DNA of 64,000 nucleotides, taken from the NCBI RefSeq assembly GCF_001983935.1, contig NZ_CP017641.1:4092001-4156000 (forward strand), read 5' to 3'. Below, one piece after another: positions 1 through 64,000 of this stretch. This DNA is from Fuerstiella marisgermanici. Its GTDB lineage: Bacteria > Planctomycetota > Planctomycetia > Planctomycetales > Planctomycetaceae. Each line of letters opens with the position of its first letter. The stretch's first letter is position 1. Under the pieces are notes generated by a model that saw nothing but the letters and a program-made list of their open reading frames with translations, did not search any database and was not told the origin of the DNA. Made by a program: the position numbers and the translations under genes.

Positions 1-1766
1 AGCAGAACTCGCGACTGACCAGCCTGCGACCATGCCGATGCCGCCGTCAGCAGATCCTGCAGAGGTTCTTCAGCCAACGTTTCCAGATTGTCCAGGATCA
101 CCAGCGTGGGAGTGTCCTGCAACGTCTGCGTGACGGCGTCGGCATCGATCAGAGTTTCTTCGACCGTGGCCGAAATCGTGCTGACGGCCACTGACACCGG
201 GTCCGCCGACTGAACGCTGGCAAAGTCGATAAACACGGCCTGGTGAAACATGCCCGTCCGCAATAACCAGCGTCCGGCTTCCAGGGCCAGTTCAGTCTTT
301 CCCTGGCCTCCAAAACCCGTGATCGAAATTCGTCGTGCTTTGTCCGCAAACCAGCATTCGATGTCCCATAGCTCACGACGGCGACCAAAGAATCCTGTCT
401 GGCCGCTCTTGCGAAGATTGTGACGAGCAACGGGTCGTTCGGTCGGTGGCCCGTCTGACTCCGTCAGCATGGCCGACGAAGGACCACTGCGAAACAACGT
501 CGGCACAAACCAGTCGTTCAGGGTCAGCATTTCGCGTTTGTCGCCTCGCCGAACTTCAAACTTCTCCGGGTTATCCGCGAGGAAAACTCGCGCATCATCC
601 AGTGACCGGCCAATGCTGCGTTCACGAGCCAGACTTTCGTAGAACTTGCCGAACAGAGTTTTGGTGGTGGTCACCAGCACGGAATGTGTCATCGCCAGGA
701 TGGCCGGCGTGCCGGTGGATGTCAGTCGTCCAGCGACACTCGCCATTGGGTCGCCCTCTTCGTCCAGCGATGCTGTCTGGCAGGCGGACAGGACGACCAA
801 GGCGACGCGGGACTTGTGCAGCTTCTCGCCCAGGTCGTCTGCCGAGATCAACTGCTTTTTCCCATCGTCTTTTTCGAAGACCAGAAAGCCAATTCCGACC
901 GGCTTGCCAGGCTGGCCGTCATCACGAGTCGCTCGTTCACGCAGGATCGCACTCTGCACGGACCTGCCGAACATCCCAGGTTGCTTCTCAACATCCTCTT
1001 CGGACACCTGTTTGAAAACACCGTGCCCGTCGAAGTGCAGAATGTCGATGACCGGCTTCGTGTCGTCATCCAGTCTGGCGATGAGCGTATTCAAAGTGGC
1101 AGGTCGAAGGAATTCAAAGGTGACTCGCCCCGGAGCGAATTCTTCCACGGCATCCAGGACCGCTTTAGGATCGGCTCGTGGATCAATAAACCCGGCGTCC
1201 GTGGGACGGCTGACGACGAACAGCAAATGCAACTGCTGTTTGGGTTCGACTTTGAACGGTGTCTCACCCTCCGTCGCTCCGCTGATTTTACGTCGGATGC
1301 TGATGTGGGGCTTTTTGGTGAACAGGAACTGCTTTGAATCATGAATCAATTCCCACGGAATCGACAGTATCGAAGCGTCTTCCGATTCGATCGTGATCAC
1401 TCGATCGCCTGACTCACCCTGTTGGAACGCGTTGTATCGCTTGAGGGCTGGTGAGCCTTCCGGGAATTCGTTGGCGTTGACGTTGAAAACCGCCTTGAAC
1501 AGTTCCCTACCGATTTCCGGCAGTCGAGCTTCGATTCGCCGAGCCTCGTTGTCATCCGGCTCGGCCAGAGAATGGGCTCCGTACGTTTCCACGTACCAGC
1601 GAATATCCTGGCGGTCCTTCTCCGTGACCGGATTCACAAATTCAAACCGGCCCGAACCCGTGCCGTCGTAAGAGACAGTCACCTGTTCAGGACTGGAGAA
1701 GTTGAAAACAAGATCACTGGTCGCCACGGGCAGTTCTCCGGCAGGGGGAGGGTGTCTTGAAATCAT
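1..1766 (-). CDS. CHAT-domain caspase-like protease fused to a STAND NTPase, C-terminus off the window
   Basis: About 588 residues are visible; the gene continues past base 1. Reading leftward, a region up to about residue 175 precedes a CHAT (caspase HetF-associated with TPRs) peptidase domain. The presumed catalytic His is H248 in HFDGHG and the Cys is C329 in VLSACQTA. After about residue 455 comes a typical STAND entry (FFGRRREL), a Walker A at 484-491 (GFGGQGKT) and a Walker B-like VILDNLE near 550. The sensor half (often TPR or WD repeats) is not in view. The ATG at 1766 was chosen; GTG at 1769 or 1772 and TTG at 1790 are in frame and no strong Shine-Dalgarno decides it. It lies in the tRNA-associated island. 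CHAT-STAND proteins are thought to be NTP-controlled signalling or cell-death proteases; a defence role here is inference. Confidence 0.85.
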   Translation of the reverse strand, partial: MISRHPPPAGELPVATSDLVFNFSSPEQVTVSYDGTGSGRFEFVNPVTEKDRQDIRWYVETYGAHSLAEPDDNEARRIEARLPEIGRELFKAVFNVNANEFPEGSPALKRYNAFQQGESGDRVITIESEDASILSIPWELIHDSKQFLFTKKPHISIRRKISGATEGETPFKVEPKQQLHLLFVVSRPTDAGFIDPRADPKAVLDAVEEFAPGRVTFEFLRPATLNTLIARLDDDTKPVIDILHFDGHGVFKQVSEEDVEKQPGMFGRSVQSAILRERATRDDGQPGKPVGIGFLVFEKDDGKKQLISADDLGEKLHKSRVALVVLSACQTASLDEEGDPMASVAGRLTSTGTPAILAMTHSVLVTTTKTLFGKFYESLARERSIGRSLDDARVFLADNPEKFEVRRGDKREMLTLNDWFVPTLFRSGPSSAMLTESDGPPTERPVARHNLRKSGQTGFFGRRRELWDIECWFADKARRISITGFGGQGKTELALEAGRWLLRTGMFHQAVFIDFASVQSADPVSVAVSTISATVEETLIDADAVTQTLQDTPTLVILDNLETLAEEPLQDLLTAASAWSQAGQSRVL

Positions 1767-1988
1767 CACCACTACGGCCCATTTGTACAAGCGTCAGCTT
1801 TCTACAACTTGGTTGTTCGCCAAACCGTCAGGATCCCTTGCCGGTCCGCGCAATAAAAACGGCCGACAAAGTTGCCGCGTGATGTGTTTTGTTTTCTATG
1901 GGCTAACTTGCAAGGATTTATTTCGTGACCAATGACGAACCGACATGAGTCGCGAACGGTCAAGTTACTAACCTGCGTCGGTGTGAAA

Positions 1989-3539
1989 CACGAATGGCAC
2001 TTAGATATTGCTAACTCCTTTGAGCATCTCCTGTTTCAGCACGTGACGTGGCTTTGTCATTCGATCAAGTTTCTTGGGCCAGTGTTTTCGCTTGCGCGGC
2101 TCAAATCGATTCGGTCGATTACCTACTCGGTGTTGAGCAATGGAATCGAGCAATCCGTGATACAGCGCGATGCGATAATCAGCTCCGCGGTGTCCGTGAT
2201 ACGCGATCAGCGGCTGAAAGGCCTCCAACATCTGGAGCGTTCCTTTGAAACTGATTGTTCGGGGCTCGATTCCGTGTCTGCTCGCTGATTGTGCCATGAC
2301 CGTGCGAATCAGGTTGTATGCGAGGACGTGTGTCCAGATTTCCTTTCGCACCAGATCTGGTGTCTTGCAACGCAGCACGTCCATTTGCAACGAGCATTTG
2401 ATGGAACGCAGATCGAGTTCGTTGTGCCACCGAGCTCTGTACAGATCAGCAAGGTCTTTCGGGGTCACCTGCTTCGGATCGAGGAGTGTTGTGACGACGA
2501 CAAAGACTTGGGTCCTGAATCCCGGCTGCTGAACGCGGACGCGCACCTCTCGAACGGTCACGCTGGCCGGGAGCGCGTTGTACGCTTTTCGGTCGAGGGC
2601 TCGAATCGAGTTGGGTTTCTGCCAACGAACGATATGGTCATCTTTCCCGAGCCGTTCTCCCCTGCGGAAATCTGCCTTCCGATTGGCCTTGTTTAAGCGA
2701 CTTACCAATTCAAATCGGCGTTCCGTGAGCATCGCAATTGAGGTCCAATTGCACATCAAACTGTCGGCCAGAAGAACATCCCTGGGCCGAAGGACGTCCC
2801 ATAATTCCCGCAAGAGACTGACTTCTCCCTGTCCTTTGCCTGCATATTTGCGGAAGCCCAGGTTCAGGATGGCGCCGCACGAAAGGGAAACAATGGCTCC
2901 GACTCGAGCGATGGGAAAGCCGAGACCCGGCTTCTGATTGTATGTCTGTGGATATGCTTCCTGGTTCTCGACAGTGTCCGGCATATTTACCGTCGTTCCA
3001 TCGAACATGTAGACACATCTGTCTTTCCAAAGCCACTTCTTCTCAACCTGAGAATCCAGGGCTCGACCGACCATGGCCGTGATTGTGGCAAAGAATCTTT
3101 CGGGGAGACGTTTTCGAGCCTGGCAGTACGCGCCAGTTTTCGCAGAGCACGGAGGCCGTCCTTGCGAAACACGGTGGGTGACGAGTCGCGCGACAGCTCC
3201 TCGACAGGAATGATCAATACTGAGTACTTGCCCAAGAAATACCCACAGAGTGACCAACGGGCTGAAGATTCTGTCCTTCCAGCACGCATCGATTTCCTGA
3301 AGCGCCGGCGAAATCGTCTCCTCGGACAAAACACTCGTAAACGGTAGCTCACCTTCCTGAAGAAACTGCCGTCTCAGCACGCCAAACTGCTCCCGAAACC
3401 AACCGTGTTTCGAATAACGCATCTTGCGACCTCCTTGCCGATGATGGATGGGGTGACACCTCACATCTACGCCAGATCGGTCTCTGTGCCTATGTCATTT
3501 TGCGCCAAGCACTTGCACCATTTCTAAGTGCCATTCGTG
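1989..3539 (-). mobile_element. IS4-family insertion sequence, about 1.55 kb
   Basis: Perfect 17-bp inverted repeats bound the element: cacgaatggcacttaga at 1989-2005 and its complement at 3523-3539. They enclose one transposase gene on the minus strand, whose stop codon lies inside the left repeat. No convincing target-site duplication is visible (left flank ends gtgtgaaa, right flank begins agaccaacc), so the insertion may be old or the ends slightly longer than the perfect core. It sits inside the integrated island between the CHAT gene and the excisionase. Confidence 0.85.
2001..3422 (-). CDS. IS4-family DDE transposase
   Basis: This is the transposase of the surrounding insertion sequence, about 473 residues. 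The first catalytic Asp is in MFDGTTVNMPD, the second in LLADSLM, and the Glu is in the IS4 signature Y-x2-R-x3-E-x6-K (YRARWHNELDLRSIK). The reading frame is intact, so the enzyme may be functional. The ATG at 3422 is preferred because AAGGAGG lies seven bases upstream; an in-frame start 42 bases earlier (3464) lacks such a site. The TAA stop overlaps the left inverted repeat. Confidence 0.9.
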   Translation of the reverse strand: MRYSKHGWFREQFGVLRRQFLQEGELPFTSVLSEETISPALQEIDACWKDRIFSPLVTLWVFLGQVLSIDHSCRGAVARLVTHRVSQGRPPCSAKTGAYCQARKRLPERFFATITAMVGRALDSQVEKKWLWKDRCVYMFDGTTVNMPDTVENQEAYPQTYNQKPGLGFPIARVGAIVSLSCGAILNLGFRKYAGKGQGEVSLLRELWDVLRPRDVLLADSLMCNWTSIAMLTERRFELVSRLNKANRKADFRRGERLGKDDHIVRWQKPNSIRALDRKAYNALPASVTVREVRVRVQQPGFRTQVFVVVTTLLDPKQVTPKDLADLYRARWHNELDLRSIKCSLQMDVLRCKTPDLVRKEIWTHVLAYNLIRTVMAQSASRHGIEPRTISFKGTLQMLEAFQPLIAYHGHRGADYRIALYHGLLDSIAQHRVGNRPNRFEPRKRKHWPKKLDRMTKPRHVLKQEMLKGVSNI

Positions 3540-3774
3540 AGACCAACCGACGAAGGTTCGCCCTTCACGGTTACTCTGCCAGGCCAATTCATCCAGCCTG
3601 ATCCTCAGAATTTGATGGTGTGGGACAGCGCTCGGGTATCAATCATGGCTTTAGTGGCCCCGTTTCCGTTGTGGCGGGCGGCAGCGTCATATCTGTAGGC
3701 GCCATCAGAACTGGACTGGCCGCAGTCGCCATGGCCATTGAGGTCCAGACGAATTCCGTCGTTGCAGGTTGACC
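3540..3774. other. Intergenic stretch between IS4 element and excisionase gene; possible gene remnant
   Basis: No intact gene is seen. On the minus strand an open stretch ends with TGA at 3605 and reads a plausible C-terminus (for example GIRLDLNGHGDCG followed by GAYRYDAAARHNG), but it has no evident start and runs into the excisionase gene on the other strand. It could be the 3' remnant of a gene broken by island rearrangement. The product is not recognised. Confidence 0.25.
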
Positions 3775-4005
3775 ATGTTCCTAACCGTCCAAGAGGCAGC
3801 TGATCACCTCAAGGTGTCGTGTGCCACCGTCTATGCACTAATCAGCAAAAAGCATCTGAACTGTCATCGAATTGGCACTGGACGTGGCGTTATTCGAATT
3901 TCACTCGAGAACATTGCGACATTTCTCAAACAGGCTGAATCCAAGGCGGCCGCGGAACCTGCTCCGCAAGTTCCGCAGCCTCGCCTCAAGCATATCAAGC
4001 TCTAG
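3775..4005 (+). CDS. Excisionase-like helix-turn-helix protein
   Basis: A 76-residue protein of the HTH_17/excisionase type. The N-terminus MFLTVQEAADHLKVS carries the typical winged-helix start, followed by TVYALISKK, a basic stretch and an RIS strand; the C-terminal third is proline-rich and probably disordered. Such proteins bind DNA, bending attachment sites for excision or acting as small repressors. A TTG six bases upstream (3769) is an alternative start. The gene is convergent with the integrase and the two stop codons share the tetranucleotide CTAG at 4002-4005, which supports a functional pair, although xis is more often co-directional with int. Confidence 0.75.
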   Translation: MFLTVQEAADHLKVSCATVYALISKKHLNCHRIGTGRGVIRISLENIATFLKQAESKAAAEPAPQVPQPRLKHIKL

Positions 4006-5171
4006 CCCGCCGCTTTACGTGCCTGGTTCAGCAGATGAGTCGGATCATGAGACAGATGCTGGTAGACCCGTGCGAGTGTGCTGGGGTCAGAGTGGCCCAT
4101 AAGCACCGCAACAGTCAATCCATCCAATCCCGATTGAAGCGCTCGCGTCGCCCATGCGTGCCGCAACTTGTAGAGCGAGTATCTCGGCACCAAGTCGACA
4201 ATGCATTCCGCATTCAGTTTTCGTTTCGCTTCACTCCTCAGCTGGGAGTGCGACTTTGGAAGCTCCACACCCTTGACAACACGCGATTGTTTCAGCTTGG
4301 GGATGAACGTCGCAATCTGGTCGGCGGTGATCGTAATACCGCGTCGCTGCATCTCGCCTTTTCCCATCCGAGTACGCACGCGGTCCACCGCACAGTTGGC
4401 CGAGTCTTTCGTCCATGCATTTCCGCGAGAATTACGAAACAGCGGTCCAGTTGGATACTCAGCCATCCTGCGCTTCGTAATCTCAAGAGCCACTTCGCTC
4501 AAGTAGACAATCCGTGGAGCTTTCTTGCCCTTGGATTCCTGTTGAGGAAAGAGCCAGCGGCTGTTCGCAAGATCAACGTGACGTGCTTCGACTCGCAACG
4601 ACTCTTGTGGGCGGCAACCTGTCTCCCAGGTCGTGATCACAAGATCCTTGAAGTTCTCATCAGGACAATGGCTGAGCAGAGCCTCGAAGTCGTGAAGCGT
4701 GATCAAGGTCTCATTGCGTTCGGCACCCGGTACTTCCAAGTGCTCAACCGGATTCTCGGACACATACCCCTGCTGCAGAGCCCACTTCATGCAGCGTTTG
4801 ACTGTCCGCATGTAGTTGCGTTTGGTTGTCTGTTTCAGCTCAGGGTAATCGTCCACCCATTCCTGCACGTGAAACGGCCGCAAGTCACGGATCAGGAGGC
4901 TGGGGTGCTTTCTTGCGAACCGTTCCAACCGGTGACGGTACCATTCGTAAGTGTGCGGCGACCGATGCTTATGAACCCATTCGAGGAATCGGTCAGCAAT
5001 TGCGACAACGGATTCGCATGGGACCGTCCGTTTGATCGGCTTCCGCATCAGCTCATGGAACCGCAGATGCGCCGCCTTCTTCTCGCGACCAAGGGTGTGT
5101 CGCTTGCCGTCGATGGTGACGAACCAAGCTTTTCGTGCCGTCCAGTACCAGGGTTTTGGTTGGCGTGCCAT
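4002..5171 (-). CDS. Tyrosine recombinase/integrase of a tRNA-integrated element
   Basis: A 389-residue site-specific recombinase. The N-terminal part is arm- and core-binding; a SAM-like core-binding domain covers roughly residues 50-150. The catalytic domain shows R187 (ETGCRPQES), box II at 334-340 with R337 and H338 (YKLRHAW), H360 (LMGHSD) and the nucleophile Y370 (RVYQHL). The first position of box II, usually His, is Tyr334, a substitution known in some integrases. The gene starts 185 bp from the 3' end of tRNA-Arg, the usual layout for an integrase that targets the tRNA. It probably catalyses integration and, with the convergent excisionase-like protein, excision of the island to the left. 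Confidence 0.9.
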   Translation of the reverse strand: MARQPKPWYWTARKAWFVTIDGKRHTLGREKKAAHLRFHELMRKPIKRTVPCESVVAIADRFLEWVHKHRSPHTYEWYRHRLERFARKHPSLLIRDLRPFHVQEWVDDYPELKQTTKRNYMRTVKRCMKWALQQGYVSENPVEHLEVPGAERNETLITLHDFEALLSHCPDENFKDLVITTWETGCRPQESLRVEARHVDLANSRWLFPQQESKGKKAPRIVYLSEVALEITKRRMAEYPTGPLFRNSRGNAWTKDSANCAVDRVRTRMGKGEMQRRGITITADQIATFIPKLKQSRVVKGVELPKSHSQLRSEAKRKLNAECIVDLVPRYSLYKLRHAWATRALQSGLDGLTVAVLMGHSDPSTLARVYQHLSHDPTHLLNQARKAAG

Positions 5172-5231
5172 TTGAAAACTCCTCCAGCTCTAAGTGGGTA
5201 AACACAAGAGAGCGAGCCGAAGGTTTGCTCA

Positions 5232-5267
5232 GGCCTCGATCAGTTGCAGCTGATCGGGGCCTTTTTC
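5232..5267 (+). terminator. Rho-independent-type terminator hairpin
   Basis: A 12-bp stem (ggcctcgatcag at 5232-5243 with ctgatcggggcc at 5250-5261, one G-U pair) and a 6-base loop are followed by a T-run (tttttcgttt). The polarity is rightward, yet no plus-strand gene precedes it closely. It may be a boundary relic of the integrated element or protect the tRNA region from readthrough. Confidence 0.6.
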
Positions 5268-5283
5268 GTTTGGCCTAAGCGAT

Positions 5284-5305
5284 ATTCTGTATCAAATTCT
5301 GTACC
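5284..5305. repeat. Two short direct repeats between integrase and tRNA
   Basis: attctgtatc (5284-5293) and attctgtacc (5296-5305) repeat with a 12-base period. They lie between the integrase start and the tRNA 3' end, where arm-type integrase sites are expected. Binding-site status is inference. Confidence 0.35.
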
Positions 5306-5356
5306 GAAGCAAATCTGATTGAGCCACGATTTGACGTAAGTCGTTTCGTAGCAAAG

Positions 5357-5430
5357 TACACCCGGGAGGATTCGAACCTCCAACCCCCGGTTCCGAAGAC
5401 CGGTGCTCTATCCAGTTGAGCTACGGATGC
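5357..5430 (-). tRNA. tRNA-Arg, anticodon TCG
   Basis: On the minus strand a full cloverleaf folds: acceptor GCATCCG with CGGGTGT (a G-T pair at 1-72), D-arm GCTC-AACTGGATA-GAGC, anticodon stem CCGGT/ACCGG with loop CTTCGGA giving anticodon TCG (reads CGA), and T-arm GGAGG-TTCGAAT-CCTCC. The discriminator is A and CCA is not encoded. Its 3' end faces the integrase, making it the likely attachment site of the island. Confidence 0.93.
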
Positions 5431-6087
5431 GTGTTTGAGTTCTCAGTGTTGCCAGCGGCTATGGTTCATTTGACCGGCCGGAACCGTTGAGAAAAATTTG
5501 ATTTCGGCGGCCTGGCGATTCGCCCGGAAGCCTGCGGAACCATACCAGGAATTTGCATTTTTTCCACACTGGAACGGCCAATGGGCGAAGAAATTTTGCG
5601 GGAAACGTTGGGACGTGCGGAAATGGGAAGGTTCGGCTTCTACGCTGCCCGTGAATGCGGGCAAATTGGGAGAATTTCTCGCGAGATGACTTTTCAGCCA
5701 CGGTCTGGCACAAGTGGCTGCGTGCGGTGTTTGAACGGGCGAATGCCCGCCATCATGGCCTGCCGTCCAGATCTTGCGTGGTTCACGCGGAGGGAGTCGT
5801 TCACTTTCTGACAGCTGTGCATCTGCTATCGTGCCGGAACGAGGACCTGTTGTTGTCTTGCTTGGTTTTGGGGCGGGGTTTGGATGTGCCGCTCAGGTAA
5901 GCTCGCACCTTGCTGACGGCTTTGACCAGCATGACTCAACACTGCGAACGTGAACCGCTACGAGCTGGAGGAATGTTGGGCCATGCTTTGTGAGTGTGGT
6001 AGAATGCAGGTGGCGCTGCGGAACAACCGCGAGCTCGTCTCAAGAGCAACTGCTCTTGTCCCGCAGCCGAGCACTGGAGAACTCTGA
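5431..6087. other. Gene-free interval between tRNA-Arg and the BON-like gene
   Basis: Six-frame reading shows only short open stretches with no domain or convincing start. A small hairpin (aagagcaactgctctt) lies at about 6040-6055, just ahead of the next gene. The tRNA promoter should lie just right of 5430 and the promoter of the 6088 gene near 5950-6080, but no sharp -35/-10 pair could be assigned. Confidence 0.5.
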
Positions 6088-6756
6088 ATGCGTATGCGAT
6101 CTTTAGTTATAACGTGCCTGCTTCTGTTCAGCACGGTGTCTGTTGAAGCTCAGCTGTTTGGCCCACGCGATGTTGGACGCAACACTCGCGGAGCCAGCAG
6201 GACGGCCCCCAATGCAGCGGGGACGGTCACACAGGACCGGCGGTTTGTTCGAGGTTCGCGGACGGCAAGTGATTTTGTCGGAACAGACAAAGAAGCGGCC
6301 GCTGCCTTTGTCGGGAACACGCAGGCAATCAACGATGGAAACGTCACGTCGGCTGTCACAGGGCTTCGCGAACAGCCGACGATACGAGTGAATCGTCCGC
6401 TGACCATCCCACGCACGGGGCTGTACGCTCCACGCGTGAAGATTGATTTTGAGGTGCCGACCAGAGTCGATCCGGGGCCAACTGTCCCGGACTCAACAAC
6501 ACAGGATCCGGCGCTTTCGAATTCGAACGCGGCCAATCCGCCGAGGGGTTCTGCTGCAGAATTGCCGCGGATGTCGTTGGCGCTGCGACAGTTAGTTCGC
6601 CGGCACGGTCTGAAGATCAATCCTGCTCCCACGGAGCGGTCCGTGATCCTGTCTGGTACCGTTCCGACAGAGCACGACCGACGGATCGCTGAGCTTCTCG
6701 CGAATTTCGAACCCGGTCTCGAAAACGTAAAGAACGACCTCCAGGTTGCACAGTAG
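6088..6756 (+). CDS. Small secreted protein with a C-terminal BON-like domain
   Basis: 222 residues with a signal peptide (about 1-21, ending VSVEAQ) and a low-complexity, Thr/Asn/Ala-rich middle. The C-terminal 65 residues resemble a BON (bacterial OsmY and nodulation) domain: LRQLVRRHGLKI, then VILSGTVPTEHDRRIAELLA and a closing strand VKNDLQV. BON domains bind membranes or envelope partners; secretins sometimes carry related modules. The gene is convergent with the lipoprotein at the end of the secretion operon and its last 140 bp overlap that gene. Function is unknown; an envelope role near the secretion system is a guess from position. Confidence 0.7.
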   Translation: MRMRSLVITCLLLFSTVSVEAQLFGPRDVGRNTRGASRTAPNAAGTVTQDRRFVRGSRTASDFVGTDKEAAAAFVGNTQAINDGNVTSAVTGLREQPTIRVNRPLTIPRTGLYAPRVKIDFEVPTRVDPGPTVPDSTTQDPALSNSNAANPPRGSAAELPRMSLALRQLVRRHGLKINPAPTERSVILSGTVPTEHDRRIAELLANFEPGLENVKNDLQVAQ

Positions 6757-7675
6757 TAGGTGCACCGGAGATGTCGTGACCGGCGCCGCTTGATGTCTGT
6801 GTCGGGGCGACCGCAGACGAAGACGAATCAGTGTCGGTGCGTTCGGCTGTCGACCGTTGATCCGTTGCTGGATCTGCGAACAGGTCACCGGCTGAGAACG
6901 CTGCGGGTTGAGTGCCATTCATGTTTCGTCGCAGAAATCCGTCGGTCAGTGGAATCTCAGACGTGGTCATACCGGTCGCAGGATACGACGAATGCTGGTT
7001 CTGTAGCGCGTGATTGGAAGTTGACGAGTCCTTTGTTTGCTCGAACGCCACTTGCTGAATACCGGACGGGGGCTGCTTCGGTTCATCCGGTGACGAAGTA
7101 TCTTCTCGGTTGACGACATCCTTGTCCGGCAGCGGTACGGCTCCTGGCAGGATGACTTTGGCAGCTGACGACGTTACTTCGGCTCCGTCGCGGCTTACAA
7201 AACGAGCCACCAGTGTGAGTTCTTTCCGCTCGCCTCCTGCCGCATCCCACGGCAGCCAGAAGCTATAAGAATCTCCGATCGTGGATCCGCTGTAGTGCTT
7301 CTGGAAATCTTCTTTCGGGAAAACAAACTTGCGATCCGGCTGACGATCCTTTTGTGGTTTCGAATCATCCCATGCATAGACCACCAGCGATCCGTCCACT
7401 CGAACGGCCCGTTTGCCGTCGCCGGAATAGAACATGATTCGCCCGCCGCAGCCGCGCGTTCCGGCCTTTCCCGCCTGATGCAACACGGTATCAGACCACA
7501 CCGGAATGACTTTGTTGGGCGAAACGAATTCCGGTTCCTTTTCCAGCCAGTTGCGCGACGAAGGCATCATTGAGGCACAGCCCCCGGATACGACGCACAA
7601 GGCGATAAACAGCAGCCTGCGCGTTGAACTAAGGAGGATGGTTGCCGCCGGTTGAGATGCTAATGAATTCATCAT
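6617..7675 (-). CDS. Lipoprotein at the end of the type II secretion operon
   Basis: 352 residues from the ATG at 7675, which overlaps the gspD stop as ATGA and has GGAAGG just upstream. A lipoprotein signal ends at a lipobox (VSGGC, about residue 33). Residues about 55-185 form a compact domain with several W/F/G positions (VIPVWSDTVLHQAGKAG, then FWLPWDAAGGERKELTLVARF); the rest is Ser/Thr/Pro-rich and probably disordered. Family not identified with certainty. Translational coupling to gspD suggests an accessory role, perhaps pilotin-like or an outer-membrane partner of the secretin, but there is no sequence proof. The C-terminus overlaps the convergent BON-like gene by 140 bp. Confidence 0.75.
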   Translation of the reverse strand: MMNSLASQPAATILLSSTRRLLFIALCVVSGGCASMMPSSRNWLEKEPEFVSPNKVIPVWSDTVLHQAGKAGTRGCGGRIMFYSGDGKRAVRVDGSLVVYAWDDSKPQKDRQPDRKFVFPKEDFQKHYSGSTIGDSYSFWLPWDAAGGERKELTLVARFVSRDGAEVTSSAAKVILPGAVPLPDKDVVNREDTSSPDEPKQPPSGIQQVAFEQTKDSSTSNHALQNQHSSYPATGMTTSEIPLTDGFLRRNMNGTQPAAFSAGDLFADPATDQRSTAERTDTDSSSSAVAPTQTSSGAGHDISGAPTTVQPGGRSLRFRDRVRNSREAQRSVGRALSERYQTGSRTAPWEQD

Positions 7676-10600
7676 TTCGCCTTCCATAACCAACCGAACC
7701 TCGACTTCTTTTCTGGCTTTTCGGGTGCCTTGATGGCGCTACCTGTCCTGCTGACGGAGACTGTTTTTTCGACCTTCATATCCGCGTTACGAACGGACGT
7801 TGTGGAATCGACCTGACCATTTGCCAAAGCGTTTATCGCGGTTTGTGGTTCGTTATCAGGTGAGGTCACGTCGGACTTCTGCTGTTCGGCAAAAGCAACT
7901 TGCTGCACGGACTGCGATGACGAACGCGACTGCAATTCAGGAATGGGAAGGCCCGGGTTTTCGGAGGGCGTTGGCGGGACATCCATCCCGTCTTTTTGAT
8001 GAAGGTATTGCTGCTGCGTTGGTGTGGTATTCGGAATCGGAGCCAGTTCAATGACTGGTGCTCCATCGGGAAAGATCACCGGCACTCCGTCGTCATTCAT
8101 CGAGCCGACAGTGTCTGGTCCGGCATCCAGCCATTCAAACACGTCTGATGAGACCCATGACATACGCGACATTTCGACCTGCTTCAGGTATTCGGCTTCA
8201 CTTCGTCCAGCGATCACATGCGGCGTCAGAATGATCAGCAGTTCCGTGCGGCGATTCGTGTGCCCGTCGTACCGAAACAGGTTGCCCAGCAATGGCAGGT
8301 CGCCCAGCCAAGGTACCCTGCGGCTTAACGTCTGGTTGCTGTTTGTAATTAGCCCGCCAATCACGATCGTCTGTCCGCTGGCCGCACTCACGGTGGTTTG
8401 AGCCGTCGTGACTTCGACGCGAGGAGATCGGATGACGGAACCGTCGTTGGAAACAGAAATTGGAATACCGTCTCGTTCCGGACCGACTTCAGATTTCTCC
8501 GCATCGATCTCCATAACAACATGGCCTTCGGGACTGATGCGAGGTGTGACGCCTAGCAAAAGCCCAACGTCTTCCAGTTCGAGGCTGTTAATTTGTCCCA
8601 GTTGAGTCAATTGGCTGTTCACGATTCGGGGCACGCGTTCCCCGACCTGAATAAATGCCTGCTGGTTGTCCAGTGTCATGATTTGCGGACGGCTGAGAAC
8701 TTCCATGCTGCCGCTTTGGTCCAATGCTCGCAGCAGCACGCTAACGTTTTCGCTGCTGGCAGAAAGGACCAGTCCGCCATATTCCAAATCACTGTTCACT
8801 CGGCCCAAACTAAAGTGCGACAACGCCTGACCGGCCACGGTCCCGGATGTGGCGCGGGATTGAGTGCTGCCGCTGTTGCCCAAAGGATTGTTGTTGAAGT
8901 CGAAGCCTGGCGAATTGGTAGCTCCGACAATATTCTGACTGGTCGTTGTGACAACTCCAGCCGCCGTTGATTCTGCTGCGGTGACGGTTGTCGTCAGGAG
9001 TTCACCCAGCAAGCTGCGATCAAACAACAGACTGTCCTGCAGTCCAAGCTCCACGCCGAATTCATGAAAGTTGTCCAGGTCGACCTCAGCCAGAATGACT
9101 TGAATCATTACCTGAGGCGGCTGCTCGTCGAGGTCTTCGACAAGCTCCAGAATCTGTTCGAAGTAGCGAGGCGTAGCGCTGATGATCAGGGAGTTGCGTA
9201 CGGGTTCCGGCACGACCACGACTTCCTGTTCGATCTGCTGAAATGGATTTAATCGTCCAGGAGCCGCCTGACTAACAATGCGTTCGCTGCGTAGAAAGTC
9301 GTTGACTGCTCGAGCGACATCAGTGGCAGGCGAGTTCTTCAGGCGATAGACGCGATTGACTCGATCCTGAGATTCCGTCTGATCCAATCTCAGCAGTAGC
9401 GCTTCAATAATTTGCAGGTCACCGCTTGTCCCCGTGGCAACAATCGTGTTGGTACGAACGTCGACGGAGAAACGAACGGGAACCAGCGATGATTCGCCGT
9501 CGGCTGTGGCCAACTGAGGTACCGTCGACGTTGTGGCTACCGGAAACAGCGAACGCAGAAGCAGGACCATCTCGCTGGCGTCGCCATTGTGAACTTCGAA
9601 GACCTTAATCTGAGCTGAGGCGGCTGGTGATTCGTCCAGCTGTTCGATCAGACGCTCAATCAGCGGCAAACTTTCTTCCGGCCCCGTGATAAAGATACTG
9701 TTGGTTCGAACGTCTGGTGTCAGCGTTACGCTGTCCAGCAGTCCCGACGTAACTACTCGCTGGCCATCCGGCTGGACAAGCAACATTTCCAGGGCTGCCG
9801 AACGTCGTCCAGTCGTACCGCCTCGCGCCGCAGTGATGGCCGATGTAATCGTTGAAGCTACGTCGGTCGCAAGAGAATTCTTTAGACGCACCATCTTGGC
9901 CTGATTGACCGAAGCGGCCGATCCCACATCCAGTCTCTGAATTAGCTGAGCCACCTCTTCCATATCGCGAGGCGATGCGTTCACGATCAGGCTGTTGGTC
10001 CGCGGATTCGATGACACGTTCACGTCCGGCCCCATGCCGCCGCGACCGTTCAGAAATTCCGTGATGATCTGTGTTACTTCAGCCACCGGGGCAAAGCGAA
10101 GCGGAAAGACTTTCATTTGTGTGCCCGGCGAAACCGGCTTGTCCAGCTTGCGGATCAGCTGTTTGGCCGCATTGACGGCTTCTCCCCAGCCGATGAGCAG
10201 CAACGCATTCGGCTTCACGAGTGGCGTGATTGAAATGCGTCCCTGCAACGGACCAGTGAGTTCGTCCATGACGTCTTCGATGACGTCATTCAGCGCACCG
10301 TCCTGAACATGCTGCAGAAAGTAGACTTCGATTTCCGGCGCGGTTTCGTCACTCAGCTTTTCAATTTCCTGAATGATGCGCACCAGTTCTTCGACGTCGG
10401 GATCGCGTCCTCGCAGGATCAACACATCCAGATCCGGCAACGGTTGCACCGTGACATCACTCGATGGACGCCGCAAACCAGCGTCTGAATTGTCAGGCGG
10501 AGGCGCTGTTCCGAGTGCGTTGGCTGGGCCAGCTTTGTTGGCATCGTCATCCACTTGCTGAACAAACCCGGCCGGTCGAACTCGCAGGTTGGCCCACAAG

Positions 10601-11625
10601 TCAGCCGTTGAACTCTGAGCGTTCTCCATTACTTCGCCGGAACCGGATGTCTGCTTCCACAGGTTAATGGCTTTGTTCAAAACATCCGGTGACACATTTT
10701 TTAGCGGCACAAAACGGAACGATTGTCCCGTCGTTCGGCTTTGAGAATCTTCGAAACGCTGGATCAACGCCGCGAACTGGCGGACCAGAGTGCGATCGCC
10801 CTGCAACTGACAAACATGCGTGTCGGTGTCGAACGACAGCATGGCGGTTGACGTTTCATTGGTTGTGTACCGAAAGCGATTGCTGTTTAGATCCTGCAGT
10901 TGAGTGCCCAACAGTCGCTTCAGCGCCTGTTGACATTGTTGAGCTGTGATTTGCTGCAGTCGGATTGATTTGGATTCCGTGGTCGACGAAACAGCCGTGA
11001 CAGTTGACTGAGGGAAAAGCACCGACGGATCAGCCACCTCAACAGGCACAGCACGGGTACTCGACGGCCACTGTCCCAGGCGTTGCGATGGTGTAGCGTT
11101 TTGTGTTTGGCTTTGTGAAGTTAACAGCTTTTCGAGCGCCTGATGCCTGGCCGGAGTCGCCACGACGAAGACCAAGCCCCGTTGCTGATCTGAGGTGATC
11201 TTTGCGTCTGGTCCGGCGATCTCGCGAATCTGCGGCAGCCGTTGCGGCAATGCCTGCGCGGAAACGGAATAGCTTTTCAAAACAGCCGCTTCGAATGCGG
11301 CGCGGGGAAGGACGGACGGGGCGGCGGTCTGAACGGCCGACGGTTTGTCGACTTCTTTGATTAACTGACTCGCCAACTGCTGGACGGTGGGTCCACCGCT
11401 GACGACCACTTGTTTCTGTTCTGCGTCGGCAATCACGCGAACACCGGCCGCCTGGTCGCCGAGCAATTCGCTCAGCATACGGCGCACTTCAACGGGCGCA
11501 ACGTGCTTCACCGAATAGATGCGGAAAGATTGTTCTTCCCACTGCCCGCCTGCATTGCTGCAGGTCGCGCCAATGACCATCACTGTGGCGATAGCCGTGG
11601 CCATACTGTGCCACCATTGTTTCAT
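7672..11625 (-). CDS. gspD: Type II secretion secretin GspD with about nine N-type domains
   Basis: 1,317 residues; usual GspD is about 650-700. After a signal peptide (about 1-25) come about nine N1/NolW-like repeats, each starting with a strand such as FRIYSVKHVAPVEV or MKVFPLRFAPVAEV and ending in a helix such as VAQLIQRLD. The secretin core spans about 836-1139, with VLSRPQIMTLDNQQA, VGERVP, VGLLLGVTPRIS, GQTIVIGGLI and the closing VPWLGDLPLLGNLF and LLIILTPHVI. A C-terminal tail of about 175 residues is low-complexity. It forms the outer-membrane channel of the secretion system. It is the penultimate gene of the operon, separated from gspM by 452 bp, and the start has a purine-rich site (GGGAGCGG). 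The extended N-domain stack implies an unusually long periplasmic vestibule. Confidence 0.93.
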   Translation of the reverse strand: MKQWWHSMATAIATVMVIGATCSNAGGQWEEQSFRIYSVKHVAPVEVRRMLSELLGDQAAGVRVIADAEQKQVVVSGGPTVQQLASQLIKEVDKPSAVQTAAPSVLPRAAFEAAVLKSYSVSAQALPQRLPQIREIAGPDAKITSDQQRGLVFVVATPARHQALEKLLTSQSQTQNATPSQRLGQWPSSTRAVPVEVADPSVLFPQSTVTAVSSTTESKSIRLQQITAQQCQQALKRLLGTQLQDLNSNRFRYTTNETSTAMLSFDTDTHVCQLQGDRTLVRQFAALIQRFEDSQSRTTGQSFRFVPLKNVSPDVLNKAINLWKQTSGSGEVMENAQSSTADLWANLRVRPAGFVQQVDDDANKAGPANALGTAPPPDNSDAGLRRPSSDVTVQPLPDLDVLILRGRDPDVEELVRIIQEIEKLSDETAPEIEVYFLQHVQDGALNDVIEDVMDELTGPLQGRISITPLVKPNALLLIGWGEAVNAAKQLIRKLDKPVSPGTQMKVFPLRFAPVAEVTQIITEFLNGRGGMGPDVNVSSNPRTNSLIVNASPRDMEEVAQLIQRLDVGSAASVNQAKMVRLKNSLATDVASTITSAITAARGGTTGRRSAALEMLLVQPDGQRVVTSGLLDSVTLTPDVRTNSIFITGPEESLPLIERLIEQLDESPAASAQIKVFEVHNGDASEMVLLLRSLFPVATTSTVPQLATADGESSLVPVRFSVDVRTNTIVATGTSGDLQIIEALLLRLDQTESQDRVNRVYRLKNSPATDVARAVNDFLRSERIVSQAAPGRLNPFQQIEQEVVVVPEPVRNSLIISATPRYFEQILELVEDLDEQPPQVMIQVILAEVDLDNFHEFGVELGLQDSLLFDRSLLGELLTTTVTAAESTAAGVVTTTSQNIVGATNSPGFDFNNNPLGNSGSTQSRATSGTVAGQALSHFSLGRVNSDLEYGGLVLSASSENVSVLLRALDQSGSMEVLSRPQIMTLDNQQAFIQVGERVPRIVNSQLTQLGQINSLELEDVGLLLGVTPRISPEGHVVMEIDAEKSEVGPERDGIPISVSNDGSVIRSPRVEVTTAQTTVSAASGQTIVIGGLITNSNQTLSRRVPWLGDLPLLGNLFRYDGHTNRRTELLIILTPHVIAGRSEAEYLKQVEMSRMSWVSSDVFEWLDAGPDTVGSMNDDGVPVIFPDGAPVIELAPIPNTTPTQQQYLHQKDGMDVPPTPSENPGLPIPELQSRSSSQSVQQVAFAEQQKSDVTSPDNEPQTAINALANGQVDSTTSVRNADMKVEKTVSVSRTGSAIKAPEKPEKKSRFGWLWKAK

Positions 11626-12077
11626 TCCGCCGCTCCCTGGAACATGACCGTTTCAGGAGACCGACCACTGTCGATTTCCCGGAGTCCAATGCGACAACGT
11701 AGTTCGCGGCTGCCTGCCCGACAACGGCGAATGGCATGACCGATCACTGGAGACCGGTTTCATTGCTGCGGTCCTTGCCGTCAGCGGCAGATGCTGCTGT
11801 TGAGATTCCTGGCGCAGCAGATAGGGATGTGGGCTGGCGAACTGATTCCTGCGGAATCTGCGGGAGCATCGGCGTCGGCACACTGCCGCCCACGCTCTTG
11901 AGCGCCTTCGAAGTTCTCAGGCGGCATTGTTCGAGCGTCGTCTTCGTGGAGGCGACGTGGCCAGATCGTGGCCTCGTTGCCCCCTCTCCCCCAACGCTGC
12001 GCTGGGAGAGGTTGAGGCCGGCCGGCGCTGAAGCCCAATGCCGCACGATCTGCGGAGCCCAGCTTGCGGAACAGCGC
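11626..12077. other. 452-bp break in the secretion operon with a hairpin repeat
   Basis: No gene is supported. A Pro/Ser/Ala-rich minus-strand open frame (11744-12121) overlaps the gspM end but resembles no family. At 11982-12011 a hairpin with arms ccctctccc/gggagagg around aacgctgcgct resembles dispersed planctomycete intergenic palindromes. It may be an insertion of a repeat or the decayed trace of a small gene between gspM and gspD. Confidence 0.5.
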
Positions 12078-12959
12078 CTATGTGCCTGATTGCCGCGTGG
12101 CTTCAGCAAAGCTCTGACCAATGTTCAGCGTGAGCCGGTCTTCGCCCGATTGAATCACGACGCTCTCCTCATTCACATCGACGATCTGACCGCTCAAGGC
12201 TGTGGTATCGAAGTCGGCTCCGGCGGCCAACTTGTGAACTCGATCATTGATCTGCTCTGTAATCCACGCCGTTGGAATGCCGTTGCGGTACGTCACCGCA
12301 CTTAGGATCGTCAGCTTCATAGGATCCTGATTGTTAATGCCGATCCCAAAGATGTTGTCGCGTGCAATCACACCGTAGTCTCGCAACTGATCAGACGCCA
12401 GGTTGCCTGACGTGCCTTTGGGAAGCGACTTTCTTTTGGCGCCCGGCACCACCAACGCTTCGACGCTCATTGACCAATCGAACTGGCCTGACGTCGAAAC
12501 GGGACTAAGCCGCAGATTGACAATGCGATGCAGTTGAGCCGAATTTTCGATCTGAAAAAGAGCGGTCGTAATTTGCGGCAAAGTTCCTCGCGCCTGCACG
12601 TTGAAAGGCATGGACCGATACAAGCCGCGACGATTGGCGGGCGAACCGGAATCCACCGTCGCACTTCTTAACTTTGCGGACCGAACTGTTTCCAGCAGCC
12701 AGTTTCGGTACAGCGATCGAGCCGTTTCCGTATCGGATGGCAGCGACATCTTTTGCCACGCCACAATCTTCTGACCGGCTTCACGGCTCTCGGCCAACAA
12801 GGCTTCGCGCTTTTTGATGTTCTCACGCAGTTCGTTGTTCTCGCCATTCAACTGCCGCAGCGGGCCCTGAATCATGGACGACAGCACGTAGTCGCCCGCG
12901 CGAGCGACGCCCATTAGAATCAGCAACCCAAGCAGAATTTGTTGTCGCTCCAGCTTCAT
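12078..12959 (-). CDS. gspM: GspM/PilO-like inner-membrane protein of the secretion system
   Basis: 293 residues. One N-terminal membrane segment (about 5-25) is followed by a coiled coil (LRQLNGENNELRENIKKREALLAE, about 35-60) and a ferredoxin-like domain around 115-170, as in GspM/PilO. The C-terminal 100 residues (VIARDNIFGIG, then ILSAVTYRNGIPTAWI and a final VIQSGEDRLTLNIGQSF) look like the GspC/PilP homology-region type, so this may combine M and C functions; no separate gspC is seen. It overlaps the preceding gspL-like gene by 4 bp (ATGA). Assigned from position, topology and the coiled coil rather than strong identity. Confidence 0.7.
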   Translation of the reverse strand: MKLERQQILLGLLILMGVARAGDYVLSSMIQGPLRQLNGENNELRENIKKREALLAESREAGQKIVAWQKMSLPSDTETARSLYRNWLLETVRSAKLRSATVDSGSPANRRGLYRSMPFNVQARGTLPQITTALFQIENSAQLHRIVNLRLSPVSTSGQFDWSMSVEALVVPGAKRKSLPKGTSGNLASDQLRDYGVIARDNIFGIGINNQDPMKLTILSAVTYRNGIPTAWITEQINDRVHKLAAGADFDTTALSGQIVDVNEESVVIQSGEDRLTLNIGQSFAEATRQSGT

Positions 12960-14614
12960 CGCTGACCTCCCGAAGCTGTGGCCTTGATACTCTTGCTGCT
13001 GCCGGTCGGCGCCTTAGCAGTCTTCGGGGCGGGACCTTTTGTTAAAGCTTTCGAAGTCGTCTTGCTGGCTGCCTTAACGGACGCAGCAGCCGCCACTTCG
13101 CTGGGTTCGGCCGTGCGATGGCTGGTGTACTTGTCTTTGCTGCGACTTTTCAACGGCATCGTGGTTTGAAAACTCCAGAGACTCTTCTTGCCGTCTTTGA
13201 TCTCTCGAATGCCTGGCGTTTTGGGTGCGTGCCAGGAATCGCGGAGTTGTTCTTCCATTTTGCGAATCACATCGGGACTCTGGCTGATTCCTCGAAACGA
13301 AACCGTGTAGCCAGAGCCAGACGCTGCACCGGAGAACTGCTGCAGAACCAGTTCCGGACTGGAAGGCGTGCGAATGGTGATGTCGCGAAGTTCGTCCAGC
13401 CAGTTCAGGCGACTCTTTTCCCAGGCCGCCAGTACTTTGGCCAGGTTGCGTTTGGAACGCGTTTCTTTCACAAGTTCATCCAGTTCACGCAGCCGTGCCT
13501 TCAACACAACATTTTCTGCCGTCGCGTCAGCAAACTGCATATGAACGTAGTACCAGCCGACGCCGATCAAGACGGCTGCTGCAGCCACAGTGGCCAAAAT
13601 GCGATTACGTTTTTGAGTGGCTTTGGGCGGACGTTTGGGATGCAGGAAGTCGACTGGCGGGGGCTGCCCCATCGCCGTTAGCTTTAGAGTCGCCACCAAA
13701 GGAGCGTAAGCGCTTAACGAAGCATCACCGGCCTCGCCTTCGACCAGCGAACGCATCGACTTTCGATCAACCCCAATGCCCAGTTGATCCGTAAGAGCCG
13801 CGACCAGGGCGGACGATTCCAGTTCGGAACCAATCACGACCACGTGACCGATTTCGATGTCCGGTCCGTCGACCGATTCGGCCGTGAGCAGTGTTCGAGA
13901 AACTTCGACGGCAATATACTCGGCTTCCTCATCGCCCTTCATTGCCGGAGCCAGCCGCAGACTTCGCGACATGACGGGAAGCTGGCGGTGCGTGACCAAC
14001 ATGTGAGCCGACTGATGCCCTTTACTGATGAGCAGCGTCGCCGACGAATCGTCTTCGTCTGGTGGAGGAGCAAACAGCGACAGTGAGTGAGTGACCACAA
14101 CTACGCTGGCTTGAGCACATCCGGATTCGGTTGCAAGCCGCTGAACCAGTTGCTGATCTGCTTCGGCCAGTGCCATAGCGTTTACGGTGCGACGACCTTC
14201 GTCGGTTTCCGGAAAAGCGATGAAGTCAATTACACTGTCTTCCGTCATTCCCGGCAACTGTCTTAACGCCATGTTGCGGACGATCGCCGGAAGTTCAGCG
14301 TCACTCGCCGGCGGAACAGCAAACGTCGCCGAATCGACCATTGCTCGATTCACACACAGCAGCAGCCGAGCCTTCGATGCTTTGAGTTCCTTCACCAAAG
14401 CGACAAGACATGCGACCGGATCTGTTTCCGCAGATGCCGCTGCGGGCGCGGCATCTTCTGCCGTGCTGGCATCCGTAGAATCATCCGACGCAGAAGGCAG
14501 CGCGGTCGGGCGCTCTCCTGACTGAATGACGCGCAGGACGCCATTCTTGCCTGATTCGCCGTAGACGAATCGCAGTGAGAACGGGTTCCAGCTGACAGCG
14601 AGTAGTTTGCTCAT
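12956..14614 (-). CDS. gspL: GspL-like protein, PilM-type actin fold joined to a PilN-like part
   Basis: 552 residues. The first about 310 resemble the cytoplasmic actin-like fold of PilM/GspL (N-terminal MSKLLAVSWNPFSLRFVYGE; VVVVTHSLSLF; LLISKGHQSAHML), with an acidic Ala-rich insertion at about 40-65. A single membrane segment at about 340-360 (ILATVAAAAVLIGVGWYYV) leads to a coiled coil and a PilN-like periplasmic domain (LDELRDITIRTPSSPELVL, then VSFRGISQSPDVI). A Lys/Ala/Ser-rich tail follows. It should couple the GspE ATPase to the pseudopilus assembly platform. It lies 8 bp after gspK and overlaps gspM by 4 bp. Confidence 0.8.
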   Translation of the reverse strand: MSKLLAVSWNPFSLRFVYGESGKNGVLRVIQSGERPTALPSASDDSTDASTAEDAAPAAASAETDPVACLVALVKELKASKARLLLCVNRAMVDSATFAVPPASDAELPAIVRNMALRQLPGMTEDSVIDFIAFPETDEGRRTVNAMALAEADQQLVQRLATESGCAQASVVVVTHSLSLFAPPPDEDDSSATLLISKGHQSAHMLVTHRQLPVMSRSLRLAPAMKGDEEAEYIAVEVSRTLLTAESVDGPDIEIGHVVVIGSELESSALVAALTDQLGIGVDRKSMRSLVEGEAGDASLSAYAPLVATLKLTAMGQPPPVDFLHPKRPPKATQKRNRILATVAAAAVLIGVGWYYVHMQFADATAENVVLKARLRELDELVKETRSKRNLAKVLAAWEKSRLNWLDELRDITIRTPSSPELVLQQFSGAASGSGYTVSFRGISQSPDVIRKMEEQLRDSWHAPKTPGIREIKDGKKSLWSFQTTMPLKSRSKDKYTSHRTAEPSEVAAAASVKAASKTTSKALTKGPAPKTAKAPTGSSKSIKATASGGQR

Positions 14615-14622
14615 GAAAAATA

Positions 14623-16278
14623 TCAGAATTCCGCGACGGCGGTTTCTAAACGACCAATCGATAAAGAAAGACCTAATTCAGATCGATCAAGCCAGTCTAG
14701 TCTTCGAGGAGATTCGTTGGCAGCATCGATCGTGACTTTTCGCCGCAGCACGGGGCCTCCGACCGGACGATAAACGATGATTTCGCCTGTATGGACATTG
14801 CCGCCCGTTGTCAGGTGCCGATAGATACGCCGGTACGTCGGGAGATCGACGATTTGGCGAGTCAGCAGCCACAATGTTGACTGCCGTTCAGCCTGGTCAA
14901 TACTTTCTCGTTGTCGAACCAGTTGCGACGCGGCGGCCGGGTCGTCGATGAGTGCTCGCAGAACGGCCTCCGATGCATGGTTGATATTGATTCGGCCGGT
15001 GACGACATCTGTCGATTCCGTCGTCAGTCGATCCTCCAGCAATGCAAACGTCGCCAGTGACGAAGGTTCGTCCGATCGCAGTGGACTGTTCACCAGCTGC
15101 CCTCCAACGGATGGCGGCAACTGTACGGAAGAATCGACAAGGTCGCTCAGATTAGTGATTGGTAGCGACGGCGACGCAGAGGCGTGGCTTCGCAATTCCG
15201 GCGAATTCGTACTGATGGTCAGCGGTGGGACACCGGGCGAAGTGGAAAAAGAAATCCCAAACAGACGGGCCAACACCACATAACGAGCAACGTCTTCGGG
15301 AAGAAAAGCCTGCAACCGTGATTCCAGTTCCTGCAGGTCGCTTGCCGTCACCGCCGCTGTGTCGCCGTTCAATCGCAGCCGCATTTCTCCGCTTGAGTCG
15401 CTGTTGCGTTCGGCAGATACCACCGTCAGATGCTGATGCCAGCCGTCGGCTTCAGTTTGATCTGTTGAAGCGTCTCCCGTTTGAACTTCCGAACGACCAC
15501 TTCCGTAAAACGCGGTTCGTGATACACCCTTGACGAAAAGAAGTTCCTCCAAGCTTTCGGGGACAGAGTTACGAACACGATACGGACGGTCCAGCCTCAG
15601 ATAGTATTCGGATTCTGCGCCGAATTCGCGAACGTCATCGTCAGCATCGATCCAGTCCAGAATGCCGTCGGCCGCTTCGTCTGTCATGCCGGGAATCTGC
15701 AACAGTGCGCGGCGGCCCCTGCCCGGTTCTTCGAAATCCCACTGCAACACAGTCGCCAGGTGCAGACGCGACGATTCGTTTTGAAGACCAAACTGGATTG
15801 GCGAATTCTGCAGGTTGGTTTCGTCGAACTCACTGCTCAGCTGTTCCAATCCCGAATCTGCCGCGGCAGCCAGATCTACGTCAGGCATGTCTGCCACCAC
15901 GGCGAACCGCCACATTATATCGAAGTCGGTCGAACGGTTTTCTGACGCTTCACTCAGGCCGTCCGCATTCGCAGTCGGCAGGTCTGTAAACGTAAGCGTC
16001 TTCGCCTGAAACAGGTGCGGCGCGTTTTGCAGCCTTGGAACCTGAGCAGGAAACTTCGCCCGTTGTTCGCAGATTGTCAGCAGATAGCTTTCCGCACTAA
16101 ACAGCATCTGTTGCCCCTGCAGCAGGTCGCCGTTGATTCGTGCCGCTTCGTATTCGGTCGTCATTTCGGCCAGAAAGCCAAAGCCTGCCAATGCGATCAT
16201 GACGACCAAAACCAGCACGACAATCAAAACGACGCCGTGTCGATCAGCCTGCCGCGAGCTTCTGAAAAATCGTTTCAT
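14623..16278 (-). CDS. gspK: Minor pseudopilin GspK
   Basis: 551 residues, longer than the usual 300-400. The N-terminus has a prepilin-like hydrophobic stretch (HGVVLIVVLVLVVMIALAGFGFLAEMTTEYEAARING), then helix-hairpin-helix/SAM-like segments typical of GspK: LLQIPGMTDEAADGILDWIDADDD at about 190-212 and PESLEELLFVKGVSRTAF near 240. A second such region near 440-455 (GRININHASEAVLRALI) matches the T2SSK family. It caps the pseudopilus tip with GspI and GspJ. It overlaps gspJ by 4 bp. Confidence 0.88.
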   Translation of the reverse strand: MKRFFRSSRQADRHGVVLIVVLVLVVMIALAGFGFLAEMTTEYEAARINGDLLQGQQMLFSAESYLLTICEQRAKFPAQVPRLQNAPHLFQAKTLTFTDLPTANADGLSEASENRSTDFDIMWRFAVVADMPDVDLAAAADSGLEQLSSEFDETNLQNSPIQFGLQNESSRLHLATVLQWDFEEPGRGRRALLQIPGMTDEAADGILDWIDADDDVREFGAESEYYLRLDRPYRVRNSVPESLEELLFVKGVSRTAFYGSGRSEVQTGDASTDQTEADGWHQHLTVVSAERNSDSSGEMRLRLNGDTAAVTASDLQELESRLQAFLPEDVARYVVLARLFGISFSTSPGVPPLTISTNSPELRSHASASPSLPITNLSDLVDSSVQLPPSVGGQLVNSPLRSDEPSSLATFALLEDRLTTESTDVVTGRININHASEAVLRALIDDPAAASQLVRQRESIDQAERQSTLWLLTRQIVDLPTYRRIYRHLTTGGNVHTGEIIVYRPVGGPVLRRKVTIDAANESPRRLDWLDRSELGLSLSIGRLETAVAEF

Positions 16279-17405
16279 CGAAACGATCCCTCCATGCCAC
16301 CCGCCAATGCGCTGACCGGACTGTGGACAGCATCAAGCAAAATGGTGCGTTCGAATCGCGTCGCACGGATGACCGTTGCGGACTCGTCCGCACCAGCTTC
16401 CGACAGCGTCGAAGCATCAGCGACTGAACCATCGCCGGTTCGCGCAGCGAACGGGTCAGCGTCGGGACCGGGCGGGTTCAGAAGGTCCATCTGCTGAACA
16501 TCGGTGCCGGAAACCACATCCAGGGATACTCGCACAGCGACTGGCAGACGGGACTCTTCATTCGCCGACCAATAGCCCTGCCAGGTCTGCCCGTTGAAGT
16601 ATTCGAACTGACAGTCCACAACTTCCGGAATTCGTTCGAAGCTAACAGCGGGCATTTCCGATTCTGTGTCTTCGGCATCATCAGCAAGGGAATCAGCCGC
16701 CGGAAACAGCAGAGCTTCCAAGGTCGCTCGCCCGACGCCCACATCATCGGTCGCCATGTTCTGCTCAGCTGTCGATTGTTGAGCGATCAGCGATTGGAAC
16801 TCAGCCGTGTTCGCCTGCAGCCGATACAAGCCGCTGCTTAGCGAATTCAGACTGTCCGCCCCGCCTGGTGCCTGAAGTTGATAGACAATGGTCTGAAATT
16901 CAGGCACGTCAACGGTTTCGTCGTCGGGCACCGGCGAATCGCTGGACAGCGAACCACCACCCAATTCATTCAGCAGGTCCATGTCGGATGGTGGTTCACG
17001 AACGGGTACCACAAAGCGTCGCACGCTTAACCGCATCGCGGTGGAGGTTCCAATCAACGAAAGCTGTACGGGCGGGGCCCCGGAAGGGGGTTCGTCGTCA
17101 AATGAATCTGCAAAATCCGGAAGACTGAATTCCAGCGTCTCTGAAAGGTCATCAATGGCCGCAGCCACCACAGGCTCTGACGGCGCAATAACTCCGCTCA
17201 GGTCTTCGTCGATCAGTTGAAAAACAGAACGCACTAACTGTTGCTGCGTCGTCTGATCTCGCCCCGCCGTCAGCAGGCTGTTGTACAGCGACATAACGCC
17301 CCACACTGACGACATCAGCGCCGATACCAGCACCATCGAAATGATCATTTCGATCAGTGTGTAGCCGCGACGTCGACCGATGCGGATGTTTGATTGGCCG
17401 GTCAT
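16275..17405 (-). CDS. gspJ: Minor pseudopilin GspJ
   Basis: 376 residues. The prepilin signal reads RRRGYTLIEMIISMVLVSALM with the conserved Glu after processing, followed by a pseudopilin-type head with acidic, Pro-rich insertions. The family motif region FEYFNGQTWQGYW near 275 and LPVAVRVSL near 290 fit the GspJ C-terminal fold. It is probably processed by a prepilin peptidase encoded outside the window and incorporated at the pseudopilus tip. It overlaps gspI and gspK by 4 bp each. Confidence 0.88.
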   Translation of the reverse strand: MTGQSNIRIGRRRGYTLIEMIISMVLVSALMSSVWGVMSLYNSLLTAGRDQTTQQQLVRSVFQLIDEDLSGVIAPSEPVVAAAIDDLSETLEFSLPDFADSFDDEPPSGAPPVQLSLIGTSTAMRLSVRRFVVPVREPPSDMDLLNELGGGSLSSDSPVPDDETVDVPEFQTIVYQLQAPGGADSLNSLSSGLYRLQANTAEFQSLIAQQSTAEQNMATDDVGVGRATLEALLFPAADSLADDAEDTESEMPAVSFERIPEVVDCQFEYFNGQTWQGYWSANEESRLPVAVRVSLDVVSGTDVQQMDLLNPPGPDADPFAARTGDGSVADASTLSEAGADESATVIRATRFERTILLDAVHSPVSALAGGMEGSFR

Positions 17406-17929
17406 CGGATGTCTCCGAGTAGCCCCGATTCCATGTCCGAAGCTGATTCTTCAGACGGTGAAATCCTGACCCAGCGATTCAACCGAAACGTCGTGGGCCG
17501 TGCAATACTGCCTTCCGGTACGACAGATTTCACCACCACCGACAAGAGTGTTAACCCGGGAACTTCGTCAACAGGTTGAGTCAGCACAGAATACGTCCAT
17601 TGCTGTTCGCTGCGTTGCACAGAAAACAACGCCGCTGCGGAGCTTGCTTCAGCGTTCAAGTCGGTTTCATCCGCGAACGCGGCCGCCGGTTGTAGCTGCG
17701 CCTGCTGCACGGGTTCCAGAGGTCTCAGGCCCAGCACAATTTCGTTGAGCGTTTGTTCGCACACGCGCTGAGCCTCGTCGTAGCGCTGTGCTTTCTGGCC
17801 AGTCGTGCGGCCCATTCCTGCAAGCCGAGCCAGGACGATGACGCTGCCCATTAAGATGGCGGTCGCCACGATGACTTCAATCAAACTGAAGCCTCGCCGC
17901 CGCTGATGTAACGTTGCACGTCGCATCAC
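17402..17929 (-). CDS. gspI: Minor pseudopilin GspI
   Basis: 175 residues with an N-terminal prepilin signal RRRGFSLIEVIVATAILMGSV and a GspI/PulI-like continuation (ARLAGMGRTTGQKAQRYDEAQRVC, then EIVLGLRPL). The head domain carries a long acidic stretch near 100. GspI forms the tip complex with GspJ and GspK. It overlaps gspH and gspJ by 4 bp each, giving tight translational coupling. Confidence 0.87.
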   Translation of the reverse strand: MMRRATLHQRRRGFSLIEVIVATAILMGSVIVLARLAGMGRTTGQKAQRYDEAQRVCEQTLNEIVLGLRPLEPVQQAQLQPAAAFADETDLNAEASSAAALFSVQRSEQQWTYSVLTQPVDEVPGLTLLSVVVKSVVPEGSIARPTTFRLNRWVRISPSEESASDMESGLLGDIR

Positions 17930-18639
17930 AGTGACCTCGCCAATGGCACTGAGCCGTCATCGATCGCTGCGGCCATCACGCTGGCTGGCAGGCGAAACGG
18001 AGCTGAATAGCTAACCGCCGACGTCAAGCCTCGAAGACTGACCGTAACAGCGAAGTCTCGGCTGCCGATCACCGTCAACGACGCATCCGTGCTGCGCCCG
18101 TTGGGGCGAAACGGAATCGGCTCCGACCACGCCGTTACCGAAGAATCCAGCTCCACATTAACATCGACGTCCTGTGCGACGGATGTCTCCTCAGCAACCT
18201 GCAGCGCACTTTCGGCGGCCGAAAGAAATCGCACGCCATCCGGCAGCAAACCTTCCCGAACAACCTTACTCACGAACGACGCTGCGTCGGAATCGGCTAT
18301 GCTCGAATCGGCGGCAGGGCCGGAGTCCAAATCGTTAGCGGATGCGAAGGGCGAGGCGTTTGTTCGCTGAATCTTCCACCGCCGGCCGCCGGATTCGTAG
18401 ACGAATTCGACGGCCACACCTTCGCGAATCGCCGTCGCTCGTGACTTAGCCAGGCCCGCCTGAAGTTGTCGCCCCGCGGCGCGCAAGCGGCTCTTGTCCA
18501 GCGGAGCTCGCATGGCGGGCAGAGTGAGCGCGGCCATTGCGGCCATCACCGCCAGTACGATCATCATTTCGATCAACGTAAACCCACCGCGATGCGGTGA
18601 GCTGCACGGTCGAAAGTTAGATCGGACTGACTGGTTCAT
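17926..18639 (-). CDS. gspH: Minor pseudopilin GspH
   Basis: 237 residues. The prepilin signal HRGGFTLIEMMIVLAVMAAMAALTLPAM is followed by the GspH/FimT-type helix-to-sheet transition LRAAGRQLQAGLAKSRATAIREGVAVEF. The head domain contains an insertion rich in Asp and Ser (about 100-120). GspH joins the major and minor pseudopilins. It lies 9 bp downstream of gspG and overlaps gspI by 4 bp. Confidence 0.88.
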   Translation of the reverse strand: MNQSVRSNFRPCSSPHRGGFTLIEMMIVLAVMAAMAALTLPAMRAPLDKSRLRAAGRQLQAGLAKSRATAIREGVAVEFVYESGGRRWKIQRTNASPFASANDLDSGPAADSSIADSDAASFVSKVVREGLLPDGVRFLSAAESALQVAEETSVAQDVDVNVELDSSVTAWSEPIPFRPNGRSTDASLTVIGSRDFAVTVSLRGLTSAVSYSAPFRLPASVMAAAIDDGSVPLARSL

Positions 18640-18648
18640 GGTACTTAC

Positions 18649-19230
18649 CTATTCCAAATCGTCTCCGGCCATATCACCGCCTTCGCCGGCCGTACCATCG
18701 CCCGTCCAGCTTACGATGTCGTCGTCCGTGTTTTCCTGAGCATCCGGGCCAAGCGACCAGATGTCCGGGACATTCATTTTGTTATGCGTTGGAGGAAACT
18801 CATACCGGTAGCTGTTGCCCCACGGATCTTTGGGGAGCGTTTCGGTTTTGATGTAAGGGCCATCCCATGGCGTCGAACCGCCGTCGCCGCTCGCATCATC
18901 GCCTTCCAGTTCCAATGCCTCACCGCCGTCTTCGCCGCCACCACCCTCACCGGACGCGTCTGCTGCAGGAGCCGCAATCAGGGCGGCCAGGCCCTGTTCG
19001 CTGGAAGGGAATCGATTCATGTCAATCGCGTAGCGTTCCAGCGAAGCCTGGAACATTCCGATCTGCGTCTTCACGGAATTGATGTCGGCTTTCTCCTTGC
19101 TGCCCAGCAGGCGAGGCCCCACAAGGGAGACCAGCAGTACCAGAATCGCCATCACGATCAGCAGTTCGGTCAGTGTAAAACCACGCCGAATCGTGCGGCG
19201 GAATCGTTGAGTTGTGTGTTGTTTCTTCAT
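18649..19230 (-). CDS. gspG: Major pseudopilin GspG with an acidic Gly-rich insertion
   Basis: 193 residues, longer than the usual about 140. The prepilin signal is RRGFTLTELLIVMAILVLLVSLVGPRLLG, then the GspG pattern KTQIGMFQASLERYAIDMNRFPSSEQGLAALI and DPWGNSYRYEFP. An unusual acidic Gly-rich insertion (about residues 92-118: GEGGGGEDGGEALELEGDD and more) sits before the calcium-loop region, and the C-terminal tail is also acidic (DDDIVSWTGDGTAGEGGDMAGDD). A strong Shine-Dalgarno (GGAGGAGA) precedes the ATG, as expected for the highly made major subunit. Confidence 0.92.
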   Translation of the reverse strand: MKKQHTTQRFRRTIRRGFTLTELLIVMAILVLLVSLVGPRLLGSKEKADINSVKTQIGMFQASLERYAIDMNRFPSSEQGLAALIAAPAADASGEGGGGEDGGEALELEGDDASGDGGSTPWDGPYIKTETLPKDPWGNSYRYEFPPTHNKMNVPDIWSLGPDAQENTDDDIVSWTGDGTAGEGGDMAGDDLE

Positions 19231-19272
19231 GGAAAATCTCCTCCGTTAGGTTGTTGATTATTCAGTGTGTCA

Positions 19273-20481
19273 TTAACTCATTGAGGTACTCATTTCGAAC
19301 ACAGGCAGCAACAGCGCGACGATGACAAACAGCACTGCGCTGCCCATCACCATCAGCAAGGCTGGTTCGATGAGGCGGACCATAGTGTCCAGTTGCCGAG
19401 CCACCTTTTTGTCGATGCCGTCGGCGATGTTGTTCAAAACGTTTTCGAGGTTGTTCGCTTCTTCCGCAATTCCGATCATGGCCATCACGTTTGGCGGGAT
19501 CAGGCCGCATTTGGACAAGGGAGCCGACAGACTTTCGCCGGAAGAAATGTTTTCCGCCGATTGACGAATCGCTGTCCCCAGAACGACATTGCCGGCCGAA
19601 TCGCTGCTGATTTCCAACGCCTTCAACATGGGAACTCCGTTTCGCAACAGCGTGCCCAAAATTCGACAAAAGCGTGAGGTGGCTCCGTTCAGGAAGATTG
19701 GTCCGAAGACCGGCAGCTTCGTTTTGACGCCGTCAATCTTCTGCCGTCCCGATCGAGAGGCAGCCCACTTACGCAACCCGTAGATCGCTCCGGCCATCGC
19801 CATCGCGACCAAAATTCCGAAGCGTCCCAAAAAGTCGCTCAACCAAAGCAAAATGACAGTAGCCGTTGGCAGTGTTCCCTGCCGTTCCAGTTGAGCGAAC
19901 AGGTCCGAAAACTTCGGGACGAAGAACACGATCAAAACAAGGGTCACGATGGACCCCGCTGTCGCAAGGAATGCTGGATAGGCCATCGCCCCACGCACTT
20001 TGGATCGCAGTTCTTCCGTACGTTCCAGAAACTCGGCCGTCTGCTGCAGCGATTCTTCCAAAAACGCGCCTTCCGTTCCGGCGCGCACAATACTGATGGT
20101 CAATTCGTTAAATACGTCTTCATGGTGGCCCATGGCTTCGTGCAGTTGAGCGCCTTCAGAAATGCGTGTGCGGATGTCTGACAGCACAGTCTGCATGCGT
20201 TCGCTGGGCGACTGCTGCATCAGCACTTCCAGCGACTGCAGCAAAGGAACTCCGTTCGCCAGCAGGTCGGAAAGTTGAGTCAGCGTGTTGGCCAGCAGTT
20301 CGGTTTTGATGGGCCGATTGAAGTTCAGCGAAAACGATTGAGACTTCGCCGGATGCACATCAATCGGACACAACGCTTTTTCCGAAAGCATCGCCATAAC
20401 TTCGCCGCGCGAGTCGGCAGTGATCAGGCCGCGAACGTCCTGCCCTGTCATCGACCTGGCGGTGTAAGCGAATTCCTGCAT
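19273..20481 (-). CDS. gspF: Type II secretion inner-membrane platform protein GspF
   Basis: 402 residues, normal for GspF/PilC. Two T2SSF cytoplasmic domains (about 70-190 and 270-395) each precede hydrophobic segments: YPAFLATAGSIVTLVLIVFFVPKF, GRFGILVAMAMAGAIYGL, and the C-terminal VIVALLLPVFEM. Motifs SERMQTVLSDIRTRISEGAQLHEAM and GTLLRNGVPMLKALEI are characteristic. It is the platform on which pseudopilins assemble. The ATG overlaps the gspE stop (TAATG), indicating coupling. Confidence 0.93.
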   Translation of the reverse strand: MQEFAYTARSMTGQDVRGLITADSRGEVMAMLSEKALCPIDVHPAKSQSFSLNFNRPIKTELLANTLTQLSDLLANGVPLLQSLEVLMQQSPSERMQTVLSDIRTRISEGAQLHEAMGHHEDVFNELTISIVRAGTEGAFLEESLQQTAEFLERTEELRSKVRGAMAYPAFLATAGSIVTLVLIVFFVPKFSDLFAQLERQGTLPTATVILLWLSDFLGRFGILVAMAMAGAIYGLRKWAASRSGRQKIDGVKTKLPVFGPIFLNGATSRFCRILGTLLRNGVPMLKALEISSDSAGNVVLGTAIRQSAENISSGESLSAPLSKCGLIPPNVMAMIGIAEEANNLENVLNNIADGIDKKVARQLDTMVRLIEPALLMVMGSAVLFVIVALLLPVFEMSTSMS

Positions 20482-22184
20482 TAGTCAGCCTTGGTAACTC
20501 GCAGAACTTCGTCGATGCTGGTCAGACCACCAAACACTTTGCGCCAACCGTCCTGTCGCAAGGTCTTCATCCCATTGGCCATCGCGGCTTTGCCAATCAC
20601 GTCTGAACCGACTCGGTCATGCGCAAGTTTGCGAATTTCGTCGTTAGTCTTCAGCAGTTCATAGATTCCCAGCCGACCCGAAAAACCGGTACCTCGACAC
20701 GACCGGCAACCCGTCGGTCGATAGATTGTGGCGCCGTAGGCCACTTCATCGAAGGGGAAATCGCCGGGTACTTCATCGTACGTCGGCGTGTACTCTTCGC
20801 GACATTCTTTGCAAAGCGTACGAACCAGTCGTTGAGCCACAATGGCTTCGACCGTGCTGGCGACCAGAAACGGCTCGACGCCCATGTCGATCAGTCTCAT
20901 GAACGCACCCGCTGCATCGTTGGTGTGAAGAGTGCTAAACACCATATGACCGGTCAGTGATGCCTGGACTGCGTTTTCAGCCGTTTCGAAGTCACGAATT
21001 TCCCCGATCAGCACAACGTCCGGGTCGTGTCGCAGGATGCTGCGTAAACTGGCGGCAAACGTCAGGCCAACCTTGTGGTTCACCTGAATTTGGTTGATGC
21101 CTTCCAGCTGATATTCGATCGGGTCTTCTGTCGTAATGATCTTGTTGCGTTCGCTTTTGATTTCTGCCAGCGAACTGTACAGCGTCGTTGTCTTGCCAGA
21201 GCCCGTTGGCCCCGTGACCAGCACGATTCCGTGAGGCAGCCGGATCAAACGCTGAAACTGTTCGTTAACGTCTTCTTCCATGCCGATGCCAGCCAGCGAA
21301 AACGACATCGCATCTTTGTCCAGCACTCGCATGACGACGCTTTCGCCATGCAGCATCGGAATGATGGAAACGCGAATGTCCACTTCACGACCGGACACGC
21401 GAATTTTAATACGACCGTCCTGGGGAACTCGCTTTTCCGCGATGTTCAGGTGAGCCATGATTTTCAGGCGGCTGATGATGGCCGCCTGGAATCGATTTAG
21501 TTCCGTCGGGACCGCTTGAGTCTGCAGAACTCCGTCGACGCGATAACGGATTTTCAGGCCGGTGACCTGAACCTCCATATGAATGTCGCTCGCCCGCGCA
21601 TTCACGGCTTCGACCAGAATGTCGTTCACAAGGCGCACCACGGAGGCTTCCTGAGCCATCGCGGACGCTTCGGATTCATCGAATTCAAGATCGCCGATCA
21701 CTTCAAGGCCGTCGTCGTCGTCTTTGGCCTGAGCCATCAGCCCGTCCAGCGTTTCTGCTCCGACACCCAGATGCGTCTTAATCAACGTGGCGACTTCGTG
21801 CGGCAGTGCGAGCACCGATTCGACAAACAGCCCGGTCGCCGCAGAAACCGCGTCGATGCCGTGAACGTCGAACGGATCAGACACCACGATCTTGATCGTC
21901 GTGTCATTTTTGTCCACGGGGAAAACGCCGTGACGGTGAACGAGTCGCACGGGAAACCCAGACAGCAATGACGCATCCGGCGCTTCGCTGGCCAGATCGA
22001 TCACCGGCAGCCGCATGGCATCGCCTATGCCGCGCAACAGATCCAGTTCGTTGGTAAACCCAAACTCCAGAGCCAGTTCGCTAAGCTTTCCGCCGTCGGA
22101 AAACACATTGCGAATTCGCTTGAGATCAGCTTGTGAGAGGCGGCGCGCACGATCCTCAGCGGCCACACGAAGTGCAGTACTCAT
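20481..22184 (-). CDS. gspE: Type II secretion ATPase GspE
   Basis: 567 residues. The N-terminal MshEN-like domain (about 1-140) leads to the T2SSE core: Walker A at 325-332 (GPTGSGKT), Asp box ITTEDPIEYQLEGINQIQV, Walker B-like DPDVVLIGEIRD and His box HTNDA. The tetracysteine zinc motif (CKECREEY at about 465 and CRSCRGTGF at about 495) is complete, as in GspE rather than PilT. It powers pseudopilus assembly through GspF and GspL. It is the first gene of the compact gspE-D run and lies 194 bp after the giant repeat gene. Confidence 0.95.
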   Translation of the reverse strand: MSTALRVAAEDRARRLSQADLKRIRNVFSDGGKLSELALEFGFTNELDLLRGIGDAMRLPVIDLASEAPDASLLSGFPVRLVHRHGVFPVDKNDTTIKIVVSDPFDVHGIDAVSAATGLFVESVLALPHEVATLIKTHLGVGAETLDGLMAQAKDDDDGLEVIGDLEFDESEASAMAQEASVVRLVNDILVEAVNARASDIHMEVQVTGLKIRYRVDGVLQTQAVPTELNRFQAAIISRLKIMAHLNIAEKRVPQDGRIKIRVSGREVDIRVSIIPMLHGESVVMRVLDKDAMSFSLAGIGMEEDVNEQFQRLIRLPHGIVLVTGPTGSGKTTTLYSSLAEIKSERNKIITTEDPIEYQLEGINQIQVNHKVGLTFAASLRSILRHDPDVVLIGEIRDFETAENAVQASLTGHMVFSTLHTNDAAGAFMRLIDMGVEPFLVASTVEAIVAQRLVRTLCKECREEYTPTYDEVPGDFPFDEVAYGATIYRPTGCRSCRGTGFSGRLGIYELLKTNDEIRKLAHDRVGSDVIGKAAMANGMKTLRQDGWRKVFGGLTSIDEVLRVTKAD

Positions 22185-22251
22185 GGAATTAGCTCCTGCG
22201 TGAGCAGGACAATCGGGAGGGAGGAACGGGCGGGTATTGGGGCGGGAGGCG

Positions 22252-22270
22252 GGTGCCAGTCCGTGGCACC
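22252..22270. other. Perfect 7-bp hairpin between the giant gene and gspE
   Basis: ggtgcca (22252-22258), a 5-base loop and tggcacc (22264-22270). It lies in the 194-bp gap between the giant repeat gene and gspE. There is no T-run on either side, so it is not a classic terminator; it may set RNA processing or partial attenuation between the two genes. Confidence 0.35.
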
Positions 22271-22378
22271 AACGGGTACGGGAATCTATTTTTAGGTGCC
22301 GAACGCCGAAATTACAAGGTTTTCACCACGGAAACGCATTTCCGGCGGCGAATTGGGGAAATCAGGCAGAAGATTCCA

Positions 22379-25300
22379 TCACTGTCGCAACACATCGTTC
22401 AAAATCCGCATAACGCGAGACGAATTGGCCTTCTTCAGAGGCAACAGCGTGATGCCTCGGGCTCGAGTTGTTCGAGACGCTTCGTCGAGCCGCTGAACAA
22501 GTGCTTTCACTTCGTCCAGCAATTCCTGTGGAGCCTTGATCACCAGCGAGTTCGTGTCAGCCTGCACTTCGACGGTCAACAACGGTGAGGACGCGGCCGC
22601 ATTGATCTGACGCAGCACGGACGCCACGTTGGTCGGCACGCCTTTGGGGATGGCAATGTTACTGCGAGGCCCGCCCGACCGTTGCTCAGCCGAATAGACG
22701 CCCTGAATCACGTCTTCAACTCGAGCAGCACTGGCGTACTGCAACGGGACGACCTCCGTCTGAAACGATCGCCGCGTGTCTTCGTACTTTTCGGAATCCA
22801 AAATCTCCAGTAGCTGTTCAATGCGCGCACGATCCGCTCGACTGGCATACACAATCAACGCATTCAACCGCTCATCAGGAACCATCACTACGTTGCCAAA
22901 ACTGAACAGCCCATTGCTGTCGTCAAAGACCTGCTGCAGCGTTGTCGACACGTCCACGGCTCCGGCATTCGTCAGTTGATACACACCGAAATCCTGATTG
23001 CGACCTCCGGCGCCCGGACGAGAATGGATCGCTCGCAGCAACGATTCCAACTGGTCCAAAGCTTCCGCATCGTCGGAAGCGATCGTGAGCCGCCCGTCTC
23101 CGGGAACAATCACAACGGCCGGTGGCTCTGTAGGCGCTTCTTTCGGCGACGATTCCGAAAGCGTTTTCTGTGAAGGTTCGGCTTCTGGTGAGCCTTCCGT
23201 CTTTGGCACAGAGGCTTCGGTTTCGGTCTGCTTTGAAGGTTCATCGCGCAGCGCGGTCAGCACGTGTCTTGAACTGCGAGCTTCAGCGTACTGGAAGTCC
23301 TGAGACGGAAGAGCGCGATTCATCGACGTGGCTTTGGGACGCATCACCTTGATGGGATTGCGACGTATCTTCGGCCACAGATCCTGAATCCTTTTGATGG
23401 TGTCATCCACATTGTCGCCCACGGGGATGATTCGCAGATTCGGATTGGACTTTTCGATGCCAGGCGCGCCGAGTCCCACTTCACCCATCTTCATCAACAG
23501 CGTCCTCATTTCCACCAGTTGAGTCTTCGACGCCTGCACCCAAAGCTGCTGCGTGTCATCGTCCGCATAAACAATCGGTTGATTGATCTCGTTGGGGTAC
23601 CGGCTACTGATCAGGTTCTCGATCGCCATCTGAGCAGTAAACGGTTCCAGGTAGGTCAACTGAAACACGTCTGCCTCGCGAGGTTCCGGGCGGCCGAAGC
23701 GAGCGATCGCATCTTTCGTCAGCGTGTGGCCCGCCTGATTTGTGGTGACGAGCAGATTGCCGGTGGCCGCTTCGTGATGAACTTTCGAACCGGGATAACG
23801 TTCGACCAGCATGTCCTCCACAACCTGCCGCACTTGTTCCTCATCCAGGTCTTCGATCGGATAAACCTGCAACGTATACGCGGCGGCGCCATCTTTGGGG
23901 TCAAGGTCGGCCAGAGTTTGTTCGATCAGAATATGCTGATCAGGGCGAGCAATCGCGACGACCGCCTGGTTGACTTCGTCCAGCGACAGGCGAACTTCGT
24001 CCGTTCTTTCGAATAGATTTTCCAGCACTTCGACCACGGTTTCGCCGTCCGCCTGATTAAGGCGATACGTCTTTGGAGCGGGCCGGTCGGCCGACTGATC
24101 TTCCCCGTTCATCTGCTTTACAACGACATCGATGGTTTTGTGCTGCTCGGCGGTTGCCGTGGCCACCAGCACTCTGTCTCGCCGGTCTGTCACCAGCGTG
24201 GCTTCGGGAAACAAAGAACGCAGCGCGGTTTGAGCGGCGTCCGCATCACCGATGTTCATACGATAGGTTTTGGTTTCGACACCTTCGCCACCGATCTGAG
24301 ACTGCGTCATCTGCTTCACGACAGTTTCAATGGTTTGATGCTGTTCGGGCGTCGCGGTGGCCACCAGAATTTTGTAACGCCGATCACTCACCAGCGTGGC
24401 GTCGGGGAACATCGATTGCAGAGCCGTTTGAGCAACATACGCGTCGCCAACGTTCATTGAATAGGTTCTTGTTTCGACACCTTTTCCACCAACCTGCGAC
24501 ACGGACATCTGCTGCACAACGGATTCGATCGTCTTGTGCTGTTCGGGCGTGGCAGTAGCCACTAACACCTGCCCCAGTCGGTCGGTCACCAGCGTCGCAT
24601 CCGGAAACAAAGTTACCAGTGCTGTCTGAGCCGCAGTCGCATCGCCTCGGTTCATGCGAAACGTTTTCGTTTCCATGCCGGCAGTGATGCGTGACGCTGT
24701 GATCTCCTGAATCAGTGCAGCGATTTTCTCCTGCTCTTCCGGCGGAGCACTCACCAGAATCTCTGAACTTCGACGTTCAGCCGATATCAGCACGTCTTCT
24801 GAAACGAGTGGCTCCAGAGCCAACTTGACCGTAAAACCGTCCAGCGGCTGTACTCGGTAAACGGCTAAATCGCGTTTGATTTCTTCACCGGGCTCTCCGT
24901 CGAATTTCTTCATGATGTCGGCGATTAACGCGTGCTGATCTTCGCGAGCGACCGCAACCAATCGGCCAGTCCGTTCGTTCACTGATACTCGAACCGCATC
25001 GGTGCGAGTGAACAGGCTGGTCAGCACTGACTCCGCCTGCGCGGCCGAAACGTTTTCGACGCTGTACACAACAGCATAAGGAGCATTTCCAACAGTTCCG
25101 CCCGCCGCAATTTGCTTCGTAATGTTCTCAATCATCGCGTGCTGTTCAGGTGTCGCCGTGGCAACAATCAGCTTGCGTTCGGAATCCGTGACGATGGTGA
25201 CGTCCGGGTAGAGTGCCAGCAACACTTCCTGAGCTTCGTCTGCGTTCGACCGGCCGACCAGGTACGTTTTCGTTTCGAGTTCACTGTTCGGTTTCAGGCT

Positions 25301-28300
25301 GGACGTGATCTGTTCGATGGTAGCTTTGACTTTCTGCTGCTGTTCCGGAAACGCTCGCACATACAACTTGCGCCCCGTCGCATCGACTGTGATATTCACA
25401 TCTGCATCGATCAACGGTTGCAGCACTGTTTGCACGGCTGTCGGATCGGTGCCGCGGATGTCGTACACAACCAAAGCTTTTTCGGGAGTCGCCTTGCCCG
25501 CAGTCTGCAATTTCTGCAGAAGTTGTTCGACTCTCTCGTGGTCTTTTTCTGTCGCGACCACCGCAATCTGGTCCGGCATCGCGCCGCTGCTGATGGCCGC
25601 TGTCGGGACCGACTGAGCCAGCACGGTCGTTGCAGACGGGCCTGCGTCTTTGATTGAGTACAGTTTCAACGTGGTGTCGGGGGCAAATGGTTTTTCAGTC
25701 GTCAGTTGTTGCAGAGTGGCTTCGACCCTTTGATGTTCGTCGTCTGTCACCAAAGCCAGCAGTCGCTTGGAATCCTGAGTCACCGTGAACACAACCGTCG
25801 GTACAGCGGTGGCCACCACCGTTTGAGCCTGAGGGCCGCCAGCAGATTCGATGTCGTAAAATTTCAGAGTGCGTTTTGCTGTGGCGGCGGGCGATTCGGC
25901 CAGTTGCGTCAGCGTGGTTTGAATCTTCGTTTTAGTCTCACCATCCACCAAAGCCACTACAGACTTGCCATCCTGTGCCGTAATGAACGAAACGTCAGGC
26001 ACCAATTGACTAAGAACGGCCATCGCGTTGGAGAGTTCCACATCGGTCACGTCAAACGTTTCGACGCGGCGGTCCACTTCAGGCTTCTGCAAACCTTTTG
26101 CGATACGTTCGATAATGGCGTGTTCGTGAGGCATTGCCCATGTCAGCAGTTTGTCGCCAGCGAAGACGGCCTGTGCATTCGGCGTGGCTTCTCTCATCAC
26201 GCGCAAGACGCCGATCATGTTTTTAGACGAAACACGATACTCTTTAAATTCCGCCGCATCGGCACCTTGCTTAGACATGGCTTCGACGGTCTCGCGAATG
26301 GCGGCCTGATCTTCGGCCGTCGCCAGTGCCGTCATCGTTTGAGCGATCGGGTCCAGCACAAAGGTCGCGTTGGGAAAAGCGTTTTCGAAGAATTGCTGTT
26401 CAGTCGCACTCTTACTGTGCGAGGTCGGATAAGTGACGGCCGTACGCTTTTGCAATGGCGTCGAAGCAGACTGCAAAGAATCCAGCAACGCGGCCACCTG
26501 CTGCTGCTGTTCCAGACGAGCTCGCACGATGAATGTCTGCCCCGTCGTGTCATGAATCACGGTCGCTCGCGGGACTTCCGTGTTCAGCAACTGCAGCGCA
26601 CTCACCGCATCAACGCCGTTAACGGGGTACACCATTAACTTGATTTCCGTTTCGCCGTCGACGTCACTGTCGAGTTGCTGAATGGCGGAGCGGATCGTTT
26701 CATGAACCTCTGGTTTGGCATGGATCAATAGCCGCGACGCCACCGCGTCCGTCGTGATTTTCACATCGGGAAACAGTTCCGCCAACACCGTAGACACGCT
26801 CGCGACGTCGATTTTAGTGATCGGGTAGACCACCAGCCGAGGTTGCTCTTCCGGCGGCACGTCGCGTTGCAGTTGTGTCAGCACCTCAGCCACGATCTCA
26901 TGTTGCGAAGGAGTGGCCCAGACTGTCATTTCTCCCGGTTGAGCGTCCGTCAAGACCTGCAGGCCAGGCAGTTCCGTTGTCAGGCTGGCCAGCACGGCGG
27001 TGAATCTTGTTCGCTGTTTCGCGGTGACATCGTAAATCTTCAGACACCGCTTTTCGTCCGCCGGCGCAGTTGCTTCCAGTTTGGCCAGAGTAGATACGAC
27101 AACGGCGTGATCAGCTTTGCTGCCGACGACGGAAAGCCGATCGGCTGCGGCTTCAAACGTCACCGTCGCAGTCGGCAGCATGGCCGTCAGCACGGCCGCT
27201 GCGTTGGTTCCTGAGGCCTTTTTGAGCGTGTAAAACTGAAGATCTGGTAGCTCGCCGCCCCCGTCCTGAGACACCTGGGCCAAAGCCGCGGCGATCGCTT
27301 CGTGATCTTTCGGAGTGGCCGTGATCAATAACCGACGGTTGGCCGTGTCTGATGTCACCGTCGCTGAAGGCGTTAGACCAGCCAGCAACGCAATCGCTGT
27401 GTCGGCGTTGACTTTCGGATTCAGCGGATACGATTTTAGCTCTCCTGGGTGAACACCGGCTGCCTGGGGTTCCAGTTGCAGCAGCAATTCGCGAATCGCC
27501 TGATGATCGGTCAGCGTTCCGATCGCGATCAGACTGCTGGTACGCGTGTCCAGAGTAATACGTGCATCCGGCAGTAACGCGGTGACCAGACTTTGAGCGG
27601 TCGCTGGAGCAATGTCTTTTAGCGGATAGACCTCCAGTTGCGTGCGTCCGTCGTTGGGCTGTTGAGCCATCATTTCTTCCAGCGACTTCGCGATGTGCAG
27701 CTGGTCGGCCTGATTGGCCCATGCCACCAGTTTGCGGCTGGCTTCGTCGTAACGAAACTGAGCGTCGGGTGCGATCAGCTTCAGCGTTGCCAGTACTTCG
27801 ACCGAATCGGACGGCCGCGCAGAATACATCTTCAGCACCGGCTGCTTGTCCGGTCCCTGGTTGGATTCCAGTTGCTGAATGATAATTTTCGCTTTGGCCT
27901 GTTCATCCGGAATCGCGTTGACGGAAATCTGGCTGGCAGCGGCATCGACGACCAGAGTTCCTTCGATGATGGTCTTCAGAACTTCACCCGCCTGTTCCGG
28001 GTTGGCATGCTTGATGGGGTACACGACCAGTTGAGGTTTCGGTGGCGGGCCCGTCGGCGTTGCGGGAACTGCGGGGATCGGAACCTGCTGCACAACATTT
28101 TGAATCGTGCGAACGCTGGCGGCGGAATCCACTACTAACAACTGTTGAGTGGCCGTCAACACTTCCGCTTTTCCATACGTGCCCAGCAACGGCTTGATTT
28201 CCGCCAGCACCGTTTCTGCAGGTCGCCCCTGCATCGGAATCAGCACACTGACAAATTCGAACCGACCACGAGCATCCAGCTCGTCCACGGTGACTCGCGG

Positions 28301-28921
28301 AATCGCGTTGTCCGGCAGCCCCTCCTTCAGGTTCAGGCACATCAACATGCGTTCGCGGCGAACCAGCGTGTACCCCTTGGTCATCAACCACCCGTTTAGC
28401 AGGTCGACCGCTTCCGTCGGCGTGTATTCCTTGGTGTCGGAATAGTTAAATGTTCCGGGCGGCGGTGCGTCCATCACCAAAGACAATCCGGCTTCGTCCG
28501 CGACCCAGTCCAGAACAGCCGTCCACTTCTGAAAACGAAAGTTGAACTTCAGTCGCGGCTCAGGCGCTGCGTCTTTCACGAATGCGGAACGCTGCGGCTC
28601 GGTCAGTACGGCGGCCAGTTCCGTCATGGCTTTGGCCATCACGCCAGCTTTGGCGGCTTCATCCGCAGTCGCCAGAGCCGCGTCGCGTTTGGAAATGATC
28701 TCAGCAATCGCCGCCTTCTGTTCGGCCGACAATCCCAACGTGGCCGCTGTGGCAGGATCGGCCAGTCGACCGTAGTCGACCGCCTCCGCTTCCGCCTGCG
28801 CGGCGAAAGCCTGACATCGTGGGGCGACGGAAGCGCACAGCAGGATAACGGCAATGACGATTGTGCAGCGCTGTGTGGTGGTCACAACAGGCAGGCGCAT
28901 CTGTCGGAAAATGGTGAGCAT
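22379..28921 (-). CDS. Giant secreted protein of about 27 secretin N-domain-like repeats, no secretin barrel
   Basis: About 2,180 residues from the ATG at 28921, which places a signal peptide (hydrophobic core TIVIAVILLCASVAP) near the N-terminus; an in-frame start at 28987 adds 22 unlikely residues. After an Ala-rich helix comes an STN/N0-like domain (about 121-196). Then about 26-27 units of about 60-75 residues follow, each an N1/NolW-like pattern: strand (LVVYPIKHANPEQAG), helix, strand (ATLVTDR), strand (VLVATATPEQH) and helix (ETVVKQM). The protein ends in half a unit and has no secretin beta-domain. The same fold stacks in GspD, encoded downstream in the same block. It probably lies in the periplasm as a long rod, sleeve or scaffold for the secretion machine; this role is inferred from fold and position. 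Ordinary N-domain proteins are far shorter. Confidence 0.85.
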   Translation of the reverse strand: MLTIFRQMRLPVVTTTQRCTIVIAVILLCASVAPRCQAFAAQAEAEAVDYGRLADPATAATLGLSAEQKAAIAEIISKRDAALATADEAAKAGVMAKAMTELAAVLTEPQRSAFVKDAAPEPRLKFNFRFQKWTAVLDWVADEAGLSLVMDAPPPGTFNYSDTKEYTPTEAVDLLNGWLMTKGYTLVRRERMLMCLNLKEGLPDNAIPRVTVDELDARGRFEFVSVLIPMQGRPAETVLAEIKPLLGTYGKAEVLTATQQLLVVDSAASVRTIQNVVQQVPIPAVPATPTGPPPKPQLVVYPIKHANPEQAGEVLKTIIEGTLVVDAAASQISVNAIPDEQAKAKIIIQQLESNQGPDKQPVLKMYSARPSDSVEVLATLKLIAPDAQFRYDEASRKLVAWANQADQLHIAKSLEEMMAQQPNDGRTQLEVYPLKDIAPATAQSLVTALLPDARITLDTRTSSLIAIGTLTDHQAIRELLLQLEPQAAGVHPGELKSYPLNPKVNADTAIALLAGLTPSATVTSDTANRRLLITATPKDHEAIAAALAQVSQDGGGELPDLQFYTLKKASGTNAAAVLTAMLPTATVTFEAAADRLSVVGSKADHAVVVSTLAKLEATAPADEKRCLKIYDVTAKQRTRFTAVLASLTTELPGLQVLTDAQPGEMTVWATPSQHEIVAEVLTQLQRDVPPEEQPRLVVYPITKIDVASVSTVLAELFPDVKITTDAVASRLLIHAKPEVHETIRSAIQQLDSDVDGETEIKLMVYPVNGVDAVSALQLLNTEVPRATVIHDTTGQTFIVRARLEQQQQVAALLDSLQSASTPLQKRTAVTYPTSHSKSATEQQFFENAFPNATFVLDPIAQTMTALATAEDQAAIRETVEAMSKQGADAAEFKEYRVSSKNMIGVLRVMREATPNAQAVFAGDKLLTWAMPHEHAIIERIAKGLQKPEVDRRVETFDVTDVELSNAMAVLSQLVPDVSFITAQDGKSVVALVDGETKTKIQTTLTQLAESPAATAKRTLKFYDIESAGGPQAQTVVATAVPTVVFTVTQDSKRLLALVTDDEHQRVEATLQQLTTEKPFAPDTTLKLYSIKDAGPSATTVLAQSVPTAAISSGAMPDQIAVVATEKDHERVEQLLQKLQTAGKATPEKALVVYDIRGTDPTAVQTVLQPLIDADVNITVDATGRKLYVRAFPEQQQKVKATIEQITSSLKPNSELETKTYLVGRSNADEAQEVLLALYPDVTIVTDSERKLIVATATPEQHAMIENITKQIAAGGTVGNAPYAVVYSVENVSAAQAESVLTSLFTRTDAVRVSVNERTGRLVAVAREDQHALIADIMKKFDGEPGEEIKRDLAVYRVQPLDGFTVKLALEPLVSEDVLISAERRSSEILVSAPPEEQEKIAALIQEITASRITAGMETKTFRMNRGDATAAQTALVTLFPDATLVTDRLGQVLVATATPEQHKTIESVVQQMSVSQVGGKGVETRTYSMNVGDAYVAQTALQSMFPDATLVSDRRYKILVATATPEQHQTIETVVKQMTQSQIGGEGVETKTYRMNIGDADAAQTALRSLFPEATLVTDRRDRVLVATATAEQHKTIDVVVKQMNGEDQSADRPAPKTYRLNQADGETVVEVLENLFERTDEVRLSLDEVNQAVVAIARPDQHILIEQTLADLDPKDGAAAYTLQVYPIEDLDEEQVRQVVEDMLVERYPGSKVHHEAATGNLLVTTNQAGHTLTKDAIARFGRPEPREADVFQLTYLEPFTAQMAIENLISSRYPNEINQPIVYADDDTQQLWVQASKTQLVEMRTLLMKMGEVGLGAPGIEKSNPNLRIIPVGDNVDDTIKRIQDLWPKIRRNPIKVMRPKATSMNRALPSQDFQYAEARSSRHVLTALRDEPSKQTETEASVPKTEGSPEAEPSQKTLSESSPKEAPTEPPAVVIVPGDGRLTIASDDAEALDQLESLLRAIHSRPGAGGRNQDFGVYQLTNAGAVDVSTTLQQVFDDSNGLFSFGNVVMVPDERLNALIVYASRADRARIEQLLEILDSEKYEDTRRSFQTEVVPLQYASAARVEDVIQGVYSAEQRSGGPRSNIAIPKGVPTNVASVLRQINAAASSPLLTVEVQADTNSLVIKAPQELLDEVKALVQRLDEASRTTRARGITLLPLKKANSSRVMRILNDVLRQ
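24086..24679 (-). repeat. Three near-identical tandem 198-bp units inside the giant gene
   Basis: Units at 24482-24679, 24284-24481 and 24086-24283 encode 66-residue modules beginning GMETKTF, GVETRTY and GVETKTY, sharing TLFPDATLV-like and ATATPEQH motifs. They are far more alike than the other repeats in the protein, showing recent in-frame duplication. They cover about residues 1415-1612. Confidence 0.85.
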
Positions 28922-29149
28922 TTTGCTTTTTTCGGTACGGCGGGAAGGCGTCCAGGAAGGAGCGGAGGCAGGCAAACGCCACGCCAACCGCGGACTGGTA
29001 GGTATTCAGCAGGATACCTCATAGACCACCGTCGCTCCAGCACTTTCTATGGCGCGTTCGCCAGTCAAAAGTGCTTCGCGCTCATGCGCCCCTATCGTCG
29101 ACCAGTCACCCATAGGGATTGTCGGCGCAGCGAAACTGGATTTCATCCA

Positions 29150-29250
29150 GCGAATTTCGCTGACTTGTGGCCGCGGAACAAGCGTTTCAGACGATGAAGG
29201 CTGTGCCCCACGAACCTGAACCGTCCACAACAAGAGGCGGACTGCTCTAA
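29150..29250 (-). repeat. 101-bp dispersed repeat, copy 1, at the 3' end of the M28 peptidase gene
   Basis: The sequence from gcgaatttcgctga to ctgctctaa is matched at 45508-45608 by a clearly similar copy (same ends, shared blocks ttgtggccgcggaaca, gacgatga, gaaccgtccac and ctgctctaa). The copy includes the peptidase stop codon (TAG at 29247-29249). Both copies lie at the stop of a minus-strand gene in the same orientation. The inner part contains a short palindrome (agcgaaattcgct). It may be a mobile intergenic repeat or a conserved 3'-UTR element. Confidence 0.8.
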
Positions 29251-32200
29251 TCCCGAGAACCCGGCGTCACCTTCATTGTGACGTCTTTACCATCGCGTTT
29301 CACGACGATCTCGACCTCCTGCCCGATCTTTAAAGCTTCGATCGCATACGTGTAGTCGTAGATATTCTCGATCGCCTTTCCAGCCAGTTTGATGATCGCA
29401 TCGCCACCCTTGACGCCCGCTTTATCGGCCGGCCCGCCCTTGGCAACTCCCGAAAGCATGACGCCCGTAACGTCAGATTCTGCATAGTCCGGAATCGTGC
29501 CCAGGTACGCTCGCAGATTCGCGCGACGCTGCCCGTCTTCCGGCTTCGTCTGCATGACATAATTAGGCGACTTGCGGCGGTTGATCAGGTCGCGACAGAC
29601 AAGGTTCATGAACCGGGCAATCTTTGAGATACCTTCGTAGTTTAATTTCTCTGGCGTATCTCGAGGCGTGTGATATTCGCCGTGGCTGCCGGTGAACGCC
29701 GAAAGGATTGGTACACCGTGAAGGAAGAACACGCTGGCGTCGGTCGGGATGTAGCTGTCATTTTGCAGAGTGACCGGCAGCCCCAAAGGCACGTTGGCTT
29801 TCTCCACAATTTGTTGCCAGTCGCCTGACGATCCAATCCCCTGCAGCACCAACTTTTCCTGCATGCGTCCCACCATGTCCATGTTCAGGCACGCTGCAAT
29901 GTACAAATGAAGACCGCCCGTATTCGGCCCGGACTCAGCATCCGTTTTCTCTTTGTCCGTTTCTTCAGTGGACTCGTCGGCTGGAGCGTCCGCTTTGTCA
30001 GCCTGCTTTTCTTCGGGCGTCAACGCAGCCGCGTGTTGAGAGAACATGGTTTCCAGTTCTTTGACATAGTGACTGGAACCCAGCAGCCCGAGTTCTTCGC
30101 CCGACCATGCGGCGAAGATAACATCGCGGGTGCCTTCCAGCTTGCCCGCGTCTTTGGCAGACGCCATCGCTTCGGCCATTTGCAGCATCGCAGCAACGCC
30201 CGACGCGTTGTCGTCCGCTCCAAAGTGAATATTCGACGCTTCGTCGCCTCGAGCGAGCGAATTGGTATTTGGCCCGGCACCGAGGTGATCGATGTGAGCA
30301 CCCACGACGACAATCTCGTGAGCCGGAACGTCCTGCACCTGAAGTCGGCCCAGCACATTGCGACCGGTCTTCTTCTCCTGCTGAATGTCGATACTCGCGG
30401 ACAGCTTCAGAGACTTCAATGGGAATCCCATCGCCGGTTCGCCATTGTCCATTTTCTTCTGAATAGCTGCCAGGTCTTTACCCGCGTCTTTGAACCACGC
30501 CGTTGCGACTTCGTCTGAAACACTTAGCACAGCCAGACTAGTTCCGGCCAGCGAACCATCAAACTGCATCGGCACCAGTTGGTTTTTCACACCGGATGTC
30601 GGACCGCTCATCACGATCAATCCGCGAGCTCCCATGTCGCGAGCCTTCATCGCCTTGAAGCGAAGACTGCTAAAGCTGTTCAGATACTGTCGGCGTTCCG
30701 CATTGATGTCTTCCGGCATGAAACGGAAGCAAACGACCCACTTATCTTTGACGTCCAAATGAACAAACGAATCGTATTCTTCAAAGCCGTCGCCCGCCGG
30801 TGCCTGAATACCGTAGCCCGCGAACACAACGTCGGCCGCTTCGAAGTCGCCCGTCTTCGAAAACACGAGCGGTCGCCAGTCTTTGTGAAGTTCGTAAGAC
30901 GTCTCACCCGCCTGCAGCTTATTGTTGTCGCCTGCCGACACACCGGACGTGAATTCGAATTCCTGAAACCACGATCCGTCGTCCCCGGCCGGTTCCAGCC
31001 CTAACGTCTCCAGATACAGTGCGACATAATTCGTCGCCAGTTTTTCGCCTTTCGTACCAGTCAAACGTCCCTGCAATTGTGGACGGCAGAGGTATTCCAC
31101 ATGTCGAACGGCGTCCGCCGGCGCGAAGTCCTGCCGCGCGCCGGGAGCTCGACCAGCCGCCGACTTTGACGCCATTTGAGGCTGTTCAGTTTCTGACTTC
31201 GATTCCAGCCCGAGCAACTTCAGCGCTTGTTTGTGATCCCATTCCGCAATAAAGATCTGCGACTGATTGTTCGTTGTGCGATTCGTCGTCCACGACAGCT
31301 GAGTGCCATCCGGCGTGAAGACGGGCAAACCGTCGAAGCCAGCCGTGTAGGTGACTCGCACCGGCTCTTTCTGCCCTTCGCGATCCACGATGTACAGTTC
31401 GAAATTCGCGAAGCCGTGTTTGTTGGTCGTAAAGATCAAATAGTCGCCGGACGGATGGTAGTACGGCGCCCACGACATGGTTTCCAGATGAGTCAGCTGC
31501 TTTTGGTTCTCGCCAGTGACGTCCATCGTCATGATTTCAGCCGTGGCTCCGTTTTCGGAAAACCGACGCCAGCAGATGTGTTTGCCATCAGGCGAAAAGA
31601 ATGGACCGCCATCGTAGCCGGGCGTCTTCGTCAGGCGACGCACGTTGCTGCCGTCTGAGTTCATCAGATAGATTTCGCTGGCCCACGCCGGATCCTGCTC
31701 AAACATTTTTTGTTGTTTGTCCGTCAGCTTTTCTTGGTAAGCCGACCGATTGGACGCAAAGGCAATCAGCTTGCCGTCCGGCGACCAAGAACCTTCAGCG
31801 TCGTAGCCTTTTGCATCAGTCAGGTTCTTATATTCTTTGGTTTTCAGATCGTATTCGTAGATATCGTAGAAGGCGTCGTAGTCCCACGAATAGCGGCGTT
31901 CTTTGCCCGATTCCCGCCGAGCGATCTCGTCTGCCTGCTCCTGTTTTGCGTCAGGGTCGTCCTGAGTCGACGCGTACAGAACCTTCTCGCCGTCTGGATG
32001 AATCCACGCACACGTCGTCTTGCCGTGGCCGGGCGAGATCAATTCGGTATCGCCGGTGTCTCTGTTCAAAAGGTAAATCTGAAAGAAGGGGTTTCCATCG
32101 TACCGTTCGCTCTGAAACACCATTTGCCGCCCGTCTGCGCTGAAGTAGCCTTCCCCCGCACGGCGACCTTCGTACGTGAGCTGTCGCGTTCGCCTTAACA

Positions 32201-32336
32201 GCTGGCCTTCCTGCTTTGCCGCGGCGGCCGGATCCGTTGCAGTGATGTCGTCCTGTTCCTGAGCCACCGCGAACGGCAACAGTGACGAACAGACGAAGCA
32301 CAAGACGACGCTTTTGATTGCGGATCTAAAATTCAC
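29247..32336 (-). CDS. Secreted M28 metallopeptidase with TolB-like propeller, PA and PDZ domains
   Basis: 1,029 residues with a signal peptide (1-25, ending FAVAQ). Residues about 50-370 form WD40-like (PD40) propeller units (EGYFSADGRQMVFQSERYDG, GSWSPDGKLIAFASNRSAY, GPFFSPDGKHICW). A PA-like insert follows (about 500-640) and then the M28 aminopeptidase domain (about 660-910). Its zinc ligands are visible: H681 (GAHIDHLG), D708 (GADDNASG), E747/E748 (WSGEELGLLG), D820 (LNMDMVG) and H889 (HGEYHTP). An acidic Lys/Glu linker (775-805) interrupts the domain, and a PDZ domain (about 930-1025) closes the protein. It should be an exported aminopeptidase-like enzyme; the substrate is unknown. Confidence 0.9.
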   Translation of the reverse strand: MNFRSAIKSVVLCFVCSSLLPFAVAQEQDDITATDPAAAAKQEGQLLRRTRQLTYEGRRAGEGYFSADGRQMVFQSERYDGNPFFQIYLLNRDTGDTELISPGHGKTTCAWIHPDGEKVLYASTQDDPDAKQEQADEIARRESGKERRYSWDYDAFYDIYEYDLKTKEYKNLTDAKGYDAEGSWSPDGKLIAFASNRSAYQEKLTDKQQKMFEQDPAWASEIYLMNSDGSNVRRLTKTPGYDGGPFFSPDGKHICWRRFSENGATAEIMTMDVTGENQKQLTHLETMSWAPYYHPSGDYLIFTTNKHGFANFELYIVDREGQKEPVRVTYTAGFDGLPVFTPDGTQLSWTTNRTTNNQSQIFIAEWDHKQALKLLGLESKSETEQPQMASKSAAGRAPGARQDFAPADAVRHVEYLCRPQLQGRLTGTKGEKLATNYVALYLETLGLEPAGDDGSWFQEFEFTSGVSAGDNNKLQAGETSYELHKDWRPLVFSKTGDFEAADVVFAGYGIQAPAGDGFEEYDSFVHLDVKDKWVVCFRFMPEDINAERRQYLNSFSSLRFKAMKARDMGARGLIVMSGPTSGVKNQLVPMQFDGSLAGTSLAVLSVSDEVATAWFKDAGKDLAAIQKKMDNGEPAMGFPLKSLKLSASIDIQQEKKTGRNVLGRLQVQDVPAHEIVVVGAHIDHLGAGPNTNSLARGDEASNIHFGADDNASGVAAMLQMAEAMASAKDAGKLEGTRDVIFAAWSGEELGLLGSSHYVKELETMFSQHAAALTPEEKQADKADAPADESTEETDKEKTDAESGPNTGGLHLYIAACLNMDMVGRMQEKLVLQGIGSSGDWQQIVEKANVPLGLPVTLQNDSYIPTDASVFFLHGVPILSAFTGSHGEYHTPRDTPEKLNYEGISKIARFMNLVCRDLINRRKSPNYVMQTKPEDGQRRANLRAYLGTIPDYAESDVTGVMLSGVAKGGPADKAGVKGGDAIIKLAGKAIENIYDYTYAIEALKIGQEVEIVVKRDGKDVTMKVTPGSRD

Positions 32337-32598
32337 CTGAGGAACTCCGGTGGGGTGGGAATGTCGGGAACCGTGGACACCGCCAATAAAGAAGCGGGGA
32401 GGGCTGCCGGATTATAAGCGTCCGCCGTCCGCTTTCTAGCGCAGCGTGCTGAAGTCAGACCTCTCGCCTGCTGCAGGCCGTCTCGCCCCAACTCTGAGAC
32501 CACTATGGCGTGCATTTGAATTGCAGCGACCGACTTCTAATATGTTATTTCGTTCAAGCTAATCCGTCCGTTTCCATGCAAAGACACTGGCTCGCCCG

Positions 32599-34035
32599 AT
32601 GATCGACATTCCTGTAATCCGCTGGGGAAAACCTTACGAATCGCTCGAAAAAGCAGATGTCGTCCACTTCGAAACCGGTGAAGTGATGGCTCAAATGCAC
32701 CAGGCGAATGCAGGCCTGGTCAAGATGGACATGCGCAAGTCCGCGAAGGCCCGCGAAGCTTTGCGAGCCTTCACGCCGGAAGAACTGATCGCCATGTGTG
32801 CGAAGGCGGCTGATCTGTTTCTGGAAGCCGAACTGCCACTTGGCAATGGGACTCAAACGCCCGACCAGTTCTGCGAAATCCAGTCAGCCACCACCGGCCT
32901 GCCGCTGAACATGGCGAAAGGCAACATGGGCAAGATCGCGTTCGTCCTGAAGAACATGGGCGCCACTTTGGATGCTCTGACGCGCGGGCTGCCTCTGGAA
33001 ATTCTGCACAAAGGCTACGGCATGGAAAGCCGCGGCGTGATGGTCAGCTATCAGTCGACCACGGACACAATTGGACTTGTGCTGCCGTCAAATTCGCCCG
33101 GCGTGCATACGCTGTGGCTGCCCGCGATTCCGCTGCAGGTGGGACTCGTGCTGAAACCAGGTTCGTCCGAACCATGGACGCCGTACCGCATGTACGAAGC
33201 CTTCGCGGCGGCCGGTGTGCCTCGCGAAGCCTTCTGCTTGTATCCAGGTCCGCACGACGTCGGCAACGCCGTGCTGGAAAAATGCGAACGAGCCATGATT
33301 TTCGGCGGCGCGGCGACAGTCGAAAAGTATGCCGGCGATTCGCGTGTCCAGGCGCACGGACCAGGCTTCAGTAAAATTCTGCTCGGCGACGACGTGGTCG
33401 ATCGCTGGGAAGACTACCTGGACCTGATGGTCAACAGTGTTCTGATCAACGGTGGCCGAAGCTGCATCAACTGTTCAGGCATCTGGGCATCGCGGCACAC
33501 AGAAGAAATTGCCGACGCAATCGCCAAAAAACTCGGCCCAATCCAGGCACTGCCCACCACCGATCCCGACGCCGCCCTGGCCGCCTTCACCATGGAAGGC
33601 GCGGCGGAAGCGATGAACAACATGATCGAAGACGGTTGCAAATCACCGGCCGTCACCGAAGTCACGGCGAAGTATCGCGAAGGCGACCGGTTGATTCAAA
33701 AAGAACGCTGCGACTACCTGCGACCGACCGTGCTGCACGTCAGCGATTGCGACGATGAAATGGCGAACACGGAATTCATGTTTCCATTCGTATCAGTCAC
33801 ACAGTGTCCTCAGGATCAGATGCTGAAAAAAATCGGCCCCACCCTGGTCGGCACCGCGATCACTGAAGACGAAGCGTGGACTCGGCAACTGGTGGATGCT
33901 CGCCACATTGACCGCCTGAATGTCGGCCCGGTTCCGACGTATGCGTTAAACTGGCTGCAGCCGCACGAAGGCAACATCATCGACTTCCTGTACCGAAACC
34001 GAGCCTTCCAAAACAGCCCACCTCCGGCGCATTAA
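32599..34035 (+). CDS. Aldehyde dehydrogenase-superfamily protein lacking the usual catalytic Glu
   Basis: 478 residues with the ALDH fold. The nucleotide-binding portion reads TIGLVLPSNSPGVHTLWLPAIPLQ and GLVLKPGSSEPWTP, and the presumed nucleophile is C289 in GGRSCINCSG. Where NAD-dependent hydrolytic ALDHs have a Glu in ELGGK-type sequence, this protein has AHGPGFSKILLGDD. Loss of that Glu is typical of CoA-acylating or non-hydrolytic ALDH families, but no CoA-binding signature could be assigned, so the substrate is open. It is divergent from the M28 peptidase gene over a 262-bp gap that should hold both promoters. Confidence 0.75.
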   Translation: MIDIPVIRWGKPYESLEKADVVHFETGEVMAQMHQANAGLVKMDMRKSAKAREALRAFTPEELIAMCAKAADLFLEAELPLGNGTQTPDQFCEIQSATTGLPLNMAKGNMGKIAFVLKNMGATLDALTRGLPLEILHKGYGMESRGVMVSYQSTTDTIGLVLPSNSPGVHTLWLPAIPLQVGLVLKPGSSEPWTPYRMYEAFAAAGVPREAFCLYPGPHDVGNAVLEKCERAMIFGGAATVEKYAGDSRVQAHGPGFSKILLGDDVVDRWEDYLDLMVNSVLINGGRSCINCSGIWASRHTEEIADAIAKKLGPIQALPTTDPDAALAAFTMEGAAEAMNNMIEDGCKSPAVTEVTAKYREGDRLIQKERCDYLRPTVLHVSDCDDEMANTEFMFPFVSVTQCPQDQMLKKIGPTLVGTAITEDEAWTRQLVDARHIDRLNVGPVPTYALNWLQPHEGNIIDFLYRNRAFQNSPPPAH

Positions 34036-34120
34036 GAACGGCCGTAAAACAGGAAACGCTTCAGAAGGCCGTGGCCGCAAGTCTGCTGACTGTGCTGCCG
34101 AACGGTCGGCATTCGTCAGA

Positions 34121-34153
34121 ATGGAACGGTATCACCCTCACGTTCCGTTCCAT
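34121..34153. terminator. Possible bidirectional terminator hairpin
   Basis: atggaacg (34121-34128) and cgttccat (34146-34153) form an 8-bp stem with a 17-base loop between the convergent aldehyde dehydrogenase and lipoprotein genes. There is no T-run, so the call rests on position and symmetry only. Confidence 0.35.
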
Positions 34154-34197
34154 GAAGCAACGTTCCCGCAAGCGTCGGCAAGGCTTCCGCTGCGAGT

Positions 34198-34710
34198 CTA
34201 CTTTTTCTGTTTGGAACTCTTCTTCGAAACCAGCTCAATCTTGCCGAGGTCGTTGGGTTCACCATCGACCACGGTGATTTTGAACTTCGACGTTTTCGGG
34301 TCAGAATACGCGCCGCCCAGTTGATCCGGCCCGCCATAGTTAGCCGCCAGCAGATTCATTTTCCCCCAAACAAACGTCAACGCGTACTCACCGGCAGGCA
34401 CGCCGTCGCCTGACTTGTAGGTCGAGATTTCAAACTTCCCGTCTTCGCCCGTTAGGGCGGTGGAAATCGTTGGGTGACTCGAATCAATGCCACCCAGATT
34501 GTGACATTCCACCTTCAATGGTGACGCTGCGGGGACGGGAACTCCGTCAACAAACACCTGACCGGTCAATGCCGACGTCTGTTTCATGAATGGTTGTTCC
34601 GGCCCCGAACAACCGCCAAGTGAAATTGCGCACGTGACAAACAGTAGCCCCAGCCAGGCTTGTTTCTGAGTTGCGGGCGTAAGACAACCAGCTTGTGAAC
34701 CGAACAACAT
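34198..34710 (-). CDS. Small planctomycete lipoprotein, carboxypeptidase-regulatory-like fold
   Basis: 170 residues from the ATG at 34710; a longer in-frame start (34827) adds a non-signal N-terminus, while the chosen start has AAAGG upstream and places a lipobox (ISLGGC) near residue 35. The mature part is a beta-sandwich of the carboxypeptidase-regulatory/transthyretin-like type: ALTGQVFVDGVPV, ALTGEDGKFEISTYK, VPAGEYALTFVWGK, then a Lys-rich end. It follows the DUF1559 gene by 130 bp on the same strand, a pairing that is very common in planctomycetes; the joint function is unknown. Confidence 0.8.
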   Translation of the reverse strand: MLFGSQAGCLTPATQKQAWLGLLFVTCAISLGGCSGPEQPFMKQTSALTGQVFVDGVPVPAASPLKVECHNLGGIDSSHPTISTALTGEDGKFEISTYKSGDGVPAGEYALTFVWGKMNLLAANYGGPDQLGGAYSDPKTSKFKITVVDGEPNDLGKIELVSKKSSKQKK

Positions 34711-34840
34711 GATCAACCTTTTCTGAATTAGCGAAGGACGCATGCATGCGAAAGGCAGGCGAGCGACCAGACGAAGACACGTCCGCCGGTCGCTCGGAAG
34801 CGTGGCGGGCTCAGGATGCGGAGACAATGCTCAAAGGCAT

Positions 34841-35875
34841 CTAGAACTCGCCGAGGATCTCGCCTTTGCCGATTGTCACCAAAGCTGCAAAGTTTCCGGC
34901 GTCGATATTCGCACTCAAAAACCGCACGGAACCGTCACACAGCAGCACCTGAGCACCGCCGGTGTGGAAGCTGTACAATCCAGCACCTCGCGCGTTTGAG
35001 CAGTTGATGGGGCAGGGGCCGCCACTGGGTGCAAACGGCGAAGGCGTGCCGTCATAGAGGGCTCCCGCGATCCAGTGTTCGCCGTTAAGAATGTCTCCCC
35101 AGCCACCACCGTTTGTGCCGCCCAATGCAGCCGTCCACGCCGTATTGATCTGGCCGCGACTGTCCAGAATTGCATTTCCGCCGACACGTTCGCCAATAGC
35201 AATTGTGTTCGACGTGCCGTCGGTGATGTCACGCATTCGAGTGATTGAACCGCTGGGCTGCCCCGACGACGGGTCCACTCCCACAGAAGACAGCGCTCCG
35301 CCGCGCTGGCCACCCGCGTTGCCGGCATACGCAATGTCGGCAAAACCGGATCGCACCCCATTGGTCGTAATATAATCGGTGCGTGCCGTGGTATACGTGA
35401 TCGGAAATCCGGCCGGTGTCAGGTCGTAGTCATGCACCGTCTCGCTGGCGGTCGACGGGCAAAGGTAAACGGCAATTGGTGTTTTGATCACATCCAGATT
35501 TTGCTGAATCGCGGATGCTGGCCCCATCCCGAATGCGGCAGCTTCGTTAAACGGAGGAATGCTCGAGTTCCAGTTATTCCAGAGTGCCCCTTGCTCAAGG
35601 TGCGGCAGAATCTGTATGCCCCAGACGGACGCGTTGAAATCTGATCCCAGCATCCACGCAAATGGAAACGAGTTTGAAACGTCATGGTAGTTGTGCAGCG
35701 CGAGTCCGATCTGTTTTAGATTATTTTTGCACTGCGTTCTGCGAGCCGCCTCGCGAGCCTGCTGCACGGCGGGCAAAAGCAAAGCGATCAAGATCGCGAT
35801 GATTGCAATCACAACCAGGAGCTCGATCAACGTGAAAGCGCGATTTCGCGCACGCGACATCTGCAATGGACGCAT
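34841..35875 (-). CDS. DUF1559 protein with prepilin-type N-terminus
   Basis: 344 residues. The N-terminus is a type IV prepilin signal ([35 protein letters not shown]) followed by the DUF1559 pattern [18 protein letters not shown]. The C-terminal signature region contains [16 protein letters not shown] (H-X9-DG type). Such proteins are massively expanded in planctomycetes and are processed like pseudopilins; a surface or substrate-binding role is suspected. It pairs with the downstream lipoprotein. It is not part of the type II operon but could use the same prepilin peptidase. Confidence 0.92.
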
Positions 35876-36017
35876 AAAGTTTTCTCCCCAGAAAAGAGCG
35901 GACTAATAACAGGGGTCAAAGAATTGCCAGGAAAACACTTCTCAAATTGTAGTTCACGAGAACGCACAACAACAATCAAAAAGGTGAACCACGCAACGTT
36001 GGCATGGCAGATTGTTT

Positions 36018-36275
36018 AGAACCCCTAACAAAACCGGTGTGAGCCGCGACGTTTGTGGTTTCGTTTCAGGCAAGAAGTGAGGAGGAGGCGACAAATGTCG
36101 TCGACGACGAACGACGCCGCCTGAGGCGGAACCACAAGCGGCCCGGAGAGTTGCGACGACAGCAGCCGATTTCCGGCGTCAGCGCTCCTCGACGACATCT
36201 GTCGCCTCGTCACTTTTCCTTGCATCTCGACCACTGTCGTCACAACGCGGCCACACTGGTTTTGTTAGGGGTTCT
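36018..36275. repeat. 258-bp foldback element (MITE-like)
   Basis: The left end agaacccctaacaaaacc is matched in inverted orientation by ggttttgttaggggttct at the right end. The symmetry continues inward: gcgacaaatgtcgtcga (near 36090-36106) pairs with tcgacgacatctgtcgc (near 36190-36206). The whole element can fold into one long imperfect hairpin with a loop around 36125-36160. It has no open reading frame of its own. It lies in the gap after the DUF1559 gene; the flanks TTA/TAA suggest, but do not prove, a short duplication. Confidence 0.8.
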
Positions 36276-37167
36276 TAATAGGACGGACGTGTTTATCCGT
36301 TACAGCCAACACAAAGGCAAGCCACGGTGATACAGGCGGCAGTCCGGCCGCCTGTGGATCCTGGCCGCGGATGCACGCGGATCTTTGCGAATGAGTAAGA
36401 AGAATCTATGAAGATGTGTGGTGAAAATACTACTGGAACAAACTCAGCACCGGCTCCGCGCCAGCCACCAGTACTCGTCGCAGTGGTAGAAATGCACGGC
36501 GATGACGTGGAATTCTGTTTCAAAATCGCAGCATCTGTTTCATATGGCCGACCGCAATTTTCCTCGCAGCCCCAGCACAATGCGTCGGATAAAACGCTTG
36601 GGGCTCATGTAAAATGAGACGGTCTGGTGCGAGTTCGCTGACAAACCAGGGAATTCACTTGATTGAAATTTTCGCAGACGCCAACGACGCGTTCATTCTC
36701 GGCTTGTTCGTTGCTAATGCGGCCGCAAACGTTCTCGCCCTCGTTTCTCGCCCTCATAATTGCCTGTCGTGCCGTTGAAGCAGTCACGCGATTGATTCGG
36801 ACCATCATCAGCTTCCTAACAGCGGTTCCATCGGTCAGTTCGAATTGCCCAGATGTGGCGAGTACGGTCCGCTTCTGCCTTCGAAATACGCCCCAATCGG
36901 GCGCCGCCACACTGACCACATTTGCGCGGCCTGCAAGCTGAGGGTCGTTCAACGCATTGGCCATTGTAAAGAGCGCCCGAACGTGGTCCCTTGCGTTGCC
37001 GCTGGCTATCATAGCGCCTCGAGTGGCGATTTTGCTTCTTGCGTTTTGAATAGCATAATTGCAACAGCCGCAACTTTCCGAGCGTTTTGCTATCGCATTC
37101 ACTTGATCTCACGAGGTCAATTGCAGAGTAACATCAACACGCCTGCTAAACATTTGGGAATACTTCA
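36276..37167. other. About 890-bp interval without a supported gene
   Basis: Only weak open frames on both strands (for example a minus frame at 36605-37102 and a plus frame at 36663-36941 over the same bases), with no recognisable domain. A perfect 9-bp hairpin (acaggcggc/gccgcctgt, 36332-36355) and a short gcggat repeat (about 36367-36380) are visible. The interval may be decayed coding DNA. Confidence 0.5.
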
Positions 37168-38001
37168 GTGTCCTCACGACTTGTTTTTCTGTTCGCCGTT
37201 CATTTTGTGGCGTTGCCACATTCCAATCGGGATTGCAGGCTGAATGCTCAGACGGTCACGGCAACAAATCCGCTTCCCGATAACAGCGATCGATCGAGCA
37301 CCGGTGTGGGAAAGGGAAGAGACGGGTCAAAAACCTACGACAACGTGAATGTGCAAACATTCACTGCAGAAGAGTCCGGAACTCTTGATTCCATCTCAAT
37401 AGTCGTCGGAAACAGCGACCCTCCCAACGTGCCGGATTTACGCGTGGCGTTGGCGACGGTTTCATCCGATCGGCCAGAACGTGAAATTGCAGCGGTTCTT
37501 GTTCCCAGCGAGGACATACCTGATTTAGGAGTCGTTCCCGACGCAAGGTTTACGGTTGCCGCGGACTATCGCTCAAAAAACATCTACCTCAGCGCCGGAG
37601 CAAAATATGCCATCTCCTTATCCACCGACACGGCCGATGCCAATTACCGTATTCTGATCAATTACAACAAGTACGAAGCTGGCCACATGTTGTCCTATCA
37701 AAACGACAAACTTCGAACGAAGCTCCCGACACGGGGAGATTTGGTATTCGAAGTAACTGTGGATCCCAGCCGCGCACCCTCCAACAGTATCACTGGGATT
37801 GGCTCCCAGGGCGAAGCGGTCGAATTTAACTCCAACACCGCTTGTCCGCTGCCGTTTTGCTGTTCGCCTACGCGGCCACACGTGATTCCGTACCACGCTA
37901 CGGCTTACCCGCAGTGCAATCCGCGACTGACATCCAATCCGCGTCGTACGGTTCGAAAATGCTATCGACGTACAAATTCATCGCGTTGGCGTTGGCCGTG
38001 A
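37168..38001 (+). CDS. Secreted hypothetical protein with a beta-sandwich domain and an odd C-terminus
   Basis: 277 residues from a GTG. Residues 1-16 (MSSRLVFLFAVHFVAL) look like a signal core. Residues about 55-200 form a beta-rich domain resembling choice-of-anchor-type modules: VQTFTAEESGTLDSISIVVG, DLRVALATVS, KYAISLSTDTADANYRI and a closing GDLVFEVTVDP. After that the sequence becomes Cys/Pro/Arg-rich (CPLPFCCSPTRP and beyond), unlike a folded protein. Another frame is open to 38051 over the same bases, so a late frameshift is possible. Function unknown. Confidence 0.55.
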   Translation: MSSRLVFLFAVHFVALPHSNRDCRLNAQTVTATNPLPDNSDRSSTGVGKGRDGSKTYDNVNVQTFTAEESGTLDSISIVVGNSDPPNVPDLRVALATVSSDRPEREIAAVLVPSEDIPDLGVVPDARFTVAADYRSKNIYLSAGAKYAISLSTDTADANYRILINYNKYEAGHMLSYQNDKLRTKLPTRGDLVFEVTVDPSRAPSNSITGIGSQGEAVEFNSNTACPLPFCCSPTRPHVIPYHATAYPQCNPRLTSNPRRTVRKCYRRTNSSRWRWP

Positions 38002-38139
38002 AATTCGTTGCACGACAGCGCTACCCGTCAGCCTGGTCGAAACTGAATTGAATTCGACGCACCGTTTCGTCACGATGATGCAAGACGTTCCGAGCTGGAA
38101 CGGTGCCTCAACCGGCAGCATCCATGGGCGGAGAGAGGG

Positions 38140-40449
38140 ATGGTCGACCAGATGCAGGACTTCGCTCCTTTGCTGACTGTTCTTGCGAAACCGGTTCTTA
38201 CTGCGGCGATCGATGCGGGCACCTTCAAGAGTGTGGCCGATCTTGTTACGTTCTTCTGCGTGACGGTGATCTCACTGGTGCTGATCGTCTGGGCCACTCC
38301 GACCGCGAAAACTCGGCTACTTCGCGTGATGGCCGTCCTCTATTGCGGCAGCGGGATCTTCCATTTTCTCGCCTACTGGCATCGACACCTGCCCGTGAAG
38401 TCGTCGTCAGTCATCGTCGGCTCCCTTGTCGCGATGATCCTGATTTTGATCATGGCGTTGGTGATCTATGTCCTGAAGAAATTCTCCGGCGCGGAACACC
38501 TGGCGGAAACTCAGAAGTCGCTAAATCGAGCAAAGCAGGAACTTTCGCGCGAGCAGTACTTGCTGTCCAGTCTTGTCGACAACCTGCCGGACTGTATCTA
38601 TTTCAAAGATGCAGATTCGCGATTCATTCGCTGCAACCAACGGACGGCGGACATCTTCGAACTGGCTACCCCGGAAGATGCCCTCGGCAAGTCAGACCAT
38701 GACTTCTATCGCAAAGAAGAGGCCGACGAATATCGTGCCGATGAGCTGCATATTATGCAGACCGGTGAGCCGATCATTAACAAGGAGGAGTACGAGCTGC
38801 TTCCCGACGGACAGCACCACTGGATGCTGTCCACGAAGTTGCCGCTGCGAGATGCCGACGGCAACATCATTGGCACGTTCGGCCTGTCGCGAGACATTAC
38901 TCAGCTTAAGCAGGCCGAAGCGCGTCTGACGGAATGGCGGGAACGATTTGAACTGGCCGTAAAAGGAACCAACGACGGCCTGTGGGACTGGAATGTGCAA
39001 ACAGATGAAGTGTGGTACGCCGCTCGGTTTCGAGAACTGCTGGGCTTTGAGGGAGACGACATCATCGCGTTTCCCAACCAACTGAAAAGCTTCATCGACC
39101 GATTGCATCCGGAAGATCGGGTGCGAGTGATGCGGTCATTTGACGACCACCTTGAGAACCGACGGCCTCACGACGAAGAATATCGCCTTCACACGGTAGA
39201 CGGACACGACCGCTGGTTCCGAGGCCGAGGCCAGGCGAAGTGGGACGAAAACGGCAAACCGGTTCGAATGGCAGGATCGATTCAGGACGTCCACCGTCGC
39301 CATCAGGAACAGGAAGAGCTGAATAGTTTGAAGCTGCAACTGCAGCAGGCACTGCAGGGTGGCAACGTTGGCATGTGGGACTGGGATGTCCTGACAAATG
39401 AAGTCATCGTATCGCCCGAATTAATGTTGCAGATTGGCGAAGATCCGGAACGTCCATGGACCTCGCTTAACGACTGGAACATCCGTCTGCATCCGGACGA
39501 CCGAGACGCGGCCGTCCAGCGAACTCAGGACTACATTGCCGGGCGTATTGAAGAATACGAATCGTCATTCCGATTACAACATGCGAACGGCGGCTACCGC
39601 TGGATACTCTCGCGAGGCAAATTGTTCCGCAAGGATGACGGCCAGCCGCGACGCTTTATCGGCGTCCACGTCGACCTCACGGAGCTGCGCGAGGCTCAGG
39701 AAGCACTGGCGGATAGCGAAGCCCGGCTCACAAATCGATCAGCAGAACTGGAACGCAGCAATCGCGAGTTGCAGCAGTTCGCCTATGTGGCGTCGCACGA
39801 CCTTCAGGAACCGCTTCGCAGCGTTGTGGGATTCTGTCAATTGCTGGAAAGGGAATATCAGGACAGCCTTGATGACACCGGGCAGATGTATCTGCAAATG
39901 ATCGTCGATGGCGGCAAGCGGATGCAGCAGCTGATCAGCGATTTGCTTGAATATTCCCGAGTCGGGCGGGGCAACAGTTTCGAATCGGTCGACCTTCAGG
40001 ACACGATGGAACAGGTCACAGCACTGCTGCATTCTGCGATCACGGAATCCGACGCGAAGGTAACGTTTGACGCCCTGCCCACAGTGCAAGCCGACGGTGC
40101 TCAAATGGTACGACTGTTCCAAAATCTGGTGGGCAATGCGATCAAATATCGCGGAGATCGTTCGCCGGTTGTTAAGATCTGGTCAGAAGAATCGAATACC
40201 GAATGGAAGCTGTTCGTTTCTGACAACGGCATCGGAATTGACAACGAATTTTCTGACCAGGTGTTTATCATCTTCAAACGGTTGCACACGCGAGAGGAAT
40301 ATCCGGGGACCGGAATCGGCCTGGCCATTTGCCGCAGAATTGTGGAACGTCACAGAGGGCAGATTCGCCTGCTGGAAAGTCATTCGCAGCAGGTGGATCC
40401 CGATCACGGGTGCACTTTTGAGATCATTTTGCCGAAGTCACACACTTAG
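38140..40449 (+). CDS. Three-PAS membrane sensor histidine kinase
   Basis: 769 residues. Two to three membrane segments lie at about 34-113. A coiled coil leads to PAS1 (about 140-258, DCIYFKDADSRFIRCN), PAS2 (266-386, NDGLWDWNVQTDEVWY, RLHPEDR) and PAS3 (398-515, VGMWDWDVLTNEV, RLHPDDR), each with a PAC end. The HisKA phosphoacceptor is H553 (ASHDLQEPLRSV) and the HATPase has an N-box NLVGNAIKY, G1 DNGIGID and G2 GTGIGLAI, so it is a complete kinase of the phytochrome/Cph1-like group, though it has no phytochrome GAF domain. The response regulator 76 bp downstream is the probable partner. The signal is unknown. Confidence 0.92.
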   Translation: MVDQMQDFAPLLTVLAKPVLTAAIDAGTFKSVADLVTFFCVTVISLVLIVWATPTAKTRLLRVMAVLYCGSGIFHFLAYWHRHLPVKSSSVIVGSLVAMILILIMALVIYVLKKFSGAEHLAETQKSLNRAKQELSREQYLLSSLVDNLPDCIYFKDADSRFIRCNQRTADIFELATPEDALGKSDHDFYRKEEADEYRADELHIMQTGEPIINKEEYELLPDGQHHWMLSTKLPLRDADGNIIGTFGLSRDITQLKQAEARLTEWRERFELAVKGTNDGLWDWNVQTDEVWYAARFRELLGFEGDDIIAFPNQLKSFIDRLHPEDRVRVMRSFDDHLENRRPHDEEYRLHTVDGHDRWFRGRGQAKWDENGKPVRMAGSIQDVHRRHQEQEELNSLKLQLQQALQGGNVGMWDWDVLTNEVIVSPELMLQIGEDPERPWTSLNDWNIRLHPDDRDAAVQRTQDYIAGRIEEYESSFRLQHANGGYRWILSRGKLFRKDDGQPRRFIGVHVDLTELREAQEALADSEARLTNRSAELERSNRELQQFAYVASHDLQEPLRSVVGFCQLLEREYQDSLDDTGQMYLQMIVDGGKRMQQLISDLLEYSRVGRGNSFESVDLQDTMEQVTALLHSAITESDAKVTFDALPTVQADGAQMVRLFQNLVGNAIKYRGDRSPVVKIWSEESNTEWKLFVSDNGIGIDNEFSDQVFIIFKRLHTREEYPGTGIGLAICRRIVERHRGQIRLLESHSQQVDPDHGCTFEIILPKSHT

Positions 40450-40525
40450 CAACTGTCAGAATCGGCGGGGACGCCGTAAGAATCATGTCGCAACCTTGAA
40501 CCAGACTACTTAGACGCATGAATTT

Positions 40526-40966
40526 ATGACCCAGGATCGCTGCCACGAAATCCTACTTGTGGAGGACAGCCCGTCGGACGCGATGCTGGCCATGCAGGGT
40601 TTGTCGGAAAGTAGTTTCGCAAGCCGAGTCAGTCACGCGAAAGACGGCGTAGAAGCGCTTGCCATGCTTCGACGCGAAGATCCGCATTCCGACTGCCCGC
40701 GTCCCGATCTGATTTTTCTGGATCTGAACATGCCGCGCAAGGATGGTCGGCAGGTGCTGAACGAACTACGACGGGACTCTGATCTGACAAAGATCCCGGT
40801 TGTCGTGCTGTCCACGTCGGCTGACGAAACGGACATCCACGATTGTTATGGCCTGGGTTCGAACAGCTACATTGTGAAGCCGGTTGAACTGCAGGATTTC
40901 TTTCACGCACTCGAACGTACTCAGGACTATTGGTTTCGTACGTGTGCGATGCCAAGGCTAAGTTGA
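40526..40966 (+). CDS. Rcp1-like single-domain response regulator
   Basis: 146 residues, one receiver domain only. The acidic pair is ED13-14 (LLVEDSPSDA), the phosphoacceptor is D66 (LIFLDLNMPRKDG), then LSTSA and the conserved Lys in IVKPV near 117. The long beta4-alpha4 region and sequence style fit the Rcp1 group that partners phytochrome-like histidine kinases. There is no output domain, so it probably acts by protein contacts or in a phosphorelay. It directly follows the PAS histidine kinase. Confidence 0.92.
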   Translation: MTQDRCHEILLVEDSPSDAMLAMQGLSESSFASRVSHAKDGVEALAMLRREDPHSDCPRPDLIFLDLNMPRKDGRQVLNELRRDSDLTKIPVVVLSTSADETDIHDCYGLGSNSYIVKPVELQDFFHALERTQDYWFRTCAMPRLS

Positions 40967-40980
40967 ACGCGTTCGCTGCA

Positions 40981-41250
40981 ATGGAATTCAAAATGGAAGA
41001 TCTTGTCAATCAGATCGTCGTCGTCGATGTGGAAGCATTATTCGTTTACATCGGCACACTCAGTGCCGTGAACGATAAGTCCGTGACTCTGCACGACGTG
41101 GATGTTCACGATCTGCGAGATTCCAAGACAACTCGCGAACGCTACGTCCTCGACAGTCGCAGCCACGGCGTCCGGACCAACCGCAAACGCGTATTCATCC
41201 AGCGGCAGCAGGTGGTAAGCATTTCCGCTTTGGATGACGTGATTGAATAG
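40981..41250 (+). CDS. Conserved-looking small protein of unknown function
   Basis: 89 residues from the ATG at 40981; an in-frame start at 40930 would overlap the response regulator end. Pattern: an N-terminal strand LVNQIVVVDVEALFVYIGTL, then VTLHDVDVHDLRD and a basic Arg-rich end with VFIQRQQVVSISALDD. The strand order (bend, sheet, sheet, VFI-strand) recalls an Sm/SH3-like small barrel, but this is not certain. It may be co-transcribed with the kinase and regulator. A palindromic repeat begins 2 bp after the stop. Confidence 0.65.
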   Translation: MEFKMEDLVNQIVVVDVEALFVYIGTLSAVNDKSVTLHDVDVHDLRDSKTTRERYVLDSRSHGVRTNRKRVFIQRQQVVSISALDDVIE

Positions 41251-41252
41251 CT

Positions 41253-41384
41253 AGCTGGACAGCGCCACCTTTGGGCGTTGGGCCGATTTTTGGTAACCCG
41301 AAGTGTAAGCGATGGGTTCGTCGCAACTCGCCACCACGCTTACACTTCGGGTTACCATTCGCACCAACATGGCGCTGTCCAGCT
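41253..41384. repeat. 132-bp palindromic intergenic repeat
   Basis: Outer arms agctggacagcgcca (41253-41267) and tggcgctgtccagct (41370-41384) enclose a perfect 20-bp inner palindrome: ggtaacccgaagtgtaagcg and cgcttacacttcgggttacc. Six-frame reading of the inner unit gives the NPKCKR-type peptide often seen as spurious ORFs in planctomycetes (recalled, not checked). It is followed by the vWA gene. It resembles a REP/MITE-type element. Confidence 0.85.
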
Positions 41385-41516
41385 GGGACCAGTGTTAAAT
41401 GGCTGGGGCCAAGGCAGGACGCATGCCAATCCATAATGGTTGTGGAATTCTGGCGATGGTGCGTCACAATAGAAGCGTCCGATCGGTCCGAATTCCTCTG
41501 TCACCATGACTCAAAA

Positions 41517-42545
41517 ATGCCCGCGACGGCTCCACTTGTTTCACAATGCCATCAGTGTGCCGGCATCGCCGCTGCGCCCGCGACTGGTGGCGAGGTGGCT
41601 GAGTGCATTCAATGTGGCGTAACGTTTTTACTGCCTCAGCAGGCGTTCGCGAACGACCAGGTAAACGAACGCCGCCCCGAACTGGTTGCTTCGCCCGCAG
41701 CCGATAATTCATCTACCTGGAAGCTCCGCAGTCTGGCTGGTGCCGTATCTTTGCTCTTGAATGGTGCCATCTTTTTCCTGCTGGGGCTCCTGTACTTTCA
41801 CGGCCGTCCCGTCGAAGCGCCGTTCCAATTCAGCGGCCAGCTACTCACTGACGACGCAGACGAATTCGAACTGGTGGCTGACATCGAGGCAGGAGGCCAG
41901 TCGCCGAATGACGATTCGGCGGCCAGTGACCAGATCATGCTGCCGACTCGCTTTGACAACCACAACGCGGCAGAAACCAGCGTCAGCTTGAAGTCAGGAC
42001 GCGGCGGCGGTTCCGGACGTGGCACGGGCTCCGGCACCGGCAATGGGGCGGGCATGTTTGCGACGTCAAAGGCGGCGGATTCTTTTGCGTATGTGGTCGA
42101 CGCTTCAGGAAGCATGCGCGGTGGTCGTATGCAACGCGTATTGTGGGAACTGGACCGATCCATCAATGCGCTTGAGCCACATCAATCGTTTTTTGTGGTG
42201 TTCTTCAGTAACAAGCCGTTCCCGATGATGTGGCCGAACATCGAACGCCGTCTTGTGGCCGCCACGGACAACAACCGAAAACGAATTCTGCAATGGGCGT
42301 CCACCGTCTCGCCAGACGGTGGGACAGAACCTCAGGGAGCTTTACAGCAGGCGTTGCGGCTAAAGCCCGACGTCGTGTTCTTTTTAACGGACGGCGTGAT
42401 CCCGGATACGACGGAACGAGTTGTGCGGCTGAATCGGAAGGCGCCAACCATCGTCAACGCCATCTGTATCGGCGGCGGGGCTGAATCCCGCATGATGCAA
42501 GATATTGCCCGAGTCGGCGGCGGCGAACTCGTAATCGTGCATTGA
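41517..42545 (+). CDS. Membrane-anchored von Willebrand A protein with zinc ribbon
   Basis: 342 residues from the ATG at 41517; upstream in-frame sequence lies in the palindromic repeat and is unlikely to be translated. An N-terminal zinc ribbon has CxxC pairs (SQCHQC at 11-16 and ECIQCG at about 34), then a membrane segment near 75-95 (AVSLLLNGAIFFLLGLLYF). A Gly/Arg/Ser linker (GRGGGSGRGTGSGTGNG) leads to a vWA domain whose MIDAS begins DASGSMRGG. It is probably an outside-facing metal-dependent adhesion or regulatory module. Targets unknown. Confidence 0.82.
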   Translation: MPATAPLVSQCHQCAGIAAAPATGGEVAECIQCGVTFLLPQQAFANDQVNERRPELVASPAADNSSTWKLRSLAGAVSLLLNGAIFFLLGLLYFHGRPVEAPFQFSGQLLTDDADEFELVADIEAGGQSPNDDSAASDQIMLPTRFDNHNAAETSVSLKSGRGGGSGRGTGSGTGNGAGMFATSKAADSFAYVVDASGSMRGGRMQRVLWELDRSINALEPHQSFFVVFFSNKPFPMMWPNIERRLVAATDNNRKRILQWASTVSPDGGTEPQGALQQALRLKPDVVFFLTDGVIPDTTERVVRLNRKAPTIVNAICIGGGAESRMMQDIARVGGGELVIVH

Positions 42546-42623
42546 CCATCTGTTTAGACGTCAGCCAAAATCGGCAACACGGCATTCACAGGCCTCCGAT
42601 TCGACCTACTGGCCCACTCTGCT

Positions 42624-44087
42624 ATGCTGCCGCCGTCCGCACTGTTTCTTCATGGGAGCACTCTCTTGCGAATCGTGATTTTCACACTGTCCTGCCTGGC
42701 GGCCTCGTTTGTCCATGCGGCGGAAAAGCCCAACATCCTGTTCCTGTTCGCTGACGATCAGGCGTTCCACACGATTCATGCGCTCGGCAACGATGAGATC
42801 AAGACGCCCAACATTGATCAACTGATCAAGAACGGGACCACGTTCACTCATACGTACAATCAGGGCGGGTGGAATGGAGCGATCTGCGTGGCCAGTCGAG
42901 CCATGCTAAACACCGGCCGGTTCCTGTGGCACGCACACGATCTCGAAAATGACATAAAAAAACAGTGGGTGCCCAATAAAAGGATGTGGGCGCAGCGAAT
43001 GGCGGCGGCCGGCTACCAGACATTCTTCTCCGGCAAGTGGCACGTAAAGGCCGACACCAAAAACGTATTCGAAGTCGCTCGCCACATGCGCGGCGGTATG
43101 CCGAATCAAACCGATGCCGGTTACGACCGACCAAAGTCGCGCGACGACGTTGCCTGGAAGCCTTGGGACAAAAAGTTCGAAGGCTTCTGGAAGGGCGGGC
43201 GGCATTGGAGCGAAGTTCTGGGCGACGACGCGGTCGACTACATGAGTCTCGCGGCCAGCGATGAGCGACCGTTCTTCATGTACCTGGCCTTCAATGCGCC
43301 ACACGACCCCAGACAGTCACCAAAGCAATTTGTCGACATGTACCCTGTCGATAAGATCCAGGTGCCACAGACATTTTTGGCTGAGTACCCCTATGACATC
43401 GGCAGCAACAGAGTGCGTGACGAAAAGCTGGCCCCGTTTCCTCGCACGCCGTATTCGGTGCAGGTCAATCGTCAGGAATACTATGCGATCATCACTCACA
43501 TGGACCACCAGATTGGCCGCATTCTGAAAGCTCTAAAACAAACCGGCCAGGCAGAAAATACGTGGATCTTCTTCACGGCTGATCACGGACTGGCTTGCGG
43601 AAATCATGGTCTGCTGGGCAAGCAGAATATGTTCGATCATAGCATGCGAGTTCCCTTTGCCGTGACTGGACCGGGTGTCGATGCCGGGCGAAAGGTTGGG
43701 CAACGCATCTACCTGCAAAGCGTGATGGCCACCAGCCTTGCCCTGGCCACTGGCAATGTGCCTGAGGATGTTGAATTCGAAAGCCTTCTACCGTTGTTAA
43801 AAGATGGCAAGCCGGAAGTGACGGGCGATATCTACGGAGCGTACACGGACACTCAACGCATGATCACGGTGGGCCATGAGAAACTGATTCTGTATCCGAA
43901 GACCGGTGTTTCGCTGCTGTTTGATCTGAAGGCTGATCCGGATGAGATGACCGATCTGTCAAGTAAGAATGGCTCGCTGGCACGAAAGCGTGCGTTGTTT
44001 CAAGAGTTCCTGAAACACCAGAAAGTCGTCGGAGACAAGCTGGACGTTTCCGAAGCGTTTTCAGAATTGGCAGTCGCCGGAACCTAA
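42624..44087 (+). CDS. Secreted sulfatase
   Basis: 487 residues with a signal peptide (ending SFVHAA, about 32). The formylglycine motif is C88-V-A-S-R92 (CVASRAMLNTGRF), and the N-terminal metal ligands are D44/D45 (FADDQAFH). The later active-site features ITHMDHQIGRI, TADHGLACGNHG and LLGKQNMFDHSMRVPF are present. It should hydrolyse a sulfate ester in the periplasm or outside; the natural substrate is unknown. Maturation by a formylglycine-generating enzyme is assumed, none is in the window. A CaCA exchanger starts 6 bp later. Confidence 0.93.
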   Translation: MLPPSALFLHGSTLLRIVIFTLSCLAASFVHAAEKPNILFLFADDQAFHTIHALGNDEIKTPNIDQLIKNGTTFTHTYNQGGWNGAICVASRAMLNTGRFLWHAHDLENDIKKQWVPNKRMWAQRMAAAGYQTFFSGKWHVKADTKNVFEVARHMRGGMPNQTDAGYDRPKSRDDVAWKPWDKKFEGFWKGGRHWSEVLGDDAVDYMSLAASDERPFFMYLAFNAPHDPRQSPKQFVDMYPVDKIQVPQTFLAEYPYDIGSNRVRDEKLAPFPRTPYSVQVNRQEYYAIITHMDHQIGRILKALKQTGQAENTWIFFTADHGLACGNHGLLGKQNMFDHSMRVPFAVTGPGVDAGRKVGQRIYLQSVMATSLALATGNVPEDVEFESLLPLLKDGKPEVTGDIYGAYTDTQRMITVGHEKLILYPKTGVSLLFDLKADPDEMTDLSSKNGSLARKRALFQEFLKHQKVVGDKLDVSEAFSELAVAGT

Positions 44088-44093
44088 CTGTCA

Positions 44094-45506
44094 ATGTCCG
44101 CAAATCAAATTAATGAGCAGTCCGACAGTGGCGATGCTGGTCCAAATTGGATCGGACTTGGCATTTCGCTGGCAATCCTGCTTAGCTTTCTCGCCCTTTG
44201 GCGACTCGGCGGTAGCAACCTGAATTCGCCATACGCGCTGCCGTACCTGATGGCTCAGGTGGCGCTAATTTCTGTAGTCATCTGGCAGGTGTGCGATCCG
44301 TTTGCCGATGCGGCTCAATGGATCGGCGAGACATTCCGTATCCCAAGTTCTATTCGAGGGGCCACGCTGGATGCGATCGCCAGTTCCATGCCGGAACTCT
44401 TCAGTGGCATCTTCTTTGTCATCGTCGCATTAAACGCGGTGGAATCCGGCGACAGCAATCAGGCGGCCAGAATCGCAGCCGGTGCCGAAGGATTCAGTTC
44501 GACCATCGCCACGTGCGCCGGCAGTGCCGTGTACAACATGATTTTGATCCCCGCGTTCTGCGCGCTGGTGATTTCGTTCACTCGCAAAGATCGGCCCACC
44601 ATCGATGTCGACGACGAAGTGATTTCGCGCGATGGCATCTGGTTTGTGTGCTGTCAGATTTTGTTGATCTTTTTCCTGTTTCAGGATTCCATGAGCTGGT
44701 GGATGGGCGGCGTCTTTCTGCTGCTGTACCTGATGTATGTACTGCAACTTTGCGGCGACGCCCGCAAGTACCGCATTGTTCGTTCCCTGTTAAAAAAGCG
44801 GTTCGAACAGCATGGCGCCGGCGAAAGCGCGGGCGCTGTCATGAAGGCCTTGAAGGCGGAAGGGTTAAAGGTCGGCCCGGCGATGATTGTTCGAGCTCAG
44901 GACGACTTTGCCGAAAACGGGCTGGCTCGAGTTGACGACACAGAACCACCGGAAGGCGCTGCCGGTGCGTTCTTTGGCTGCTTTTCCATCCCACTGACGA
45001 AAGCCACCGTGTGGGGCATCATCGTTTCTACGACGATCATGGCCGCAGTCGCATGCTACTTCCTTGTTGAAGCGACGATAGCAACGGCCGAAGTGCTGCA
45101 CGTCAACGCGTTTTTTGTGGCCGTGATTCTGGCGGCGGCGGCTTCGTCGGTGCCGGACACATTTCTGGCGATCGCGGCCGCTCGACGAGGCGACGATTCA
45201 GGCGCTGTTTCGAACGCGTTCGGGTCAAATATTTTTGACATCTGTATTTGCCTGTCCGTTCCGCTGTTTGTGAATTCGTACCTCACCGGCTGGGCTCCCG
45301 TCAGTTTGCTGCAGGACGGTAAGCCGATGGCTGGCCTGATGGGCTTAAGAATTCTGCTGGTCGCGTTGACCGTCACGAATCTGGCCATCATGTGGCACAA
45401 TCGCCAGATCACTCGCTTCAAGGCGTTCGTGATGTGCGGTCTGTACGCGGTGTTTATCGCGTACGCGGTTTTGGAATCGCAGGGGCTGCTGTTTTCTGGC
45501 AACTAA
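44094..45506 (+). CDS. CaCA-superfamily cation exchanger (sodium/calcium-type)
   Basis: 470 residues with about 10-11 membrane segments in two halves. The alpha repeats are GATLDAIASSMPELFSGIFF with GSAVYNMILIPAF (about 85-155), and AAAASSVPDTFLAIAAAR with NAFGSNIFDICICL (about 350-395). A cytoplasmic loop of about 90 residues lies between them (about 210-300). The family trades sodium or protons for calcium; the ion pair is not fixed by sequence. It probably shares a transcript with the sulfatase. Confidence 0.9.
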   Translation: MSANQINEQSDSGDAGPNWIGLGISLAILLSFLALWRLGGSNLNSPYALPYLMAQVALISVVIWQVCDPFADAAQWIGETFRIPSSIRGATLDAIASSMPELFSGIFFVIVALNAVESGDSNQAARIAAGAEGFSSTIATCAGSAVYNMILIPAFCALVISFTRKDRPTIDVDDEVISRDGIWFVCCQILLIFFLFQDSMSWWMGGVFLLLYLMYVLQLCGDARKYRIVRSLLKKRFEQHGAGESAGAVMKALKAEGLKVGPAMIVRAQDDFAENGLARVDDTEPPEGAAGAFFGCFSIPLTKATVWGIIVSTTIMAAVACYFLVEATIATAEVLHVNAFFVAVILAAAASSVPDTFLAIAAARRGDDSGAVSNAFGSNIFDICICLSVPLFVNSYLTGWAPVSLLQDGKPMAGLMGLRILLVALTVTNLAIMWHNRQITRFKAFVMCGLYAVFIAYAVLESQGLLFSGN

Positions 45507-45507
45507 A

Positions 45508-45608
45508 GCGAATCTCGCTGAATTGTGGCCGCGGAACAGGCGCCTCGGACGATGACAGCTGTTTCCCACGAGCACGAACCGTCCACGACAACAGGCACAC
45601 TGCTCTAA
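45508..45608 (-). repeat. 101-bp dispersed repeat, copy 2, at the 3' end of the vWA membrane protein gene
   Basis: Second copy of the element at 29150-29250, starting gcgaatctcgctga and ending ctgctctaa, which includes the stop codon TAG (45605-45607) of the neighbouring minus-strand gene. Its right boundary is at the stop codon, as in copy 1. Confidence 0.8.
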
Positions 45609-47854
45609 ACCAAGCCACGCTTCTTCCGGAACACCCATTCCAGCGTCAGCAGCAACACGAACAGCAGCAGGCTGAACCAGTTGTCCCACAAAGTGACTCG
45701 TCGAGACCGTTTCAGTTTCAGACTTGGCATGCCGTTATCCACCCAGTCTTCCAGGCGAGCAATCATGCCGTCCGGGTCCAGGTAATCGCCACCGCTCACG
45801 TGCGCGAGTTCTCGCATGAGCGCCGGGTCGGCGGCCGGGTTGTCGAGTTCCGGATCACGCTGACTCACCAAAAACCGAGTGCTGGCGTAATTTAGCAGGC
45901 CGTCCGATCCTTCAGCAGCGACTGTCGCCCAGTAGTCGCCCGGCAGCGCCGTATTCTGATACTCACCGGCGCCGTGTCCTCCTTCGGCTCGCACCGTAAC
46001 GACTTCGTTTTCATCATCCGGTCGCTGCACGTTCACACTATAGTTCACGTTTGCCAGCGGCAGCCCGTCTTCATCGCGAAGCCCGAAGGTCAATTCCGCC
46101 AGTCCGCCGGGGTTCATGTCGCGAGGTTCGACGTTAATCCAGGCGGGTGTTTCGCCGTCGTTTTCCATTTTTGTCAGCCAAAAAATCACCTGCCGCCAGA
46201 ACCGCTGATGAGCCTCAACCGCCCAGTCATCACGTAACGCCCACTGCCATGTGGTGTCTCCGGCAAAAGCGAGGACTCGTCCAGCACCAGTGCTTTGACC
46301 GACCAGCAGCGGCATCTTCGATTTGGATTCGGCGAAAGTCTGAGCCACCGTTCCTTCCTTCAACCGCAGCACATTGGCGCCTTCCAGCGGTGGCAGTTCA
46401 CTCCAGCGACTGCGATTCTGTTCCGGCGGCGCAATCTGTAATATGGAATGTCGCTCCCCGGCCTCAGTTGGGACCATCGGAATGTTGTCTGTGAGCTGCT
46501 GATCCGAAGGCGACATGGCGACCGGCATCAACGCGGCCAGAGGCGTGCTGCCGTAGCCGCCTGGCCCGAAACTCTGCTGACCACCGATCATCATCAGCCC
46601 CGCTCCCGCTTCGCAGCAGGCGTACAGTTTGCGTAAACGTTCTTCACCGAAGACGCTGGCTGGCACATCGCCGATGATGAAGGCGTCGTAATTGCCAGGC
46701 ACAAACCAGTCTTCGTTAAAATCGTTGCGGTTACTGAATTCGCCGCCACGAACCCACTTCGCATCAAGCTGAACGCGACTACTCACCGTGATCCGCTTTA
46801 GCCACTTGAACTCGGGCCGCAGCCGGTCGAAATAGGCCACTCGAATTCCGCCCGACCGGACTCGAATGATGGCTTCCACACGGTTGTTGGTGCGACGGAC
46901 TTCATCATTCAGCGGGATGGCTTCGACCGCGATTTTGATTTCGCCCGACTGAGACGGCACGAAATACAAATCGATGGTCGTGTCTTCCGCCTTGTCGCGA
47001 GGTGTGATCGTTTTCAAAGTGAGGTTGTCGGCACTGAGCGGAATTTCACGCATCGGGCCTGACTTTCCGTTGGGCAGGCCGGTGCGGTCTTCCTGATAGA
47101 CCTTCAACTGCACGTCACGACCTTCCGCGCCGAAGGCTTTGAAGCGGACCCTGATCGGCACGCGGTTTCCTTCGTACACGTCGCGAGCGATGTCCAGTTC
47201 GCTGAGGGCGACGTCGAGTGATGTTGCGGCGATTTCAGAACTGCCGTAGCTGACGGTGTAGACCGGACGATGCTGGCGGCCCAGCAGGCGAGCGGGCTGA
47301 ATAGGGTCGATATTGTCGCGGCCCAGCGCCGCCTGTTTGCCGTCGCCCCAAAACAGGATGGCGGCGATGTTTTCGCGATCCGCTTCTTTCGCCAGTTCTT
47401 CCAGGTTTGCACCGATGGCTGTAAGTTCTCCGTCTGACGTGGCGGAAGGCGACTCCACTGGCGTCAGGTCTTCGGCCAGTTCGCGAATCCGGATTTCGAC
47501 GGATTCTCCCAGCTCATCCAGCAACGGCTTGGCTTCGTCGAACAACTGCAGCAGCGATTGACGGCGACTGATGCCTCCCGGCGCGTCCGGAGTGTTCATG
47601 CTGCCACTGGCATCGAGTACCACGTACAGCACAGCATCGGAATTCTCGTCGGATTCCAGTACGATCGCCGGTCGCAGCAGCCACAACGAAATCAGCAGCA
47701 CGAGCGCGACTCGCAGCCCCATCAGAATTCGCTGCCAGGTTTTGGGCAGGTGCCGAACTCGCCGAGGATAGCCGATCGCCACCACGCCCAGCAGCGCCAC
47801 GCAGGTCAGCAGAATCAATGGCCACGGCCAGACAGGTTCGAAGGCCAGTTTCAT
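45605..47854 (-). CDS. BatA-like membrane vWA protein with a glutamine amidotransferase-like region
   Basis: 749 residues. Two N-terminal membrane segments (about 10-28 and 40-62) precede a vWA domain whose MIDAS is VVLDASGSMNTPD. A CARDB-like beta region (about 220-330) follows, then a class I glutamine amidotransferase-like domain (about 385-560, FIIGDVPASVF, GLMMIGGQQSFGPGGYG) without a clear catalytic Cys at the usual place. A C-terminal membrane segment (LLLFVLLLTLEWVFRKK) ends the protein. The layout matches planctomycete aerotolerance/BatA-like proteins, often linked to MoxR ATPases, though none is seen here. The stop codon lies in a dispersed repeat. Confidence 0.83.
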   Translation of the reverse strand: MKLAFEPVWPWPLILLTCVALLGVVAIGYPRRVRHLPKTWQRILMGLRVALVLLISLWLLRPAIVLESDENSDAVLYVVLDASGSMNTPDAPGGISRRQSLLQLFDEAKPLLDELGESVEIRIRELAEDLTPVESPSATSDGELTAIGANLEELAKEADRENIAAILFWGDGKQAALGRDNIDPIQPARLLGRQHRPVYTVSYGSSEIAATSLDVALSELDIARDVYEGNRVPIRVRFKAFGAEGRDVQLKVYQEDRTGLPNGKSGPMREIPLSADNLTLKTITPRDKAEDTTIDLYFVPSQSGEIKIAVEAIPLNDEVRRTNNRVEAIIRVRSGGIRVAYFDRLRPEFKWLKRITVSSRVQLDAKWVRGGEFSNRNDFNEDWFVPGNYDAFIIGDVPASVFGEERLRKLYACCEAGAGLMMIGGQQSFGPGGYGSTPLAALMPVAMSPSDQQLTDNIPMVPTEAGERHSILQIAPPEQNRSRWSELPPLEGANVLRLKEGTVAQTFAESKSKMPLLVGQSTGAGRVLAFAGDTTWQWALRDDWAVEAHQRFWRQVIFWLTKMENDGETPAWINVEPRDMNPGGLAELTFGLRDEDGLPLANVNYSVNVQRPDDENEVVTVRAEGGHGAGEYQNTALPGDYWATVAAEGSDGLLNYASTRFLVSQRDPELDNPAADPALMRELAHVSGGDYLDPDGMIARLEDWVDNGMPSLKLKRSRRVTLWDNWFSLLLFVLLLTLEWVFRKKRGLV

Positions 47855-47961
47855 GAAGAGCGGCAGTTAGATGGCGGCGGAATTGGTTGGAAGGGAAAAC
47901 GACTCCTGTGCTGAGTCGCCGGAATACGATACTATAGAGGCCAAGTGAAAGGCAGCCAACT

Positions 47962-48432
47962 ATGGTTCAGACGACTAAGCAACACAGCGACGACGATGAT
48001 AGCAGCGATGCCTACGTTGTCTTAACGCGGCGCCGGTTGGACGTGTATTTCGTTGTCGGACTATTGGTGTCGTTCGCTATTTTGGGGTACTTCTCGATAT
48101 TTACGACGATCACCCCATGGCCGCTGACTTTCCCAGCAATCTACCTACTGTGTTTATGGTTAATAATACGTTTCATTTGGCCGAAGGCCGGGAACTCGGC
48201 GACTCGGATGTCTGCGCGGCCTGGTGCCATGCCAATGCTGACTATCGGTGCGGTTGCAATGGCATTTTTGGGTGGCGGAATAGCTGTGGATCACTACGTC
48301 TTCGGGCAGCGAAAAGGCGACACGCCGCAACTTTATCAATTGGCATTGTACACACCGCCGTTCGTGCTGATGTTCGCAGGAGCGACGTGGATCGACCGAC
48401 GATATTCCGACAAGCGCCCGCCAAAACGATGA
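47962..48432 (+). CDS. Four-helix membrane protein of unknown function
   Basis: 156 residues with an acidic N-terminal tail (SDDDDSSDAY) and four hydrophobic segments: about 28-48, 53-72, 90-112 and 128-143. AAAGG lies upstream of the ATG. It is divergent from the BatA-like gene. No family recognised. Confidence 0.7.
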   Translation: MVQTTKQHSDDDDSSDAYVVLTRRRLDVYFVVGLLVSFAILGYFSIFTTITPWPLTFPAIYLLCLWLIIRFIWPKAGNSATRMSARPGAMPMLTIGAVAMAFLGGGIAVDHYVFGQRKGDTPQLYQLALYTPPFVLMFAGATWIDRRYSDKRPPKR

Positions 48433-48631
48433 GTTCCGGACGAATTCGGCCGAAAACCCTCGAGAAAGCTCCGTTTCAGAGACGTCTGGACGCGTAGATA
48501 ACAGAAACCATACGCTTTCGAGGTGTTGCACTGATCTTTGGCAACGGGTACTACGTTTTCGCAGTGTCTTCTGCTCCACGTGTGTTACGCGCTGCAAATG
48601 CGCCGGAGTTCCAATCTGTCCAGGTTACCAA

Positions 48632-49360
48632 ATGTTTCTTGCTCAAATCGATCCCGCGGAACTCGGACCGTGGCTGAAATACCTGTCCGGACTCACGGCC
48701 ACAGTCATCGTAGGAGCGGCCGCGTTTCACTTGTTCTGTTTCTTCGTGCTCTCCATCTGGTATCGCCGCGACCTTTCTGTGATTGCAGGATCGCTGGACG
48801 ACTTCACGCGCGGACTGAAACATCGCAGCGTGCTGGGACGATCGGCTCCGCTGACGAATCAGATCGACGCCTTTGTGGAAGACATCAACGATGTGGTGAA
48901 CGACCCGTCTCGCGTGAAGGATCGCACCGAATGTCTGCGCCGCATGCACATTCTGGACGAACGCCGCAGCTACCTCGATTCGCTTTCGTTCGAAACCGCC
49001 GGCAATGTGGCTCGCACGATGATCGAAGCGTACCCGCTGGCCGGAGTCCTCGGCACGATTCTGGCGATCGGATCGGCGCTGCAGCGTTCTGATGCAGCAA
49101 CGAATGCGGCATCGACAATGGCGGCGATTGTGGCTCGATTTGGCGACGCGATCTGGTCCACGTTTTGCGGTCTGGCCGCGGCCATCATTCTGATGTTCAT
49201 CAACAGCCTGCTGGAAACTCGTTTCGAACGGCTCACGCAAAGCCGTTCTCATGTTCGCGACATGGTGGCCAAGGCCAAACGAGAACTCGCCATGACTGCA
49301 TCAGTTGGGGGGCCGGCTGATGGCGAAGATCCCGAGGCGCTGACGGAGACGGCGTCATGA
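48632..49360 (+). CDS. ExbB/TolQ/MotA-type proton-channel subunit
   Basis: 242 residues with the MotA_ExbB topology: one N-terminal segment (about 18-42) and two C-terminal ones. The signature region is VARTMIEAYPLAGVLGTILAIGSALQ, then ARFGDAIWSTFCGLAAAIILMFINSLLE. The last segment continues into a cytoplasmic coiled tail. It overlaps the next gene by 4 bp (ATGA). With the ExbD-like protein it should form a proton-driven motor that energises an outer-membrane or envelope process, partner unknown. Confidence 0.85.
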   Translation: MFLAQIDPAELGPWLKYLSGLTATVIVGAAAFHLFCFFVLSIWYRRDLSVIAGSLDDFTRGLKHRSVLGRSAPLTNQIDAFVEDINDVVNDPSRVKDRTECLRRMHILDERRSYLDSLSFETAGNVARTMIEAYPLAGVLGTILAIGSALQRSDAATNAASTMAAIVARFGDAIWSTFCGLAAAIILMFINSLLETRFERLTQSRSHVRDMVAKAKRELAMTASVGGPADGEDPEALTETAS

Positions 49361-50157
49361 AGATGAAACGCCGCATCACCTTTCAGCTGACACCACTGTT
49401 GGACCTGCTGCTGATTGTCATTTTCGCTCAGTACATGGAAGTCCAGCAAACAGCGGAATCCGCTGAGGACGACCTCGCGAAGCAGAAGACGGAACTGGTT
49501 GAGCAGTTCGAAGCGCGGAAATCGGAGCTGGAACAGAAATTCGCCGCCGCCAACAGCGACGTCACAGCAACCCGCGAGCGGTACAGCGAACACTATCAAA
49601 GCATTCTGCAGCAGCACCAGCAGGCCGGTTCAGCACTGGCCGAAGCATTGAACCTGCCAGGCACCATGCTGGAACAGATTCTGCGTATTCGCACCGACGG
49701 AAATGCGGCGGATACAGAAAACGTGCAGGCGGCCGTTCAGCGGATGAAGCAGTTGTTGCAGACTCGCGGTGCGGAAATGCTGCAGTTTATTCTGAAGTAC
49801 GATGAAATGCAGAAGCACGTTTCTGTGTGGGAACTCTACCTTCAGGACAACGGGCAGGCCGCGTTTTCTGATGGGGAACACCAGCAAGTTGTGTCGTTTG
49901 CGACACAGAAAGAGTTTGTTTCTCGCGCATTCGAGGCCAGTAAGGCGTTTACGGAACCGAGGCCACTTGTCATCATCCTGCTTAGCTACGGTGACACTCA
50001 GGCGGGCCAGTTACGGCGCGCGACCGACGGGATGCCGGAGTTGGTTCAGCAGTTACGGCAGGATTCAGGCAACACCCGCTGGTTTGATTTTTCCCTGATG
50101 GGATTTCGCCCCACGGGCCCCTTGTTTGATGATGACGCAGCGGTGAATCAGCGCTGA
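49357..50157 (+). CDS. ExbD/TolR-like subunit with a long coiled coil
   Basis: 266 residues. The N-terminal helix RITFQLTPLLDLLLIVIFAQYM carries the proton-binding Asp (D16) in the ExbD position. A coiled coil (about 35-95) and a second helical region (about 105-150) replace the usual short linker, and a C-terminal domain follows with WELYLQDNGQAAFS and PLVIILLSYG. Typical ExbD is about 140 residues, so this is an expanded form. It is coupled to the ExbB-like gene by ATGA. Confidence 0.78.
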   Translation: MKMKRRITFQLTPLLDLLLIVIFAQYMEVQQTAESAEDDLAKQKTELVEQFEARKSELEQKFAAANSDVTATRERYSEHYQSILQQHQQAGSALAEALNLPGTMLEQILRIRTDGNAADTENVQAAVQRMKQLLQTRGAEMLQFILKYDEMQKHVSVWELYLQDNGQAAFSDGEHQQVVSFATQKEFVSRAFEASKAFTEPRPLVIILLSYGDTQAGQLRRATDGMPELVQQLRQDSGNTRWFDFSLMGFRPTGPLFDDDAAVNQR

Positions 50158-50282
50158 GGATGTGGTCTCTCGGCGGCCTGGGAGTATAACCTCCCGGTTT
50201 ACACTCGCCCCTTGAAACAACAGTGGCGTCTTCGGCTCACCTCGGATTACTCGTCGCCGCAGCTTGAAACAGGATAAAGACA

Positions 50283-50810
50283 ATGCAAGCCAAACGTCCC
50301 GGCTTTATGAAGAACACGGCACGAGCAGCCTCTGGCGGAGTGATCGTGATCGCTGCCTTTCTGGCGCTGATGCTGTTTCGAGGCACCGGCACAGGAGACG
50401 GCGACGCCGAAGCTCCGGGCACGCCGGATACTTCGCCCGGGGAAACTCTGGCGTCGACCGAAACGCCGGCAACCACCCCACTGGCACCGCCCGCAGAAAG
50501 TGACAGCACCGGTGGCCTGACACCTGACGAACAGAAAGCGTTGTCCGGAAAAGTGCTGGGAGTACTCATCGACGAACACAGCTACCTGCTGGAAGTGCCA
50601 TCAGACGACAAGGCCGTCTTCAAACCCATTTCACTCGAACGACTGACCGAACTTGCCAAGCGGGCCGAAGGCGATTCGAACGGAATCAAGGTCCGCGTGC
50701 TACGCCGCGAGAGCGCTCGGATGGGCGCGACCTTCAAGTTACAAGAAGCGCTGGCGTCCGTAAAAATTGGAGAAGACGCACTCTACATCCCCGCTGAATT
50801 TGTACCGTGA
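50283..50810 (+). CDS. Single-pass membrane protein, third member of the ExbB/ExbD-like cassette
   Basis: 175 residues. One membrane segment (about 16-33, GGVIVIAAFLALML), a Thr/Pro/Gly-rich linker (about 35-80) and a compact C-terminal domain (about 85-175). That domain (VLIDEHSYLLEVPSDDKAVFKPISLERLTELAKRA, IKVRVLRRESAR) resembles an ExbD-type periplasmic domain, which would make it a second, split ExbD; this is inference from pattern and position. It follows the ExbD-like gene by 125 bp on the same strand. Confidence 0.6.
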   Translation: MQAKRPGFMKNTARAASGGVIVIAAFLALMLFRGTGTGDGDAEAPGTPDTSPGETLASTETPATTPLAPPAESDSTGGLTPDEQKALSGKVLGVLIDEHSYLLEVPSDDKAVFKPISLERLTELAKRAEGDSNGIKVRVLRRESARMGATFKLQEALASVKIGEDALYIPAEFVP

Positions 50811-50814
50811 TGCA

Positions 50815-51618
50815 ATGAAGCTGAAATGCATCCCGGAAGACTTCGTCGTCACGGAAATTTCACACCGCCAGCCATCCGCTGGACCTTTTTCATTGTACCG
50901 CATGGAGAAGCGGTCAATCGGAACGCCCGAAGCGCTGCAGATTGTACAGCGGTCGTGGAACCTGTCGCCTCAGCAACTTAGTCATGCCGGGATGAAGGAT
51001 CGGCACGCCGTTACGTCGCAGCTTGTGACGATTCGTAACGGCCCCAAAGCTCCGTTCGCTCATGACCTGTTCGACCTTCAGCATCTGGGCCAGACAGATT
51101 CGGCCATCGGCGCGGCGGATATTGGCGGCAATCGGTTTGAAATCGTGCTGCGATCACTGGCTTCAGACGACGTGTCGCGAATTCAAAGCCGAACCGATCA
51201 CGTGGCGGCTCACGGCTTTCCCAACTACTTCGACGAACAACGCTTTGGGTCGCTCGGCCCGTCTCTCGAATTTGTGGCGGCGAAATGGTGCCTGAAAGAC
51301 TACGAACGAGCTCTTTGGCTGGCCATCGCTGAATACAATTCCCATGACGACGCGGACGCAAGAACTCAGAAGCAAATCCTTCGAGATCTTTGGGGCCAGT
51401 GGCCGGAATGCAAGCAGCAGCTGAACCGTTCGCATCGCCGCAGTATTGTGACCTATCTGGTTGATCACCCAACTAACTTTCGCAAGGCGTTCGCTCTGCT
51501 GAATGAAGGCCTGCGCGGCATCTACCTTTCCGCGTTCCAAAGTGCCGTGTGGAACCGCATGGCGAGTGCCAGCATGGTCGCGGCATCGGACGCGGTGTAC
51601 ATGCAGATCGGCGACACC
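50815..51618 (+). pseudogene. truD: truD, 5' part, interrupted by an ISAs1-family element
   Basis: N-terminal about 268 residues of TruD (tRNA pseudouridine-13 synthase). The catalytic Asp is D62 in GMKDRHAVTSQ and the TruD motif FPNYFDEQRFG is present. The ATG at 50815 was chosen over an upstream in-frame one that overlaps the preceding gene. The frame is broken at 51619 by the insertion sequence. The continued plus-strand frame to 51807 is a chimera into the IS and not a real C-terminus. Both halves join in frame through the 9-bp duplication, so the gene was intact before insertion. Confidence 0.9.
51610..51618. repeat. Target-site duplication, left copy
   Basis: ggcgacacc, the same 9 bases as at 52876-52884, directly flanking the insertion sequence. 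Confidence 0.92.
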
Positions 51619-52875
51619 CAGGGGGATTGCACGCTAAGTCATTTGCCGAACAGGACTTTCGCGAGGTATGTCTCATCCCAGGCAGCATTGAGTCTTTTGT
51701 TTTTGATCCCCACCTTGGCTGTGGATTCGTTTTTCAGAAGACTCAACGCCGTGCGGCGAAGGATGCTGAAGTTCATATCTGCGTGGCCTTTGCGGATCCT
51801 CGATTGATCTTCCTGGAAAGTGACGTCCAGTTGCCAATGCAAATTGTTCTCGACACCCCAATGGCTCCGCACAGCTTCGGCGAAACGACGGCCGGAGACA
51901 TAACGGCTTAAAATGTAATAGCGGATGCCGATGCACATTTTGCCGTCGCGGAGAGTGTTGTTGATCGCGATCCCGATCGCCTTCAGGTTCTTCCAGCGAT
52001 GTGCGTCCGGAAGATCCTCCGGCGCACGACAGATCAGATACTGTCGCAAATCTTCGCGGCCGCCGGTGTTTTCTTTCGTTTCAAATCGTCGCACCGGACA
52101 GCGTGCAAAGTCATCTTCCAAATGGTCGGCGAAGAACGCGACAAGACCTGCGTGTAGCGTGGGCTGATTGCCTTTCGCGGCAAGACAATAGTCCGCCTCT
52201 GCGTCGACAATCTTCGACGCGATTTCCGTTTGGCAACCCATGGCGTCAATCGTCACTAAAGCACCGGAAACCTCGATCAATTCCAGCAGTTTGGGAATCG
52301 CCGTAATCTCATTACTCTTCGCATCGACGACGACTTGCCCGAGACTGATATGATTGGCTGTGGCCCATGCACTGACCATGTGGATGGCCGACTTGCCACT
52401 GGCTTTGTCATAGCTGCGACGGAGTGTCTTACCATCGATCGCGATGATTTGTCCGTCACTGATTTTCTGCAGAGAAGTGATCCAATTCAGTAAGCACTTT
52501 TCAAATTCTGCAGGACGAATCAGAGCGAGGATGGCGTTGAAACGATCGTGCGACGGAATCCCTGCGGACAGATCGAGATACTTCGCAAACCAATCTCGTT
52601 TCGTTCTGCCAAACTTCGCAATCGCGACAAAATCATCCGCGCCACTGATCACAGCACAGACTGCAATGAACAGAATATTTTGAAGCGGATAGACAGGCTC
52701 ACCGCGCCTTGGATCCGTAACATCAGAGAAATGATCGACAAAACTGGTGGACAAAGGCATGGCAGGAATCCTTTCGCGGCTCAAACATTTCAGCACACAT
52801 AGCAGCGTGAAACATCACACTGACACTGAAGGTTGCCATCTATACCATCTTATCCAATGTCGCGCAATCCGCCTA
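51619..52875 (-). mobile_element. ISAs1-family insertion sequence, 1,257 bp
   Basis: Imperfect terminal inverted repeats (left cagggggattgcacgct, right complement taggcggattgcgcgac) flank a single transposase, and the 9-bp duplication ggcgacacc lies on both sides. Size, repeats and transposase fit the ISAs1 family. It splits truD. Clean ends and an intact transposase suggest a recent, possibly active insertion. Confidence 0.92.
51639..52760 (-). CDS. ISAs1-family DDE transposase
   Basis: 373 residues from the ATG at 52760 (AAAGGA upstream); an earlier in-frame start at 52796 is possible. The N-terminus has the family pattern FSDVTDPRRGEPVYPLQNILFIAVCAVISGADD. The catalytic residues are the Asp in IAIDGKTLRRS, the Asp in TIDAMGCQ and the Glu in SHWGVENNLHWQLDV. 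It is full-length and shows no frameshift. Confidence 0.92.
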   Translation of the reverse strand: MPLSTSFVDHFSDVTDPRRGEPVYPLQNILFIAVCAVISGADDFVAIAKFGRTKRDWFAKYLDLSAGIPSHDRFNAILALIRPAEFEKCLLNWITSLQKISDGQIIAIDGKTLRRSYDKASGKSAIHMVSAWATANHISLGQVVVDAKSNEITAIPKLLELIEVSGALVTIDAMGCQTEIASKIVDAEADYCLAAKGNQPTLHAGLVAFFADHLEDDFARCPVRRFETKENTGGREDLRQYLICRAPEDLPDAHRWKNLKAIGIAINNTLRDGKMCIGIRYYILSRYVSGRRFAEAVRSHWGVENNLHWQLDVTFQEDQSRIRKGHADMNFSILRRTALSLLKNESTAKVGIKNKRLNAAWDETYLAKVLFGK

Positions 52876-52884
52876 GGCGACACC
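52876..52884. repeat. Target-site duplication, right copy
   Basis: ggcgacacc, identical to 51610-51618, at the right junction of the insertion sequence. Confidence 0.92.
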
Positions 52885-53274
52885 AACCTTCCATTTTTCA
52901 TGCAAGCCGCAGTTGAAGGCAGCGTTTCTGAACTACCGTTGCCGTCCGCTCGCTGCAAGGGACTCACGCCGCAACTAAGGCAACTGTGCGATTCATGCCT
53001 TGAGCCGTACGGGATGACGCTGTCGGAGATGAAACTTTCCTTCCCACGCGACCGCTGGTTTTCTCGGGGTAATCGAGCGACAAAAATCGTTCCTATCGAT
53101 TTGCAAGTCACGACCGACGACGATGACCAGTATCAGAACCGCAGGAAAGCCACCTTGACGTTCGAACTCCCGCGCGGCTGCTATGCTACGATGCTGATCA
53201 AGACACTCACCGGAGTCCCGACTGACGGCGGCCCCGAAGGCACGAGTTCGGAAAATACCAACAGCACCACATGA
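52876..53274 (+). pseudogene. truD: truD, 3' part, separated by the ISAs1-family element
   Basis: 132 codons plus stop continue the TruD C-terminus: GDTNLPFFMQAAVEG, LPLPSARCKGLTPQLRQLCD, then FPRDRWFSRGNRATKIVP and FELPRGCYATMLIKTL. It has no start of its own that makes sense. The last bases overlap the rluA-type gene (ATGA), so polarity from the insertion could reduce that gene's expression. Confidence 0.9.
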
Positions 53275-53927
53275 CAGATTTCCCACCGACTATTCTGCAC
53301 GAAGACAACCACCTGCTGGCGTTATTGAAACCCGCTGGGGTGCTGACGATGGGCGACGACACCGGCGACGAAACGATGGTCGATGTGGCTCGTGAATATC
53401 TGCGAGTCAAATACAACAAGCCGGGAAACGTGTTTGTAGGCGTCGTCCACCGGCTGGACCGTCCCGTTTCCGGAGTACTGCTGTTCGCCCGCACCAGCAA
53501 AGCGGCAGCACGATTGTCGGATCAGTTTCGCCGAGGCGCAATAAAAAAGCTGTACCATGCTTCAGTCGAAGGCTCACCAGCGAATGATTCAGGCACGCTC
53601 GTCGACTGGTTACTGAAGGACAAACAGGAAAACCTCGTCGCCTGCGTTTCGGAAGACACGCCGAAGGCTCAGAAAAGCGTTCTCAATTACCGAGTCATCA
53701 CCCGTGACCCCAGTCGCACCAGCCTTGAGATCGAACCGCTCACCGGCCGCAGCCACCAAATCCGCGTGCAGCTTTCCGAAGCGGGGATGCCGATTATTGG
53801 CGACGTAAAGTATGGTTCCCGAGTGCGAAAAGGGGGCCGAATTCTGCTGCACGCCAAGTCGCTGGAATTCGAACACCCAACCAAAAAGGAGCGGATGCGG
53901 ATTGAAGCACCCGCCGACGAAGCGTAG
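53271..53927 (+). CDS. RluA-family pseudouridine synthase
   Basis: 218 residues. The catalytic Asp is D63 in VVHRLDRPVSGVLLF, with the later family motifs KLYHASVEG, LTGRSHQIRVQL and IIGDVKYG. There is no S4 domain. It modifies uridines in rRNA or tRNA; the exact target within the Rlu family cannot be told. It overlaps the truD end by 4 bp, so two pseudouridine synthases of different families form a pair. Confidence 0.92.
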   Translation: MTDFPPTILHEDNHLLALLKPAGVLTMGDDTGDETMVDVAREYLRVKYNKPGNVFVGVVHRLDRPVSGVLLFARTSKAAARLSDQFRRGAIKKLYHASVEGSPANDSGTLVDWLLKDKQENLVACVSEDTPKAQKSVLNYRVITRDPSRTSLEIEPLTGRSHQIRVQLSEAGMPIIGDVKYGSRVRKGGRILLHAKSLEFEHPTKKERMRIEAPADEA

Positions 53928-54032
53928 TCGACCTGACGCAATTCACCCACGGCAGCAATAACCGACGCATTGGCGCGACTTCAGCACTGCCGATCAAAAT
54001 CGCTTGTGGCCCTCACTGCAAAACGCCGCCTG

Positions 54033-55256
54033 TTACTTTGCTGCTTCCGCCTTCGCAGGTGCCCGCGTTGGCTTCAGGAAGTGTTCGAAGAACGCGTAAA
54101 TCACGGCGTTGGATTCCGGATTCGGCGAGTGCGCCGGTCGATTCGTCATCGCCACTCGGTTGCGATACCCCAGCACGCTGTTGACCGCAATTGAATGGTT
54201 CAACGCCTGCCAGCGTTTGGGCGGATCTTCGGCACCGCCGGAAACCAGAAACGGACGAGGCGCCATCAGCGCGTGCAGTTCGTGCAAATCACGCCCGGCT
54301 TCACGCAGCTTCGGATACAGGCCCCGAGCTGGGTTTTCTTCCGTAATCAGTCCGCGTGCACGCCATGGTCTGGGGTGGTAGCCCAGATACCAGGGTTCCC
54401 AGTAGTTGATGCTTGTGCGAGTATCGTCGAACACGATTCCCGGGTCGGACCACGCCGCACAGGCAAACTTGTCGAACAAACACGACGCGAACAGTGCCCA
54501 CTTGCCGCCAAACGAATGTCCTGTGATTCCGATTCGTTCTGCATCGACTTCCGGCCGCTTAGCCAGCACATGCCAGGCATTGGCCGCCGCGTACGCGAGC
54601 ATCGAAAGCGGTTGCACTGTGGCGTCTTCGATCGTCGGATAGTATAGCCCGTATGTCTTGGCGGCCGTGGCTTCTGTCGTGCCGATCGACAATGTGACAA
54701 AGCCACGTTCTGCCAACTGAATTGCGAAATCGCGGTCTTCTTTTCCGAGACCAATCGCGGTTTCCGGTTCGTAGTACACCGTGATGACAGCGGGGCGACG
54801 CCCTTCGCCGTCGGGGATCAACAGATAGCCGGTGGTCTTTTGGTTCGGCGTCCAGAAGAATCTCACCTGATGCTGAACAATCGTCCCGCGCCGTTCTGTT
54901 TTCAGGATTTCGACCATCGGCTCAGTGATCAGCGGCGGCCATTCGCCCAGTAGCGTCTGCCACTGTTTCAGAATTTCAGCTCGACGACGCTGCCAGTCGG
55001 CTGCCGTCTTTGCCATCGTGCCATCAGCAAACTTCAGTGGAGACAGGTAATCGCCAAGGTCATGCTGCCACTCCGCAGGCGGCGCGAAGTAAGGCCGAAC
55101 GGTCTCCTCAACGGATTTCGTTGCCTGAGCACTCGCGCTCGCCGAAAAAGCCAGGGCCGTGAGAACAAAAGCGGCCATCTGAATCGCTTTGGCATTTGGA
55201 CGCCGCAGTGGCCGTATTGGCAGCAGGAAGTGTCGGCTGTTATCTGTCGTGCACAT
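54033..55256 (-). CDS. Secreted alpha/beta-hydrolase, acetyl xylan esterase-like
   Basis: 407 residues from the ATG at 55256, which sits next to the TAA of the upstream gene (TAACATG); a longer in-frame start is less likely. A signal segment ends about residue 44 (ALAFSASASAQ). The hydrolase core contains the nucleophile elbow GITGHSFGGKWAL (Ser) and a preceding strand VVY-type region. The late acid and His lie in the region FLVSGGAEDPPKRW and MTNRPAHSPN. Planctomycetes carry many such esterases for polysaccharide work; the substrate is not known. It follows the SASA-like gene in a likely operon. Confidence 0.8.
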   Translation of the reverse strand: MCTTDNSRHFLLPIRPLRRPNAKAIQMAAFVLTALAFSASASAQATKSVEETVRPYFAPPAEWQHDLGDYLSPLKFADGTMAKTAADWQRRRAEILKQWQTLLGEWPPLITEPMVEILKTERRGTIVQHQVRFFWTPNQKTTGYLLIPDGEGRRPAVITVYYEPETAIGLGKEDRDFAIQLAERGFVTLSIGTTEATAAKTYGLYYPTIEDATVQPLSMLAYAAANAWHVLAKRPEVDAERIGITGHSFGGKWALFASCLFDKFACAAWSDPGIVFDDTRTSINYWEPWYLGYHPRPWRARGLITEENPARGLYPKLREAGRDLHELHALMAPRPFLVSGGAEDPPKRWQALNHSIAVNSVLGYRNRVAMTNRPAHSPNPESNAVIYAFFEHFLKPTRAPAKAEAAK

Positions 55257-55257
55257 G

Positions 55258-56523
55258 TTATGGTTTCGATAATTGCAGCATCGCGTTCGCAAAGGCCTGA
55301 CCAATTTGAGAATACGTTTTAGCGGAACCGAGGTAATGATAGCCAGCGTTCGACTTCGCTCGCTGTTCCAGATCCCGTTCTTCTTTTGTGAAAAGTGTTC
55401 GTTCATATTCCCGCATAAAACGCTGAATGTCTTCAGGAGTCATGCTTCCGTCCGCATTTTCGTGGTTTGAGTTTTTCGTCCTTAACGAATGCGCTTTACT
55501 GCGCATTTGTTCGCGCTTCGTATCAATGGCACCGAGAGCTACGTCCCAATACGGCGCCGTTTGGACGGCGGCGACCGTGCCTTCAAATTCCGGCAGTATT
55601 GCAGGCGCCGCCATAGCGCGACGGAATTCGGTGTGCGTCGATCGATAGCGGTCTGGAACGAGTTCCAGTGGCCCGCTGACTCCCATCACCCCGATCACAA
55701 CGGGCAATTCAGGAGCTTCCAGATCTTTTCGGAGATCGCGAATCAGGTTGGCCAGCCATTCCGCGTAGCGGTCGAACCCGCCCGGCTGATCGCGATTCGG
55801 GTAGGTACTGCGATCGACCATGTCGTTGAAGCCCTGAAACCACACAAAGCCCGCGAGCTGGAATCCGCTTGCTTCGTCGTAGTCGGGCACGACGCGTTTA
55901 AGATCCTTCAGCACCGCGTCAACATGTTCGACCATCTGACGGTACCGTCTTCCGGTCGCCTCGCGCAGCTTCTGTTTCTTTTCTTGGGTGTCGAACCGTT
56001 TGGCATTCGCTTCATTGAATTCGTACGGCCCGGAACTCGGCGAACGAAAATCGCTGTACAGCGACTGTCCGCCCCATGCTGCTTTGATAATCAGAATCGG
56101 CTGCTTCAAATGCTGTTGCAGAGTGATTCCGAAAGCAAGCTCCGGGCCGATCTTTCGACCTGGCTTCGAATAATCTCGGCCGCCCTGACTGCCATAGCCC
56201 GTGGTGAGCTGACCGTACACTTCTCGATTGCCGCCGTCGATCCGACCGTTTTCACCCGTCAGAAAAGAAATCCAGGTGTCGTCGATCGTCCGATGGCGGC
56301 TGTCTTCGTCTTTCATGGCCGCCAGCAACGGAGCGGTGGCCGGATCTTCGCTCATGTAGTCCATGACGCGAACTTCGGCATGGCCTTCCATGTTCGACTG
56401 GCCGGCCAGAATATAAACCAGCAACGGCTTGCGTCCTGCTGTGTGCGCCGGGTCGGCGACGGCGCTGCCGATCAGTGTTACGGCGAACGCGATTAGCGAA
56501 GCAAGCGTGCTGGGAATATTCAT
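55258..56523 (-). CDS. Secreted SASA/GDSL-type esterase
   Basis: 421 residues from the ATG at 56523; the start at 56577 would overlap the thioredoxin-fold gene. Signal peptide ends near ADPAH. The SGNH nucleophile block is YILAGQSNMEGHAEV (Ser), then block with IIKAAWGGQSLYSDF and FVWFQGFNDM. This fits the sialate O-acetylesterase/carbohydrate esterase 6 group. The C-terminus has a D/H region KTYSQIGQAF. It may remove acetyl groups from polysaccharides together with the next esterase. Confidence 0.82.
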   Translation of the reverse strand: MNIPSTLASLIAFAVTLIGSAVADPAHTAGRKPLLVYILAGQSNMEGHAEVRVMDYMSEDPATAPLLAAMKDEDSRHRTIDDTWISFLTGENGRIDGGNREVYGQLTTGYGSQGGRDYSKPGRKIGPELAFGITLQQHLKQPILIIKAAWGGQSLYSDFRSPSSGPYEFNEANAKRFDTQEKKQKLREATGRRYRQMVEHVDAVLKDLKRVVPDYDEASGFQLAGFVWFQGFNDMVDRSTYPNRDQPGGFDRYAEWLANLIRDLRKDLEAPELPVVIGVMGVSGPLELVPDRYRSTHTEFRRAMAAPAILPEFEGTVAAVQTAPYWDVALGAIDTKREQMRSKAHSLRTKNSNHENADGSMTPEDIQRFMREYERTLFTKEERDLEQRAKSNAGYHYLGSAKTYSQIGQAFANAMLQLSKP

Positions 56524-56527
56524 TGGC

Positions 56528-58477
56528 CTACTGTCGATCAGGAGCCAGTCCGGCTGCGCCCTGTCGAGCGGGCGCATCGAGTGCCTGGCCTTTTAACAAC
56601 GTCTGAACAGCGGTTTCGAGACTCTCTGCAGCAACGCCGCCAGCGACTCGACCGTCTTTGCCGACGATAAACATCGTTGGCACCGATACGATACCGAATG
56701 AGCGAGCCAGTTGCCCGTCTGTGCCGCCGGGGTCGCGAATGTGCTGCCAGTTGCCGCCGCCGTTGCGTGCCAGATACGCGGGAATGCCTTGAGCGTCTGC
56801 GTCCAGGTTGACCCCCAGAATTTCAAACCCAGCTCGCTGGTACTGCTTGTGCACCGCTACCAGTTTGGGCAGGTCGTCCGTGTATGGCTGCGCCCATGTG
56901 GCCCAGAAGACGACCAATGTCACTTTGCCGCGATACTGCGACGCATCGATTTTATTTCCGTCAAGAGATCGACCAGCCAGCTGCAACGGCTTGCCAGCAA
57001 GATCCAGACGCCGCAGTGCTCCACCAGCTCGAATACCAGCGTTTGTACGTTCGTGATCCTTCACCAGCACGCCATACCAGCGTTTCGCATCGTCGACTCG
57101 CCCCATCAATTCCAGACTGATGGCCAGTTGCACAATAGCGTCGGCTGTGTCGTCTGATTGAGGCCATTTTTCGGCGAAGACTTCCAGTTGCTTCAGCCAC
57201 CAGTCCTGAGTTGTCTGGCGTGATTTTTCGTTGTCTTCTTTCAACCGCACGGCGTATTCGGCTAGCAGTCGACGGTACCACACATAGCCCAGCAGTTCGT
57301 TATTGGCCTTCACCTGGTCCTGCAACTGAGTCAGTCGTTTCAGGCCGTCGTCATACTGTCCGGTTTGCACGGCCACGCCGATGCCGTCCGTCAGTTGTTT
57401 GATCCACTGGATTCGTTCTTTTTCGTTGGGCACGATCCGGATAACTTTTTCGATCAGGTCGGCACGCTGTCGGTTGTACTTCGCCAGCAGCTGCGGCGTG
57501 ACATTGTCTTCCGGACTGCTTTCGTCCAGCTTCTGAAGGTCGTTCAGAACCGCTTCCAGTTCTTTAGCCATTTCAGGTGGCGCGTCGAAGCCGCCAGCCG
57601 ACATTTGCGGCTGCATCATGATGCCACCGATGGATACGTGAGCGTTTTCGGCGTCCAGAGGCATGGGAATCTGAGCCAGCTTCCAGACGTTACCGACCTG
57701 AATCATTTCTCCGATGGAAACCAATTCATGAGACGTCCCATTTTCGACGATGGCCATCGCATTTTCGTAGACGGTCAGATCGATGTCAGATTTCCCGTCG
57801 TCCCGAGGAATCAGGCCGGGCACGGGCGGATCGAATCGGACCCACTTGGACCGAGATGTCAGCGTTTTACTGGCGGATAGAACCTGTCGGACTTTGGCGC
57901 CCGGGTCAGAGACCGCATCGAGCAATTTCTTTTCGAGTTCCGGCGTCACTTTCAGCGCCTTCACGTCTTCTGCCGTGAGCAACACCGACGCCAGCGCCTG
58001 GACGTCGCCGTTAATCATGGCTTCCACGGCGATTTGAGCGGCTTCCTGAGCTGACAAAATTCGCCACTGGTCGATCTTTCCGTCTTCGTTCTTGTCGATT
58101 CCCCAACGCATCCCGCCCCAGTTCATCCAGCGATGCTGGTCGGGCTTTTGGTTAAAGTCGGTATCGATATCGCGGTAGACTTCCAGCCCCATGCGATAGT
58201 AGCGGTAAAGATCGGCCTGCGTGTCCTTGTTGGTGTCTGTGAACCGACGCAGAACTTCTCCGGCAGGTCCGTACACGACAAACCCGGCAGTCCCTTCACC
58301 TCGTTCGATTTCCACCTTGCAGTCTTTAAATTTGTCCGCTTCCGGCGTATCAAATTCGACTCCCTTCTGAACGGGCACGTACATCTTAAAGATTTGCTCG
58401 GCCGTTGGCTGAGCCAGAACGGGAGCTGCGGCGGCGGGTAACAGACACAAACCGATGAACATCTGAACGGGGCGCAT
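56528..58477 (-). CDS. Secreted protein with a thioredoxin/TlpA-like domain that lacks the CxxC motif
   Basis: 649 residues from the ATG at 58477 (signal peptide ending PVLAQ); the longer frame to 58669 is not favoured. An N-terminal region with acidic DTNKDTQADLYRYYRMG and DKNEDGKIDQW (EF-like, possibly calcium-binding) leads to a helical middle with TPR-like repeats (about 350-500). The C-terminal TlpA/AhpC-TSA-like domain reads KVTLVVFWATWAQPYTDDL, FEILGVNLDADAQGI and VSVPTMFIVGKDGRV. Where TlpA has WCxxC this has WAQPY, so the redox site is lost while the cis-Pro (VPTM) is kept. It probably binds rather than reduces. Confidence 0.82.
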   Translation of the reverse strand: MRPVQMFIGLCLLPAAAAPVLAQPTAEQIFKMYVPVQKGVEFDTPEADKFKDCKVEIERGEGTAGFVVYGPAGEVLRRFTDTNKDTQADLYRYYRMGLEVYRDIDTDFNQKPDQHRWMNWGGMRWGIDKNEDGKIDQWRILSAQEAAQIAVEAMINGDVQALASVLLTAEDVKALKVTPELEKKLLDAVSDPGAKVRQVLSASKTLTSRSKWVRFDPPVPGLIPRDDGKSDIDLTVYENAMAIVENGTSHELVSIGEMIQVGNVWKLAQIPMPLDAENAHVSIGGIMMQPQMSAGGFDAPPEMAKELEAVLNDLQKLDESSPEDNVTPQLLAKYNRQRADLIEKVIRIVPNEKERIQWIKQLTDGIGVAVQTGQYDDGLKRLTQLQDQVKANNELLGYVWYRRLLAEYAVRLKEDNEKSRQTTQDWWLKQLEVFAEKWPQSDDTADAIVQLAISLELMGRVDDAKRWYGVLVKDHERTNAGIRAGGALRRLDLAGKPLQLAGRSLDGNKIDASQYRGKVTLVVFWATWAQPYTDDLPKLVAVHKQYQRAGFEILGVNLDADAQGIPAYLARNGGGNWQHIRDPGGTDGQLARSFGIVSVPTMFIVGKDGRVAGGVAAESLETAVQTLLKGQALDAPARQGAAGLAPDRQ

Positions 58478-58631
58478 TTTGGCCACTCCGTAAACGAAAA
58501 GGTTGATCCGAACGGGCCTCAAATGGGGAATGAGGCAGAAGATAGACTCGATTGGCGATTGTAGGCCAGATCGGCGTTTCAAGTCACCACCGGTTTTTGA
58601 GAGTCGCCGCGGACGGATTCTGGCAGCGTTT

Positions 58632-60053
58632 TTACTGGCTTGGGTCCGGACCATGTTGAGTCGCCACACCTGAGGTCGATCCGATCATCGGATTCTTCAC
58701 GACCCACCCGATCAGTTCGGTGATCTTTGGTGCTTTGCCCTGGTACAGCAGACCAACCTGAAAAATGCGCCCTGCCACCGTCACCACAACAATGGTCGAA
58801 ATAAGCATCAGCAAGATCGTGCCGATGATCTGCCATGTGGGAATGGCGGCCTCAGACGCGATGCGCAGCACCATCGCCAGCGGTGTTCCGGGTGGAAAAA
58901 ACGAAACCGCCACGGCGGCCGTTCCGTTCGGTTCCTGAAGGATTGGCATCATCAGAAACATGGGAGCCATCAACAGCATCCAGACCGGCATCAGCAGACT
59001 TTGAGCTTCCTTGAACTGCGTCACCGCAGCGCCGATGGCCATGAAGATCGAGCTGTAAAGTAACACGGCCAGCAACTGGTAGACGAGGAACATCGGCAGA
59101 ATTTCGAGCGGCACCTGATCTGACAGGCCCTTCCACACAATCAGCGAATACGCTCCACCGGCGTACAGAGCGAAAATCGTGAGCGACCCGGCGACGTTGC
59201 CGAGTAGTTTGCCCAGCATCAACTGCTGAGCGTTCACGCAGCCCAGCAGCACCTCGGCGATCCGATCTGTTTTTTCTTCCAGCACGCTTTCCATCATGGG
59301 TTGAGCCGACATGAAGATCATCACGAACATCATCATCATCAGGCCGAACGGGATCAGCAGCGACGTCAGGACGTTTGTTTTTTTGGCCGGAATCACATCG
59401 CCAGATAGCTCGTCTTTCTGAAACAGCCCCATCGCCGTGACTGCCACCGGTACCAATGCCTTGCTCACAACGGCAAGATCGATGCCCGCATCAGAAAGTC
59501 GCCGCACGCGGATTAGCTCGTTCAGGCTGCGCCCCAGCCAGCGGCGCATATCCGACAATGCGCTGTCTTCGGAATACAGTACGACTTCAGGAACGCTTCC
59601 CGCTTCGCCTCCGGTCAATGCATCGGGGGGAATCACCATGAAGGCGTACAGCTCCCGATTGCGGATCTTCTCAGAGAGCTCAAACTTCGCTTGTTCGGAC
59701 CATTCGCCCTCGAAAGCAGTCAGTTCATAGATCGATCGGTCTTCGAAGTTGGATCGAATGCGGTCGTCCGAATCTTCTTCGTCAGACGAATCCTGTTGCT
59801 CACGTTCGGCCTGTTTTTTGAGTTCAGCGTTTCGCGCGATGCCTGCGGCATTCAGCATCTCAAACACCTGGCCACCAGATTGATCGACGACCACAACCTG
59901 TCGCGTCTTAACGCTTTTTAGTTTTCCCAAAAGCGCTGGCGCTGCGATACCGCCCACCATCAGAAGCGGCATCAGGGCGAGTGTGATCAAAAATGCTTTG
60001 GTCGCCACCATGGCGCGGTATTCGCGAGCGGCGATTGTGAGCAGGATTCTCAT
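58632..60053 (-). CDS. ABC-2 type exporter permease, NatB-like
   Basis: 473 residues. A first membrane segment (about 17-40), a large extracytoplasmic loop (about 45-225, with acidic EREQQDSSDEEDSDD), then five to six segments including FGLMMMMFVMIFMSAQPMMESVLEEKTDRIAEVLL, which is the NatB/ABC2_membrane_3 signature. It starts at the stop of the ATPase gene and acts with it as an exporter of unknown substrate. Confidence 0.88.
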   Translation of the reverse strand: MRILLTIAAREYRAMVATKAFLITLALMPLLMVGGIAAPALLGKLKSVKTRQVVVVDQSGGQVFEMLNAAGIARNAELKKQAEREQQDSSDEEDSDDRIRSNFEDRSIYELTAFEGEWSEQAKFELSEKIRNRELYAFMVIPPDALTGGEAGSVPEVVLYSEDSALSDMRRWLGRSLNELIRVRRLSDAGIDLAVVSKALVPVAVTAMGLFQKDELSGDVIPAKKTNVLTSLLIPFGLMMMMFVMIFMSAQPMMESVLEEKTDRIAEVLLGCVNAQQLMLGKLLGNVAGSLTIFALYAGGAYSLIVWKGLSDQVPLEILPMFLVYQLLAVLLYSSIFMAIGAAVTQFKEAQSLLMPVWMLLMAPMFLMMPILQEPNGTAAVAVSFFPPGTPLAMVLRIASEAAIPTWQIIGTILLMLISTIVVVTVAGRIFQVGLLYQGKAPKITELIGWVVKNPMIGSTSGVATQHGPDPSQ

Positions 60054-60967
60054 TATGTTGCCTCACCATTCGTATCCGGTTTCGCGATCGACACAAAAAC
60101 GTTGTGCAGCGTCGGTTGTTCGAGTTCGAACCGATCAATCTCACAGCCAGCTTCGACCAGGGTCTTCAGCACATCGCTCGACACACTTTCGTCTCTTACT
60201 GACAGCAGGATTTCATCATTCACTTTGTCGATTCGCGTCACGCCCGGCAGATTCGAGGGCAAGCTGTCGATGTTCCGCAGCCGAACACTTAGCCGATTCG
60301 TGGCATACTGTTTGCGAATCTCATCGACGGATCCGTTCAACACTTTCCGGCCCTTGAAGATCATAAAGATCGTATCGCACATGCGTTCGGCCACGTCCAT
60401 GTCGTGAGTCGAAAAGATGACCGTCGTACCGGTTTCCCTAAGCGAGAGCACCGCGTCGCGTAGCACGTCCAGGTTCACCGGATCCAGACCACTAAACGGT
60501 TCGTCCAGAATCAGTAACTCAGGCCTGGCTACGACGGCGGTGATGAAGGACACCTTCTGAGCCATCCCTTTGGACAACGCGTCGATGCGTTTGTTGGCCC
60601 AGGAAGTTGCGTCCAGCCGTTCCAGCCATTCGTCGATTGCGGGCTTACAGTCGTACACGCCTTTCAATTTGGCGTAATACGCACACAGGTCGAACACCTT
60701 CATCCGCTTGTAAAGGCCCCGTTCTTCGGGAAGGTAGCCAACTCGCGGATCGGCCGCTCGCCCGGCTGTCTTGCCCAGCACAGACACGCTGCCGGAATCC
60801 GGCTGAAAGATTCTCAGGATCATTCTCAGCGTCGTCGTTTTGCCCGATCCATTGGGGCCAATGAATCCGTAAATCGACCCGCGGGGGACAGTCAGATCGA
60901 GGTTATCGACGGCGGTCTGCGAGCCAAATCGTTTGGTCGCGCCCACCAACTCCACGGCATGATTCAT
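60053..60967 (-). CDS. ABC transporter ATP-binding subunit, NatA-like
   Basis: 304 residues from the ATG at 60967; an in-frame start 75 bases upstream lacks support. Walker A at 37-44 (GPNGSGKT), signature LSKGMAQKVSF, Walker B LLILDEPFSG and the H-loop STHD. A C-terminal extension is typical of the DrrA/NatA type. It precedes the permease with overlapping ends. Confidence 0.9.
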   Translation of the reverse strand: MNHAVELVGATKRFGSQTAVDNLDLTVPRGSIYGFIGPNGSGKTTTLRMILRIFQPDSGSVSVLGKTAGRAADPRVGYLPEERGLYKRMKVFDLCAYYAKLKGVYDCKPAIDEWLERLDATSWANKRIDALSKGMAQKVSFITAVVARPELLILDEPFSGLDPVNLDVLRDAVLSLRETGTTVIFSTHDMDVAERMCDTIFMIFKGRKVLNGSVDEIRKQYATNRLSVRLRNIDSLPSNLPGVTRIDKVNDEILLSVRDESVSSDVLKTLVEAGCEIDRFELEQPTLHNVFVSIAKPDTNGEAT

Positions 60968-61093
60968 TTCAAGACTTGCCCGTTGAATGTGTGTTTGACG
61001 TCTGAGTGACGCGAATGCAGTGGCGTCAAACCTGCTTCGCACAGTTCGCTGCAGCAGCGGAATTATTCAGTGGTGCGTTATCTTTTCGATTTA

Positions 61094-61654
61094 TTATTCA
61101 CCCATCCCAGCCCCTGAGCGAGTTTGGGCGACCGCGATCCCCGCCAAATCCGCGACATTGTTCGCAATTACGCCGATGTCCTTTCGCGGCCATCTTAAGC
61201 AACTGACGTGTGCATCATTGTCAGACACCACGACCGCGATTCCCTTGTCTGTTGTGGCGTAGGGTGGTTCAGGCACAGTTTCACGCCACACTTCGATTCG
61301 GGTCGCGGTCGTCTGCAGGTCGCCTTCGACCAGAATTAAATCGCTATCGGCGAACAGCACCTGAAAGCTGTCGTATCGTTTCGCTTCGTCGTCGTTTCGC
61401 TGGACCGGCACAAAGGCGGCCGTGATTTGAGGCGACAGAATGCCGACCCCCGTTGCACCGGATTCGCGGTGCTGGTGCGAATCTTTGCCGGGCGTGTCCA
61501 GTTCGTGGTTGTGGTGGGTGTGCTTGATCGTCGCCACCCGGTAACCCATCCGAGTAAGTTCCTTCACAAGATCGCAGACCAGCGTTGTCTTGCCCGCGTT
61601 CTTACGGCCAACAATGTGAATGCGCGGAACCGTTTGGCGCTTCGGGTGCATCAT
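61094..61654 (-). CDS. mobB: Molybdopterin-guanine dinucleotide biosynthesis adaptor MobB
   Basis: 186 residues. Walker A-type loop GRKNAGKTTL at 16-25, then KHTHHNHELDTPGKDSHQHRESGA and LILVEGD, which are MobB hallmarks. It supplies or channels GTP/MGD during bis-MGD cofactor assembly. It overlaps the upstream oxidoreductase by 4 bp (ATGA), suggesting it serves that enzyme. Confidence 0.92.
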   Translation of the reverse strand: MMHPKRQTVPRIHIVGRKNAGKTTLVCDLVKELTRMGYRVATIKHTHHNHELDTPGKDSHQHRESGATGVGILSPQITAAFVPVQRNDDEAKRYDSFQVLFADSDLILVEGDLQTTATRIEVWRETVPEPPYATTDKGIAVVVSDNDAHVSCLRWPRKDIGVIANNVADLAGIAVAQTRSGAGMGE

Positions 61655-63858
61655 GCAGTCACCACTTGCTCAATTCGCGCTAATTGTTCGGCTTTCACGG
61701 TGACCTTCACGCCTTTGAATCCAGGTGTCTTTGACAGCGGGTCCACCTTGTGCGGCACCAGCACGTTCGCTTCGGGATAGTACATCATCACATTGCCCGC
61801 TCGAATGTCGTACTCGCGCACCAGAATCATCCGCAGCTCGCCCGATTCACTTTTGACTCGCACCTGCTGGTCATTCTGCAAGCCCATTCGGCGGACGTCT
61901 TCGGCGTTCATCAGAATCACGTCCCGACGTTCCTGACCGCGGTACAAATCTTCTTCGTCGTAAACCACGCTGTTAAACTGGCCTTCGGATCGCACCGTGA
62001 TCAGCCGCAATTCGTTCTCACCGTAATCGTGCGCCGGCAACGGTGGCGCATGAAATCGAGCCTTGCCACTGTCCGTTGGAAACTTGTAGTCAGTAACGGC
62101 TCGCCCGGGCACGTGAAATTCGCTTTTCGATTCGTTGATGCCCGCCATATTTTCATAGCCGGGCACAAGATCCGCTATCAATGCGCGAATGGCGGCGTGA
62201 CTCTTCAGTTCTTCAAAGTCCACGGCGCAGTCGTCGCTTAGCGTTTTTCTGGCGAGGTCAGCCAGAATAGAAACTTCGCTGCGGGGGCCTTCAAACCGAG
62301 CCGGGCCGCCGTCGCTCATGCGAACAAAGCTGAACATCGATTCCTGAGTGGTCGCTTGCTGTTCTTCGTCTCGCGGCAGCACGGGCAGTATCAGCGTTTC
62401 TTCGCCGAGGCCAAAGGCATGGCCGGTGTTGAGCGTCGTCGACATGTAAACAAGCGTCTTCAGACGATTCATACATTCTTCTGCGTAGTGCAGGTCGGGA
62501 TTGCTGCCGTAGAGATTGCCGCCCAGGCACAGCGAAAAGTCCATTTCGCCTCGATGAGCCGCCTCCATGCAGGCCATGGTGTCGTAGCCGGGATTGGTCG
62601 GAATCTTGATCCCCAGTCGTTCTTCCAGGCGATTTAGCATGGCCGTCTTCAGCGCTGGCGTGACGCCGACGGAACCCAGGCCCTGGACGTTACTATGTCC
62701 GCGAATCGGCATCACGCCGGCTTTACGTCGACCCACCATGCCCCGCAGCAACGCAAGATTGGCGATCATCTGCACGTTGTTGGTGCCGTGAAGATGATGA
62801 GTAATCCCCATGCACCAACCGAGCACCACATTTTTTGCGGCAGCATATTGAGCAGCGATGTCGTGGATTTGCTCCAGAGTAACTCCACTTTGAGTAACAA
62901 TGTCATCCCACGAGGTCGCTTCGGCCAGACTGCGGAGATCTTCAAAACCTTCTGTGTGTTGTTGAATGAACGCTGTGTCCTGGTTGTTGTTTTCGAGGAC
63001 CGCCTTCGCGATGCCCAGCAGCAACGCCATGTCGCCCCCGACATGCGGTTGAATGTAACTGCTCGCGATTTCCGAGCCGAACAGCAGACTGCGGACATCG
63101 CTGGGAATGCGAAAGTTCACGAGCCCCAGTTCCTTTACGGGGTTCACCACAATCACCTTGCCACCTCGCCGACGGATCTCCATTAACGCTCGCATGAGTC
63201 GAGGATGATTGGAAGACGGGTTCGCACCAATCAGGATATACAGATCCGTGTGCTGCAGATCTTCCAGTTGAACAGTCCCCGCTCCCGTGCCGATGCTCGA
63301 CCCCAGTCCGACGCCGCTGGCCTGATGGCAGTAGTAGCTGCAATTGTTGACATAATTTGTGCCAAACAGCCGAGACATCAACTGCAGCAGAAACCCGGCT
63401 TCGTTGGAAGATCTGCCGCTGGCATAGAAAAAACTGCGCTGCGGTCCGGCGGCCTTCATCGCTTCGGCGGTACGCTGCAGAGCTTCGTCCCAATCGACGG
63501 GGCGAAAATGGCTGGCCCCTTTTTCCAAGAGAACGGGCTCGACAATTCGGCCGCAGTGTTCCAATTGCCGTGACGTCAGCGCCTTCAGTTTGTTGACGTC
63601 GTATTGCTGCCAGAAGGAGGATGGGATCGCTCCCTGCAGGTCAGACGCCATGGCCTGAAACGACTTCTTGCAGACCTCCGGAAAGTAGCCGCCTTCGTTC
63701 ACCATGCCGCCAAGCTGCCCGCCCATACCGACGGCGCAGGTCTTGCACGCATTCTTAGAGCGCATTGCCTTCCACATTTTCCACCAGCCAACTCGACTGG
63801 CCAGCTTCATGCTGTATCCAATGGCTTTCCACCCACCACCACTGCGAGGACGTTTCAT
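61651..63858 (-). CDS. FdhF/YdeP-type molybdopterin oxidoreductase
   Basis: 735 residues. The N-terminal part has a metal-cluster region with C38 and C41 (NACKTCAVGMGG) and C63 (EVCKKSF). The molybdopterin core follows: NNCSYYCHQASGVGLG (C177 in the usual CH-x-P/A-S position), NPSSNHPRLMRALMEIRRRGGKVIVVNP, and GVMPIRGHSNVQGLGSVG. The C-terminal molydopterin-binding barrel is present (FNSVVYDEEDLYRGQERRD). It belongs to the FdhF/YdeP/CbbBc-like group; formate or another substrate is not proven. mobB is translationally coupled downstream. Confidence 0.88.
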   Translation of the reverse strand: MKRPRSGGGWKAIGYSMKLASRVGWWKMWKAMRSKNACKTCAVGMGGQLGGMVNEGGYFPEVCKKSFQAMASDLQGAIPSSFWQQYDVNKLKALTSRQLEHCGRIVEPVLLEKGASHFRPVDWDEALQRTAEAMKAAGPQRSFFYASGRSSNEAGFLLQLMSRLFGTNYVNNCSYYCHQASGVGLGSSIGTGAGTVQLEDLQHTDLYILIGANPSSNHPRLMRALMEIRRRGGKVIVVNPVKELGLVNFRIPSDVRSLLFGSEIASSYIQPHVGGDMALLLGIAKAVLENNNQDTAFIQQHTEGFEDLRSLAEATSWDDIVTQSGVTLEQIHDIAAQYAAAKNVVLGWCMGITHHLHGTNNVQMIANLALLRGMVGRRKAGVMPIRGHSNVQGLGSVGVTPALKTAMLNRLEERLGIKIPTNPGYDTMACMEAAHRGEMDFSLCLGGNLYGSNPDLHYAEECMNRLKTLVYMSTTLNTGHAFGLGEETLILPVLPRDEEQQATTQESMFSFVRMSDGGPARFEGPRSEVSILADLARKTLSDDCAVDFEELKSHAAIRALIADLVPGYENMAGINESKSEFHVPGRAVTDYKFPTDSGKARFHAPPLPAHDYGENELRLITVRSEGQFNSVVYDEEDLYRGQERRDVILMNAEDVRRMGLQNDQQVRVKSESGELRMILVREYDIRAGNVMMYYPEANVLVPHKVDPLSKTPGFKGVKVTVKAEQLARIEQVVTA

Positions 63859-64000
63859 AGTTCGATCTTGTTCTGCGATACCGGTTGCTAACTGAACATG
63901 GAAAATACCGGTGATCGCAGCGGTAGTCGAGCGTGTCGAGGGGCCTGCGCGGGAAGGAATTGCAGAAGCAGGAAAGTTGAAACGACTGTCTGCCTTTCCA

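Follow-up and report, generated by a model that had tools for sequence, protein, structure and literature searches.

A giant barrel-less secretin N-domain protein encoded beside a planctomycete type II secretion operon is probably one half of a split secretin

The window analyzed here, a 64,000-nucleotide stretch of the Fuerstiella marisgermanici genome (a single contig of 8,920,478 bases), encodes a giant secretin N-domain protein without a barrel (22379..28921; 2,180 amino acids; open reading frame and Pfam Secretin_N). All window coordinates given below are on the minus strand, as is this gene. The protein is probably the N-terminal half of a split type II secretion system (T2SS) secretin in which one N-domain was amplified, lengthening the periplasmic channel. 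The two halves are encoded by two genes of one system and are collinear with single-chain relatives; since the giant aligns with the N-terminal part of those relatives and carries the N0 domain that is absent from its partner GspD, we read it as half of a split secretin. The secretin fold, the coinheritance of the two chains, the presence of N0 on one chain only, and the collinear single-chain equivalents in other planctomycetes are each well supported by the genomic comparisons below.

Secretins usually consist of one chain with a few N-domain rings and cross a narrow periplasm, whereas here the periplasmic part would sit on its own chain and be several times longer than usual. The channel would be formed from two chains, with GspD providing the outer-membrane barrel and the nearest N-domains, but no N0, and with the giant supplying N0 at the end facing the inner membrane together with a long run of N-domains. 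Amplification of one N-domain position about 20-fold would have lengthened the periplasmic part of this channel. We infer that the giant and GspD bind each other, that the units of the giant stack as rings by analogy with known secretins, that its N0 is oriented toward the platform in the inner membrane, and that the added length helps these cells to span their wide periplasm. More tentatively, this second protein could complete the T2SS channel with ~27 stacked rings as a tube of ~100 nm crossing the enlarged periplasm, its number of units being set by amplification of a single domain.

Domain organization of the giant protein

The open frame extends from a TTG codon (22379..28987), and the ATG at 28921 begins a typical signal peptide. 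Residues 1 to 40 (28802..28921) are the sole strongly hydrophobic stretch in a hydropathy scan, with cleavage predicted by eye near AFA/AQ. Since the Pfam N0 model (PF21305; weak match to the giant, E = 0.084) lacks the sensitivity to locate the domain in this phylum, N0 was assigned to residues 124 to 198 (28328..28552) using a local profile seeded from the giant's own N0 domain (E = 8e-39); this domain was also modeled with high confidence. An N1-like domain follows at residues 222 to 281 (28079..28258), where a weak match to a unit profile built from the giant's own sequence (E = 0.11) is accompanied by conservation in the family alignment and by the structure model.

The unit profile and the model next delimit 22 Secretin_N units with a period of ~66 amino acids (residues 300 to 1740; 23702..28024). 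Four longer Secretin_N units (residues 1752 to 2150; 22472..23668), which form the conserved C-terminal block of the family, were located with Pfam and the unit profile; some were matched weakly, one was delimited by eye, and one has a linker insert. A preliminary description made from the sequence alone had counted about 27 N1/NolW-like units after an N0-like domain, and our own profile gives the same total of ~27 full units (the N1-like domain, the 22, and the four), albeit with some weak or by-eye assignments, before a C-terminal half unit. With a general local Secretin_N profile the count is 25 units, and Pfam Secretin_N (PF03958) matches 17 stretches (E = 1.4e-100). Such an array far exceeds chance expectation and is conserved in many species.

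As that description also stated, no secretin beta-domain follows the repeats: PF00263 was not listed for the giant at E values up to 1, and none of the genome's secretin barrels lies in the 194-base gap between the giant and gspE. The T2SS secretin equivalog TIGR02517 (NCBIfam) scores the giant at 214.8 bits, below its cut-off of 351.35.

The chain ends in a half N-domain (residues 2156 to 2180; 22382..22456). A comparison of ends revealed that, beyond the last complete N-domain, 27 of 27 giants and 34 of 34 short forms contain only the first part of another, and this remnant is probably a fission scar. Termination in a half domain might instead indicate a decayed or misassembled secretin gene that has lost its barrel, and the giant is indeed divided between two frames in G001 and spread over contigs in G006 and G022. 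Nevertheless, this explanation is scarcely credible, given that the 27 giants and 34 short forms are uninterrupted frames with the same kind of end across families and that the window comes from a single-contig genome. A frame error or barrel loss confined to the window's genome is ruled out by the end type shared among the 27 giants.

Structure models resemble secretin N-domains

AlphaFold models were made of two parts of the giant, the N0/N1 pair and the repeated beta-alpha-beta-beta-alpha units; for the array model, the alignment was deepened with non-overlapping windows of the giant. Mean pLDDT values were 79.0 (N0-N1) and 77.6 (array). The pTM values of 0.40 and 0.41 leave the relative placement of units uncertain in these monomer models, and TM-scores were at most 0.48 among the 50 matches listed for each. 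The best PDB matches of both models were secretins. For the N0-N1 model, XcpQ and GspD N-domains led (best match, XcpQ N0-N1-N2, 2.6e-10), and 39 of 39 PDB matches with E values up to 0.001 were chains from secretin, T2SS, type III secretion system (T3SS), or type IV pilus machine entries; the T3SS and type IV pilus chains we take to be secretin subunits. The array model matched such chains in 37 of 39 cases at the same threshold, the two others being MurAA and CASTOR1 (probability 0.44 and 0.66).

These PDB matches of both models rule out an unrelated repeat family. The preliminary description had named such a family as grounds for abandoning its reading; with Pfam and the models alike, the units match secretin N-domains instead.

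N0 is carried by the giant chain and not by the linked GspD

The gspD gene of the operon (7672..11625) encodes a barrel (PF00263, 4.1e-45) and exceeds the TIGR02517 cut-off of 351.35 with 388.9 bits. The recurrence of the giant's fold in this GspD, noted previously, is borne out by nine Secretin_N stretches (E values up to 10) in addition to the barrel. The protein opens directly with Secretin_N units, and the local N0 profile found no match in it. This profile, which does detect N0 in barrel-less, fused, and other GspD chains, likewise found none in 16 of 16 GspDs linked to giants. Since the linked GspDs lack N0, the domain sits on the giant chain.

In 15 of 15 giant-bearing genomes whose giant has no mapped GspD next to it, a close relative of the window GspD is present. 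In 12 of the 15, the alignment of this relative starts at residues 10 to 32 of the window protein (in G281 on a contig fragment), and it starts later in G214 (residue 220), G225 (residue 381), and G167 (residue 382); for these unlinked GspDs the alignment start is what was seen, the N0 profile having been applied to the other GspDs. In a hand-chosen sample of 20 relatives in which no giant was seen, no window-type GspD was found: among matches with E values up to 1e-60, none began before residue 294 or was better than 4e-198. Absence of the giant was judged for 18 of the 20 from the best E value per genome (1e-24 to 1e-44, versus 2.3e-89 or lower in giant-bearing family members) and for G058 and G095 among the matches listed and the stretch examined. 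A tree of N0-N1 sequences grouped the fused with the barrel-less rows and separated them from the N0 of other GspDs (100/100), although a long-branch warning weakens this result.

Coinheritance bears on the proposal that the giant arose as a duplicated piece of a secretin and took on a new function outside the T2SS, such as that of a surface or stalk protein, its location near gsp genes being a matter of ancestry. The giant is unlinked in the complete genome G025, where no T2SS genes were found within ~20 kb, and the window's genome has a second barrel-less copy (L063, G000:C1:4212446-4215544), for which the 20 kb examined contained no gsp operon. Both observations would fit such a protein, but giant and window-type GspD co-occur even when unlinked and are jointly absent from the 20 relatives, which makes this proposal quite improbable.

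Single-chain equivalents in other planctomycetes

Seven fused secretins of 2,138 to 3,270 amino acids were found in other planctomycetes. In all seven, the N-terminal part is matched best by the barrel-less profile and the C-terminal part by GspD profiles. The barrel-less match is in one piece in G042 and G037 and in pieces in the five others. In the G042 chain, residues 63 to 1021 correspond to residues 215 to 1182 of the 1,184-residue barrel-less profile, and what follows corresponds, in pieces, to residues 381 to 1229 of the 1,298-residue N0-less GspD profile. Array and barrel share one chain in the fused secretins G043:C16 and G047 (25 and 28 units), and three frames outside the class (4,217 to 5,073 amino acids) carry 40 to 43 units and a barrel. 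By eye, three fused chains have a partial N-domain, then a linker, then the second half.

The preliminary description had pictured a free chain acting as a periplasmic sleeve, ruler, or scaffold. Collinearity and the placement of N0 replace the free chain with a probable half of a split secretin, and the data on co-occurrence and fusion make a free-standing role less likely. "Sleeve" survives in a loose sense, since our best guess is that the array forms a long periplasmic channel wall.

Distribution and variation of the barrel-less family

The N0-N1 profile matches 308 of the 397 genomes of the class. Of 31 giant-bearing genomes, 27 have T2SS genes no more than ~6 kb from the giant, so the expected conservation of neighborhood was found. 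The next T2SS gene within 3 kb is gspE in 21 of the 31, and four further giants follow the gspD-lipoprotein pair or its lipoprotein; in G027, G111, and G266, no T2SS gene was seen near the giant before the contig ends. Three of seven same-genus genomes lack a giant. Mapped giants have 16 to 42 units and mapped short forms 4 to 8. The extra units of the 12 giants examined map to one stretch of the short-form profile (~487 to 620, mostly 528 to 592).

In most short forms the chain finishes with a long tail rich in glycine or serine, and short forms of type B coexist with an N0-bearing GspD (six linked cases), so the logic of a split N0 does not explain the whole family. Along with the separate gene for the giant and the uncertain placement of units in the models, these features would suit an accessory periplasmic scaffold or tether, a low-copy chain that works with the T2SS from outside the channel wall, setting the distance between the membranes or anchoring the machine to the cell wall. 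We nonetheless regard a scaffold as unlikely, because collinear single-chain secretins that join the same parts to a barrel, and a partner GspD without N0, point to the channel.

Comparison with known secretins

In the open-access literature searched, we found neither a bacterial T2SS secretin described as split nor arrays of comparable length. If the giant does form such a tube of stacked rings, the equivalent one-chain architecture in other classes, with over 4,000 residues, would imply secretin channels longer than any known to us. Relatives that are fused, split, short, or amplified offer a natural test of N-domain ring function and of the way in which a secretion machine can span a periplasm of unusual width.

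Among secretins split over two genes, RhcC1 is short and, to our knowledge, without a repeat array. In rhizobia and some Pseudomonas syringae, the T3SS secretin gene is split into RhcC1 (NolW) and RhcC2 (PMC3574062, PMC3973906), which are N-terminal and C-terminal secretin genes of the same system, as giant and GspD would be, although of a T3SS. Mitochondrial GspD has separate GspDN1-3 proteins, with a yeast two-hybrid hint of a GspD-GspDN1 interaction (PMC8134430); this T2SS-derived system also places Secretin_N domains and barrel on separate chains, but it is eukaryotic, with single or half N-domains, and has lost N0. GspD itself (TIGR02517; PulD, XcpQ) shares with the giant N0, Secretin_N domains, and encoding with gspE-M, whereas the giant lacks the barrel and has ~27 N-domains versus the three reported after N0 in GspD (PMC8134430). 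In Thermus thermophilus PilQ, extra N-domains are described as stacked rings across a wide periplasm, one chain giving six rings over 350 Å (PMC5745081). The unit fold of the giant agrees with such a vestibule, albeit at the low pTM values given above, and its ~27 units would stack on a second chain.

For the planctomycete Fuerstia marisgermanicae NH11, whose complete genome is almost 9 Mb in size, the published description notes a periplasm that is unusually enlarged and counts 45 "giant genes" exceeding 5 kb; its main text does not use the word "secretion" (PMC5177795).

The type II secretion operon

The giant directly precedes gspE, as had been described: the ATPase gene (20481..22184; T2SSE, 1.2e-134; TIGR02533, 3.8e-186, with 619.5 bits slightly below the cut-off of 630.25) begins 194 bases downstream. 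It is followed by genes for the platform protein GspF (19273..20481; T2SSF, 5.4e-53), the major pseudopilin GspG (18649..19230; T2SSG, 3.4e-25), and pseudopilins of the GspH (17926..18639; GspH, 1.6e-04, and N_methyl), GspI (17402..17929; N_methyl only, named by position), and GspJ (16275..17405; T2SSJ, 1.6e-06) types. Next come gspK (14623..16278; NF037980, 4.6e-17, below its cut-off), a gspL-position gene (12956..14614) that has no family match and was named by position, with relatives in the corresponding position of other operons, and a gspM-like gene (12078..12959; NF040576, E = 0.0036) whose position is conserved. Pfam searches did not reveal a GspC-like partner for N0 (best E, 0.53). 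The gene after gspD (6617..7693, start uncertain) encodes a lipoprotein, judged from its translation and a lipobox (VSGGC) found by eye. This lipoprotein is a candidate pilotin, and each of the 36 mapped GspD genes is followed by a relative.

Domain architecture of the giant

The minus-strand frame at 22379-28921 encodes a 2,180-residue product (the giant, a name also used here for its long homologues), whose ATG start opens a signal peptide. Pfam assigned Secretin_N to it at 1.4e-100, and a profile built from the giant itself resolved 22 regular units of ~66 residues each between residues 300 and 1740. This array is preceded by an N0 domain (8e-39, local profile) and a weakly matched N1-like unit and is followed by four longer units, some of them weakly matched or delimited by eye; the C-terminus falls part-way into one further unit. 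AlphaFold returned clean N-domain folds for residues 118-562 (mean pLDDT 79.0, pTM 0.40) and 1281-1682 (mean pLDDT 77.6, pTM 0.41). The top PDB match of the first model was XcpQ N0-N1-N2 (2.6e-10); for the second, GspD-type secretins and one T2SS entry ranked highest (2.6e-08). With TM-scores of ≤0.48 and the low pTM values, both models bear on the fold of the units, not on inter-unit arrangement. The ~27 units claimed in the preliminary description are thus a fair count (22 regular, one N1-like, and four longer units), their secretin N-domain fold agrees with models whose best PDB matches are secretin/T2SS entries, and the absence of a secretin beta-domain was borne out, as Pfam listed no barrel (PF00263) on the giant at E values up to 1.

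Genomic neighborhood and distribution

The giant is followed in the same orientation by gspE, F, G, H, I, J, and K, then by a gene in the gspL position, one of gspM-like type, a barrel-encoding gspD, and a gene for a lipoprotein, with gspI and gspL named from position; the product of the upstream neighbor gave propeller, peptidase-like, and PDZ hits. The lipoprotein (6617-7693, minus strand), which follows gspD and had no Pfam match at E values up to 0.01, is a candidate pilotin, and a relative of it lies 3′ of 36/36 mapped GspD genes. Elsewhere in the window, a stand-alone protein (34841-35875, minus strand) weakly resembles the pseudopilins GspG/GspH (1e-05).

An N0-N1 profile (alignment A1) matched 308 of the 397 genomes in the class Planctomycetia at E values up to 1e-20, a count that includes fused chains (single-chain secretins with a barrel-less part and a GspD part). 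It matched 21 of 148 genomes in a phylum-wide draw, 16 of them in the class. The 78 stretches mapped were chosen non-randomly: best matches, then giants, then short forms (barrel-less homologues with fewer units) from the matches listed. Mapped short forms had about 950 to 1,800 aa and 4 to 8 units, while giants, with 16 to 42 units, occurred in 31 genomes; the giant gene is split over frames or contigs in genomes G001, G006, G022, and G027.

The T2SS neighborhood reported for the window recurred in most giant genomes: within 3 kb of the giant, the T2SS gene that came next was gspE in 21/31 genomes and gspF in one (G006). The giants of G217, G294, and G328 come after a gspD-lipoprotein pair, that of G220 comes after a lipoprotein, and in G214 the gsp operon is divergent from the giant and 6.1 kb off. 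No T2SS genes were found in the stretches seen around the giants of G025, G027, G111, and G266. An out-of-class giant (2,117 aa) lies immediately 5′ of gspE in G490, an assembly with 6% contamination.

The source genome, G000, has further members. A third N0-bearing barrel-less protein, a 1,033-aa frame at 8446-11544 of locus L063 (G000:C1:4212446-4215544), sits ~57 kb past the window; the 20-kb stretch examined around it showed no gsp operon. A 1,267-aa barrel-less frame (loci L062/L064) heads a second gspE-K operon; no gspD was seen near it in a 38-kb stretch. G000 encodes an N0-bearing GspD and its lipoprotein 7 Mb off, by the coordinates of the record.

N0 is confined to one chain in one subfamily

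The map holds 22 N0-less GspDs, 16 of them giant-linked, and N0 was absent from all giant-linked GspDs of the map. In 9/22, no more than 60 residues separate the frame start from the first Secretin_N match, so these nine have no room for a signal peptide plus N0. Of the GspDs linked to type B, a group of short forms from the same family as the giants, N0 is present on the six that are complete (G014, G020, G028, G030:C15, G058, and G095) and on a seventh that is cut by a contig end (G010). Short forms of other families pair with N0-less GspDs in G056, G063, G078, G119, and G236, as does that on contig G043:C3. Given that type B GspDs carry N0, the N0-on-one-chain pattern is a property of one subfamily, not of all barrel-less proteins; the subfamily with N0-less GspDs comprises the giants and four short forms, with support of only 86/60 in the N0 tree.

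The window GspD (7672..11625, minus strand), which bears a barrel and lacks N0, was used as the query against the 15 giant genomes without a GspD mapped beside the giant. A close relative was found in 15/15, in keeping with co-inheritance of the two genes, with the alignment beginning at query residues 10 to 32 in 12/15; the G281 match is on a contig fragment, and in G220 the GspD lies immediately upstream of the giant. Searches of 20 relatives that showed no giant gave no match to the window GspD (E values up to 1e-60) that started before residue 294 or was better than 4e-198. These 20 include the three of seven same-genus genomes from which the giant is absent.

Single-chain equivalents and a putative fission

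Seven secretins of 2,138 to 3,270 aa combine N0, many N-domains, and the barrel in a single chain. In 7/7, the best match was to the barrel-less profile for the N-terminal part and to GspD profiles for the C-terminal part, with repeated domains giving weaker cross-matches throughout. The barrel-less match was unbroken in G042 (63-1021, corresponding to 215-1182 of 1184) and G037 and in pieces in the remaining five. No separate barrel-less gene was found in the ~9 to 10 kb upstream of gspE in G042, G043:C16, and G052. The barrel chain of G043:C16 has 25 units and that of G047 has 28. Out-of-class single frames with N0 and a barrel (loci L182-L188) were found in G426:C2 (5,073 aa, 40 units), G403:C13 (4,754 aa, 41 units), and G479:C86 (4,217 aa, 43 units); the G426 and G403 frames run stop to stop and overlap upstream genes, so that the real proteins will be a little shorter. 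With 809 aa and 3 units, a fourth chain from outside the class (G526) is of ordinary size. G043 has both arrangements, a fused 3,269-aa secretin on C16 (L052) and, on C3 (L061), the split secretin of a second T2SS, where the barrel-less gene is immediately 5′ of gspD.

In the barrel tree (40 rows), one clade holds 21/22 split GspDs (99/98), type B GspDs are its sister (97/93), and single-chain secretins fall outside both, with the four out-of-class single chains farther out. The N0-N1 tree (43 rows), for which the program warned of long branches, sets fused and barrel-less rows apart from those of type B GspDs (100/100). Past the last full N-domain, only the first part of another is present in 27/27 giants and 34/34 short forms; in three fused chains, an equivalent first part, identified by eye, is followed by a linker and the second half. 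The simplest reading is that one long chain underwent fission, with a second split in G043:C3.

A proposed composite channel

The giant most likely forms a single channel together with the N0-less GspD, in which GspD would supply the barrel and the nearest rings and the giant would supply the rest of the rings and N0. Ring stacking, mutual binding of the two proteins, and the link to the periplasm are presumed parts of this proposal. If each ring adds 2.5 nm to a secretin, ~27 units would by extrapolation reach about 70 nm. In Thermus PilQ, the barrel and six N-rings measure 350 Å and bridge the greater part of a wide periplasm (PMC5745081); on that scale, the extrapolated length would be at most some 150 nm. 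A greatly enlarged periplasm is described as possible in planctomycetes (PMC5394234), and that of NH11 is described as unusually enlarged (PMC5177795). The docking site of N0 in canonical systems is GspC (PMC8134430), which Pfam did not find in the source genome (best E value, 0.53).

Split secretins are described in rhizobial-type T3SS (PMC3574062, PMC3973906) and in mitochondria (PMC8134430), and the Thermus secretin has six rings, in contrast to the ~27 units of the giant. Among the papers listed by our searches of the open-access literature, we found no report of a split bacterial T2SS secretin or of secretin N-domain arrays as long as the giant's.

Amplification of the array

In 12 giants, printed from a scan of 27, the extra units fall on positions ~487 to 620 of the short-form profile, mostly 528 to 592, while N0-N1 and the C-terminal block each gave a single match. 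This pattern indicates that one domain position was amplified in the giants. In the window's giant, the array units near residues 1420-1604 (24110-24612, minus strand) are far more alike than the others, and a 198-base tandem repeat (2.5 copies, 71% matches) covers the same stretch; amplification there appears to be recent.
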